DNA of 64,000 nt from Trichuris trichiura. Its lineage: Eukaryota > Nematoda > Enoplea > Trichinellida > Trichuridae. The notes under the pieces were generated by a model, which was not told where the DNA came from, did not search any database, and saw nothing but the letters and a program-made list of their open reading frames with translations. Positions 1 through 64,000 of the stretch are shown here, in pieces. Positions within the stretch are counted from its first letter, which is position 1; every line of letters starts with the position of its first letter. The translations under genes and the position numbers were made by a program. The stretch lies in contig JBAJFE010000062.1 of the NCBI GenBank assembly GCA_037903355.1, positions 1,116,001 to 1,180,000 of the forward strand, in the 5' to 3' direction.

Positions 1-3000
1 TGCTTCTGAGTAAGTCATCCTTTCTTTCACTAATTGGAAAGGAGTCCAGTACTGCTGCTTCATATCGAGTTGTTCCAACATATCGAATGACCGCTGTTCC
101 TGAAAATTTGAAGTTCTGTTCTTGCATGGCTCACCCTTGTCAGTTGACCTTCTTAATTGACTACTTCGCAAGACTCATGATAGGACTCTTTAATTCAGTT
201 ACCTTTTCTCCGTTTAATTCTATGACTTCGCCGTTATTGTATGGGTCTAATCGAAGTTTCATCCTTCAAAACCTTCGGTAGAGCTTGGTTTATGATCTTG
301 CCCCTCCCAAGGGTTTTTAACGATATACTAAATGCTTCCCTTTACTTCCTTTGAGATAAATTCAGTAGTTTCTTTTTTACTCGAGAAGGTAGGCGTCGCA
401 GGTAGTACGTATTATAAGCATGTAACAGGGGTTTTTCTTGCTGAGTTAAGCTGCAGGACTCTTGATTGAAAGTGTGGCCTCAGTTTAAGCGTTGCAACTT
501 ATTGTTACGGTCACTGGTTCTTTGTCATGTAAAATTGATTGTTCATTGAAGAGCCATCTTACCTTTTTGTATTGTTCGATGCAATCATTGTGCAAAGTAA
601 TCAGCATGCTCATATTGTTGTGTGAGCTTTTTTTTTCTGGTTTATCCCATAAATCCTGACACGTTTTTTCCTCACACGCCTTTTCCGCATTCCTAACGCG
701 TTCTTGCAGTTCTTCTTGTGTTCGTCGATATGCCTCGCTTGGTTTCAAGAAACGCTATAATTAAGTGAGCGATCGTTATGCGAACAATCTTGTAGCTTGG
801 AAAGCGCGAAATGCTCAGCTGCTGAACTTTAGGCTTCCCTTACTTGCCCAGAATGTCTATTAGCTGTATAATAGTGCATCTGCGTACGTTCACTCATTTG
901 TTTTTACTCAGCCTTTATCTTTACGCTATGAAGAAATTGTCCTACTGTCATTTTCCCACAGACTAAATTAGGTTGACGGCTTTGACTACTGCTGCGTTTC
1001 TTTCAAGTGAGTATATAAGTACGACTTTTGATTGTTCAGTAGGAAACCTGAGAAAATCTATTCTTTTTTGGGCATGTAGCGTTGCGAGTTGTGTCAACGA
1101 TATTTTGAAAGTTATACTTACTTCAATCCTTTGCAGGAGATCTGCTCTCTGAAAAAAATTTGGACATTAGCTTTGGCAGAGTTGGAACAGACGCAAAACG
1201 TTATGTTTTTGATGTCAACGTGTTATGATCTTTTTCCCAGTAGTCTTTCGTTGCTAATGTTATCTAAGCAAGAGTAGTCGCACTCGTTTTATTTTGACGT
1301 GTTGATTGTTCTTGTTCTCTCAGCGAAATATAGTTAGTTAATATTCTGCACAACAGCTTATTCACACGCCGTAATTTATTAACAATTAATGTGCAGCCGC
1401 ATCTACGCTTGTTGTAACACTGTCTCAATTGTGCTCAGGCTACAGCTGAAACCCCCTAATTTGACCACCCAAGCGACTGGGAAAAATTGGGCATTATAGG
1501 TGGTCAACATATCGAACCTATGGTTATGAGTGGTTCGGCTGAATAGATTGCATTTGAACCACCGTAAGTTGTCCATTCAACAGACTGGTAAATTTACAGT
1601 GAACAAACTAGCATTGCGTCCATATACCACGTCACGGCTGAAGAGGTCAACTTCCCACTTAAGGAGGTTGTCCTTGCGCTTATTAACGTGCGGACAAACC
1701 AACTGGTCAAAATTCGGCCAACTTAGGGAGGTGGTTGCCATATAGGAATGGTCAGCTTTGGGGGTTCCACTGTAATTGTGGATTGTGGGTACTCATACAA
1801 GCAAGTGTTTAACTGTGACGAAACTGGAACTTACTGGAAAAATTGACAAGTAAGACATTTATTTAAATTGTTTTGTACTTTGGCTATTTTTTACGAAACG
1901 TGGAAACTCCGTCAATATGGTGCCATATGTGCGTGGGACTTACCGCTTGAAGAACTGGTAGTCCCATTTGGATACTTGACCAGGTGTCTTCGGCTTCCTC
2001 GAGGGTCATATTATCTTTTGTAGATTGGAAGCTGCTCCAATAGTCTTCCTTAAATTCCAGTTCGCCCAACGGTAGCATTGGGTCTAAATCATCCTGAAAA
2101 ATCATTTTTTTAATCTTATCTGGCTCACATTTTTTCGCAACGATTTTCGGGCGGTCGTTTTGCAAAGGTTGTAGTGGCACCCCCTTCTCTGTCTTTAGTC
2201 ATTTTAACCTTTTGTGCTGGTTGCCTACCGCCGTCTAGCCATGATTAGATCTAAATGCTTTACTGCTGTTCCTAGCACTACGTTTCTGTGTCTGAGTCTC
2301 ATAGTGATACTTTGAGTTTTTGTTTCATATTTTGACTTCATTTCGTTGAAAGTAATCAAGGGTTTCTTGTCTGTCAATCTGGACGAGTAGCTAACGCAGG
2401 TAGTGCTAAACATAAAATAACATTTTTCTTACTTGTTTAGAATCAGGTGCTGCGGTCTCTCCGTTCCTGGCTAGTGAGATGACGGCAGTTCTAATCAGAA
2501 TTACGGCTAATCTTTTAAAATGTACATGAGACTTTTACTTGACGCTGCTTCCTAATATTTTCAACTTCATGTCATTTTAAATGAATTTTTCCTTAAGGAA
2601 TCGTCTTACCTGGTTAAGTTGCTTTTGCAGTTCTTCCCGAATTCGTTCGTCCGCTTCGGATGGTCTCAAAAGATTCTGGAAAGAAAGGAGAGCGCATTGT
2701 ACGTTTGTCGCAGTTTAGACTGAGCGACATTGCCATGTTTCTCAATGTTTCAGTTTCTCTATTTGATATTTCTGATTTTAAATTAGCTCTTCCCTATGGG
2801 TTGGAAAAGAGGACAGACGTTTGATAACGAAAAGACAGCAACCTTAGACATTCAGCTACTTCATTTAACTTGTGCTGCTTGTGGAGCATTCATTTTCTAG
2901 TCATTGTTTTAATACTAAATCTTAATGTGCTGTTACGATTCAGTGTGGTAAGTGTGTAAGGGTAAATGTTGACTGTTCGATCAGAAGCGCTGATTAAGCT

Positions 3001-3835
3001 GTTAATTTTCGAGTGAATGATATTTTGTAAATGAAGCTTACCTCAATCTTTTCCAAGAGCTTTTCTTTCTGAAAAAATAAGCATGAAAGCGTTTTTAAAC
3101 AGTGTATCAACTGACTATTAACGCAAAAGTGTAAAATGCTGCTCAATTCTATACGTTTAGCCTCCATGCATTCACTCCCTGAAGCAGGGACAACAAACAT
3201 ACTGGAAGCTCGACTATTTCGTTGTAATTTTAAGCTGCACAGTATTAATGATGAGTACATAATCTCAATGACTAGTCATCTATGTAAAAATGCTATCTCG
3301 TATTTTAGGCTTATAACGGGAAAAGGTTCCCCTGCAAGCCCATTTATACTCTTTTTTTCTAAATTCTCGATAACCTGTTTTGTCCTGTACTAACCCCTAA
3401 TCGTTTAAAATTCCAAAAAAACCTTACAAAGAAGTACATTGTCAAAGCCCTGAGCTTCATTAAAACCGATTTGATTTAACATCAGACGTGAACTGTTTTT
3501 TGGAAACTCTGCGTTTCATTCATTTGGACGAGTGAATGAAAGGAACAGAATTCTTTTCCTTTATGCTAATTGGCTGACTAGATTTTTCGGGAACTCTTGT
3601 CTCGACAATATCTTGCCAATCAAGTTTTAGAAAAGTGAAAATAAATGTTTTCATTCACAGTTGCTCTTTGAATGTAAATAAACTTGTGCCAACGACCTCT
3701 AGGATGATGGAACTAAATCACTTTTCATGACGAATGCGATACCAAAAACTGTTTTTATAAGAAGATAATTCTTTTTTATTATTCTTATTTTCAAATGATC
3801 AGTCCTTATTTCTACGTATTTTGGAAATGAACTCT

Positions 3836-3924
<89 letters not shown>

Positions 3925-4093
3925 TCTACTTAATAAATTCTAAGAAGATTCTAGTATGACGTGAAGATCATTTCTGTGCAGGAATTCCTACTTCAGCAAG
4001 TTTTCAATAAACTGAAAAACTGAAGCATGTTACCGTTTGTCCTGTGCCAGTGCTGGCCAAGCATGCAAGCCATAAGATTGTTAGCACTTTCAT
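1..4093 (-). CDS. Modular secreted micro-exon protein, gene 2 (5' part; runs off the left edge)
   Basis: This is the tandem paralogue of the gene starting at 29365. Exons: signal peptide 4034-4093; module 1 B 3042-3068, A-short 2610-2675, C 1944-2093; module 2 B 1122-1148, A 563-754, C 1-99 (incomplete; by comparison with 24151-24297 about 48 bases lie outside the window). Exon order, sizes and phase 0 match gene 1 exactly. The product starts MKVLTILWLACL and ends the signal exon with GQT, as in gene 1. Module 2 A is about 81 percent identical to its counterpart by eye, and module 2 C is nearly identical, whereas module 1 C is far more diverged. The first intron carries a long TC microsatellite and the C-to-B intron a TA-flanked MITE; both are absent from gene 1. 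The remaining modules and the stop lie beyond base 1. Confidence 0.78.
563..1148 (-). other. Gene 2 module 2, B and A exons
   Basis: B 1122-1148 reads RADLLQRIE. A 563-754 (64 codons) starts RFLKPSEAYRR and keeps Cys27, Cys32 and Cys58, with Tyr62, exactly as in gene 1 module 2. The missing fourth Cys therefore predates the gene duplication. The A-C intron is only about 460 bases here against about 780 in gene 1, the difference being mostly the foldback element in gene 1. Confidence 0.8.
1443..1772. mobile_element. TA-flanked MITE (mariner/pogo-like ends), copy 1
   Basis: Starts CAGCTGAAACCCCC and ends with the inverse GGGGGTTCCACTG; flanked by TA on both sides. About 330 bases with no transposase frame. 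A second copy with the same ends is at 36662-36847. TIR plus TA duplication points to a Tc1/mariner/pogo-type non-autonomous element; the superfamily is an inference. Repeated 'gttgac/gtcaac' words fill the interior. Confidence 0.65.
1944..3068 (-). other. Gene 2 module 1 (B, short A, C exons)
   Basis: B 3042-3068 reads KEKLLEKIE. Short A 2610-2675 (22 codons) reads NLLRPSEADERI... then GTAAGA. C 1944-2093 (50 codons) has EDYWSSF, MTLEEAEDTW and ends LQA before GTAAGT. The short A is shared with gene 1 module 1, so the loss of the Cys half also predates the duplication. Confidence 0.78.
3837..3927. repeat. (TC)n microsatellite
   Basis: About 90 bases of nearly pure TC, in intron 1 of gene 2 just after the signal exon. 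Gene 1 has only a few TC units at the matching place (about 29.19 kb), so it expanded after the duplication. Confidence 0.97.
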
Positions 4094-4133
4094 AGCTGAC
4101 AAAATCGACAGATATTTTGGGCATTATATAGTC

Positions 4134-4140
4134 TCTGTCT
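4134..4140 (-). promoter_or_regulatory. TATA box of gene 2
   Basis: On the minus strand GACTATATAATG lies 41 bases before the ATG at 4093, aligned with the TATA box of gene 1. Sequence upstream (to about 4.4 kb) still aligns with 29.4-29.7 kb, so several hundred bases of proximal promoter were included in the duplication. Confidence 0.65.
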
Positions 4141-5930
4141 CCTGTTGTGAACGCATAGTTTAATGATTGAATAATAAGGCCTTCATGTTTGATCACACCC
4201 TGTTTAAGCAGTCTCACGTGACGTAGAATTTGCTCTTCAGTACGTGTAGTAACTGAGCAGAGGTTGATTGTACACAGGACTGTTTAATGATGAAAGGTTG
4301 AACTTAGCGCGTTCGCATTTTAATCACAGGTTGTTGATGAGTTGTATAAATTGAGTAGTTTCAGGCCCCAGTGGCTGCACGTCCTTTGCTAAACGTACGC
4401 GCGGTTTTTCATCATAGAATTACCGATGCTTACCAGAGAATTGTTATTCTGGTCAGAACATACTTGGATGGCTTCAAAAATGAAGTAGTGCAATACGGTT
4501 CACCTGTATGCTAGTAAATAAGTAGATAGAAAAAAGCGGAAAACAGAGCTCTCAGGGCCCTGAGGTTTCGTCGTCAGCGTAAGAAAGAGTTTCTTCACTA
4601 CCCTTTATTATGATCACAAACTTGCTATCTTACGGTTCTTGCAGTTTTCGAACAGTGAAAAACAGGATTTGACTTGTAACATTTTTGCTCACAATGTAAA
4701 CTCACGTAGAAAGGTCACATAACACGTTACATAACAAGTGACGCCATTTAATAGCAGTTGCAATGATCCCATTTAGTTTACCAGTGTCGCGCGTTTCAAT
4801 AGATCAGAAGAGGTTTAGTACAGCGTTTGGCAGACACGTGTGGGCGCTACCAGTTCAGGAAAGTTGTGGAACAAAAAAAACAACTCGAAAACGTACAGAC
4901 ACCGTTCTGTCTAACGAAGCCCATTTGCTCATTTGGCAGTTCCTCACAGAAGACAACAAAGTTCGCTAGAGTCATACTTGCGTGAGTTTATGTGGGGTCA
5001 AAGGCTGCAACTCAATGAAGACCCATTGTCAAAAATCCTGCACGAGATTGCAGTGTACTGCCCCTCCCTGAGTGACCATTGTCTATTTATTTTATCGTGC
5101 ATGCGACTAGTCTTTCCCGCGTACCTTGTTTATTGGTCCGTGTGCCTGTACGTTAAGGTACATTTTGTTGCTGCTTTTGGTTCAATGTTATCCCAGTAAT
5201 TCTTCTGTACTAATCCTAAAGCAAAACTTAAGACAATAGAGACGTGGGTGATTCTTTTTCTACGCAAGCTGCATGTTCAAACCACTGGTGCTCCGTAGAG
5301 TCAGCTTGTTGCTCATTATTATTGCTCAAGTCGCTATTGCTCTAAATTCTTTTTACATAAACCAAAAATTCGCCAACAGTTTTTCTCTGGGCCACCTGGG
5401 CCTAAATCAAAACTTGAGACATTTTAATCTTGCTTATAGTTTCTTGCGCAACAAGAAATTATAACCACTAATACTGTATACAGTCAGCCTGTGATAGCCA
5501 AGTCTAGGCGCTAAATTAAGGTCACCATACAAATAACCGTGATGCCATGACATAACAGGAGTGCACTGCTGCGAATGGGCAAATTCACATGAAAAAGCTA
5601 CTCTAATTAAGTAGTTGGTTTCTTCTTGATGGATGCATACAATTTCATCCCACCATTTTGAGACCACCTGACACTGACAGGAAATGTTTGTCATTAAACT
5701 AAAGAGTTTATTAGGGAGAAAAAGCTTCAGGATCATCTTCTTACCGCCATCTGCGTCTGGCAAAATTCCGATGTAATAGTAGGAGCCAAATATCTGGCCT
5801 GTTTCCACGTGATTACTGTTAATGTTATTAGCTCAGAGAGCAGCGATTTGTTTGGCTGACGACGCTTGCCTAAGCATTAGTCACCTTAACCCACATCAAG
5901 GTCAATAGTTTGGGCGCGTCTGGTGATCAG
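4141..5930. other. Upstream flank of gene 2; no gene recognised
   Basis: The first few hundred bases align with the flank of gene 1 (29.4-29.7 kb). A 124-codon minus-strand frame at 5434-5808 (contains SCQCQVVSKWWDEIVC) is the longest open frame here, but I see no family, no clear splice context and no paralogue, so I do not call it a gene. Confidence 0.4.
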
Positions 5931-5974
5931 GAGTTATTTTTATCATTCCAAGTAGAATGGATGGGATATTCTAC

Positions 5975-6420
5975 ATGAAATCTTGGGCCTTTACTCAAAA
6001 GATCCAGGTGGTTTACGCAGAGGTAAAGTTCAAACCGTGAATGTCGAAATCCCGTTAGTTCAAAACCCCGAATGGGTAAAAATCCAGCTGGATCAATACC
6101 TCGAATAGAGCGAAAATGCACTGCAAAATCTGGCCTTGTGGCAATTGTGCATTGGCATTTTCTAGACAAAGAATGTATTCGAGTAAAGGTGTTATTATAC
6201 TGGTCATCGTGGAAGTCAATGATCTAAAAAGCAAGACCAGTATAATGACTCCTCTACTCAAATGCATTCCTTATCTAGAAAAGACCCCATGGCACAACCT
6301 GCCGCAAAGCCAGTGTATCTTTGACCTATTCGGGATTTTGATCTATCAAGATTTCGACCCGTTCAGGATTTCAACCTTTCAAGATTTTGACTGTCACCAT
6401 TTGTGCACACGTATCAGCGG
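5975..6420. mobile_element. Foldback element with 17-bp arm repeats, copy 1
   Basis: A long imperfect palindrome: the left arm ends at about 6210 with TTATACTGGTC, a spacer of about 30 bases follows, and the right arm begins GACCAGTATAA at about 6236. The outer arms contain a 17-bp degenerate tandem repeat (ctatcaagatttcgacc and variants, 6326-6392). The 173-codon plus frame across it is a by-product. A related copy lies at 36218-36500. Confidence 0.7.
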
Positions 6421-6429
6421 GAAGCTTCG

Positions 6430-8600
6430 TGACTTAACAGATCAGAACATCTTATTCATATGGTCACTTTGCGATGCCAGCCACCAAAGTCTTCAACAAT
6501 ACTTTCGAGAGCCAACGTCTGGTCTCTTGCTTTTCTGGGAACATTGTATGTTGTTCCGTGCCAGATGCTTTCTCTCATCATTACAGACTCGGTTTTTGGC
6601 ACGCGGTCATTGTATTGCATTAGGTCTTCAGGGCTAAATTTTGCTGAAGCACAATCCGTCTAAAATACCTTTCTGAGTGAAGTACTTAAAGTTCTGCTGA
6701 TGCATAATGCCAAACGCAGTTCTGACGCCGAACCTAAGTCTTAACCCACAGCTAAGCAAGCGGTAGCATTAAACCAACAGTGGACTATGCTATCAGCTGA
6801 AAAGCTTAAGATAGAGCATCGTTTTCCAACCTTTTAGCCGCCATCGTCTCCTGACGCTGTAATTACCCCGCTGGGAATTTTGTTTCATCAAAGTTCCCTC
6901 TTTATCGCTCCTACGTGACGCTTTGACACTGTTTCGGCGGCGCAAATTGGACAGCTAGCCTCTAGTTTTTATATCTTGTTCCTTTTTTCTTCTGGCAGCG
7001 AACCACGCTGGGATGATGCTGGCTGAACAACTATGAGTAAGATCAGCACAGTGGAATGGGCAGCCGAAATGTGCATCCTCAGCATGATGGCAGTGCTCTC
7101 CGAGAGATCGTCTTTGCTTACGTTTAAAGAATCCAGAATTCTTCCAGAGTTCGCGTTGCTCCCTCCTCTGATGGATAGTTTTCGGAAGAACTCCTTTTGC
7201 GGACGGCTGCTGTAGTTCACGAACTTCCTCTTGCTTGTAGGCTTTACTGTGCGTTAAAGTACGTAAGCCTCTGCTCGCAACTTCATGTAGAGCAAGCCAT
7301 TATTGGATCAAGAGATGATGGCCTCCTTAAACAAGTTGCAAAAGTCCCGGGCACTGCATCACCACTCAGCTTGCCGTCGTTTCACAGGAGACCAAAACTG
7401 ACGCATTGGGGCACCCTACTGGAGAAAGCTTTTTGAATTTTTGTTTCTTCTACCATTCGCAGAAATAATAATACTAAAGCCATAATAAAGCACCCCCTAC
7501 TGGAGGCCTCTTCAATTTCTGTTACCATACGCAGAAATACAGGAACTGCCTCTTTCGATGATTAGCATCTGTTCGAGTGGCTAAGAAGCCACAGACATCA
7601 ATGAGTAGTTCAGTTCAGCTAAACAACCTTATGCGATAGTTGGTGCTTCTTTTGGTGGTCAAATTATCTCATCAGTAATGATCTTAATTTTCAGTAGCAT
7701 CGTAAAGTTGCTCGCGTTATGACAGCTTATCGGTTAGATGTGGTTGCACAGTATATCTTACTCGCCTAAAGAATTCAGATTCCATACCTATTTGAACTAG
7801 AGTTGAGTGTACATGCGCTGTTGAATATGCTGACGACAACTGCGCTGATAACGGGGAAAGCTTGGCTCAGCTAAGCAGACTCCAAGATGATTTTTTTGCA
7901 TATTTAATGAACGCAAAACTTCATGCAGAAATTGTTTTACTAAATCGTGTGCGAGTCATACAGAAGAGAAGACGGTAAACGAAAAACAGCCATTGAAAAA
8001 TCTCTTATTTTCGCTTCCGTTGCTTCCATTTCTCACGGTTAAGCAATCTCGATGGTGTAGACCTGCAGTTCTTCCTAAAATAAATGTCAATTTTCATTCT
8101 AAGTCGTTTACATTGAGTATTCATTTCAGCATAACTGGTTCAGATGAGTGTATAGTAGACATATTCTGATCATTACAAGCTCATTTTTTAAATACGTTTC
8201 CTGAGCAAAAAGATTAGATCTGCCAAACCAAATGGTTAAAGTAGCCTATTACGGTAGTGACACCGACTATTATGTGGTTCACCATACTTCATTTTTCTCG
8301 TAGTGCCACAACGCAACGACAATGGAATCTTCCTCGCTCGTCCTTTTCATGCTTTTAAAACGTTGATTCTTCACGTGCAGTTCGTGCAATTTTTTCTTTT
8401 CGCTCTCGATTGACTACAACGAATGAGAAAGCTTCACTAAGGTCATGCGACTTAAGATGAAAACATTCGTACTGAAGCCCAATGGGATGTCAATGAGCTT
8501 ATGGTACACATAATTCCTGATATTCATAACCGTTTAACAGAACGAGCAGTCGCCTTGCCTGCCTTCCAAAAGTTTATTATCCTTTTCCATTCATGAAAGC
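6430..8600. other. Intergenic stretch with a local direct repeat
   Basis: No gene recognised. Two copies of a roughly 55-base segment (cacccctactggag ... cgcagaaata) lie about 79 bases apart at 7411-7467 and 7490-7540. The open frames at 6969-7436 overlap each other on both strands and show no domain. Confidence 0.4.
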
Positions 8601-8689
8601 TGTGTAAACGTATACTGCCCTTGCTATGTCGGAGACTTGCGATCTTGTAGCAACGAAACCGCTCGTTTACAACAAACGGCAAGGACGAG

Positions 8690-9110
8690 AAAAGATATAT
8701 AAGAGTATAGTCTGTAAAAGGATAAGACACGGTATGGCGGAGGACGGAGCAGGGACGAATACCCTGTCAGTAAAACGGGAACACGGAAGAACTCACAAGG
8801 GAAGACACCGGAAGAACACGCCACACGCCGAAGGTGTCAGCCTAACGGAAAAAGAACGAGAAAAGGAACCACCCGTGTGGGAAAAGAATTCAGCTGACAA
8901 GTGGCCGCACCCAAATGCCAATCAAACAGAGGGTGCGGCCCTCTTGCGCAGCTAACTTCCGTGAATTGACCTATTTGTAAAACTGTTTGTGCTGTGCGAC
9001 GTAAGCAGTTGTCAAACTGCATCTTCAGGCAACTAAGTTGCACCGAAGGCGTGAGCCGCCTTTGACATGCTCTAGTCACCGAAGCCTGTCTGAATAAAAT
9101 CGAATACACT
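8690..9110 (+). other. GC-richer block with TATA-like start, hairpin and AATAAA
   Basis: Contains AGATATATAAGAG at about 8692, an open frame to 8955 rich in Lys/Arg/Glu (no domain), a perfect 10-bp hairpin 8903-8912/8931-8940 (GGCCGCACCC, loop 18) and AATAAA near 9094. This layout resembles a small Pol II unit or a solo LTR, but I found no flanking duplication or second copy. Confidence 0.3.
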
Positions 9111-9238
9111 ATAGTCAGGAAGGTAAATAAAAGGAACAAAGGAAGTTAAGACATAGACTTATGCACGGGCAGTCAAGCAACCGCATATACTGCGCCCTAA
9201 CGTTGAGCTACGTTTGATAGGCCTGAGACAATAGCCAC

Positions 9239-9244
9239 TTTATT
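9239..9244 (-). terminator. Candidate poly(A) signal of gene 1
   Basis: AATAAA on the minus strand, about 330 bases after the stop at 9573. No closer AATAAA was seen. Position only; no transcript evidence. Confidence 0.35.
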
Positions 9245-9572
9245 TCTGAGCGGTTGTTAAAGACACAACACTGTGGTACATTCAATCTTTAGTTTTAATA
9301 AATGTGAGAGTAGCGTCTCAGCGCTCAGTTTGACTTGAGCAATCTTTTTTGCATAAGTGATGCCGCTCTTCTTTCAAATTTAAATACTTAAACGAAAAAA
9401 ATATAAGATTAACTATTTGTAATTTCTCAGGTTTGTTGTCGTACTGTTCGTAAACAGCGAACAACGTTTCTTTATCGATGTTTTTTGGTGATAAGCCGAA
9501 GTTCTTGATCAAACTAGTCATTAAGCTGCAGTATTTGCTTTTTCACGCTTTTCTTGCTTAAGCACTGCCCTT

Positions 9573-9898
9573 TCACACTAATATCTTACGTACTGTTTGG
9601 CATGCCGTCATGCACTTTGTAAATCGATCAGCCGCAATTTCTTGGTGTTTAAGCACTTTCGCGCTGAGTACTGCTTCCAGAAGATCAGCGCATTGTCCGG
9701 TTTGACAGTTTGTGTACTGTTCATGAACTCTGATGTCCAGTTTTTTCTTTAACTCCTTTTCTTCTTTTGTCAGTTTCAGTGTTGTCTGAATCACACATAT
9801 GAGCACACTCTAGCATTTATGCCGTTTCTCTTTCCGTTCTATTAGTTAAATATAATTTCGAATTGACTTACCAATGCGGCTTCATATCTTTCTTCTTC
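9573..9898 (-). other. Gene 1 module 8 (B and terminal A exon)
   Basis: B 9872-9898 reads EEERYEAAL. The last A exon starts at 9785 (TTLKLTKEEK), carries CX4C and CX3C (CMTAC), and reads through to TGA at 9573 with the tail QTVRKILV. A donor-like GTACGT lies at the position where earlier A exons are spliced. Splicing there to a later AG would give a slightly different short tail, so the exact C-terminus is uncertain. No C exon follows. Confidence 0.68.
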
Positions 9899-12800
9899 CT
9901 AAAATAATACGAGTCAGCAGCCTGCTAACAACAGTTTACTCGATTCTTTCCAAATCTGTACTAAAAGGCCATGGATTATAAATTGAATGTTAAGTATTGT
10001 AATGTATTTCGCATTAGATTGTTTGCTCACTAATCCAGCAAACCTATGTGATCTGAGAGACTTCGTAAGGAGGCTTTCTTAGCATGAAGCATAAGGTTTT
10101 GTCGCAGCTATTCAATACCCATGTCAAGCAAGAACAGACTGGATAACCATCTTCCTTCTCTGACATTAAGGTCCTTCATGTGTAGATCAGTAATTTAGGC
10201 TCCTTAGTTCTATTTGAGTTAAACCTGCACGTACATGAGCCATCTTTGTTATCTTTGTTAGTGTATTCATGTCAGGGCCTTGCGCTACACATTGTTCATC
10301 ATCTAAATAGTTATGAGGAACCTAGAAGAATTCGTTGCAGTGTCAAATTCATATTGACATGCCTAGTCCGACATCAGTTCAGACGTGTGCGTATACCAAC
10401 AGTATTTTCATTTTGCGTAGTGCATTTTTAATGAATCTAGCACCCTCTGCGGCTTCTCTCATTATTTGTGGGCGAAAACCCAGTAACTTAAGTTAAATGG
10501 TGGATAGCCTAGGCGTGCAGTTTTCTTTCCATGGTTTTCACGAATGCTGGATGATCGTTTATAAGAAGACAGACAACACGTTGTTTAGAAGCCTAGCTGT
10601 CCTTGTTTAATCGTGAATGTGATAATTACCCTGACATAGATTTTTTTAAAAATGAAGTGTGCTTACCTCTTCTAACAGCTCATAATTAGCTCTGACATTT
10701 GTCCAGTAAGCTATGGCATCTTTAAATGATTTTGCTTTAGATGCTGTGTACTCCTGCCAGGAATTGCGTTTCCTTCTAACTTCGTCTCGTAGACCGTATA
10801 ACTTCTGCTCCTGAAAATAAAAACTATGCTTTTGTACAGATTCCTCGTCTGAAACGTTCTGTCCTGCATTTATTTTGGGTAGTAAGGCGCATGTTAATAA
10901 GTTGTCACCTTTTCTGTGATGAGTTTAGAAGCCCTACTTCACAAAACGAAAGCGCGCTTATGAATACGTTCGATGGAATGCCTTCTTACCATTTTAGTTT
11001 CGTTCATACAATGGCTGTATGTGTCCAACAATCTGTAGAACTGTTCAACTGTTTCATCACTTCCTCCGTTCTTTTTGACTGCTTCTCTGCATTTTTTCCC
11101 AGTTTCAATCATTCTGTTGCTCAGTTCTTTGTTTAGTTTTTCATGAGCTGCTGTTGGCTTTAATATGCGCTGTAAGCAACAGAACGCATTACGCTTGTTT
11201 TAAAGCTCAGGGCATGCGAGGTGAGCTTGTATTGATTTCCTTTCATTTATATCAGAAAAGCGTACATGTGTTGGGAAAAAACTGTGTGCTTTACTTTAGC
11301 TTTTTCTCATAATTCTTCCCTATCATGGCTTCTCGTCAAGTCAGTCAGTTCAGTTTCTTACGGGAACATAATTTAAGCAGGCGTATTGGACAGTCTTTTC
11401 AGACAGACTGACCTTATGACTCAAAAATTTAAATGTGTAAGTGAAAGTTTCAATGCTTTGTTGTCTAGCGTGATTCTACTAAATAGTGACTATGTCTATT
11501 GCTGGTAGTATGAATTTAGCAGACGATATTCAACAAGATAGGTCGTACCTCAAGCTTTTCCAGTTGCAGTTGTTCCTGAAAAAATAATCACAGTAATAAA
11601 TTGAAGCGTTCTTCATTAATAAAAATTTCAAAGCTCATTACAAATTGCGTTTCCAATAAATCACTACAAAAATGCTAAACCATTTCACGCTGCTACAGGT
11701 GAATTGCATTATTAAAATTCCTCAGTGACTAACGCAATTGCATTGTTGCACCTTTCCATCCATGTGAACATTTGCACCTGCGTCACTGATTTCTACAGTT
11801 CAGGATTGCTGTTGCCCCTTTTTACGCTTACTACGCTGAAGGTTCTTCAAACCGTTCATAGCTGTGCTTAACCCTCTTTGCTGCGCTCAACTCTCAGGAT
11901 AGCGGAACGAATCCTATTGAAAGTGTTTTCCTGTGCCATTGTTGAAGTGATGAACGCATATGTGACAGCATTTCAGTCCCTATACTTCGATTGGCCTTTG
12001 AAATTTTCCTAAGTTTGAAAACATGTAGACGTATTAGTGAGCTTCAACTAATGGTATGTTTTCAAGGTTGCCCTTCAGCACAACGAGCAGTCTTTGTCAC
12101 ATTATAACTTAATTTTTCAGATTCGCTCGTGTAGATAATTCTCCTTCCAACCAATATGTAATTTATAAATTTTTGATCCACCAATAATTGTTGCTGAGAA
12201 TATTTTCCTTCTGAGGGGTTTAAATTTTTGCATTGGGCATTTACTGCACGATTCCTTCTGTCAGTCGATTTTTTTTATCAATTAACACTATCACTTTCAT
12301 TTATGACTCTGAGCCTGTATGAAAAGTTTCCAATGTCAAGCTGTTCTCTGAAAGCTTGACTTTATTACAGAAGGTAACGAAGGCACAAAGTGCTCCTTTT
12401 AAAAACGTTTTCGACATTGGGAGCATTCAAAACAGGTCCAGCATTATACATAATCCCAAAGAAAGCCGCAACCTGATGTCTGTCCACAGTTTCGTTTATA
12501 TATCTGTATGACCCCCTAGAGATACTTTATGCTGTGAACGTTGCTATGTTCTTCTTGCTGGCTGGGCTGAATGTTCAAGGCGTCACTCCGCCGATAAATA
12601 AGTTTCCCCTTTTTCATGCTCTATCGACCAGAAAGCCTCACAACTTAACATTTATGAAATAAAAGTTATTTTAAAGAACGGTTTGTATACCGTAAAACAT
12701 TTTTACAAGAAACGTTTACTACGCGCACCTGTTAAGAAAGAAGAAAGAAAAGAAAAGGAAAAAAGAAAAATTAAGTACGTTGTGCTTTCCCTATTCTCAT

Positions 12801-15800
12801 AAACGAAAACAGCATATTACTACTTATCGAAAAACCTAATTCCTTAGCTTTGGCTTGCATTTCATTCCACATTATAACCATACTGCTGCGATAAAGTTTT
12901 AGCAAGCAGAGTACGGTAACTAATCATCCATCATCATGGTTCAGATATGCTGTTCTGACGCTTAATGTCATCCTTACGTCGCTCCTATTAAAACCTTATT
13001 TTTCTAGCTCGAACGTGTGTTACTCCATATCGATGCAGCTCAAGCGCTTTCCGATAAAATCAAGTGTTTCCTGAATGCTTGGCTGTTCGTTTTAATGTTG
13101 TAAATTTATGTTTTTAATTTTATACTTGTTGTAAAATATGTTTACCTCTTCCGTCACTTTAAAGTGAACTTTGATTTCTGTCCAGTACTTTAGAGCATCT
13201 TCGACAGTTTTTGTTTTTCTCACTTCATTGAATTTACTCCAATATACGCTTTTCTTTTCAAGTTCTTCGAATTTGGCGTATGAATATTGCTCCTTCTAAA
13301 AATCAGAATTTCATGTTCACTGTGGACTAAGTCATCTGTTAAATGTTTTGTCTCTAGTTCTTTGTATGGCAGAAAGGCTGTTTCCTGCCCTAACACTACG
13401 CGCGGTCTGAGGTTTGCTACTTCAGCGTTTCATCATTATATTTCTTTTCCTAATTATACAATACAATTTAATTTGTTTTGACCTTTTTTGCTGCTGCAAT
13501 TCGTTAAGAATGCGAAATGCCTCGACAGCTACAGCTTCGTCAACTCAGGATGTCACGAAATTTTTGACTTCCTCCGTAGCAACACCTCTGCATCATAGCG
13601 AATTTCGTGTCACTCTTAGTTCTTTTCTAGCTCACGTTAAGTGGCCAACTTGACATAAAATGCAGCACACCATAAGATAGCATTATGCGCATTGATTTGT
13701 GAATATAATGGCTTCTTATCAAGCTGTCATACAAGCTGTTTTCCATTACTCTGTGACTTTACGTTTCCTCTGTTTGTTTTGAAAATAAGTTCATTAAGCT
13801 AATAAGTCCATCCTTCAGTTACTATCTTACCTCTCTGCATTGTTTCATGCATTCATCGAATGTTTGTGTCCTCGTCTCTCCTTCCGTTGGCTCTTCTAAT
13901 AGTGCTTGGCAGTCTTCCGTGCTGCATGTTTCTTCTGTTTCCTTTATTCGAATTTCCAGTTCATGTTGCAAACGTAGGTCAGCCACAGAAGGTTCCAAAA
14001 TGCACTGGAAATAGGCAAACGCTATCTGCAAATATTACTGCGTGCTTCAGCCTATTTAATTTTCTAACGTAGTTAACTGAAATGCCTAGCTTCTCATAAT
14101 GGCTTTATAAGGCTTCATACATGGTTCGCTCATCGGAATAGCCAGGTTGATAAAGCAGAAGAAATGTTTTATTGTCCTAGCTTTTAGAAGCATGTCATTC
14201 CCATAGTCATCCAGAGGACTAATTAATTTGTTGTCATTTGTTTTGCTAATGACAGGCCAGAGTTAGTCAGGAAATCTACGGAAGGAAAGTATCGCCCCTT
14301 CTTTCAGCAGACGGTTTATTCCATAATTAAACCATGCATGAATTAATTAGACACTGAAAACAAAACTTACAAAGAAAGTAAAGGTTAGCTTTACCTTACA
14401 TTTACATGAAGTGTGTAACTTAAGTTGACCAAAAATTTAACTAGTATGATCAGCTCGATTTACGGGGAAAAGTCTACTTCTATAATACGACATGGTGTTT
14501 TTACAATCTATTGATGTAATCTGACGTTGCATCTAGGTAAGGTAAGTATATTTACTGTATTAGCAGACACATGTGACGTTTTATCGTTTGTTATCAGGTG
14601 CTCCTGAACCTACAGATGTCTGGTATTTTACTGTTGGAAAGATGTTTAGGTAATTCTTACCTGAATTCTGTCCAGTTGTTGACGTTCCTGCAAACACGAG
14701 CGTGAGATTAATTTTAAAATCACAAATCTTAATAGAAAACAAATGCAAAAGCGTTACAGCAAAAATCTTGAATAATTTATTATCTCAAGCGAAATTTGAG
14801 AATTGTGTTAATCCTATCCGCGCTGAAGGAAAGACTTCAATCAGTAATATCTGGCTAATATTAGAATGCTTTCTACTTTCCCGGACAAGCTGATCTCTTG
14901 TTCCTTCCTTTCTTAAGAAAGCCCCTCAAAACAGCATATTCTTTAACTACGTTCCGGCATCTCCAGTGAACAAACGCACTTTCAGTTTTTGCTTCATTCC
15001 TTAATCCTGCTTACGCCATTAATCAGAGCAATTTTGAGGAAAACTTGCAGTCTCCCACAGTAGAAATATTCGACGCTCCGTGGAAATGTTTCAAAGTATA
15101 CATGCCAAAATTGACAAGAAATCTTTCACTACGCTTTACGCACTTCAATATGCTACTGAATCCTTTCCAGTGACATTTCGTTTGTGGCGTTATGCAAGCA
15201 ACAATAGTCGTACTCATCGAATCTGGCACTTGAAATCTTTTTTTAGTTTAGTGTACTACAATTAATTACCTTCTGAACAGCAGAGTATTTGCTAGTCGTA
15301 ACTTATTGATAATCAGTGCACGGCTGAGGCACCTATAAATTTGTAAGGGTATTTTTGCGCTTTCGTTTAACCTGCTGATTATGAAGCGTGGTACCACGTA
15401 ATTTATGTCTCTGCTCAATTCTATAATTACCGGGCGACCACATGCCTTCACTGCCGTTTCACCGCTGCTGTTATCTGTTTTTTGTGCGTTACCTCTAGAT
15501 TCAAAGTTCTTTTCAAATCCAACTCTGAACGTGTACCTATATCTAAGACAGCATTGAGTCAACGTAGAACCGGTTAACAGTTACGGTGAATTGCTCTCAT
15601 GAGCAGACCTTCGCTGTCCGGTTCGGCGTTAAATCTTTTGCTTATTAATCTCGACATACACATGGTTAAGATTTGCGAATGACCCTGCACAATGAAATGG
15701 GACCACAACTCAGGAACCGTTTGTATTCTTAAATAATTTGTGCGTATTCCTAAACTATATTTCTCACCACGCTTTCTGAATAGGCGCACGAAAGCGGACC

Positions 15801-18800
15801 GAACGGTGATCATTGCTTCTCCGCGCCCTCTCACTTACGTGACAATCTGAACTTATGTGGTAACACTTTTTTCTTTTCCTGTAATCGTTGTGCTTGGACC
15901 AGCAAAAGTTAACTCGGAAATTTCGCGTGCCTACCATTTAAGCCTTACTCACACGGGGGCACTCTTAGTATGTGATCAAGCATTACGTCTTTCCGTGAAA
16001 GATTGTACGTTCTATGAAGTATTAACTTTCTCTGTTGTATTCAGCCTGCACTGAACAATTAAGACGTGTAAACGAAGCTTCAACATAATTTCGTAGCACC
16101 AAGAACTTGCCTCCGTCAGTAGTTGTAGCTCGCCTTTAATTTCTGCCATAAAGGTTCCTGCTTCTTCAAACGTCATTCTTTCCTTCTTTAGTTTGAAGGA
16201 ATTCCAATACGAGAGCTTCATGTTCAGTTCATCCAACAGATCTAATGATCCCTGAGCGTCCTGAAAGTTTTCAATTTTATTTTGCCAGAATTACGCCCTT
16301 GTAAAACGCTTCTCGGCGATTGCCTTAGAAATGTGACAGTGAAAATACCAACTTATCTATGTCTGTTTAACTTTTCATACTTCACCCCTTAATTGCTGTG
16401 TAGCTAGAATCAAATTTTTATTCTTTAAAAGTTTAACTAGTCTAATTATGCACTCAGCTCCCTTCCATAGCTTCCGTAGTGACATTTTAAATGCATCTCT
16501 TATATTTGAGCTTCCAACTACTCAGAACGACTAAATAGTTTCTATCCCGTTTGCCGCAAAGGGTAGCTTCCATAAATACCATGAAACATAAAATAACGTT
16601 TTTCCTGATAGTCTTGCCTAACGCAGTGAGTTTGATTGCAAATATTTAAAATTAATGTCGGTGTTATTCATTGCTTTGGATGTCCGCTATCATTTCCAAC
16701 GTTAATCGACGTAAAATAAATTATTCGCTGACTATTCATCTTACCCGTGTGCATTCCTCCATGCACTGATCGTATAGTAACATAATCTTTTTCAACTTTT
16801 CATATTTGACTTCGTTTTCTACTTTTTTTCGTAAGTTTTTGCAGATTCCTTTTTTGCACTCGTTCTGTGCTGTATTAATGCGCTGTTGCAGTTCTTTTCG
16901 TCTTCGTTGGTCTGCCTGTGACGGTTTCAAGAAACGCTGGAAAATACCACACGTTACTGTACGTGACCTCTAACTAGAGTGAGTGAGAAGTGCGTGTACT
17001 GAGCTTTTCTCAACCTGAAGGGATTGATTGGAGAACATGCACTTGACGGTGAACCATAGCACCTGATGACGTCTACCTACTTTGGAGGTTTCCAAGTGAA
17101 AACGTTTTTTGGATATTAAATTAGTCTGTTAGTTTATCCTGCTAACTTTGGCTATTCCAATCTTTCCAGTTAAGCGTATATACGGTTACAGTCTTAGTGC
17201 GTCCTCTAGGAAACCATAAGGAATCCATTCTTTTTTGACTGACTAGCTCCGTGAAATCATTTGAAGGATGTCTTGTAAGCGGTACTTACCTCAATCTCTT
17301 CCAGAGTATTGTCCCTCTGAAAAAACATGCATTAAAGTATTTATCATTTCAGGTTAGCTCATGATTAAAACAAAAAAATAATTAAAATGCTACTTATGGC
17401 ATCTACCGATTATTTCCCAAATCTCAACATTGTTCTTAACCTCATTTTTTTATCTTCCTTTGCGACTTCTGTCATGTAAGCCTGAGCAGTCCTGTTGAGG
17501 TAATTTTAGCAAGTTAATTATTCCCTTTCTCTCAAATTAAAGAGTTTCGTAACCTCTGATTATTTATATATCTTAGTTTATTAAATCATTGATGAACCGT
17601 TGTTCTGTCATTATGCAAATGTTTCTGCATAACTTACGAGGGTTTGTTGTTCCCTGCCCTTCTATGTACTTTCTAAAATAGTTCATGTAGGCAGACGTCT
17701 TTTTACCAGTGTTTTTCCGTGTCCTATCCCCTATGTGCCTCCTCGTGTTGTTTTACCTGTATGAATAAGTGAGCTATGCATCTCTTTACCGAATTGTTGC
17801 AGTCACTCTATTTTTCAACCAACATTGCTGGTATTACCGTCTGCAATCTTCTTATGTTCTGCCAGTGCAGTTCTCGTAGGCTTTCGCCCGTTGGCACCGT
17901 GACTTCGTTGCAGTGTGATTAAATTATTGACATTCCTTCTCATTATCCTTATATTGAAGCAACTGAAAATTAGGTCTGATATTCCTTACTTTCACCGTTA
18001 AAATTTTCATTTTTAGGATGATTAACTAGTGAATGATTAGCAATGCATTTTACAGTCGTATACATCAATGAAATCCTAGCTGTAATACTTTGTCCTGCAT
18101 TTTGACTGGTCCGTTTTGGAAGGTTAGTGCAGCTTCTATTCATAAACAGCTTCACCCCATAGCGAGCTTACCGCTTCCAGTAGTGGTGATGCACCAATCA
18201 TTCCTCGCCATACCCATTCGGCCGCTATGTATTTCGTTGTGTCCCTCTGTGATTGGTAGTTTCTCCATTGGTCATACTTCGTCTCAACTTCGAATAGTTG
18301 ATGGGCATCCATCCACTCATCCCGCTGAAAGTCTCATTGTCACATTCGCCTAACTGACTCTTTCTAAACCGTTAGTTCGTGCGGCTCCTTCGCTGAGCTT
18401 TCAGTGAGGTTCATAAGAAGTTCTGTATTTAATCGTATTAATCTTGTTGCTTCAGCCTCTATGCACTGTAGTGCCTTTATTAAACTTTCATTATTGAAAA
18501 TGGTTACTGGACCTAACGCCATATCCGTTATTGTCAGTAACAGTGTTCTAAACGTTTCTCTTATATCATAGCTTCAGCGTAATTAGAAACACTCAGTAAT
18601 TCCTATTCTCCTTGTCTCATCAAGGAGACGATATAAACGGCGTAAAGCATAAGACAGCTTCTGTCTGTCCCAAGTTGTGAGTAATGACATTAGTGCACTC
18701 GGCTACGGAAGTGAGGTTGATCCCAATCTAACTTAATGCAAGCGATTTATGATTTCCCTTCAGGTGTTCACCAGTATAATAAGCCTACTGCATTTTTTAA

Positions 18801-21800
18801 ACGTAAGCAATTTGACATTGAGAGGAACGAAATGTGTGCTGAAAGAACCATCTTACCACTTCGCATTCATCTAAACAATCGGCGTGTAGTGTTACCAGTG
18901 CAGCGAACGCAGACCTATTGTGCTTTACAACTCCAGTCCACTCGTCTAGTAAATCTTGGCAGGCTTGTCTATCGCACTGGTTTTCTTCTTGAAAGAGGCG
19001 TGCTTGTCGTTTTTCCAGTGTTAGTTGGTCTGCTTCTGATGGTGTTTCTATACGCTGGAAACCAGTGAACGTGCGTTGTATGTACAGCGATGCTTAGAGC
19101 AAGCGAGAGTTGAGTTTAAAAGGAGAACTTGAATTTGACTGTTGATGTGGAACAACTGTGGACGGTCAGTTTGTTTATTAAGCTTGCGCTGCTTTAAAGA
19201 ACTTAATATTCAGTCACTACATTGTGGCCTATTCTCCTAGTGTACTCTACTGTGGCGTTTCAGTCCATTAAAAACGCAATTACAATATCCGAGCTTTTGC
19301 TGCGAAACTCTGCACAAGCTATTTCTTTTAGATTGACTAATTATGTGAACTCATGCAAACAGTATCTTGAAAGCGGCACTTACTTCAATTTTTTCCATGA
19401 GTTCTTGTATCTGAAAAAGTAAAGATTATAACATTCTTTTTCCGTTGACAGTTGGAGCTCTTATTAATTCATGTTTTTATTTTCCGGAACTTTAAGGATT
19501 CTCATAACTTTCTCCTTTGTTAAAAATGGAAGTGCATTCTTTGCCTGAACTCGGAGCTCAAGTTTTAAGTTAACTCAAAGCTTCCTGCTAAATTCTCTTC
19601 TTGGGAATTAAAGTTATTGCGGTCTTCAGTTTCCTATGACATAATAATAGAAAGTACCCTAAACCATTGGTCATACGTGTCCGCCTAGTAGCTACGCTGT
19701 ACCTTCGATTCTCTATTGGTGGTATTACGCCATTAAAAAACGCTTCCTTCGCTTTTGTGACATTCAGCTCCCTTTGACGGCGCAAAGGCGTAAGATGTAG
19801 GACGAAAGTGCGCTCTTAGGCATACTCAACTACTGCCTAGCTCGTTTGATTTATCTTTTCAGCTGGTTCGAGAGTGTGCCACTCCTCTGCATCTCTCAGT
19901 AAAACCCTCTGGACAGCTTCCTACTTTGCTGCACCAATAATCTTTCCAAAATGGTTTTTCCACTTCCTCCTATCAAAAATGTTATGCACTTACGATTAAC
20001 CTTTTAAGCAGTTTCTGGATTCACGTTCAACGCCACGTTAACCTTGTCGCTTCAATAGTTTATACCTCAGCTAAAGCAAGCTTTCTAAAATATTCAAAAT
20101 TTCAATGTTCCACCTAACCTTCTCGTTTCCTCTCCAAACCCTGCATGTCGCCAGATCAACAGTGGGAGTTCCGTAAAGAGAGGCTCAGAAATTTGGTTAT
20201 TTTCAGTTAACTCTACCCCTCATGACGCTGCGTGACAACTTCGTTGTATAGCCACTGTTGTACAGCCTACATTGCAAGTGGCGGATTTATGCTCACCAGA
20301 GTTCCTAGTTGCAGATGTCAGTTGATCTGCCAACTATTCCTTTAAAATAACTGTAATAAAGTTCTGCCGCAGTTGGTTCGACGGATAGTATGCGTATCTA
20401 CCTCAATACAAGGTATCCCGCAGTACCTCTGCTCCCAGCATGACTTATTATTAATAGTCATAGGTTACGACAGACCTACACACATAAACTGTTATTTTCT
20501 GGGTGCCAGCATGTTAGCGATTTCTCTTGTAGTCGTCAGTGGGGGGTAGTGTGATACAAGTTTGAATATCTTGATTTCCTTTTTCTAATAAGTTACTTCG
20601 CTCGTTCTTTCAATATATTACAATTTATTTTTCTGGGCTAGAAGTTATTCATCGGCCATAATTTGTGAATGGTTTGTCCACAGGCGGCGTTTATTTTGTT
20701 CCGATTTTTTTGTACTTTCTTTAATTTATTATTTGTAGCTACAGCATTAATAAATTGACACCTGTTCAGGGACCTCTTACAACGGTGCCTAAATAACCTA
20801 CTCTTGTTCTTCAGACCTCTGTACCATCTCTGAAGTGGCTGCGGCACAGATTCTTCACCTGAGCGAAGATGAGTAAGTTGTCCAAGTTTACAAAACTGCC
20901 GTACTATCTTTAATGGAACGAAGTTCACTAGTACGAACCCCTCTCCAACACGTTTAGGTTTTGATAACTCGGCCGCGCTGAGTTTCGCACGATATCAAAC
21001 TATATTTCATTTCCACCTTAATCAGCTATTTTCATTTCTTGATATTCTTGAGCTGTCACTAGTACTGAATATTGAGTGGTGAAATTTCGAATGTTTTCCC
21101 ACAGAATACACTACCGCTCTACTGATCGCCTTATTCAACGATTAATAGTAGACCTGTGCAGTTATTCAGTGAAAAATCTAACACTTTCATTTTTGTCACT
21201 ACCGTTTCTTTTTACTATGTAAACGCGCCCTAGCATAACTTTTTATGGGAGCGGGGGCTTACCTCTACCAGTTGCGGCAGCACGCTCTTCATGTGTAACC
21301 AAAAAGCTATTTCCAGCATTGATAAATTACTACTAGCTGTGTGTTACAACAGACGCATACGCGCCAGAGTGTTACTATCTGATGATGATAATGTGATATA
21401 AGTTTGATTATCCTGATTCACATGTTTTAATATGTTACTTCGTTTGTTCTCTCATTATTGTTACAAGTTCGCTTTTCTGAACTGTAGATTACTCATTCGC
21501 CAAAACTTGTGAATGATTGATCCACAAGCGGCGTTGATTTTGTTCTGATCTTTTCTTACGTTCTCTTAGGCTATTGGTCATGACTTACAGCATTCATAAA
21601 TTGACATCTGTTCAGGGATGTCTTAAAACTTTGCCTAAATAACCTACGTAGCTCTCTTGTCTTCTTCAGCTCTGTGTACCTCCTCTGAACTCCCAACCTT
21701 TTACAAAATTGTGGTAGCATCTCTAATCGCGCGAAGTTTGCTACGAACCCCTCTCCAACACGATTATATTTCGATAACATGGCAGCGCTGAGTTTTGCAA

Positions 21801-24800
21801 GATATCAGGCTGTATTTCATTTCCACCTATTTTTATTTCTTGATATTCTTGAGCTGTCGCTGGTACTGAATATTGAATGGTGAAATTTAGAACGCCTTCC
21901 CACAGAAGACTCTACCCCTTTGCTGATCGTTCTATTGGGCGATTGATAGTAGACCTCTACAACTGTTCGGTGAAAAATCTAACACTTTTTTTTTATCGTG
22001 ACTGTTTCTTTTTACAGTGAAAAATGCGCCCTAGCATAACTTTTTATGGGAGCGCGGGCTTACCTCTACCAGTTGCGGCAGCAAGCTCTTCATGTGTAAC
22101 CAAAAAGCTTTAGTTTCTTCGTATGTCGCTTCTTCAACCACTTTTGATACGAGACTGTAGTAATGCCACTTATAGTCCAATTCGGTTAGCAGACTGGAGA
22201 GGCTCTGGTTCTCCTAAAAAATTGAATACCATGTCTACCTGGCTCAGGCCTTTTTAGCGCTATTTCTTGTGATTATTCTTCGTGGCTCACAGTGAACGCT
22301 AGCTCTTTAGTGTTTAATTCTTTTAATTTTATCATTTATACAATTTGTTACTACTTATTCTTGATTCAGATTTTTGCCCTTTAGAACTTTTACTATTAAT
22401 TCTACTAGTTCTAAAGCGAGTTCAATAGATGTTATTGTAAGTAATTCCAATCATACGTCCCTTTAATGTGCTAAGAAAGACTCAGTGACTCGTTTTCTCA
22501 TTGTCTGTTGTTAAACAATGCGAATGGATCTCTAGATGAAATAGCTTTTTTCCCACTAACTTAAATATTTATACTGGCTGTGAAGTTTGTCTTAATGGAA
22601 ATAAACGCTAATCGTTTGATCTATTCTAGCCCTTGTTCATGCTGTTTCTTCGCAATGCTTTCTGCTTTTTCCAACTTTATGCCGTTTGAAATAAATTATT
22701 AAATGAAGAGCGATTTCTTACCCCCTTTTGAATGGTGAGTTCCAATTCGTACCGTGTCATTCTGTCTGCTGGTACTGGTCGCAACAAACGCTTAAAGCAA
22801 GTGTAGCTTGTAGCATACAGTGGGCAAGAAGGGCGAATGCTCAAGTTTTCTCATTGGTCTTGCGTGTGAAAACGTTTGGTTTGACCTTCACTAAAGCTCC
22901 TACGACGACAGTCGGACACTCACTGTAATCTGCGTTGCATTGATGAATGCTTATTTCAGTCAATATTTTAGTAAAAAAGTGCATTTTTACGAATGACCTT
23001 TGTCGCTTTTGCGATTGAGTAAATATGCGGGCAAAAGTTGGGAAGTTCTGCTGCGAATATTGGGAGACCTATTCCTTGCTTTGATTAGTGTTGTGAAGTC
23101 ATGCAGACGTTATCTCGTAAAATATACCTACCTCAATCTTTTCCAGTAGCTCTTCTCTCTGAAAAAGTAAGCACGATAACACTGACAAATTGAAGTTGGC
23201 TGTGAGTTATCTTAATTGATAAAATGTTATCTTCTAAGTCTCGACATGTTAGCAACCTCATGTCTTGCCTTCTTTTCATCGGTTCTTGTTGCAGAACACA
23301 AAGCGCCAAGACTTCCATTCATTGAACTGTTTACTGATACAAGCGAGTATATGATGAAGGAAAGACTTATTAGTGGGGAATACAAGGATTCCTTAAATAG
23401 CGCGTGATGTCCTTAGTAGCGAACTTCACGAGTTTACTTAGGCGCGAGCTTACAATCGGTTAGCATCTGAGGGATCACATGACCCGTTCAATGCTGACCC
23501 AACGCTGGTCATTGCACTGACTAGGCGGCGACTGCGAGTGGCTTAGCTCATGTGATCCTTCAGGGCGGCCTTCAGGCAGAGCATCGTCTCTCTTTGCTCC
23601 GAAGATTTCCACCCACCCGCTGGCACTTCTACAGTTCTTCAGCTCCACAAGCTTTTATGGCAACTGATCTCTTTTGTTGAGTACAGAAAATATATACGAG
23701 ACGTTTTTCAGGAGGCGTCTTTTCCCGTATCCGGAAAGCCCCGTCTGTATATTTTCTGCACACATTAAGGCGAATCACACATGACTTTATGTATGAAAAT
23801 AGCAATCTGTGTATGCCAGTTTAAAGTGGCACCTATTTAGTCAAATTCTTTCTCATTTTCATTATGTTACTGTGGGTAGTTCCGTCCGGATTATTATAAT
23901 ATGCAAAAGCTTTCTATTCAGTCATATTAATATAATTAAGTGTCTTAATGATCTACTTTTCACTTAACCTAAGTTATTAACAATTACTGGACAGGCGGCC
24001 TTGAAGTCGCGCTCATCCTTCTGCATTTACTTTGATGTTGTAGACTACTATAAAAAACATTATTAATAAATAAATGTCTCCATATGCCATGCTCCGTAAA
24101 TGTTCCCAAGTCAGTTATAGACGAAAGATTATATTGGACGGTGAGCTTACCGGTAGGAGCAGCGGTAACGCAGTTGTAATTTCTAACCATAAAGCTTTTG
24201 CTTCTGAGTACGTCATTCTTTCTTTCACTAATTGGAAAGGAATCCAGTACTGCTGTTTCATGTCGAGTTGTTCCAACATATCGAATGTGTGCTGTTCCTG
24301 AAAATTTAAAGTTCCATTCTTGCGCGTTTCATCCTTTCCAGGAACCCTTCTTCTCTGACTATTTCGCAAGACCCATGATAGGGCTCGTCAATTAAGTCAC
24401 CTTTAATCCATTTAATTCTGACTTTACCGTCCACTGATCTGTGGTTCGACTCAAATGCTCATTCTTCAGAGGCTTCCTCAGAGCTTGTTATATAATCAAT
24501 TCTGTTCCTAGTTTTGTTAACGGTGTTCTGAATGTTTCTGTTTGCATGCTTTGAGATATTCAGTAGTTCTCAAAAATATAGCTCTTTGCTACGGCACTGT
24601 ATGTTTTCATTTAATTGTTTCTTCTTACGGAATCTGTCCCGTTTTCAGCATACAACTATTTATTGACCGTTGCTTTTGAGCTGCGCGTGACCCATCCTCA
24701 GCGATATTAAATTAATATAGACATTAATTAAGTGCCGCTAAGGACGGATCACGTGCGGCTCAAAATCTACGGTCAATAAATAGTTTTATACTGAAAACGG

Positions 24801-27800
24801 AACACATTCCGTGGGAAGAAACAGTTATTCAGTAGCTCTTTTCTGTTTGCTGGAAAATATGGCCGACACGAATACCTTGTATTAATAACATGGAACATTG
24901 TTTTTCCTGCTCACTTAAGCTTTCCGTACGTTTGATGAGCGGAGTGACGGAGCGACGTTGCTCTTCATGCAAATTATCACAACTCCTTTACAATACGCAT
25001 GCAATGATTTATTTCTCTGAGCATTCTGGTTTTTTCCATCTGAAATAAATCGTTCATTGAGGAGCCGCCTTACCTTTTTGTATTGTTCAATGCAATCATT
25101 GTGCAAAGTGATCAGCACACTCATATTCTTGTGTGGGCCTTTTTTTCCTGGATTTTCCCATAAATCTTGGCATGTTTTTTGCTCACACGTTTTTTCTGCA
25201 TTCCTAACGCGTTCTTCCAATTCTTCACGTATTCGCCGATATGCCTCGCTTGGTTTCAAAAAGCGCTGGAAATAAGCAAGCATAGCACCCGTTATGCGAA
25301 CAGTCCAATAGCACAGAGTGATTAAACGGTCAGACAATGAGGTTTTAGCTTTCTTTACATGTTTAGAATATCAGCCGACTGTGCAAGATAATATTTACAG
25401 AAAAATCGCGTTAGAAATCCAAGCTTTCACGTGTTGTTACTACGCCTGTCTTCAGGAGCTTTTGGTGAATAAAGTCTTGCGCTCCATGAATGTTTATGGT
25501 CCCATTTAGGAATGTTAGGTTTTCAATGTAACCGACTGGCAGGGAATAACTCAGAGCGTCTTTAGACGTTCACCTAATTATTTTGCTCTGTTTCTTTCTA
25601 CGCTGTGAAAAGTTTAGTTCGGCGGCATTGTACCACTGCTTATTCTCTTGGCTCTTTGTCTTGCCGCTTTTCTTTCGAGCGAATTGATAACTACATCTTT
25701 TGATTGTTCGATAGGATACCTGCGAAAATCCATTCTTTTTTTGCAAATCAGCAGTGTGAAGTTATGCAGGGGATAATTTCCAAACGATACTTACTTCAAT
25801 CCTTGCCAGCAGCTCTGTTCTCTGAAAAAATATGCATGTTAGCTGTGATAAGTTTTGAATGGCTGAGAGTCGGAATGAACGCAAATTGTTATTCTCTTGG
25901 TGCCAGCAACATACTGATCTTACTATTAATTGCCTTTTGTGGTTATAGGGGGATATACGCATCAGTAGGTATAGCCGTATTAATTTGGTTACGTCAATCC
26001 GTCTTATTCTCTCAATCTGTTCTGCACGATAGCTTTTCGCACATTGTTAATTATTATTAAATAGAGTCCAGTAGCGATACTTTTCAATCTTGCTTCAATT
26101 ACTCGCAATGAATCACGAGGCAAATAAATGCAAGTACGTACTCTGCGTTCTTATTAGTGTTCGTAAATAAATTCTCAACGTTTGCCGTGTGTGTGCACCT
26201 GTGAACCCCTTCAGAAGCAGCGCGCGCAGGTTGGGGTTCCACTGGTCAGTGCCATTCTGCACGATGTTACTTATCTGGTACTGTAAATGAAACAACTGCT
26301 AAGAAGAGGAGTTCGATCCAGACCTTGAAGGTTCCTGAAGCTGCCTCATAAGCGTGGTATGCAGTATGCGTTTACACAGCATGCTGTCCACCAGGTAGCG
26401 TAGATGATAAATTATGGTACGATCTCTTTGAGTTACCAGCGGATCATAAGGCGTCACGTGACGTGCAGTACTTATCGCAGGGTCACTGACATCATCCCTT
26501 CAGCTTTGTTAGTTGTCGATGACCCCACTTGAATAATGTTTCCTAGCTTCGTCTTCGTGTGAAAACGTTGAAGTAGCGAAAAAGAGGTTAGTATCGACTC
26601 GCTAATTTTTAGGGTCTCAGGACCCATTCGTCCCCATCACCGATTGTCCCTTACTCATTCTTCATGGGCTAGTGCACACGTCTTCTCGTTTTACTGTAAG
26701 TCGCCCGCTATAGCGACAGATATTCACATGCTATTAAAAACTTATTCCTCAGTATACGCCTTTGATGGAAATGCTGTCAAACCTTCGCTACAAAAAGTTC
26801 CTATAAGATTACCCTGTTTTTTCGTTTCATGGTTAGATTCAGCGCAGTAAAAATCGGCTCTCAAATTTCTTATGGCTGATTTTGTTGTTTCTATCTTATT
26901 AGTCTCAGAGTCTTACTAAACAGTTAAGCACCACTTATTCTAACGAAGAATTTCAACCTTTCAGTAATGTACTGATGCTTTGTTTTTGTATTCTAGCTGT
27001 TTTTTTTGAAATGTTAAAGCTTCTACAACGTCTTGCCGTTCGGGCGCATAGCTTACCGCTCGCAGTGTTGGAAGTATGTATGATATTCGTGACCACCATG
27101 TTTCAGACTCTTCCAGTGACATGTTTTTTCCCATAGCTTCGAAGGCAGCCCATTCGTGTTTCTTCCCCTCCAGTTCTTGCAGTTGATACGTTAGGCCCAC
27201 ATCACCCTGAAAATTTTACTTTTTGTTCTAGCCGGTTCACATTTCTCTTCAGCGCTTTTCAGGCGGTCATTTTGCAAGCGTTACAGTGACGCTCACTACT
27301 CTCTTTATTTATTTTAATATTTTGTGCTCATGTTTTATCGCTGCTTGGCTATGATAAAGCATTCACGCTTCAGTGCTTTTTCTAGTGCTAGTTTATACTC
27401 ATTTTTGGGTTCGACTGTCTTAATGATGTTCTTAATCTTTCTCTTATTTTCTGACTTCCCCTCACTGAGAACAATCCATTGTTTCTTTTTCTGTTAATCT
27501 GCTCAGATAGCTGACATAAGTGCAGCTGTACCTGAAATAACATCTTTCCTACGTATTTAAAATCAGGTACTGCGGCCCCTGCACTACTGGCTAATGAAGT
27601 GACGGCAACATTTGCGCACAATTGTTTAAAATTCACCTGCTACTCTTTTTATTCGATGCAGTCTCCTGTTATTTTCAATTTTATGTCACACAATAAAGGA
27701 AACGAGGAAAATTAGGACTGGAAAATTAGGACGTCAAGAAATTAAGATTTCGAAAAATGCTTCAAGCCGTAGCACCTAACCATTCAGCTATTGCAATTTT

Positions 27801-29365
27801 GCTTATCCACCCCCAGACTATGTAACTGATCTGACCTACCCTACCATTCACTATCCTCACTGCACATAAGTCCTGTAGTTGTGATCGTTGGAAACGGAGT
27901 ATGCTGTGCTGAGAAAGCTTCAAAGCTTGAAATCCGTGCAATTATAAAATAAACCGTTTGTAGCTTCCATAACGAACAAACTTGTAAAATTTTAAGCGGT
28001 TTGAGAAAATTCTTTCTTGAGGAATCGTCTTACCATTTGATCAAGGCGCTGTTCTAATTCTTCTCGTGTCCTTTCGTCCGCTTCGCATGGTTTCAAGAGA
28101 TTCTGGAAAGAAATGAAAGCGCTCTGTAAGTTTGTCAAAGCATAGGATGGGCAACACTAGCGGGTTGCCTAACGTTTCTGTTTTCATATGGGTTTGGAAA
28201 GAGAACAGAGGACTGACAGTGAACATAGACTAACTTTGCATATTCAACTACTCGATTTAACTTGATCTGATGGTGGAGAATTTTCGTTAGTCATTATTTC
28301 AACACTATTGCTTATTCTGCTGACGTTGTCTCCTCTTACCATTCAGTCCAGCAATCGAAAGCGCATATGAAGCTATTAATTTCCACGTGAACGATATTTT
28401 GCAAGCGAAACTTACCTCAACCTGTTCCAAGAGTTCTTCTCTCTGAAGAAATAAATATGAAAGAGTTTTTAAGTTGTCTACAACTGATAATTAACGCAAA
28501 ACGTAAAATGCTTTTGGAATGCGTGCGCTCTCCCTTTGTATTTTTATTCCCTGAAGGAGGGACGAAAAAAAATTGGGAACTGGATTATTTCGTTAAATCT
28601 TTAAGCCACAAATTTTTTATGACTATGGGCATCATTAATGATTAGTCATCTGTGTAAAAGCAATCTCGTAGTTTATACGTATGATGGAGAAGATTTTCCG
28701 TAAAACCTTTTGTACCCCTCCCTTTTTAGAAAGCCAATAAACAGTTTCATCCTGTACCAATGTTTCATACTATAAAATTCAAGGAAAACGTTACGAAGAA
28801 CTACGTTTTGTAAATCTTGAGCTACAGTGAAACTGATTTGCTATAGTTTCAGACGCGAATTGCCTTTGGAAAACTGCGTTGGTCCATTGAACGGAGCGGA
28901 ATATTCCCTTTCATACTGAACGGCTGACTAAACTTTTTTGTAACTCGTCCGCCAGCAGCGCATTATCATTCAAAAGAGAAAAAAGGGAAAATGAAAGTTT
29001 TTGTTCCGGAACGCTCTTTGAATAGAAGGAAACTTAAATTAACACCTGCGATTTTTGTTATCATGAGTGTACAGTAGTTTTTATGAGAGGGACACTTCAT
29101 ATCGCTTTTTAAGCAGAGGGCTGTTTTATAGCTATGTTAAGAGAACCCGTTCAGAACTTTACGACTTTTGAAAAAAAATAAAAATTGCTCTCTCTCCCCT
29201 GTTTTAAATTTCTAAGAATAATCTAGTGTAACATGAAGATCATTTCTTTGCAAGAATTCCTACTCAGGCGAGTTTTCAATAGAGCAAAAAACTGAAACAT
29301 AATACCGTTTGTCCTGTGGTAGTCCATGCCAAGCATGTAAGCCATATGATTGCTATCGCTTTCAT
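9573..29365 (-). CDS. Modular secreted micro-exon protein, gene 1 (24 exons, about 868 aa, unrecognised family)
   Basis: I do not recognise this family. Exons (plus coordinates, read right to left): 29306-29365 signal peptide; then trios B/A/C at 28416-28442, 28034-28102, 27057-27206; 25795-25821, 25074-25265, 24151-24297; 23132-23158, 22722-22790, 22064-22213; 19384-19410, 18857-19054, 18172-18324; 17290-17316, 16745-16936, 16111-16260; 14661-14687, 13831-14004, 13146-13295; 11549-11575, 10990-11169, 10667-10810; then 9872-9898 and terminal 9573-9785. Every exon is a multiple of three, every intron is phase 0, and the chain stays open for 868 codons. The signal peptide implies export through the ER. 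Composition is Glu/Lys/Arg/Leu-rich with no other membrane segment, so I infer a soluble, largely helical repeat protein with disulfide-bonded hairpins. Alternative splicing without frame loss would be possible. Exon borders rest on splice motifs and repeat periodicity, not on transcripts. Confidence 0.8.
10667..11575 (-). other. Gene 1 module 7 (B, A, C exons)
   Basis: B 11549-11575 reads EQLQLEKLE. A 10990-11169 (60 codons) starts RILKPTAAHE; it keeps Cys27 and the first Cys of the CX3C pair, but the second Cys of both pairs is gone. C 10667-10810 (48 codons) has NSWQEY and AIAYW and ends LLEE before GTAAGC. Confidence 0.76.
13146..14687 (-). other. Gene 1 module 6 (B, A, C exons)
   Basis: B 14661-14687 reads ERQQLDRIQ. 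A 13831-14004 (58 codons) starts CILEPSVADL, with CX4C at 27/32 and CX3C at 52/56; the linker between the Cys pairs is shorter than in other modules. C 13146-13295 (50 codons) has SVYWSKF and DALKYW and ends VTEE before GTAAAC. Confidence 0.77.
16111..17316 (-). other. Gene 1 module 5 (B, A, C exons; C has a GC donor)
   Basis: B 17290-17316 reads RDNTLEEIE. A 16745-16936 (64 codons) starts RFLKPSQADQRR with Cys27, 32, 58 and 62. C 16111-16260 (50 codons) has KLSYWNSF and MTFEEAG and ends LLTE. It is followed by GCAAGT instead of GTAAGT, an apparent GC-AG intron, the only non-GT donor in the array. Confidence 0.76.
18172..19410 (-). other. Gene 1 module 4 (B, A, C exons)
   Basis: B 19384-19410 reads IQELMEKIE. 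A 18857-19054 (66 codons) starts RIETPSEADQ and has all four cysteines: CX4C at residues 27 and 32, CX3C at 60 and 64. C 18172-18324 (51 codons) has KYDQWRNY and a second Trp, and ends LLEA before GTAAGC. The C exon was too short to be visible as a long open frame but matches the family in size, phase and Trp spacing. Confidence 0.78.
20530..22111. repeat. Diverged tandem duplication (about 800 bp x 2)
   Basis: Segment 20530-21308 aligns with 21375-22111 (for example ccctctccaacacg ... gcgctgagttt in both, and gggcttacctctaccagttg at both right ends). The duplication carries the last 46 bases of a C exon with its donor: functional at 22064, orphaned at 21263-21308. Related minus-strand frames ending SLNRCQF occur in both copies; coding status unknown. 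Confidence 0.75.
21263..21308 (-). pseudogene. Orphan 3' fragment of a C exon
   Basis: Forty-six bases match the 3' end of C exon 22064-22213, including the GTAAGC donor, then the match stops abruptly. It has no acceptor and no 5' half, so it cannot be spliced as a normal C exon. It arose with the local 800-bp duplication. Confidence 0.65.
22064..23158 (-). other. Gene 1 module 3 (B, short A, C exons)
   Basis: B 23132-23158 reads REELLEKIE. Short A 22722-22790 reads RLLRPVPADRMTR and ends IQKG at GTAAGA after 23 codons, again without the Cys half. C 22064-22213 (50 codons) contains DYKWHYY and, 22 residues later, AFW; it ends LVE before GTAAGC. The 3' end of this C exon is duplicated 801 bases downstream at 21263-21308. 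Confidence 0.75.
23682..23760. repeat. Hairpin-forming inverted repeat
   Basis: GTACAGAAAATATATACGAG at the left pairs imperfectly with the inverse of GTCTGTATATTTTCTGCAC at the right around a short loop. It sits at the end of a GC-richer tract (23.42-23.66 kb) that itself has matching 'gatcacatga' and 'tcatgtgatc' words. Possibly the end of a degraded MITE; intronic, between modules 2 and 3 of gene 1. Confidence 0.45.
24151..25821 (-). other. Gene 1 module 2 (B, A, C exons)
   Basis: B 25795-25821 reads RTELLARIE. A 25074-25265 (64 codons) starts RFLKPSEAYRR and has Cys27, Cys32 and Cys58, with Tyr where other copies have Cys62. C 24151-24297 (49 codons) has DMKQQYWIPF, then MTYSEAKALW. This is the best conserved module between the two paralogues. 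The A-C intron hosts a foldback element (24612-24828) that is absent from gene 2. Confidence 0.82.
24612..24828. mobile_element. Foldback MITE in the module 2 intron of gene 1
   Basis: The left arm (tgtttcttcttacggaat ... aactatttattgaccgt ... gagctgcgcgtgacc) is the inverse of the right arm (ggatcacgtgcggctc ... acggtcaataaatagtt ... gaagaaaca), with the turn near 24720. The equivalent intron of gene 2 lacks it, so it inserted after the gene duplication. No coding capacity. Confidence 0.72.
27057..28442 (-). other. Gene 1 module 1 (B, short A, C exons)
   Basis: B 28416-28442 reads REELLEQVE. Short A 28034-28102 reads NLLKPCEADERT... and stops after 23 codons at a GTAAGA donor, so it lacks the Cys-bearing half of a full A exon. 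C 27057-27206 (50 codons) ends LPTLRA before GTAAGC and has EWAAF followed 22 residues later by WW. The interval 27207-28033 contains no clear second half of A; a weak frame near 27.4-27.55 kb is not convincing. Confidence 0.72.
29306..29365 (-). other. Signal-peptide exon of gene 1
   Basis: Sixty bases encode 20 residues beginning MKAIAIIWLTCL and ending TTTGQT, followed by donor GTATTA. A short Lys-containing n-region, a hydrophobic core and small residues before GQT fit a classical ER signal peptide. The counterpart at 4034-4093 encodes MKVLTILWLACL...GTGQT with donor GTAACA. This ATG is the natural start because it sits 31-37 bases after a conserved TATATAA and opens the only hydrophobic segment of the protein. 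Confidence 0.82.
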
Positions 29366-29395
29366 AACTAACAAAATCTATGATTATTCTGGCTG

Positions 29396-29402
29396 TTATA
29401 TA
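29396..29402 (-). promoter_or_regulatory. TATA box of gene 1
   Basis: On the minus strand the sequence reads GACTATATAA, about 31 bases before the ATG at 29365. The same 10-mer sits in the same place before gene 2. A TATA box this close to the ATG implies a very short 5' leader. Both genes share flanking bases around the box, so the core promoter was duplicated with the gene. Confidence 0.65.
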
Positions 29403-31790
29403 GTCTCTGTCTGCCCTGTATGGATACATGGTTTACCGAACGAGTAATACGGTTTTCCATTTTTATCAAGCCCTGTTCAAACACTCTTGCATGAGATAGA
29501 GTTTGCTCTTCATTTCTTAAACCAATTGAGTAAACTTCTGATTGTATAATTTACAAGATCATTGTGAAAAGCAACGGTCAAAACATGCGCATGTTTTTCG
29601 CGCGTTGTCGACTAGGTGTACAAGTTGAGTTAGTTTAGCTGCACTGGTCTCAGCTCTTTTGCTATGGTTAAGCAAACTTTGCTTCCACAGAAATGGTTAC
29701 TCATGCTCATTAAATTGTGCGTATCCCATTCAGAGTATAGCTGAATGAATTCAAAATGTTGAGAATGGAGAAGTTGCAGTTCAATGCTTTGCTACTAACC
29801 GAGTCATTCATGATGTCGACCTGAAATGCCAGCTGCACCGCTGTCGCAGTGTTATTCCAAACTACCAGCATAAGGCTGTATTTTCAGCATTAAATGTCCA
29901 TGTGTACCGGCTGCTGGGCAGAGAAGAGAACTAGCTCCAACAGAACACTATGTATTTTCACTTTACTCAAATATTCGATCTTTTTGCAGTTCCTGTTTCT
30001 TCCGTCGAAGCAGCCGCCAAGGAATTATGCAACTCAAATACCACCGCAAAACGTTTCCAGACTATCGACTTCACTTGCACGTTCAGTCCATTTCCAATAA
30101 CAACACTGTCCTATCTTGACCTCAGTTCGAAGTTCATTTGTCAAAACGGGCTGAAATATGATCAAAGGGTTTTGCATGAGAACGTGCGTCTTCAGATGGT
30201 CATTGAAAAGATTGACTTCCTTTGTGCTGAATTGCGTTAGGGCTTCCTTGCATTTCGCTACATGATTAGCAGTGATTAATGATGAAGTCTGTACACAAGC
30301 GCCTGCAAATTTGTTGTTTTTGAAGAATAAGTAGCACGTTGCTAGTCGTTGCGCATTTGCGCTTCTGTGGGAGCAACGTTCTTCCCTAACTAATAACCTG
30401 TCAGATAGCTGAGAGATTATGCCACTTCAAGGTTTTCAAAAACAGGTAAGTTTTGCTAGATTCGTACGATTCCTCTTGACTGAAGAAAAGAAGACTTTTA
30501 CAGTTTTATCTTAAGTCCAGCTCAAATTGAGTTTTTAGAGTTGTCCTTGCTCCATCGTCAGCTCAAAAAGCGCGTGAAGCAGTTACGTACAACAGCACTA
30601 AAACAATTGCTTCATTTTCCCTTCGCTCGTAGCAAAAGCATTTTCTGTCCGCCTGCGTGATTTAAATTACTGTAAATAGTTTAAAGCGCTGAACATTAAC
30701 AGGTTTTCGGCTACAGTTCATACGTATGCTGTATACGTATGTTTAATCCGCAATCGGTGTTATGTTGAAGGACGGAGTTGCCTGTGTAAACTATCCATAC
30801 ATAATGCTTAACACTGAGGTGCCTATTTTATAAAACGCTTTTGTGCCACTGTGTTTGCAGTTCATAGCAAACTACTAATTTTGTCGTTTGTTTACCAAAT
30901 ATGTCAGCAAGCTGCGAATCTTCCCCTCAATGATGGTGATAATCAACTGGCTTATTCTGGTAGGCACTCTCTGCTATTCTGTAGACGAGTTGATTCCATT
31001 CCCGTTGAATGTATGGACTTTTTTCTAACCAAAGCTTTTAAAATAAGTGCAGTCCATCGTCTGCTTTTCTGCATACAGTAAACAACATAAACAGCCAGTA
31101 TTTGTGACTGAATAAAGCATTGGTAACTCATTGATCTTTGGGTGATTAAGGACATAAATAAAGGGTTTGAATTCCGTTTAGCGGTTTCTTATCAAGAGAA
31201 GTCTTACATAAACGCATTTGTTCGTAGTGGTATGGCTTTTATTAGTATGGTTATGTGTTTCTCAAAGGTGGCGCCCAACTACTTCCTGGCAACGCTGAAC
31301 ACGAAGCATGTTGTTTTCTAGAGAATGGTTTAATATCGAACGTCGATATTAATGTACCACGAGGAAAGCCGTTTTTACCTTTAAAAGTTCGAAACATCAT
31401 TCTGTACCTAATATAACTCGGTTTGAGTGGTAAACAATGGTTGAAGTTAGCAAGGTGTGCATGCATCTGGGCAACCGTACTCATTATTGCCTCCTGCATT
31501 AGCCCTTTGCTCTGCACCGCAAGTAAGCAATTTCGTCTTTATTTCTTCAGTCAGCTGTGATTCTAAGTCGGAATATACGTAGCATTATTTTTCAACCGTT
31601 ACAAAAAATACTATGGCCAAGGAATCCAGCGGCAAGAAACAATGAGGAAGGTCATGTCGAGAAGAAAAGAAAGATGCAAAAATAAAATAGGAGTGTAGGA
31701 TTCTGCTCGCACTGCCGTCAATCATGTGCAAATATCAAACACGAAATTGCTATGAAAAGGCTTTACACTATTGTAATTATAACATACAAA
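29403..31790. other. Upstream region of gene 1; no gene recognised
   Basis: 29.4-29.7 kb aligns with the region upstream of gene 2. The frames at 29894-30240 and 30851-31081 are open but show no domain or splice context. Confidence 0.35.
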
Positions 31791-31796
31791 ATTTGT

Positions 31797-32041
31797 TTTG
31801 GCTTCTTTTGTACGGATTTTTTGTGTCCCGTTGAATAAACTTTTATTAATAAACTTTTCTTAATAAAATGTCCGTAGCTTTCGGGTCCGAACTTGACCCG
31901 TCATCAGCGGTCTAAGGATTGACGTATGAATAAAGTGTACTAGTAACGTGCAATTATTAATTGCAACTTTTATTAAGAAAAGTTTATTAATAAAAGTTTA
32001 TTCAACGGGACACAGAAAATCCGTACAAAAGAAGCCAAAAT
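31797..32041 (-). mobile_element. Hammerhead-bearing inverted-repeat element, copy 1
   Basis: Arms 31797-31862 and about 31964-32041 are near-perfect inverses (ggcttcttttgtacgga ... tcccgttgaataaac). Between them lies a minus-strand hammerhead core. It has no ORF. The same layout recurs at 46106-46273. The 'tcccgtac' word just outside is shared with the 3' ends of the Penelope-like elements at 60-64 kb, so I infer a non-autonomous derivative of that family. Confidence 0.7.
31871..31917 (-). ncRNA. Hammerhead ribozyme (intact core)
   Basis: On the minus strand: stem I strand CCG, CTGATGA, a 6-bp stem II CGGGTC/GACCCG, then GAAA, GC, TA and CGG. The conserved CUGANGA and GAAA cores are exact, stem I (CCG/CGG) closes, and the predicted cleavage is after GCUA. 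Stem III is only two pairs with no loop, the minimal form known from Penelope-like elements, which may act as a dimer. Confidence 0.8.
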
Positions 32042-32139
32042 GAAATTATTTGGTCCCGTACGAAGACATTATATCTTCAAATACAAAATTTGTTTTCTTA
32101 TTATGCTGTCGTGATCACGATGTGCCAACATCATTTGAT

Positions 32140-32390
32140 CCGCTGACGATGAGATAAGAAAAGAGTCAAGAAGACTGACAGACTCAAAGACAAAAGCCTG
32201 CCAACGGAAGACTTTAAAATGCCCGCTTTAAAATCTTCAAAAACGATAGAAAACTGCATTCACTGCCACAGATTATATTTACAATTTAAGACCGGTGAAG
32301 ACGGGTCTCGATTGACCCGAAAGCTCCGGAGTTTTTCACGCATAAAAACGGGAATCTATCCGTAATAAAGTTTTTCATTGCGAAAGAGTC
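32140..32390 (+). mobile_element. Penelope-like element 3' fragment
   Basis: Aligns with the 3' end of the element at 63640-63810: 'gaagactttaaaatgcccgc' against 'gaactttaaaacacccgc', then the hammerhead, then ccgtaataaagttttt. The RT and endonuclease are absent, so this is a short terminal remnant. Confidence 0.7.
32291..32332 (+). ncRNA. Hammerhead ribozyme remnant (core mutation)
   Basis: CCG is followed by GTGAAGA where a functional hammerhead has CTGANGA; stem II, GAAA and CTCCGG are intact. The C-to-G change is at C3, which pairs with G8 in active hammerheads, so I predict loss of activity. Confidence 0.68.
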
Positions 32391-33529
32391 AAGAAAGTTC
32401 CAAAAACATTTAGCGGAATTCATTTTTTTGTTATTAACGGAACTGACTCTGAAATAATGCATACACACGCTGGAAAGAACTATTTTCTATTCTTCTGGGA
32501 TAGTTGAAAATAACGATTGAGATTATTCCAGAATGGAATTCTTGTTAACTAATAGCGGCGTAACATTCAACGAACGTAGGAAGCCTTGCATCGGTTTCAC
32601 AATTATAATAGCTTCCTAATACGTAAAGCTATCAATTCTCGACTGACGACTTTCTTTCAGTGAGATTTGCAACGATTTGCATGGTGAATCCGTAATGCAG
32701 CTTACAGTCACTCGATGATTTAGATGAATTTGTTTTAAAAACAATTTGCGTCGTTTTGTTTGATTTTGCACTCCACTGATTACGTGCTTTTTTGAAAATG
32801 TGCAAAGAATGTATTCATTTCCACCAGAATGAATCAACAGTGTCATAGAGGTGCAAACGTCTGTCGAGAATAAAATGTAATTTGTAACATTTGGTACGCA
32901 CTGAGATGATTAGTTCCAGTCAAAAATTTAACAGTAAGAAGCGTCGTATTCATGAACAAACTTGCGCTGCGAATGATTAAAGCCGATCCGCATTGTACTT
33001 TCTGCGAAGCTTTCAGCCTGCAAATCAAAAATCTCTTAGCATTTTATTAATTCCATGAAAAAGAAAATGAAGTCTGTTAAAGACGCTACTTTGTGTATTC
33101 GATGAATTTTTTTCTATAAGCGCTAGTAAAAAAAAAATAATTGAGAGTTCGCCTGCCATTGTGGCACCAATGTTTCACACTGTGTACAGTACTGCCCACT
33201 TGTTCTCCACGCTCTAAGGAACAACTTGGCGCAATTTGTTTTATAACATTTTTCGTAGCATCCTCTGAGCTGTTGTTTCATGGTTATCGTTCGTTTAGCA
33301 TGAAGAATTTCGGCAGATGATTGTGAAAGTAACCAACCAGTGAGCAAACATTCTTCGTACGAATTTTCTACAGTTCGTTCTTTTCACTTGGAGTAAACTG
33401 CGAAAGTATCTGAGAGTACATAAGAGCTCCTTAAGAAAATTGTCGCATGAGGTAGTACTGTCCGCGTTCGTGTTACAGGGATGAATGCTGCTCAATTTTC
33501 TCTCCGCACTAATTATTAGTTAGTACAGT

Positions 33530-33840
33530 TTAAAATGCAGCGATTATTCTAGTTAGCATCCTAACCAGGTGCTTTATAACCATCTGCAAACAGAAACAGT
33601 TAAGGGCTTTTCGTTGGCAAACTTCTGTGTACCCACAACGACAACGTTCTTGACGGCCATAGTTTTTGATATATCGAGCCAGGCATTTGAAAACATCCAC
33701 GTCTGAGGAAACAGTTTGCCGCCTTAGATCAGGCTTGGCATTTCGAAAAGCTGTGAATGCTGAGAGACGTCCAAGAATCCAAACATCAATATCAATGAGC
33801 ACCCACTCGATGCTACTACGTCGTAGGTTTCCTAATCTGC
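33530..33840 (-). other. Cys-rich minus-strand reading frame, possible exon
   Basis: The frame between an AG at about 33840 and 33570 contains VFKCLARYIKNYGRQ, then a CRCGxxxxCxxxxxxCFC cluster. The Cys spacing suggests an extracellular domain exon, and CTGTTTGCAG lies just after the cluster. I could not find neighbouring exons. It may be a relic. Confidence 0.2.
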
Positions 33841-34075
33841 GAAGATTGGCCTAGGAATAATTTCTGGCAGTGCTTCGAAATTCTGCAGCTTCTTCTTTCC
33901 TTATTTGTATGTACTCTATTGCTTATTCTAAGGTTGAAACAGTTTTTAGCAGATGCTATCCTGTCGGGCACCTGTCTGGCGCCATTGTGCTTCGTCATTC
34001 GGCGCGCTTACAAGGAGCAACTGCTACGTAAAACGGCACTTATACCTTTGCATAAAGTGAGCTATTTATCTCTGT

Positions 34076-37000
34076 ATGAATAATGTTCACATTAAGCTTC
34101 AAAGGCGCAGTTGCTCTTCCGCAGCGTTTAGCCCGAGGTTCAATGAACCTAAAATCGAAAAGCTAGTAGGCACCTGGTTTTTGGGATGTAGTGGCTTAGT
34201 GTTCGGTACGCTTGTAGTTGGAGGAATAACGAGGTAATGTTTATTTCATCTTTTTCCTTCCCGTGATTGTCTAACAGTACAGGTTAACTGAAGCTGGCTT
34301 AAGTATGGTAGACTGGCACGTTATACGCGGTATGAAGCCTCCTGTTAGTGAGGCGGATTGGATGCAGGAGTTTGACAAGTACAAGCAGTATCCGGAATAC
34401 AAATAGTACACGCAATTCATTCATATCGGTTTTTTAACCTTACTTATTTTTAGTAAATCATCTGACCGAGAGATGACCTTAGATGAGTTCAAGTTTATAT
34501 GGCGTATGGAATACACTCATCGCATGATTGCTCGCGCTCTTGGCTTGGTTTTTATCCTTCCGGCAGCCTACTTCTGGTACAAAGGCTTCCTTCGTCCTAC
34601 AGTGAAAATTCCTGTAATTGCGTGCGGTTCACTCGTTGTTGTTCAGGTTCAAATTGACTTTTCTCCGAGCGAGCAACATGTGATTAGTAACAGCTAATTT
34701 AGGGTTTGCTAGGATGGTATATGGTCAAATCTGGTTTGGATACTAACCAATCAGCTCCACGCGTTAGCCACTACCGGCTAACCTCGCATCTTACCTTAGC
34801 GTTTGGGCTCTACGGCTTGTTGCTTTGGTGTAGCCTTGCGCATTTATTCCCCGTGAACCACGTAAGTCTAATTTCTCGTGTTAGTTCATAGCGGAAGGTA
34901 TATTCTTCATGTTCAAAAATGTTAAAACAGTTTGTTTGAATAGTGCGAAAATTAGCTTTTAAACATTATGCGCATGCACTTACAGAATTACTTGATCCCT
35001 GGTGTGAAGAGACTTCGCGCTTTGACAGCGCTATCATTGGGCGCCTCGGCGCTTACGAGTGTTTGGGGTGGTTTAACGTCCGGTCTCCAAGCTGGCCTTG
35101 TGTACAATTCGTGGCCGAAATTTGCCGACCGTTGGATTCCCGCAGACCTGTTGACCCTGCAACCATTGTGGAAAAACGGTTTTGAAAATCGTACGGCTGT
35201 TCAGTTCGCACATCGAAATTTGGTACGCTCATTTTAGTAATTGATATTCATGCGAATTCTGAGTTTGGGAAAGAAAAGAAACAACATTTAACGAGACCTG
35301 TAGGTAAATAACTAATGATAGTTTAAGTTGTTGTATGGCCCGTTGATGGAGTCTTACAGACTCCATCAACGGGCTATACAACAAACCGTATTGAAGATAT
35401 GGGGATTCATCGCCCCGTTAGAAAACATCCTGTGCTCAAGACCATGATAGTTTAAGAATGAAATTGACTTACGTTGCAAGAGAAAAGATTTGCTTCATAA
35501 TTATCACTAGTGTGGTTTTGACTAACTTGTTTACCTCAGCTAATTTGGAAGACAATAATTTTATTCAGCTCTATTGAAGACACCAGGTCGAAATATTGGA
35601 ACCTGCAGGCATGCCAGAAAATCGTATATAGTTGGAATGCTTTGCTAGCATAACGATTTCCCGACTTGGGGTGAACGGTAGGGGGTCTGATACTAGCGTT
35701 TTAGAAAGATTTAAAAAATCACTTCGCGTTGCGATAGTTTTTAACTTGAGCGCCATTTATTCATTCTGTTAACTCACTCGACGAGCCGGAATGGTCGAGG
35801 TTTTATTGTAGGTCGTCTTTAGCGCACTTTCTCCAAATATAGTATTGTTAATTTAGAAAACAAGAACATATCAATTTTCTTTAGTAAAAGCGATGGCTTA
35901 GCCTTACCTTTACTTCATTAAACCGAATTGTACAAAATTTCTAACACCTTAACGATGCATGCATTTGTAGCTAGCGATATGCAGGTTAATTTGCCACCCT
36001 CTAGAAAAAGTTCAATTAGAACAGACGGGCGAACACTATCCCAGGGCCGTCGTCTGTTTGCACAACTCCTTGCGCACAAACGGTCCTGTCACTTCCTTTG
36101 ATTTATTTTTCATGTTGTCGCTCTGTGCTTAGTTCGTCGAAAATTATTCGCGGAAAAATTGTTGATTTGAATGCAAAATGAATAAAGCCCAAAATTTTTA
36201 ATATAAAATAGGTAAGCTCACATGCATAGCATAACGTAGTATTGGTGTGGGTGATAACGCCAGATAATAGGTCGAAGATACCTTGTAAAGTTTAGTTTTG
36301 TGGAAATCGTGAATTGGCATCTCCTATACAAGGAATGCATTTCAGTTAAGGCGTTATTACATTGACCCTGTTCAAGATTAGTGATCTGAAGAATGTTTCT
36401 ACTCAAATGCATTCCTTACTTAGAAAGAAGATGCCAACGCACACCCGCCACAAGGTCAACGTTTACAGTTTATCTTCGACCTATCTGGATTTCGATCTAT
36501 CAGGATACTTACCCGAATCCATAATGCCGGCATGCCTTACTACAGTTTTCTCAGCGTTAAGCGGTTACAAAACTATTGTGAAAAAAACGGTCTTGACTAG
36601 CTCATTCAATTACAAGACATGCTAGATGTCTGATTCTCAGATTAATCATCCCGTATTATTCCAGTAAAACCCCTGAAGTTGACCACTCCTATACGTTGAC
36701 GACCTCCCTAAGTTGACTGAATTTTGGCCAGTTGATTTGTCCACACGTTAGCCGAGCCACTTATACCCACTTCCTACATGTTGACCACCTCCTATGTTGA
36801 CCAATTTTTCCCAGTCCGTTGGGTGGTCAACTCAGGGGGTTTCACTGTATTGTGCTTTACGTTTCGGTTGCCTCAGTAGATAACACTGGAATAAGTACCC
36901 ATTTGCTAATTCTGTAGCTGAAGTCGTTAAATGAAGAAGCACCTTCCTCTGAATCGCCTTATGGCACCTTTGAAAGTTAGACCTCCGTCTGACATTAAGA

Positions 37001-37382
37001 CTTACAACACAGGAGACTCAAAAGTTCTGTTTCCATAAAATGTTTAGTTGAAGATATCGTTGAAGTGTACTCATGCGCCTTTCGCGCTTGCTCAGCGTTG
37101 CAACATGTTTAAAGGTTGCGTTTGTTCATTCAGGCTTACCTGACGTTTGGCTTGGTTGTTGCCACATGGTTGGTAGGTCGCCGGATGCCTTTGGCTGCTC
37201 GAAGTAGAAGAGTTTTGCACGCACTGATCGTAACTTGCGCAGCTCAGATGGCATTGGGAATTGCAGCGCTCGTTCACTACGTTCCATTATCCTTAGCTGA
37301 AGCACATCAAGCTAACTTCATGGTATTGCTTACTTTTGCAACTTGGCTGCTCAATGAGCTGCGAAAAATGCCAGTTAAATGA
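34076..37382 (+). CDS. COX15: COX15, heme A synthase (mitochondrial)
   Basis: Converts heme O to heme A for cytochrome c oxidase in the mitochondrial inner membrane. Exons: 34076-34233, 34283-34405, 34454-34646, 34703-34861, 34956-35222, 37134-37382; total 1149 bases, 382 residues plus TGA, in frame throughout. An in-frame TGA just before the ATG supports the start. The N-terminus is Arg-rich without acids ([15 protein letters not shown]), fitting a presequence. Family blocks seen: [29 protein letters not shown] (conserved His), [44 protein letters not shown]. The membrane helices and heme-ligand histidines are in their usual places. Introns 1-4 are 48-94 bases; intron 5 is 1.9 kb and holds two mobile elements. 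The 3' end faces MCM10. Confidence 0.95.
36218..36500. mobile_element. Foldback element, copy 2 (in the last COX15 intron)
   Basis: Shares with 5975-6420 the words ACTCAAATGCATTCCTTA, 'gatctgaag/gatctaaaa' at the centre and the 17-bp repeat ending gatctatcaggat. Arms face each other around about 36380. It is more degraded than copy 1. No coding capacity. Confidence 0.6.
36662..36847. mobile_element. TA-flanked MITE, copy 2 (in the last COX15 intron)
   Basis: Starts CAGTAAAACCCCTGAAGTTG and ends, inverted, with CAGTGAAACCCCCTGAGTTG; TA follows the right end. At 186 bases it is shorter than the copy at 1443-1772 but shares both ends and the repeated 'gttgac' interior. It lies in the 1.9 kb intron 5 of COX15. 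Confidence 0.65.
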
Positions 37383-37469
37383 AATGATTATGCATTGTTC
37401 GCATATGGTAATTACACGTAGCTCAATTTGGAAACAATTCATTACGTATTATTAATAATTGTTGCGATT

Positions 37470-37475
37470 ATTAAA
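37470..37475 (+). terminator. Candidate poly(A) signal of COX15
   Basis: ATTAAA about 90 bases after the TGA at 37382, in an AT-rich stretch; no AATAAA is closer. It lies in the 350-base gap between the convergent COX15 and MCM10 genes. Confidence 0.35.
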
Positions 37476-37733
37476 CAAACTCTTTTTAGTCTGCTAAGAA
37501 CGTACTTTCATTTCGTCGCGAGCTTAAATACTTAAAAAAATGTGTTCGCGTTTAGCTGTCCCTTAAGAAAGATCATTCTGGTTGGTTTCATAGCAAAGGC
37601 GTTCGACAGCCCTTAGCTGGTGACAAACGGCAATTCTTCTCCGCGAACTTTTAGCGCTTCCGCTCCGAGCTTCGGGCCTTTACGCTCCTGAAAGCTTTTA
37701 CATTATTTTGTACAAGCGGGTATAGCTTAACTT

Positions 37734-40700
37734 TCAAACCTCTTTCATCGCAACGCGCTGGAACTCAGTTGCCTTGCATTGGACACATGGTTTCTTTGGA
37801 TACATAGCGTAAGCTACCGTACGCTTGCCGCATGCCTTACACTGAAAGAAGCGTTTGGTGGCCGTCGTCTTGCTGACAACATGCCCTTGTCGTTTGCAAA
37901 ATTCTGATCGGCTGTGCCACGTGTAGTCGCACTTGTTGAAAAGGTAGTTGTTCAAAATTGTCGTACACCTCATCAGTCCTACCTTTTTGCAAGTAATCAC
38001 TGTGCAATTTGGAATTTCGAACAGCTGACTAGCGTGCGTTTCCAGCTTCTCCTTGGCTTCCATCAGATTGAAGTACTGCTCCTGTTTGGCGCTTTCATCC
38101 TGAAAAAGCAAAAAGATAGCTTTCAAAGTGAAAATTCGATTCTTTGACGAGCGACAAATTACAACTGACAGCTCCTTTTCCGCTTCCGTTGAGCGACCTG
38201 CCAAATTCGCCATTTCTTCTTTGCTGATGACCAACTCTCCCAGACGTCCTCTCTTGCCTTAAGCGCTCGGTAGTTAGATTTCAGGTAAAAATGGGTGGCG
38301 TGAAATTGCTTACATTGGCTTTCCGGTCTTCCACGCTGCATGCCAGCTAGACGGCCGCATGCACGCTTTTTAATTTCTTTATCCCTTCGCTTTAATGGGA
38401 AAATATGTATCTCGCGCGTTAGCGACACTGGACGAATTGAATACCTCAGAAGCAGTGTTGCCCAGTAAGATAACGCCATCCTTCGAGCCCTTCCCCAATG
38501 TCGGAATAGCCGGCAAACTTGTCTTAGGTTCTTGCTTCTTCGCCGCCTCTTGATGAGTCTTCATCATTGTGTAGTTTCCTAGATGATGTCTGCTCGACGT
38601 TGCACCCATTTTGAAGCTTTCCGGTTCCTCTACTCCCAAGGCTTTTAGCAAGCTTTTGCTTCCAGCTGTTGGCCTATGCAAGGCGCTTAATAGTGTGGGT
38701 TCCTCCTTTCCGCTTGCATGTACTTTTCCATTAGGTTTCTCCGTTTTCTTGAACATTCCTTTCACGTCGCTTATTGTCACCTTGCTGAAAATGGGAGCGC
38801 ACGAAAATTATTAGAACTAGCTTGAAAAAGCAAAGTGATGACGTGTACCCGGAACTTATTTTAATTCCTTTGCTGACGCCCTGAGTAGCTGGACGGGATT
38901 GTAAAGAAGTTGAAGAAACGATACGGCGACCGGCTGGCAAGCTGCTAGCGTACTGTAGTTCGCCACGTTTTGAAGCATAGTGCTTCAGAGTGGTGGCCAA
39001 GTGGAAGTCGCAAACGTCAGACTCTGATCTGAAGTAAAAATAGACTCAACAGCTACGTGAAGGCACTTTGCTGCGCGCGTCCATACTTGTTAACAAAATT
39101 ACTGCACTGTTGTCCAGTTTTAATTTGTCGTGATTTGCATATTCCATAATCAGGACAGAAACCCAATTCTAATACATTTTCTGCAACGTCCAATTTCAAC
39201 GTGTTCACCTTGTTCTGCAAGCATAACGACTACTTAATATTGAGGAAAAAAATAAGCATAATTTACCGAAATGATTACGTTCTTGTCCTTCATGCAGGCA
39301 ACGTTTAACAACGCGACAACGGTTCCATTAGGCAAAAGCGAATGCTTGTTCAAACAGTTTCCAAAAAGGAACGCACTAATGACGTCATGACTATTTCTAA
39401 GGTCTGTAAGTCTCCATATGACGTAGGGATTGCCCTAAAGAATTTCTGTTGAAATAAAACTATACGCTATTCTTCGGCCTGATCTGCTTGATGCATTAGT
39501 AACAACGCAATTTGAATAGACAAACGTAATACACTGTTTTCCTTAGTCCACAAAATACATAGTGAAGTCTTTCTTAGCTGAATCGGCAGAGATTTATAAA
39601 TGAAGGACATAACTGCTATCTGCAGGATTACTTGACCACGTACTCTAGCGCTGGTTTTTCGCTCGCTCTTCGACACAATCACTCCCATTGTAACCCACTC
39701 GGAAGAACTGACATCTCGCATTTTCAATAGGGCACCAATCCTTTTCTTCGGTCGATCAGCCACCAGGCAGTCTAAGACAGTTGGGGAGATTTTAGGATGC
39801 CTAAAATGCATCCACTAAAAGTTCATCCCAGAGGCAAAGGAGAGTTCGCACTGAATTTTGATGCCGAAGAATGAATCGTAAACCAAATCCGACGCGGGAA
39901 GACTAGGATGAGTTCCTTGGGATGCAGTTGCTCTTGCAAGAGCTTCTAAAAGACAAAAATAAGTTGCAGACAGTATTTCCCGCGCGAGATTAAAGCTGCA
40001 GCGAAAAGGAGGCAATTCTAAAAATGTACAGGAATACACGACCTTTTATAGTGTTTTTGCCGTCGGAAGCAAATGATGATGATCGCTGATGAGCTATGCG
40101 ACGCTTTGCAAATCGGTTGTCAAGAGCAGGGGCAGCACTCTCACTTTCTCGTGATACCTTCGGTGTGGAAGTGCGAACTTGCCTGACCACGTTGCGATTA
40201 TCCCATTGATTCGCTACATTTCCTCTGAAGGAGAAGTCTGCGTCGTTTGGAAAGTTAATAGCACTCTCATTTGGTGTGGTAGAACCTTAAAAGGTAAGCG
40301 AAGTGTTAAGGAATTGCGAAATAAGGTACAGGGTGACTGCCGTTGCTTTGATACGACGGCCTGGATAGCCCTATCCCGCCGATTTCGTTGCCCCAAAAAA
40401 TTCAAACTACAGCTTAAGATCTAAGCGTATGAATATACGTGACGTTTTACTGTCAAACGGTAGCGCCAAATGCCAACCGGTCCAAACATGCCGAAACAAT
40501 GAATCAGCTAACTGACGGCCAGCGAGCCAGATCCCCGCGTCAAAACGAGGGCAGCCAATAGTACGTGCAAATCATTAATGGACAAAATAGAGGTGCAAAA
40601 GTTTCAAGCATGACTTACCAGAAATAAAACTTTTCTTACTCGAGCTGTTAAGAGTGATGGTATGTTCTTGTTTCCTTCTTTCAATCTCTTTTATGATTAA

Positions 40701-41057
40701 GTTTAGTTTTTCTAAATGTACAATTGGCGCTGTGGTAAGCATACGCCCTAAGTACCTTTAAGGAAGGATTCAGATTGTAAACCCAAGTTGTCAGTCCAAT
40801 TCTGACTTCCTAACACGTCTTGTCCAGTTTGCCGTTCGCTGTCCGTCTGCAGAGCAGGCTTGTTCACGTTTGTGCCTTCTGCGGCAGTATCCGAAGAAGA
40901 AATATCGTAAGTACATACAAAATAAAATCTGGAATTAAGTACCAAGCAAGCTCCCACCTAATGCAGTCGCGTAGAATGACGTATCGTCCGCCTGAGCAGT
41001 ACTTAGCGAAGCGTCCTGCTCAGCGGCCTCGGACAGAGCGCTGAGTAAAGCCTCCAT
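37734..41057 (-). CDS. MCM10: MCM10, replication initiation factor
   Basis: Loads polymerase alpha and activates the CMG helicase at replication forks in the nucleus. Exons (right to left): 40958-41057, 40756-40878, 40619-40711, 40043-40285, 39852-39945, 39644-39800, 39267-39434, 39087-39214, 38849-39028, 38445-38784, 38314-38389, 38163-38257, 37983-38099, 37734-37931. They total 2112 bases, 703 residues plus stop, with all phases joining. Domains in order: acidic N-terminus (MEALLSALSEAAEQ), a short coiled coil (KLNLIIKEIERRKQE), OB-fold (WVTMGVIV, VIWRLTDLRN, SAFLFGN, GTVVALLNV), CCCH zinc finger (CPDYGICKS ... CSNF ... CDFH) followed by HYASKRGELQ, then the C-terminal Cys-rich zinc region (TCKKCDYTW, RFFQCKACGKRTV, CVQC). 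An alternative first exon from 41126 spliced over a 48-base intron is possible. Shorter than the human protein (about 875 residues). Confidence 0.93.
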
Positions 41058-41372
41058 ATCGCTATCTGAACTCGCAGTGGTTAATTTATTAGAAATAAAA
41101 AACAGGCGCTTACGTTCTACCATCACTTCGACATACCACTTTTCCTTTTAAGCTTTGCAATCATTAGCTCCCGCGCAAGTAAAATGATTTGCAAGTTACG
41201 ACTATTTAATTAACATTTATTTTACGTAATTCATCTGCCTATCAGTTCACCGCTCACATCACGTGGAACAAATTACCTCAGTGTAAATTTGATGCTTCAA
41301 AGTGTTAAATATTTGCTGCTGTAAACAACGTTGAAAACAAGATCGATGAACGGAAGTGAAATGGTTACGAAG

Positions 41373-41512
<140 letters not shown>

Positions 41513-41592
41513 TTTCTTTTTTTCTTTTCTTCTCTCCTTTTAACGGGTGCGTTATTCAAAATAAAAATTTTTTTACGGTTACGAAGTTTATT

Positions 41593-41714
<122 letters not shown>

Positions 41715-41999
41715 TGCAGAACGAATTTATTGAAAACATAACGCCATACAAAACCTGCATTTTCGGCGGCTTTGCGGCTTTAGACGTGCTTGTTTTATGG
41801 CTTCATTTCAGCAGCTGTGGCAAAGGGAGAAAAAGGAGCCAAATTGGAGCTACAGTTTTTGCTTGGTTAGATATAGTGTGTTTCTGTTGGTAGCGGAGCC
41901 AAAGGTGTCAGTTACGACTTTCAGGTAGGTTTTACCGATTTCTCTGCTGTTCTGCTGAAGATGTTTCGGCAACTCAGCGCCAGCAGTCTGCATGAAGAA

Positions 42000-44900
42000 A
42001 AATTTTAAAAAAACGGTTGTCAACGATAAAAGGCTTTGAAAGTTCAGCTATCTTTGATAGATTCGCTTCCCGTGAAAGTATGAGAGTACATTCCTGTGCA
42101 GTTGTCGAGAAGCGTTCCATCACCTGCAAAGTTTAAAAGTACGTTTGAAACTGGTCTAACGACTAACCTAACTATGTAAGGAAGATGTGCAGCCATAAAT
42201 TGTTAATGAGTTCATGTAACAAGCGGAGCAGCAAGCAGCTATGCCAGGCAGATAGTGGTATCTGCTGCACCACCTTGTGATAAGACTGCGTACGACTGTT
42301 TATTGTTTTACTAAGGCATATCTCTGCTTCAGGTGCTTGAAGTAGGATCTCCTTTATAAACAGGTTTATTAATAATTGGCGTGTTACTGATATTTAGGCA
42401 ATTTCCATTTAGCATACATAGGGATATTGTGCAAGTGCTTCTCTATATCATTTTGTAGAAAGATGATGAGACGGCCTCTGATTCTTGTGGCCACAAAATG
42501 GGTCTGGCGCTGAGTTGTCCGCATTTTAACTTGCGGGTTTGCATGTTGGTTTAGGCTCTTCACCATTTCTGCCCACTGCAGTTACATGACATCTTGCTGG
42601 ACTCGATGCTAGGAATTAGGTGAATATGCAATGGTAGCGTTAAATAATATTTGTCGAAACACTTCGGTTATTAGATACTGTTCTAAGGAAACGATGGTCT
42701 CATTGTTAGCATTGAAATAAATCAGTTGACGAGATCTGGCAGTATCTTGAGGGCCAAACAAATAAGTTAAACCTTGCTTACAGTTTATATGCAATGTGGA
42801 CAAGCTTCAGCTGCTTGAAGCAGTCGAAGATACTAAAGAGGCTTAATCTCAGCTGTTGAGCGGGAAGATGCTCTTGAAGAATTGCATTATTGATCGTTGT
42901 TCCGTGCGTCTTACGGTATGATGGGAATTACGTTGCCATAGGTACCTGAGTTCTTATAGTACGCCAGAAATTAGGTCACTCTTTTGTGGTTGGCGAATAA
43001 AGTGTTAGGCCGATCCAACGAAAATGCTACTACTCACACCAGTTTTCATAACCACGAACATTTCAGCCATGCATTATTTTTATGTCTATATAGGATCCAG
43101 TAAAAAAAAGTCACATGCAACGTTCTCATCGCTTAGCGAACAAAACATATCTCATTCCAAAAAAGTCAGCTACACGTGACTTGACAAACTCTCAGAAAAC
43201 ATTTTCGAAAGCTGTTTTATGTCGTACGCTTTCCAGGTACAATTATTTTGAAGGCTTAGACGAGGCTGTAGTCAGCAGGCAGGCTTGGAAAGTATGACAA
43301 ATGAGAGAGGACGTTATCATCAAAATCTTCCAGCAACTGGTCACTTTTATGAAACAAGTAGCCATGCGTTCTGCTCCTAAAGCACTGACTGTTACTGACA
43401 GAATAATCGTGACAATGCAACTCTGATTTGATGTTTCGTGGCTGTGCAAAAGAGCTGCAGTATATTATTCCTACAGTATGCCACCAAATGGAGGTGCGTA
43501 ATTTTTAGCAATGGGCATTCCATATCATGAAGCTCCCTAGCAAACGGTGTTTGCTCACTCACGTAGCAGAGCATGTCCTGTTATCATGAGGCGTTATGCG
43601 TAAGAATCTGTCTAAAAAATGATACTCGTTAGTGATGAGCATTCAATTTCTTATAAGCATTTAATTTTTCGAGTTTTTGCACATTACAAAAAGGCGTCAG
43701 GAGAATCTTTCATTAACTTTTCCACTTTCCTTACCTGTGAAGGCGCCCTTTGAGCCATAGTATCGATTTCCATTTGCTGTCTGTCAGTTATGCTTTATGC
43801 ACCTCTTTCAAAGCTAAGCTTTCTGTCAACGTCTTTACCGGCGTCTAGAAAATTTCTATGCCAACAGAAAGTAGATCTGCTAAGAAGACGCTTTTACATC
43901 GTAAAGGTCAATCATGGCTTATTAGGATTCTTTCATACTCACTCCTCTTTGAAACTCATAAAGCAAAAGCATCTGATACTGAAGGTTCTTCATTCTCTAC
44001 CCAAAACCTCACAAAGAATGCTTGCGTTACCTAAAACATGGAAACTAATTAATGAAGAAGTAGAAAACATCGGCTTCAAGAATACAGTAGCAAAAAAAGC
44101 AACAATCTTCAGGAACACGAATGTTGCGATGCGAATCAGCATACTGGGCTATAGTGACATTTTGGCTAGAGAAAATTATGTTAGGTCGTGCAAGTCTCAT
44201 TTTACTGATTAAAGTTATGGCAAGACTTTCAGGATAAACTAACTTTTTTCATCAGCGCCTTGATCAGTATATTGATAATGGGATCAGGCGAGCCACAGAG
44301 ACTCAGCCACAACTTTCGCAGTTCATAAAACAGGCCTAAAATGATCTAACATGATGATTTGGCCATGAAAACTTTTGCATACCTGTTAGCAGTTATAGCA
44401 CATTTAATTTTATGTAGATTAAAGCAGCAAGCAGCAGTCTTTAAGCTTTCGTTCACAGAGATTACATCTGGTTTTTTGCTGAAAACAGTCCTCTTTTTAA
44501 CAAACTGAGATACATCGCAACCTGCTGCAGCACTTCAGATCTTTCGTTTTAATGAGAGTAAAAATTGAAAGCATTAAACCTAACACTTCAATTGACGTAG
44601 AAATAGCAATGCAAAAAAGCATTATTTGCCTCAGCTGTTTGCGTTTTCAGGACCTTCTAATCATCTTATGCCCTGAAATATGTCTGATTCGCAGGAACTT
44701 TCATTGTTGCCAGCATATGGTGCTCCGAGTCAGTTGGAAGGTTCCTAAGCTAAAGTCATAGCGAGATCTGCAGCAGATTAGACAGTTAACGTTTTTCTGT
44801 ATTAATTAATTAAGATGGCTTGCTTATATTGAATACAGGAAGCTGCTTTCAATTACCTGATCTGAAGAAGTTGAATCTTTGCTTTCTTGACATGGGATCG

Positions 44901-45660
44901 TTGGACCAGCAGTTGGCTATGTAGGAACGCATCTGTGGTATGAATCGCAAAGTAGAGCTTTACAAAAATGCGGTTATGAATTCGCAAACCTTCGATGATC
45001 TCCATATTATGGAAAATCATTTGATGCATAGACATATTCTTCACATCCGCTCGGTTGAATGATTACAGCCATGATCAACGGTTTGCTATTGTTTCAGCGC
45101 CCGTCTGGAAACTGATGCAGCCACGTATGCACCCACGACGAAAGAGGAGTATACAGCTCATTTAGAAATCGTTTGACCAATGTTTGGTACTTTTTTCAAA
45201 GCGACAGATGATCAATTGAAATCAGCTGCACTTCCATGGATTTCCTGGCCATAATTTAAAGCATTCAGTGAACATAACTGCCATTTTTGAAGTCAGTGGC
45301 ATAAATTTTGCTCCTATTACAGCCTATGCCCCAGCATGTGCAAAATGCGTTCACATGTTTGCTCACGGTTTCGGTTGGCCTGAACTATCATTGGAGCAAG
45401 CTTCCATCAGCGCAGATGACTGGTTCGCACAGATGTCATATTGTTTGTCAATATCTTCACTTTTTTAGCAACGTAAGCAAACTAGTTTTTGTCCTTGAAT
45501 CTCAGCAAAAAATAGAGCATGTTAGTTATTTGTTTTATTTGACAGTTTCTCATTGTCGTATGTACAGTATAAGCCTCGTTCAGCATTCTTTTCAAGGCCA
45601 TTAGTTGACGCTCAAACGTTTTCTGGTTACAAAAAACACACAGCGTTCGGGAATATGCTG
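42000..45660 (-). CDS. Possible multi-exon gene of unknown function (candidate exons only)
   Basis: Several minus-strand frames bounded by splice-like sites look coding but show no family I can name. They are: about 45482-45657 (starts GTAYSRTLCVFCNQK), about 45375-45463 (EDIDKQYDICANQSS, then a GTGAGC donor), 43257-43455 (SFAQPRNIKSELHCHDYS, later LLEDFDDNVLSHLSYF) and about 42605-42780 (GLTYLFGPQDTARSRQ). Weaker ones are 42384-42566 and about 42040-42130. Near 44.88-44.95 kb a frame reads YIANCWSNDPMSR, reminiscent of a tyrosine-kinase C-lobe, but no other kinase motif was found. I could not join these into one frame; this may be a gene, a relic, or chance. Confidence 0.22.
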
Positions 45661-46105
45661 TTCCTGTCATCAGCGTGTGAATAAACTGCATGTAAGCGTA
45701 AGAATTGAGGGCACATCCAGGTAGTCTGAACGATGTAGTTTTTTAAAAACACGTATGTCCTGCAGCAGTTTGTTTATCGACATTAGACTAGATAAAGTGT
45801 CACTCATGACCATATTATTGCCTTTCATATCGTGTTTGCAAACAATGTTTTCTTTGTTTTCTGCATTTTGTAGTTACTCTCCCTGCATAGTTTTTTTGCG
45901 CTAAAAAAATCACATTTGCATTAGGCTGTGTAGTATAAACACATGGACCAATGCAAACCTAATTTCATGACAGTCAGGCTGTGCAAAGAGAACAACCACA
46001 CGAGAAAGGAAGTAAAAGAAGCCTCATATATAAAGCACAACGATCATTTGAATAAGGAGAAAGTTATGTCCATGAAAAAAATATGGAAAGTTCAATAGGT
46101 TCATG

Positions 46106-46273
46106 TTGAGTTTCTTTTAAGGAAGGCTTGTCCCGTTGAAAAATTTTAATTTTCCGGAGCTTTCGGGTCAAATGAGATCCGTCTTCAGCGGTGTTAAAAT
46201 GATGTAATGAAATTTTTGCGGTGTTTCAGTTTTTCAACGGGACAAGCCTTCCGTAAAAGAAACTCAACATGAA
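46106..46273 (-). mobile_element. Hammerhead-bearing inverted-repeat element, copy 2
   Basis: Left arm 46106-46147 (ttgagtttcttttaaggaag ... cccgttgaaaaa) is the inverse of right arm about 46230-46273. A minus-strand hammerhead lies between them. The right flank carries 'ggtcccgtaccaagaag', shared with Penelope-like 3' ends. The element has the same architecture as 31797-32041 but different arm sequence apart from 'cgggac'. Confidence 0.72.
46149..46200 (-). ncRNA. Hammerhead ribozyme (intact core)
   Basis: Minus strand: ATTTT, bulge AACA, CCG, CTGAAGA, stem II CGGATC/GACCCG (one A-C mismatch), GAAA, GC, TC, CGG, AAAAT. Stem I is formed by CCG/CGG plus ATTTT/AAAAT with a one-sided bulge, as expected for loop contacts in type I hammerheads. 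Predicted cleavage is after GCUC. Confidence 0.8.
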
Positions 46274-46564
46274 ACTATACGGTCCCGTACCAAGAAGTTG
46301 CATTTACAAAAAGTTTAATAGGTATTCTAAATGGTGCACAACAGAAGCAGTTTTAAAAAACTATTTTACCTAAACAATTCGAGCGTTCCCTCACTGCTTA
46401 CAATTTCACATCATTTGCTCAGATGCTCATAACAGAACCAGCAGATTCCTGAAAGCTCTGTGGCTTTTCTGATAAAAAAACATGCGTACGCTAATTTTTT
46501 AACCTTGAAAGAAAGTTGAATAAGACTTATACCATACATAAGAAGATGAAACGTTACTGACTTT

Positions 46565-49500
46565 TTGACAACCACGTATTTACTAATATGTAATAATTTG
46601 TTCTTACTTGCTTCATTAAGTTTCTGGAGGCATATTGTTTTGCACGTGCCAATCTTACATAAATTTCTAGCATTTTTACAATGTACTTTTGTTCTGTGTT
46701 TCTGCTGGCTGTTATCATTCGGCAGAAAGGCTTACTTATTAAGCCGAAAGCAAAAGGACGTTCTGCGTTCCACTTTAGCTATCCTGAAGCACCTACCTTT
46801 TAGTCTGTCATTTGTCTCTGGTTTTTTTAACCTTTTCGATTTGTTTATTTTGAGTGGAAACATAAGCACATCAATCAGTAATGTGACTTCCTTCACTGTA
46901 TGTGACTTCTTCCTAACGATTGACCAGTTTTGCGATCCCACGACAGTAGAATTGTACCGAAGGGGAACTCAGCCAAACATTTTTGAGTTTTTTTTATCAT
47001 TGAGAAAGGTATTGGTGTACAAACCTTCAGAGTGAAGGAAACAAAGGCAGTCTAAAGAACTAATGTCTGTTGAATTTGCTGGAGGCGGAAAATTTTTCCG
47101 ATGAGTTCCTGGAAGGTTACTTTTACTATATTCGCCGTTTGCACGTGGTATTATGGAATCAAAACGGTTTAATCTTCTTCCTAGAAAACGAGTTGCAAGA
47201 TGCTGTACATGCTAGTGCAGCTTGACTGTTAACTCATTGAAAGAATTTGTAAGCGAAGAAGATCTTGGCAGTGTCGCTAAGTTGAAAACATCGAGCTCTC
47301 TCTGAAGAGCGAAAGCTATTTTTGAGATTGTAATCTTTCCTGCACGCCGCCCGAATTTTTACGTGCTGTTTTGGCAACCTAAGTTCACTTGTTGACTATA
47401 TGCGTGAGCAACAGTAAGTGGCAGAAGTGTTTAGGCATTTCCACCGTTCTGAACGAGTTTAAAATGTTTCAGCGTAAAAAAACTGTCTCAGATGCGTAAA
47501 CAAAGATATTTTTCTAGGAAATGGTGATTTAACACATAGGCAACGTCAAGATGAAGCATTTCCCTTTGAAAATCTTAGTGGGCTTACGTGCGCAGATATA
47601 AAGAACTTATACTTTTCTATAAGATTCCTACTCGCCAGTGCGCATAAGCTAGACTTTTTTCGTTCAAAATAGGTGATGAATACTGCATCTAATGGTGCTG
47701 TAAACAAGTGGGATTTTGTTCAGTTTCTTTCAAAGCAATATTCATTAGCTTGCGTGTTCATTTAGAAGCATTTCATGAAGACGTTAGACTTAGCGGTCTT
47801 AGCTGTTGTATTTATGGTTTACAAAAATGCAGGTAGTTCTCATATGACACTAGAGCCAGCTCCTGTAAAATCATGAAAAATCTGGTGTTCTAAGAAATCA
47901 CATTATAAGAAACGCTTGAACTATGAGAAAGATCACAATTAGAAGCTTACTAAATAGCAACAAAAGGCAGTCGTAAACGAGCTGCGTTAAAAAAAGCATT
48001 ATACTGTATTTAAAGCATCTATTCAATCAATAGGCACGCGAAAGTATGAATCCTCTTGCGCATGATCTGGATGGCAGATTCTTTCTTTTTATGCTCTGTT
48101 AGCGTTGTAACTTTACGATGAAACTCGTTGTCACAGAAGGAGTTCACTTTGGCTTTCAGGAGCGACGTGGTTGCTTCTTCAGCTTATGGAAAAAGTTTCT
48201 CTCGATTTTCAACTTTATTACCTCTTACCTAGAAAAAACGAAGCTTCACTGGGCTGTCATTTGAATGTCCTATGTTACAGGCAAACTGACGTTACATCAG
48301 CCGTAGAAAGTAAAACACCGTCGTTCTCACAGTGTTTTTTCATCGCAAGAAATTAGAAACTGAGTTTCTGTTTCGCAAATGCTCTTCTTTTGTACGAATG
48401 TTGCTTGTATGAATATCAACTAGCTCTGTCACCTCTTTTAGCTATCTTAGTGCCCGTCTTCGAGACTTTGTGACCGCTGCTGAATGGTTCCAGGGCATCT
48501 GATAGCTCGTCTTTGATTAGCAGAGTTGCGGGGAAGCCTTCTAATTCACATCATCTGCTTCCTCATGCAACAGAAAGTTCCTGCAGCTCCGCTGATGTCA
48601 GTTGGCCTGGTTGCTGATTCAAAAGCTCTCCAACGTACTGACATAACATTTCTTCGAAGTCTAGCCTACTTAACAGAAGAACGCAGCTTAAAATTGGAAG
48701 TCTTTAAAGTCACTGATTAGATCTGGCTTACGTTTCCGTCAAACGTTACGCAAACATTGTTCCTACACTTCATTCCAAGCTTTTAAGACCTTATTAATTG
48801 GCTTTCTCAGGTCATCACTTAAGATACGGATCATTAACGTCTCCGTAAAAATAGAATCATCGCTTCACCTTGTGACTGATTGAAGAATGCACCGAAACTC
48901 TAAACGCGCTCAGTGTCCACTCTTATCAGATGAAAAGCACAAGGCGACTTCTTACGGCCATGCTTCTCAGCTGACAAAGTCGCATATGAGCCAAAACACG
49001 CTAGCTGAATCCGCAATATACGAGAACAAACTGTAGTTTTTTCCTTCTGGCTGTTTCCTGATTCCAAGCACGTTTAAGATTGACACGTGAAAGTAAAAAG
49101 CTTTCGAAAGTATTTGCGCGAAATAATTTGTTAAGCCAAAATTTACCTGAATAGCTGCAATTCGAACGTTACATCGAATTACCGTAAGAATTATTTATAT
49201 TTTTTAAATTTGATCACGAGCCTTTTCTGACGAACAGTTTTCATAATTGGGACAATGACAAGTCAATTTGTTTAACCACATTAAACGGAGCTGTCACGGC
49301 TTCAGCTATCAATAATTTGGGTTGCCGAAAAATAGCGAATTTATGCCAGTACACTTGACTATTTCCAAACCTAATAAGTAAATGGAGATGTATACATGGC
49401 GACCTGTACTGATTTTTTGAGTTTCCCAACTCACTCATTCTTCATAAAAACTCTGGGTAGTTTAGTTCCTTATATTACTCGACTCCATCCCGCTTGTACT

Positions 49501-51240
49501 TAACACGTGCACCGCGCTATTTTAAATATGAAATTTTTGAAATTACTGTTTTCTTTCGTTTATTAAGCGTTTTTTGTGGTTCAGACAGTTAACGTTTCCT
49601 GCATCAATGGACATTTCAAAAGCGTGGCTTCGTAGGTACAAGAGGTTGTCCATTTTAAAGCTAAAGTTCTGGTCCCTCCGTTATTAGGAAAAGATTAAGC
49701 AACTTCATATCTAACAGGTTTTAATAGCGCGGTAACATTTAGCTGATAAAGCAACTTCCATTGCATAGGCTGCGACTGCATTACGTTAGCTTTTATAGGT
49801 GTAACTAAGCTTCTCTTGAAAAGCTTCTTCAAACATCATTTTTTCAATTCAGAAAAACAAATCAAAGACAGGCTAATTCTTGCAGAAGTTTCAGGCCTGT
49901 CCTTACTCCATTATCTCAACCTTACAGGTCAAAGCACTACAGATGTGTAGCATTGATAGCTCACTTGTTAGCACTGATAACAGAGAAAGGATAGCAGTGA
50001 ATGCTTCGCCGGAATTAACCCAAATAATTTGCTTTTTTTGCATTACAGGACTAAGGTTTTCAAACTTTCATTAGTTTTCTTGGGTACAGCTGCAATCAAA
50101 CTACGAATTCGTTACATGACAATCTGATAAGTAGTCTTTTGTAGAAATTAACGTTACGGAACTCTTGAACACGACATAATATTTCTTTTGGAATATGTCT
50201 ATTCTATCGTCATCGCTGACTCAGTCAATCCCATTCCGACCCCGTTGAAAGAACGATCGCCCTTTGTACTCCATAACCCAACAGAGAGCAATAGTCTGGC
50301 TTTCGTGCACTTTTAAGGTGGCGTACATTTAGTCTGACAATTTTAAGATTATTTGCTATCCAGTATAGAGATCAGAAGTAAGTTGCAGTCCTTCAATGTT
50401 AGCAGGCAAAAATTGTTTTAAAAAAATAAATATAATCACAAATTAAAGTGTGCACCTTCTTAGTTAGTCTTAGTTCATTAGGGCAGCTTTCTGATGGAGA
50501 AAGTACTAGAAATGAGTGCGCAGCTTTTAGGAAATTTGGCTCTCATTTCCAAAAATTCTAATCTGAGTAAATATGTTTCCCGCAAAACGCATTGTTATAA
50601 CAAAACGGAACAAAATTGTGTAGCCCATCTTATCAAAAACATCGTGTGCCCAGTGAATAGAAAAAGTTACGTTTTTTTAAATTCAAAAAGTTACATTTTT
50701 CTGATACTACAGCAATATACGACTGCAAACGTTGGCCCTACTGTTACAGGATTTAATGAGTGTTATTCTGACGTTATTTTTGCATGATGTTCATTTCAGT
50801 AGCTTCTGAACACATTCTTTTAGTGCACAAATGATCTCATTAATAAATCATGTGCGTGCCACAACAGGAAAAAGGAAAAGATTGAAAAAACGAATGAGTA
50901 TATGTAATGGAAACAAATCAAATCCACTACGAAAGTCAGAGATAAATGCTCTCCAGGAAGAGAAGCATTAATAATAGCCATCAGGTTTTAACAGAGTAGA
51001 TATAAAGTAGTGAAATTTGTAGTTTATTATGGTTGGGGGAGACAATTCTGAGCGAATGCTTTACTTTTGACTTTCCTTTCATAAGCAACACCTCACATTT
51101 TTTAACCTCTCTTTGTTGTGGCACTCCACCGTTTGCATCACTCAGTAATGCTGTTGCTGTTTTGCCTTTATCTGAAGCTTGCTGTTCCAATTATTTCCGT
51201 TTCGTCGCTTTCACATTTTTCTGCGAAGTACAATCACCTG
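46565..51240. other. Long stretch without a recognised gene
   Basis: Frames such as 46565-47035 (156 codons, hydrophobic, plus) and 50494-50787 have no domain. A diverged dispersed repeat at about 49050-49345 aligns with 58758-59010. The right end is the upstream region of the P450 gene. Confidence 0.35.
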
Positions 51241-51261
51241 CTTTCATATATTAATATTTTT

Positions 51262-51264
51262 CAG
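51262..51264 (+). promoter_or_regulatory. Strong splice acceptor just before the P450 ATG
   Basis: AATATTTTTCAG precedes the ATG at 51293 by about 28 bases. It is either the end of a 5'-UTR intron or a trans-splicing acceptor for a spliced leader. The latter would fit a nematode or another trans-splicing worm, but no leader sequence is visible here. Confidence 0.45.
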
Positions 51265-51292
51265 AAATTACAGCTTCCTCCTAGCGTGAACG

Positions 51293-54200
51293 ATGTTCCT
51301 TGGTCTACTTGTGATTTCCGTCATCGTGGCCGTTTGGGCTGCTTGGTAAGTATCTTTCATTTGAAGTTTCCTTATTTTTAATACAATCAAACTTAACTGT
51401 TCCATTACAGCTCAACCTACAAAAATGCAATAAAAAGTTATCAATAAATGTAAATAGTCCAATAGCAGCATTTTGGTCATAACAAGGTTTCTGACGTACC
51501 CTAATGTAGTTTCATCTTTTTATGAACGAAACTGGTTGTCATTCACAGAAACATGTAGGTTTTTATTTCATTGCTGTATGTTTAGCATTCATCCATGATA
51601 GTGCTAAAAGCACGCTTTTTGTCATTTATTAATTATCACTTAATGGGGTGCGGTTTAAGTGCAAGAAAGTTTTTAGACTTTTCGTTTTTAATTTCCAGAA
51701 AAGCAGAAAAAGCAACTACGGTGCGTGTTTTGCTAAATTTAGCGCTAAGTGAGCAACATTACGCCGGCTAACGCAATTGGTTGAGAGAATGTGTTTATTT
51801 CTGAAATGCGACCTGATTTTGCTGTTTCATTGCTTCATTGAAAAATAGTTTCCGGTTGCACTACGCAGTTCAGCAGTGATAGGCACGCAAAGTACTATCG
51901 CGTACAGTATTCTCTATCATGCACGACTGTTCCAAAACTCTATGTCTGCCCTTACGGTTGTGATTATTGCGATAGTGATCATAATGCTTACTTTGCGAAA
52001 GGTTGCTCGCTTTACCGCATACTAATATTTTTGGGTTTATTCACCTTCGTTCTTCATGAAAAATTTTAGTTTCCTAATGTTTTTCATTTCAACAAACTGA
52101 TAAAATGCCTGTTAACCACCGCTTACTGTTGAACGCCTTCAGGCGACTATTAATAGTATGCTAGCTGACAAGCGCGAGATAGCTACATCTATGTAGCTCC
52201 AGTTGAAAGGCCATTACATACCGAAACTTGCTCGCAATGTAACATTTATCTTAGCGCGATTCAGATTTCCATTACTGATATGTATGTTAATAAAGTAGCT
52301 GAAAATAAAGGCATGTGCTTATGCAACGAGTAGATAGGAAACTATCCAAGATATGAGTGCAGTTCATTAATTTTTACTAAGTTAGTAACCTCTCTCAATT
52401 AAAGCAGTAGTCTCTTCAACATGCCCACTTTTTGAAATGAAATATGAAACTGCGAGGTAAGCAATGCATATCACATCAGCGAACATTTAACCTGCAGCAG
52501 TAAGAATGGAAGTTTTCGTAAATCTAAAGTTATAAAAGAGGGCAATCATAATGTGGTTGCCGGTTTACACATGCAGGTGGTCTTCTCTGTCTATGCAGTG
52601 ATAGTCTAGTGCTCTGATTGTTTGCACAACAATTAGCATTCCATTAACGCTCATCTATTTGTTATGTTTTAAGTTTCATAAGCTTTCATGTTACACGTCT
52701 GAATGAAAGTTACATTTGTTTTCAGGAGTCTCATAGAAAGAAATCGATTTTGGAAGAAACGTGGAATCTGCGGTCCAAAACCTGAACTTCTCTATGGCAA
52801 CCTAAGGGAACTCAGGTCGAGAGCAGTAAGTGAACAACAGATTAAACACTCTTTTTTCTTTGCATTATCCAGACAAAGCATGAAGTACTTCAAAAATGGA
52901 CAGAGACATATGGGAAAGTGTACGGGTAGGCGATTTTTCTTTTACTAACATTTTTTAAATCCGAAATACGTTCAACTGATAAAATGCGTAATTGGGCTTA
53001 AGTTATCCAATTTTTTAAGAAGTATGCATAATATTGCATGTGGCAATTGCCATGCTGAAAGAAATGTAAGCTGTTGAGGGTAATGATTTTACTAACAATC
53101 CGTGTAGCTCCCAGAAGTATCTTTTTTTCTCAGCCAGATTTCCACGAATGTTTTTCTCTTCTTCCTTGACTTCTAGCAAGACCAATACATTAATTTCTGT
53201 AGTTTTGAAAAAGCTAAGCTCTTTAAACGTAATCTGCTTGCAGGCATAAAGAATATACCATACGTCGGTCGTCTACTTTTACAATCTTGCTCAACTACGC
53301 GGTTAGCCATACTGAAGGTTTTCGAAATGTCAGTCTCACCTTTGACAATGTAAGAGGATTCTTCCAATAGGTCATTACGGCCAATGCTCTTTTCTTGCTG
53401 AAAGCATCTTAGTGTCACAAAACATAGCTTATATTCTTCAATTCCAGAAATTGCCAGCTCTCCAACCGGACCAAACCAGTTCACATAATTCAAGTAGTTA
53501 CTGCTGGTTTAAAACTGGTAGATACTTGATTTACTGCTTAGTATTTTCATGAATACTCTATTTTTTGTTTGCTTCCCTATCAGTAGCACTAATTAAAAAC
53601 TCAAAGAAGTTTATCTGTAACAAACTTGAAAAATCTGAAATTACAGCTCTTTTGAATGGTTTCTTTGAACTTCACCACTTTTCTATGGATTGAAACCGTC
53701 CGTCGAAACTATTTTAAGAAAAGAGAGCTTTCAGGTTGTCCTTGCGCCATTGTCGCTTTTTAACGTAGAAGACGAAATAAATGTGGTCGTAATCTGGTGT
53801 GTGGTGTCTTGTTAAACGGAGGGTTTAACGGTATAGCAACGAAGCACTATTTAACTACCAAGATGCTTACCGTGTTATTCATGTGTAACAGGCGAGAACA
53901 AAATAATGTTAACGGCAACATCAATTCTGAAAACTGAAATAGAATCATTAATATGGCTTCTTTGTTTTCCATCGCTCTTGTCCAGCGCGCATGCGGATGG
54001 AGTCTTTACTAATTTAGAAAAAGAACAACCGCTTGTTGGGCAAGAACGACTGAGAGAATCAGTAGACGAAGACAGAAAAGAGCAGCCGCGATGATGACGA
54101 TGACGTCTGATGATAGAAGGCGCAAGAGAAAACAATCGCGTTGGAAAAGTTTGGCTAAAGACCCAAAAGATCAATTCACGCTATGGAGAAAAGTGATGGA

Positions 54201-57200
54201 AATAATGTGCGCTGGACAAAAACGATGGAAAACAAAGAAGCCATGTTCAGCTTCTCTGTTTCAACTTTCACTAATTTTGTTACTACTGTTTATAATCTAT
54301 AGTCGTCTCTTACATGTGAATGATTCAGCAAAAGTTTAAACGACTAATTCGTCTTTTGAACTCCACCCTTCCTTTAAAAGGTCGCCGCACACCAAATTAT
54401 CCCGCCAATGACTGGAAGAGGGCATCATGAAAGCTTTATTTTTAAGTTACACGTAAACGGTGGAACTAGGAAAAGTTTTAATAAAAAGCTGACGACGAGA
54501 CGTTGTCTTTTTTTGAAAACTACGCTGTTTTATGCTGTCTTTACTGAACAGCCGACTTTTCTTATGAATACGCATAAAAGCCTTTGTAAGCCCGTTACAA
54601 CGATATGGAAGGGCTCAGTATACAACTGGAAAGCTCATGTTACTTATGCAACATCATTTCATCGTTTGTAGTGATAAGCAAATATAAAATGAATGAGGAA
54701 TTTAATTTAATGGTACTCTAAGTATGGGCAGCGCTATGAAAAAAAATTGAAATTGTGAGGACAGGACAAAAAATTTGAAGAAAGTTTTGTCTTTTAGAAT
54801 CATGGACGGTGGCGTTCCAGTTCTCGTTATTTCTGACTTGGAAATGTTGAACGATATTTTCATTAAAAACTTCCATTGTTTTCACGCTCGAAAGGTCGTT
54901 ATAATTGCAGTTGGATTATTGTACTTTTCTAAACCAGTACCTTTTAGGTTAACTATCTTGACATGAACGAGGAAGGCCGGAAGAGACGCAACATGTTTGT
55001 TGTCAATGGTTTACGCTGGAAAAGATTGAGGTCAATCAGTGCTCCGGCTTTCAGCACTGTTCGTTTGAAGCAGGTTTGTAATGGGTAAACACTTTAAGCC
55101 ACACAAACGAACGCCCTAACTAAACGCACGAGAAAAGCTCCTATGGAATGGGTTAATAATTTGACCATTTAGTACGCTTTTCCAAGGTGCCATGAAAGGG
55201 AAAATAACCACAAATGTTTTGAGAAATTGCTTTCTTATTTTCAGGAACTAATTGATAGGCACGCAAAGAATGCTTTAGCATTTATGCTAGCTTCTAAGTA
55301 ACGTATACAAGCTTAGGGTTGACTAGTGAAATACCTAGATTTTGCGTTCGTCACATATTTAATAAACGTCCAAATTTCTCCAGAAGATCAAAGCTAGATA
55401 TGCTCCACTTTGCTGAATGCCTAATTTTTTATTCAGGGTAACGATGTCACATATAAAATTTTATATTTGGTACATGAATGGCATAACATTTAGTTTCATT
55501 CGTAAGCTATTAATAGTTCATCATCCCAAATTTCCCTTTTAGCTAATATTGTCCCGACCGTCAGTCATCTACAGTTTTCCAACTGAAATGCATTTGCACT
55601 GCCAATAGTGCGCTAGCTTTATCTAAGAAAGATGCCATGAAAAACAGATATGTGCGTTCATCTTCCAAAGCTTGTATGATAAAGCTTTTGTACGATTGGA
55701 ACGTTCAGCATTAAGAATTTACTCCAGAGCTTACCAGTCTTTTTCTGATTCTTCATCAGGAATAACTAATAACTGGAAGACTTTTTCTAACAATTTTTCC
55801 ACCAATTACCGCTGATGACAGATCAAGAGAAAACTTGAAGGTTCCGGAATAAAGTCTTGACCACAAATGGGTTCAATCGTACAAAATCTTTATCATGAAA
55901 ATTTACGCAGCCGTTACCCAATGGTACGCGTTCGATGTCCATGCATGTAACGGTAGTCGTCCCTTTTTTATTATTGAAACAACTTCTCTACGTTATTCAA
56001 ATTATAGATATCGCCAATAATGAACGAGTGCGTCGATAACCTTATGCATAACGTGGACATGAAAACTAGCGAAGAGTCTGCAGTAAATGTTCTTGAGTAA
56101 TGAATTGTGCTGAGGTAGTTATTTTTCTCATTTATTTTTAACGTAGATTGTTTCAACACTTGACATTGGACAGCATAAGCCGTTGCGCTTTCGGTTTCAA
56201 GCCCACTCCGTCACCAAGAAAGGAAAACGACTTTTTGTCATTATGCGCAGCAACATTTGCAGATACAGTTGATTCTAACTGGATCTTCACTTGCTCAAGT
56301 TCTTCTATATCTAACGAAAACATCAAACGTAGATTCTTTGTTTTTCTCTTTCAGAAATACTACCAGCCTTCAGGCGTCTTTGGAGCAAAATCTATTACAA
56401 ATTATTCATTTTGTTTGGTGAACCGCTTCGGCGTATTGAAAAGATATTCAGAAATATCGTCGATGCAAGAGAAGAAGAAGTAAGGAGAAGTAAAGACAAT
56501 GCCTGTATCTAAAGCTATTTCTTGAAATTTTTGGTTGGAAAGAAACCGGATGAACGTAAGGGAAATATCGCCCTAATAGACATACTAATCGATTGTGAGG
56601 TAAAGAATCATGAACAGGTTGACGTCGATAGCATGCTGCAGGAAGACATCTTCGACAATGAGCAACTTATTGTTAAGAAAATATTTCCGGAGGTTAGAGC
56701 TATACTGTTCATAAAGATTAATTCACTTTGTTCTTTGAGGAAGTGATTGCTCAATGTACTTTATACATGTTGGCAGGATATGAAACCACTAGCAATGCTC
56801 TTTCATACACTATTTACGAATTAGCCCGACATCCTGAAGTCCAAGAAAAATTGCGCAGTGAAATAATGGATAATCACACAGATGAAAATGAAGTGCGATG
56901 AAAGCTCTTCAACTTTACTGTTTGCATACTGCTTTTCAGAAACCAAGCTACGATAGCGTTCAGAGAATGGTTTATTTGGATTGCGTTATCCGTGAAACAT
57001 TGCGCCTTTACCCTCTTGCTTCATGGTAAGTCAAGTTAATTCTCTTAAGTCAGTTGCCAATAATATTGTTAAAAATAGTGCATTCTTTAGGGTAGTCAGT
57101 CGAAAGTGCATGCAGACTTGTACAACAGGTGGAATCACCATTGAGGAAGGAATGTATATTCTTGTTGATGTTTGGTCTATTCATTATAACAAGGACATAT

Positions 57201-57525
57201 GGGGACCTGACGCGGATGAGTTTATTCCAGAACGCTTTGCAGATGACCAGATGCAATCTCTTCACCCCTTCGCGTGGATCCCCTTTGGTGCCGGTCCGAG
57301 ACGTTGCATTGGTGAACGTTTCGCGTTGTTGGAAATGAAATTGACGTTAGCTCGTTTGCTTAGAAAATACAAAGTCTTTCTTAACGACCGCACAGAGGTA
57401 CTTTTTGCGTGGCCTGCCTGAGAAAGTTAAAATTGTTCTCTTCCGTTTAGATACCGTTGGAACTCCAGGAAGGATTGTCAAACTGTCCAAGACATGGTGT
57501 AGTTCTCTCTTTGAAATTAATCTAA
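51293..57525 (+). CDS. Cytochrome P450 (CYP3-like clan)
   Basis: A heme monooxygenase of the ER membrane; substrate unknown. Exons: 51293-51345, 52726-52825, 52873-52925, 54798-54894, 54948-55073, 55245-55297, 56147-56298, 56355-56479, 56543-56692, 56740-56892, 56940-57025, 57091-57397, 57451-57525; total 1530 bases, 509 residues plus TAA, the usual microsomal P450 length. Motifs in order: N-terminal anchor [20 protein letters not shown] hinge, helix C WKRLRS, AFGF, LFGEP, I-helix AGYETTSN, K-helix ETLR (ExxR), PERF, heme loop [14 protein letters not shown] with the Cys ligand, and C-terminal GVVLSLKLI. The sequence pattern resembles CYP3A/CYP13-type enzymes. The donor after exon 7 (GTTCTT) is weak, and the exon 9 acceptor has a poor pyrimidine tract, but phases close. 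Intron 3 is 1.9 kb and contains unrelated short frames. Confidence 0.93.
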
Positions 57526-57709
57526 GGCAAATTTCTTGGTTTTTGATAATGTGTGAATGGCCCAAGCGATTGCCACTGCGAATATGTTTTACTGCGCAAA
57601 GGTGGTGAAGCATAGACGCATGAATCAGAAACTGTGATGGATTTCATGAATTTCGATTTCATCCCCCGACATTTACTAGCATGGGTAATTTCAAATGCAT
57701 GCAGAGTTT

Positions 57710-57715
57710 AATAAA
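57710..57715 (+). terminator. Poly(A) signal of the P450 gene
   Basis: AATAAA 185 bases after the TAA at 57525 and the first canonical signal downstream. Confidence 0.55.
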
Positions 57716-57719
57716 CGAA

Positions 57720-60150
57720 GAGGGCACTTAAACACTGTTTAGAAAACGCGGGGAACATTCCACAACTTTTGAAAATATTGTCACTGACATTACCGTATGT
57801 ATGAACTTATATAAAGCGACCCTGTAAAACTGTACGGTGGATCTTAAGGTAGGGGCTGTCTTACTCGCCGCATGCTGCACTAAGCTGTTCCATCAGCTGT
57901 GCCAATTTTTAGATACCCTTGTTTCGTGTGATTTTTTTTAACGGTTACTGTGCGACTGCTGAAAGACTAAATCCCAAATGATTGTGCCATAAACCAATTA
58001 CAAACAAAAACAAAATTAAGACAAATTTTAAGTAGATGACCAGTCTTAAAAAGCGGGAAACGTTATTGCTAATAAAGTCGGAACATTGCTACTGAAGGCA
58101 TGTAGTCTCAAATGCGTAATGTTAAATTAACTTCAAGAATTTTCAAGAGCGATTTTCGTTCATTGAATTCACTGTTTCTTATCCGTCAGAGAAGTTCATT
58201 CATTATACCGAAAATTTTTATATTCCTTCGCTCAAGTCATTCTAAAACAATAACCGCATTGTGGAAAGCCCTGCAGGAACAGAATTGCCAATGCATTTGC
58301 GTAGAATTTTTAATCTTCTGCTTATCTAAGCCAGACTTGACCGCTTGGCACCATATCAAATCATTTGGACCTTATTCTATTAGTTCTTCAGCCCTACCTA
58401 TCGTTAAACACTTGGGTGGGTAGCGGATAACCTGCACATCATTTGGGGGTGCAATATTTTTGGGTTAGTTACAGAGTAGAGCTCTTACGTTCATTCATTT
58501 ATCCCGTTTGTTGTCGAGGTTTAAAAAACAGCATTCGTTGGTGAGGCAGAAATTTCTTTTAAAGTTTTCAACGTTGACAGTCGTATTCAAAAGTGGTGGT
58601 GGTCATTGGCAATTAACGATGCTAGTAAGTGCGATTTCATTCAATTTTTTCGAAAGTAAAATCCACTGAGCATTTGATCATAAGTTGGGCTGTTCACTTG
58701 CAGTTCGCAGTTATTGTTTTGACGGTTTATTAATACATCTTCCGTACGCCTTCTAGTTCCAAACGCGTTTGAGAAGGATATCTGAAGGTAAAAAGTTGCT
58801 CAAAGGTAATAGGACGAAACATTTGATTGGCCAAAAATTTGCCTGGATAACTCCAGTATAGGCTATCTACGTAGAATTTCTTTTATTCTTTAGACTCAGC
58901 GAAAGGCTTTTTGTAATGATCAGTTCTCATAATTGATACAGTGATAAGCTTGTTTCTTTCAGTTCAATAAAAGGACTTATCTTGACTTCAATTATGAACA
59001 ATCTGTGTTCGAAACTTGCTAAAAGAAGAGAAAGTATCATTAAAACTTTACAAATTATTAATAATAAAAAACTGAGAGAAACATTTTAATGAATACAACG
59101 CTACGTGCGCAGTGCGACGGTATGATTAACCATCTTCCAGTCTCGATCCTGACGGGCCCAGTATCGTAACCTCGTCGATGTGCAGGTTCCATTCCTGTGT
59201 TCAGGCGCATCAGCGCAGCTTTGAGCTGCTAAGCCTCTGTGACAGGCTCGACTATGTTGCATTCCATGGGCCAAGTTTCCAGCCACAGCGCGTGTCCTTG
59301 TCTTTAGCCGTCAGGAGGAATTAGTAGGGCTCTACAGATAAAAGAGGACTAATGGTATCGATGTGAACATGCTGGATTCAAGCTCTTGCTGCACTGGTTT
59401 CCTGCCAGAGTAACAGTGTATTGCCAACCTCACTTTTCAAGTTGTCTCCTTCATTTTAATTTTGCTAAGTTTTCGTGTCTTGTTTTCATAACATATGAAA
59501 ATGATGCTCGTTAAGTTTACTTAACCTTCTTTACTTTGCTCAGTCTTTGGTTCTCATCGTACCCCATGATTACCGCTAAATGCGTCAGTAGTAAAAGATA
59601 GTGAACGGTTAGTTCGAAGATGGAACATGCATGGGTTTAAAGAAAGAAACTCTTCCATTCGTGAGGTATCTTCAGGCCAAGTAAAGCCCAAACAAAACTT
59701 AGAGAGAACGAAATTAACACTGTAGTAATATAATTAAACGAATGATCGAATGATGATCAAAAGTAAGGAAATGAAGTAGAATAGACGAAATAGGTAAATA
59801 AAAGTAAAAAATGCCAGAATATTATAATGGTAATTATTAAATATAATCAAACAAACATAGAATAATGATGAGGTACAGATAATTGAATTGAGACAATAAT
59901 GAAATGAGTTTAATGAAAAACGAGAGTGGAGTAAATAAAGTAAAGCGAAACAATTTTTTTCCTTTTTTTTCCACTTCTTCTGCAGCCACTTTTCCATTAC
60001 TGCCTGTTTACTGAACTCCGCTAGTCTTACTTTTTTATTTTTTTGCATCACCTTTCCTTCCACCTTATTAACGTGAGCAATTATGTCTGACATAGTCGTA
60101 TAGGCGCATGAAGTCAGTTCTATGGTTTCCCATCTTTAAAATTTCTATTT
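57720..60150. other. Intergenic stretch, no gene recognised
   Basis: Frames at 58112-58423 and 59734-60093 have no domain; the latter is low-complexity hydrophobic. A GC-richer patch at 59.10-59.30 kb has an open minus frame (MAGNLAHGMQHSR...) of unknown nature. Confidence 0.35.
58758..59010. repeat. Diverged dispersed repeat (partner at about 49050-49345)
   Basis: Shared ordered words include 'cgaaacatttgattggccaaaa...tttgcctg' against 'cgaaataatttgttaagccaaaa...tttacctg', 'cagttctcataattg' against 'cagttttcataattg', and 'cttcaattatgaacaat' against 'cttcagctatcaataat'. No ORF conserved. Nature unknown. Confidence 0.45.
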
Positions 60151-60159
60151 TGCCGTGAA

Positions 60160-62071
60160 CTATTATCATAATGCAAAAGTTTTATTACGGAATTATTCCC
60201 GTTTAATGTGTTAAATAACTCCGGAGCTTTCGGGTCGACCGAGACCCGTCTTCAGCGGTTGTGAGTTATGGATGTAACTTGTGCGCGTGACTTGAGTCTT
60301 CTGTCGTTTTCATGGTTTAAAGCGCGTGTTTTAAAGTTCTCTTTTGGTGGTTTTTCTGTTTGTACGGTATGTGATTTGTCCGTTTTTCGCATTTTTTCTC
60401 ATGTGCGGTGATTATTTCTCCTTTCACTTGCTCCATGTGTTCTTGTATCACGTCCAATTATGGAGCAGCAGTCGTGACGCGTCACTATATTTGTCCAAAT
60501 TTCACTTACATCTGCTCCTTGGTCGCGGTTGTATGTGAGGTTGTGTCTTATGTAAAGTGGTTCTTTGATTCTTCTTAATCGTAGGTTCTTTTCATAACAT
60601 AAGACTTTTGGGTTGAGCGTTTGGTTACATTGTGTGGCATGTTCTGCCACGGCAGAGGCCTGTTTGGCTTTTTCCATGGTGATTATCAGGTTTAAAATTG
60701 GTCTTCCTCTTTGTGTAGTTCCATGGCCATCGCTATTGAGCAGAGCCTTCGCATTGTTGTAACTTGCAAGCTTTTTTAAATGTTCATTAAATCTATGTTC
60801 TAAAGTGTTCCCCGTTTCGCCAATATAAATTCCAGAGCAAGAGCATTCGACTGCGTATACTAATCCTGTCTTCTTGTTTGTTGGGATTTTTGTTTTGTCC
60901 GAGCAAAGAATTGATCTGAGGTTAGGGGAGCTCTTGAAGAAGACTCTGAAACCTAACGTTCTTCCTAGCCGGGTAATTTTTTCTCCTAAGCTTGCCACAT
61001 AGGGAATAACTAAGCAAGGCTGGTGCGAAGTGTTTTCTGCACTAGATTCACGTTTGCGAAGCTTGTAGTTGAATACTTGGCCAATAAAGGACCTGGGATA
61101 TCCGTTCTTGCAGAAAATTTTTCGAATGTAGTTGAACTCTAGTTAAAGATATTCAGGACTGCGTAATTTGATTGCTCAGTCAATCATTCCAGAGAGGATA
61201 CCACGCATTCCTGATCTGGGGTGATGTGATGAAAAGTTGAGGTACTGATCCGTGTGCGTGGGTTTTCTATATACTCTGGTTTTTAGGCCATCGTTTGTGC
61301 AAATAATTAAAGCGTCTAGAAAAGGTAGGGTGTTGTTGTCTTCTTTTTCCATTGTGAAAACGATTTGGTTCGGGTGGATGTTGTTGAGGAATTGTAAAAA
61401 TTGCTCTTCCTTTCCAGCTTTAATAATTACGAATATGTCGTCTACGTACCTTTTGAAAAGGCGTGGAGCTATGTGTCTGTCTACCGTTGCGAACATCTAT
61501 CTTTCAAAGCTTTCCATAAATATTTCTGCTAATACTGGAGATAAGGAGCTGCCCATAGGTACTCCGCTAGATTGTTTGTAGTACCTGTTATCAAAAGTGA
61601 AATGATTGCCTTCTTCCATGCAAAAGGAAACCAATTTGACAATGTGAAAGGGATTTAGTTTAGTTCTCGTGGGTAGACTTGTGTGTGCATTGAGGAGATT
61701 GTATAGGATCTCAAGTGTATCTGATATGGGGATGCTCGGGAATAGTTCTTTTACATCATAACTAACCAGAATCTCATCTGGTTCTAGGTAGTGACTCCGG
61801 ATTTCGTTGACAAAAGTTTTGCTATTTTTGATAAAGCACGGGTCTTTGCCAGTAAGTGGTTTGATGATCGTTCCTAAGTATCGACTGAGTTCACTTGTGA
61901 TACTATTAATGGTGGAGACTATTGGTTTCATTGGAATCCCTGGTTTGTGTACTTTTGGGAGACCATAGAGCTCAGAGGTCTGAAGTTCGATGCAAACTTA
62001 AGATGTGTTATCATTTTGTTGATTTCAGGTTCTTTGGTCACTGTGGCATGTGTGATGAGGAGAGATCGAGA
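60160..62071 (-). pseudogene. Penelope-like element, copy 1 (broken RT plus GIY-YIG)
   Basis: Reads minus from about 62071 to its 3' end near 60160. It encodes YGLPKVHKPG, a PLE RT with SSGVPMGSSLSPVLAEIF and catalytic RYVDDIF, then a GIY-YIG endonuclease (VYAVECSCSGIYIGETG, HRFNEHLK). Three in-frame stops break it: TAG at 61497-61499, TGA at 61176-61178, TAA at 61143-61145. Each differs from the sister copy by C-to-T. A frame break also separates YGLPKVHK from the upstream frame EINKMITHLK. It is 5'-truncated where it meets copy 2. Unlike copy 2 it keeps the Tyr of the GIY half-motif. Confidence 0.88.
60217..60267 (-). ncRNA. Hammerhead ribozyme at the 3' end of PLE copy 1
   Basis: Minus strand: AACT, bulge CACAA, CCG, CTGAAGA, stem II CGGGTC/GACCCG (6 bp), GAAA, GC, TC, CGG, AGTT. 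Both cores are exact and stem I closes in two parts around a one-sided bulge. Minimal stem III. Hammerheads in the terminal repeats of Penelope-like elements are established knowledge. Confidence 0.85.
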
Positions 62072-63578
62072 TAGTATCACAAGTGCACTCAGTCGATACT
62101 TAGGAACGATCATCAAACCATTTACTGGCAAAGAGCCGTCCTTAATCAAAAATAGCAAGACTTTTGTCAACGAAATCCGGAGTCACTACCTAGAACCAGA
62201 TGAGATTCTGGTTAGTTATGATGTAAAAGAACTATTCCCGAGCATCCCCATATCAGATACACTTGAGATCCTATACAATCTCCTCAATGCACACACAAGT
62301 CTACCCACGAGGAGTAAACTAAATTCCCTTCACATTGTCAAATTGGTTTCCTTTTGCATGGAAAAAGGCAATAATTTCACTTTTGATAACAAGTACTACA
62401 AACAATCTAGCGGAGTACCTATGAGCAGCCCCTTATCTCCAGTATTAGTAGAAATATTTATGGAAAGCTTTGAAAGACAGATGTTCGCAACGGTAGACAG
62501 ACACATAGCTCCACGCCTTTTCAAAAGGTACGTAGACGACATATTCGTAATTATTAAAGCTGGAAAGGAAGAGCAATTTTTACAATTCCTCAACAACATC
62601 CGCCCGAACCAAATCGTTTTCACAATGGAAAAAGAAGACAACAACACCCTACCCTTTCTAGACGCTTTAATTATTCGCACAAACGATGGGCTAAAAACCA
62701 GAGTATATAGAAAACCCACGCACACGGATCAGTACCTCAACTTTTCATCACATCACCCCAGATCAGTAATGCGTGGTATCCTCTCTGGAATGATTGACCG
62801 AGCAATCAAATTATGCAGTCCTGAATATCTTCAACTAGAGTTCAACTACATTCGAAAAATTTTCTGCAAGAACGGATATCCCAGGTCCTTTATTGGCCAA
62901 GTATTCAACTACAAGCTTCGCAAACGTGAATCTAGTGCAGAAAACGCTTCGCACCAGCCTTGCTTAGTTATTCCCTATGTGGCAAGCTTAGGAGAAAAAA
63001 TTACCCGGCTAGGAAGAACGTTAGGTTTCAGAGTCCTCTTTAAGAGCTCCCCTAACCTCAGATCAATTCTTCGCTCGGACAAAACAAAAATCCCAACAAA
63101 CAAGAAGACAGGATTAGTATGCGCAGTCGAATGCTCTTGCTCAAGAATTTATATTGGCGAAACTGGGAACACTTTAGAACATAGATTTAATGAACATTTA
63201 AAAAAGCTTGCAAGTTACAACAATGCGAAGCCCCTGCTCAATAGAGATGGCCATGGAACTACACAAAGAGGAAGACCAACTTTAAACCTGATAATCACCA
63301 TGGAAAAAGCCAAACAGGCTTCTGCCGTGGCAAAACATGCCACGCTATGTAACCAAACGCTCAACCCAAAAGTCTTATGTTATGAAAAGAACCTACGATT
63401 AAGAAGAATCAAAGAACCACTTTACATAAGACACAACCTCACATGCAACCGCGACCAAGGAGCAGATGTAAGTGAAATTTGGACAAATATAGTGACGCGT
63501 CACGACTGCTGCTCCATAATTGGACGTGATACAAGAACACATGGAGCAAGTGAAAGGAGAAATAATCACCGCACATGA
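62072..63578 (+). CDS. Penelope-like element, copy 2: open RT plus GIY-YIG ORF (5'-truncated)
   Basis: About 500 codons uninterrupted, joined at 62072 to copy 1 in head-to-head orientation; the frame is open back to 61947, but that part is antisense copy 1 sequence. RT motifs: SYDVKELFPSIP, SSGVPMSSPLSPVLVEIF, RYVDDIFVI (catalytic Asp pair). Endonuclease: GLVCAVECSCSRIYIGETG, HRFNEHLK. The first motif has Cys where copy 1 has Tyr, and Arg replaces Gly before IYIG, so endonuclease activity is doubtful. The N-terminal RT part is missing; it is unlikely to be autonomous. The 3' end continues through the hammerhead to about 63835. Confidence 0.9.
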
Positions 63579-63709
63579 GAAAAAATGCGAAAAACGGACA
63601 AATCACATACCGTACAAACAGAAAAACCATCAACAGAGAACTTTAAAACACCCGCTTCAAACCATGAAAACGACAGAAGACTCAAGTCACGCGCACAAGT
63701 TACATCCAT

Positions 63710-63760
63710 AACTCACAACTGCTGAAGACGGGTCTCGGTCGACCCGAAAGCTCCGGAGTT
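63710..63760 (+). ncRNA. Hammerhead ribozyme at the 3' end of PLE copy 2
   Basis: Plus strand: AACT, CACAA, CTG, CTGAAGA, 6-bp stem II, GAAA, GC, TC, CGG, AGTT. It is identical to the partner at 60217-60267 except CTG for CCG, which turns one stem I pair into a G-U wobble. Predicted still active. Confidence 0.84.
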
Positions 63761-64000
63761 ATTTAACACATTAAACGGGGATAATTCCGTAATAAAACTT
63801 TTGCATTATGAAAACATACGCTCCCGTACCAAGAAACCACATTTTCAAGTGAACGATTATGAGATTTTGTTATCGATAATGGAAAGTTGATAATAGGACG
63901 TCACCAGTCTCGAGTGCTCCGTTGAATAAGAGAGATCGAATAAACTGAGCTGGTGTCATTTCCGTATATGACAAAAATTAGCCTGGTGCTTCCATTGTTT

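What the first reader, a model, noticed from the sequence alone, without database searches (positions are those of the whole stretch)
9573..29402. A strictly periodic B-A-C exon array encoding a secreted repeat protein of no family I recognise
Twenty-four exons follow one grammar: signal exon, then (27-bp B, about 192-bp A, about 150-bp C) seven times, then B-A. All exons are multiples of three and all introns are phase 0, so any exon can be skipped, shuffled or duplicated without frameshift. This resembles in logic, not in sequence, the micro-exon genes of schistosomes and the nematode polyprotein allergens. It may be a variable secreted effector or structural protein.
Basis: partly seen in the sequence, partly recalled or inferred. 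Interest (0 to 1): 0.88.

Follow-up and report, generated by a model that had tools for sequence, protein, structure and literature searches.

The report
Whipworm secreted helical-repeat protein gene
This appears to be a large intact gene of the human whipworm (or a very close relative) for an unstudied, probably secreted protein made of eight similar helical units, each spread over three exons; it has sister genes beside it and counterparts in the pig whipworm, and its job is unknown.

Summary
Two A exons are only 69 bp, as in two sister genes and T. suis. The family forms one cluster (C26:1017-1146 kb); five single-exon searches of the 72.7-Mb genome hit only there. Predicted T. trichiura proteins match two sister genes, mostly at 95-100% per exon; a T. 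suis protein matches units 1-5 in frame at 68%. Units resemble the same position in sister genes (57%) far more than other positions (26%), so the array is old and fixed, not shuffling. dN/dS is 0.40-0.51. I found no convincing Pfam, PDB-sequence or PDB-fold relative. The model is all-helical, about three helices per unit, with internal exon ends inside helices. Best reading: an undescribed Trichuris secreted family of disulphide-braced helical repeats acting as an intact multivalent extracellular protein (function inferred). It fails defining tests of micro-exon genes and polyprotein allergens.

The parts
29396..29402 (-). TATATAA box (within CTATATAA), 37 nt before the ATG
   Evidence: Same 37-nt spacing in sister genes 2, 3 and 4, and 36 nt in the plus-strand gene
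29306..29365 (-). Signal exon S, 60 bp, MKAIAIIWLTCLAWTTTGQT; donor GTATTA
   Evidence: intact homologous signal exons in genes 2, 3, 4 and in T. suis P0002. Judged from hydrophobicity and position; no dedicated signal predictor was run
28416..28442 (-). B1, 27 bp
28034..28102 (-). A1, truncated form, 69 bp
   Evidence: also short in genes 2 (66 bp) and 3 (69 bp) and P0002
27057..27206 (-). C1, 150 bp
25795..25821 (-). B2, 27 bp
25074..25265 (-). A2, 192 bp
24151..24297 (-). C2, 147 bp
23132..23158 (-). B3, 27 bp
22722..22790 (-). A3, truncated form, 69 bp
   Evidence: also short in genes 2 and 3 and P0002
22064..22213 (-). C3, 150 bp
19384..19410 (-). B4, 27 bp
18857..19054 (-). A4, 198 bp
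18172..18324 (-). C4, 153 bp (possibly 150 bp, starting at 18321)
   Evidence: one-residue gap to P0002 at its start
17290..17316 (-). B5, 27 bp
16745..16936 (-). A5, 192 bp
16111..16260 (-). C5, 150 bp, GC donor (GCAAGT)
14661..14687 (-). B6, 27 bp
13831..14004 (-). A6, 174 bp
13146..13295 (-). C6, 150 bp
11549..11575 (-). B7, 27 bp, weak donor GTACGA
10990..11169 (-). A7, 180 bp
10667..10810 (-). C7, 144 bp
9872..9898 (-). B8, 27 bp
9594..9785 (-).
   Evidence: T. suis models continue into C8
8279..8413 (-).
   Evidence: 60% identity to P0001 residues 1251-1293; sequence; present with a stop in genes 2, 3 and 4
20740..22109 (.). Tandem duplication (copies 801-846 bp apart) reaching from C3 into the following intron; the further copy holds part of C3 (21263-21328) with no splice pair found
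   Evidence: Families D2-D5; unbounded C hit at C26:1137263-1137328
1..4093 (-). 5' part of sister gene 2: signal ATG 4093, B1 3042-3068, A1 2610-2675 (66 bp), C1 1944-2093, B2 1122-1148, A2 563-754, C2 from 99 running off the window
   Evidence: C26 coordinates minus 1116000

Best explanation
The locus is one member of a Trichuris family of probably secreted proteins. The gene has a TATA-box promoter and a signal exon, then eight in-frame B-A-C exon triplets. The product (906 aa with signal) is predicted to enter the secretory pathway and to remain one chain of eight units, about 120 residues when full. Most full units carry four cysteines in a CX4C ... CX3C pattern that probably forms two disulphides clamping a helical hairpin; in this gene units 1 and 3 lack the clamp, unit 2 has three cysteines, unit 6 five and unit 7 two. 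Each unit forms about three long helices, and helix 3 runs through the small B exon, so the whole is an extended or stacked helical array. I infer that it works outside the cell as an intact multivalent binding or scaffold protein at the worm-host interface or in body fluid, each position being specialised. Shown: gene structure, family, fixed position-specific array, coding constraint, no recognised relative in the libraries searched. Predicted: secretion, helices, disulphides. Inferred: extracellular multivalent binding.
For: Exon model and T. suis agreement. Sister genes with the same order, promoter spacing and similar intron lengths. Single cluster: five single-exon queries gave 16, 16, 19, 13 and 6 matches (E 0.01 or better), all on C26 between 1018 and 1141 kb. 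Position-specific units: same position 57.5% (36 pairs) against 26.5% (252 pairs) between genes and 26.9% (90 pairs) within a gene; best cross-gene match at the same position 28 of 28. dN/dS 0.40-0.51 in six gene pairs. The published polyprotein-allergen cleavage motif [KR]-X-[KR]-R occurs in 6 of 33 units, within 5 residues of a unit border in none. All-helical model, pLDDT 76.0, pTM 0.62.
Against: No RNA, protein or localisation data; secretion rests on a short hydrophobic start. A looser basic motif, [KR]-I-E-R, recurs at the B-A junction in 12 of 33 units (R-X-X-R there in 7 of 33), so regular cleavage inside the array is not excluded. Only one of five models of the better run reached pLDDT 76 (the others 57.1-65.5), and the first run gave 65.0 and pTM 0.35. 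The model is of the T. suis four-unit protein P0004, which has a 23-residue insertion after B. Absence from T. muris or Trichinella is not shown: two of the three protein searches scored only the best 7994 and 7993 candidates, the third 1005. Function is inference only.
Confidence: 0.55

Rival explanations
1. A polyprotein: the chain is cut into pieces of about 120 residues, each a small carrier (for example of lipid), in the manner of the nematode polyprotein allergens of other nematode clades.
For: Tandem helical units with cysteines, of similar size, behind a signal exon. [KR]-I-E-R at the B-A junction in 12 of 33 units could be a regular cut site. Published work says polyprotein allergens and FAR proteins are absent from Dorylaimia (PMC12238268, passages), so the role could be filled otherwise.
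Against: The published motif [KR]-X-[KR]-R is in only 6 of 33 units. [quoted passage not shown] here three exons per unit and 0-5 Cys and 0-5 Trp. The dominant lipid carrier reported for Trichuris is p43 (PMC12238268, passages).
Confidence: 0.12
2. A splice-diversified secreted antigen: symmetric exons, the 27-bp B exons above all, are skipped to make many isoforms, as in schistosome micro-exon genes.
For: All exons symmetric. The T. trichiura model P0003 lacks several B exons.
Against: Small exons are easily missed by automatic gene finders (general knowledge), and the T. suis models P0001 and P0002 keep B exons. B exons make up 216 of 2718 coding bases. All 10 internal exon ends of the modelled protein lie inside helices.
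Confidence: 0.12
3. A structural protein of the worm itself (gland matrix, cuticle, bacillary band or egg shell), with no action on the host.
For: Long charged helices (15.1% Glu, 11.7% Leu, 9.5% Lys), constrained sequence and fixed order.
Against: Fast-evolving units 4 and 7 (dN/dS up to 1.03) and a lineage-restricted tandem cluster are commoner in host-facing proteins (general knowledge).
Confidence: 0.21

Closest known systems
Trichuris hypothetical proteins: M514_27457, M514_06427, M513_13694, D918_02817 (T. suis); TTRE_0000135501, TTRE_0000135401 (T. trichiura)
   Same: Same family; P0002 (M514_27457) agrees with units 1-5 in frame at 67.7% identity; the TTRE proteins match exons of sister genes 2 and 3, 15 of 19 listed exons at 95% or more
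   Different: Automatic models, some partial or fused, named only hypothetical; several B exons left out in the TTRE models; none of the six identifiers occurs in the main texts of the paper library
Nematode polyprotein allergens (NPA, ABA-1)
   Same: Secreted tandem helical units of similar size with cysteines
   Different: No regular [KR]-X-[KR]-R motif, usually four cysteines, three exons per unit, no Pfam match (features from passages of PMC3079579)
Schistosome micro-exon genes (MEG)
   Same: Signal exon, symmetric exons
   Different: Most of the coding region is not in very small exons; splicing variation not shown (PMC4350168, passages)
p43 / dorylipophorin of Trichuris
   Same: Secreted protein of Dorylaimia with internal repeats and cysteines
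   Different: p43 is very rich in Cys and has a His-rich tail (passages); here 2.6% Cys, 2.0% His and an all-helical model
Spectrin-type three-helix repeats (recalled)
   Same: About three helices per unit
   Different: Predicted extracellular, cysteine hairpin, no Pfam match at E 10 or below for three family proteins; not among listed fold matches

Membership tests
Schistosome micro-exon genes | Most of the coding region in very small symmetric exons | tested here: not met
   8 of 25 exons are 27 bp, 216 of 2718 coding bases; definition from passages of PMC4350168
Schistosome micro-exon genes | Symmetric exons | tested here: met
   All exons multiples of three, phase-0 junctions
Schistosome micro-exon genes | Alternative splicing that makes protein variants | not testable with these tools
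   No transcript reads available
Nematode polyprotein allergens | Regularly spaced basic cleavage motifs ([KR]-X-[KR]-R) | tested here: not met
   6 of 33 units, none within 5 residues of a unit border; but a looser [KR]-I-E-R recurs at the B-A junction in 12 of 33; motif from passages of PMC3079579
Nematode polyprotein allergens | Very small or no introns in the repeat region | tested here: not met
   Three exons per unit; the 23 introns between B1 and C8 of gene 1 are 86-2653 bp
Nematode polyprotein allergens | One invariant Trp and two invariant Cys per unit | tested here: not met
   0-5 Cys and 0-5 Trp per unit in 33 units
Nematode polyprotein allergens | Sequence match to the family profile | tested here: not met
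   Not among Pfam matches at E 10 or below for P0001, P0002, P0004. In the 15-unit scan at E 1 only 25 of 38 families were shown, so that scan alone does not decide
Dorylipophorin (p43) | Very high Cys content and His-rich tail | tested here: not met
   2.6% Cys, 2.0% His, no His tail; features of p43 from passages of PMC13368735 and PMC12238268
Spectrin repeats | Three-helix repeat | tested here: inconclusive
   About three helices per unit in a model of pLDDT 76.0, pTM 0.62
Spectrin repeats | Sequence match to the family profile | tested here: not met
   Not among Pfam matches at E 10 or below for P0001, P0002, P0004
Spectrin repeats | Fold match to solved spectrin repeats | tested here: inconclusive

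The most novel reading that the evidence does not exclude
A whipworm invention: a new class of secreted helical-repeat protein whose 27-bp B micro-exons act as optional register shifters, so that in-frame skipping re-phases the helical array and makes isoforms that present different faces or ligands to the host. In logic only, the family would be the Trichuris counterpart of micro-exon genes and of polyprotein carriers.
Probability: 0.1. Interest if true: 0.8.

Novelty: new variant of a known kind. Interest (0 to 1): 0.5.

Why it matters
Human whipworm is given as affecting some 465 million people (abstract of PMC8021180), and about 20 uncharacterised proteins in T. suis secretions appeared specific to Trichuris (PMC6206011, passages). 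A correct 25-exon model of a large, multi-copy, apparently secreted family that automatic annotation breaks up gives proteomic and diagnostic studies the right sequences to search. If the protein is abundant in secretions it is a new candidate host-interface protein; I found no solved relative of its fold.

Full report
What was checked. The window is G000:C26:1116001-1180000 of a 72.7-Mb, 62-contig genome. Two predicted T. trichiura proteins match exons of sister genes 2 and 3: of 19 listed exon matches (those of at least 60% identity were printed), 15 are at 95% or more; the others are C1 72.9, C4 75.5 and C6 82.3% of gene 2 and C7 86.3% of gene 3. The organism is therefore T. trichiura or a very close relative, in Dorylaimia.

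The gene. On the minus strand the exons read S, then B-A-C eight times. A8 runs from 9785 to 9594 and has a phase-0 donor, and C8 with the stop lies at 8413-8279. C8 was found because P0001 continues past A8; it is present with a stop in genes 1, 2, 3 and 4. The joined product has 906 residues. A exons 1 and 3 are 69 bp and lack the cysteine half. The same two positions are short in genes 2 and 3 and in P0002 of T. suis, so this is an old feature.

How firm the exon model is. My boundary search accepted only in-frame splice pairs, so it could not by itself disprove phase 0. Two checks help. Around the ends of 98 family exons, scanned without regard to frame, GTAAG lies at the phase-0 end in 77 and elsewhere within 15 nt only twice, once out of phase; for the acceptor pattern YYYAG the figures are 74 at the phase-0 start and 5 elsewhere, 4 of them out of phase. 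And P0002, an independent T. suis model, aligns to units 1-5 joined (555 aa) over 554 residues with 67.7% identity and one single-residue gap; it begins with a like signal peptide and B1. P0001 covers all eight positions but is a fusion of neighbouring genes and holds short extra stretches that look like retained intron. Between sister genes the substitutions show constraint: dN/dS over all codons is 0.41, 0.51 and 0.40 for gene pairs 1-2, 1-3 and 2-3, and 0.41-0.49 against gene 4; single units range from 0.16 to 1.03, unit 7 of gene 1 being highest. Exons are only a little more alike (77-79%) than the part of the introns and flanks that could be aligned (74-76%; 8606-13627 bases of 16445-19042), so the proteins evolve fast.

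The family. In 200 kb (C26:980001-1180000) I find three eight-unit genes, a four-unit gene whose units match positions 5-8, a minus-strand partial gene with two units, and a plus-strand group of five units that may be one or two genes. Genes 1-4 share a TATATAA box 37 nt before the ATG, and the plus-strand gene has it at 36 nt. Many intron lengths are similar by position, for example 86, 86, 83 and 86 bp between B8 and A8 in genes 1-4, others differ. Five single-exon queries against the whole genome hit only C26 between 1018 and 1141 kb (16, 16, 19, 13 and 6 matches); the tool scores only the best candidates, so counts are lower bounds.

Static, not shuffling. Of 33 units aligned (gene 5 left out for lack of whole units), the five of the plus-strand gene were set aside for the counts. 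Same-position units in different genes share 57.5% identity on average (36 pairs, range 36.7-84.1), different positions 26.5% (252 pairs, 10.0-44.4), and units within one gene 26.9% (90 pairs, 9.3-42.7); the best match in another gene is at the same position in 28 of 28. The tree groups the units of genes 1-4 by position. The order therefore predates the gene duplications, and agreement with P0002 suggests that it predates the split from T. suis. Phase-0 symmetry is what internal duplication of exon triplets needs, so it is not evidence for ongoing exon skipping. One tandem duplication with copies 801-846 bp apart, after C3, carries only part of a C exon.

Fold and mechanism. The unit consensus has helix 1 after a K-P-S break, a CX4C ... 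CX3C hairpin, K..YW in the next helix, and W.EI in the last, which runs through B. Prediction of the T. suis four-unit protein P0004 with a 13-row alignment gave an all-helical model, mean pLDDT 76.0 and pTM 0.62; the other four models of that run had 57.1-65.5, and an earlier 4-row run gave 65.0 and 0.35. All 10 internal exon ends examined lie inside helices. No solved structure is a convincing neighbour by sequence or fold; this does not prove a new fold, as the model is long and of medium confidence. The cleavage motif of polyprotein allergens is not regular here (6 of 33 units), though [KR]-I-E-R recurs at the B-A junction in 12 of 33. I take the chain to stay whole, with that reservation, and infer an extended, disulphide-braced, multivalent extracellular protein; partners and place of release are unknown.

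Compared with what is known. Polyprotein allergens: the published features are regular basic cleavage motifs, very small or no introns in the repeat region, one invariant Trp and two invariant Cys (PMC3079579, passages); none of these was met. Micro-exon genes: most of the coding sequence in very small symmetric exons (PMC4350168, passages); here 216 of 2718 coding bases. Dorylipophorin p43: rich in Cys with a His-rich tail (PMC13368735 and PMC12238268, passages); not met. Three protein-database searches gave six family proteins, all from T. suis or T. trichiura; because two of them scored a capped set of candidates, absence from T. muris or Trichinella is not shown. None of the six identifiers occurs in the main texts of the paper library; supplements were not open to me.

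Verdict.

Noticed in passing
window 34407-35234 (+): COX15 exons (Pfam COX15-CtaA, E 3.6e-13 and 5.7e-18)
   Followed up: partly
window 37737-38258 (-): Mcm10 zinc-motif coding stretch (E 1.4e-10 and 4e-07)
   Followed up: partly
window 56996-57418 (+): Cytochrome P450 C-terminal stretch (E 8.6e-33)
   Followed up: partly
window 60402-63575 (both strands): Similar stretches on opposite strands with reverse transcriptase and GIY-YIG matches (the minus-strand RVT_1 piece is below its cut-off), the Penelope-like combination (name recalled). Described only.
   Followed up: partly
window 41350-41893 (+): Long simple A/T trinucleotide-type repeat giving poly-Ile, poly-Leu and poly-Tyr frames; parts of window 41000-42000 match 55 places in the genome
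   Followed up: no
window 6441-6653 and C26:1075593-1075727: A short sequence between family genes, with an FGGW motif, that the T. trichiura models P0003 and P0005 carry at one end; a further copy on contig C7
   Followed up: partly
C26:1049952-1053099 (-) and 1025229-1026090 (+): A partial two-unit family gene and a fifth unit at the end of the plus-strand group; no signal exon was found for either in the pattern searches made
   Followed up: no
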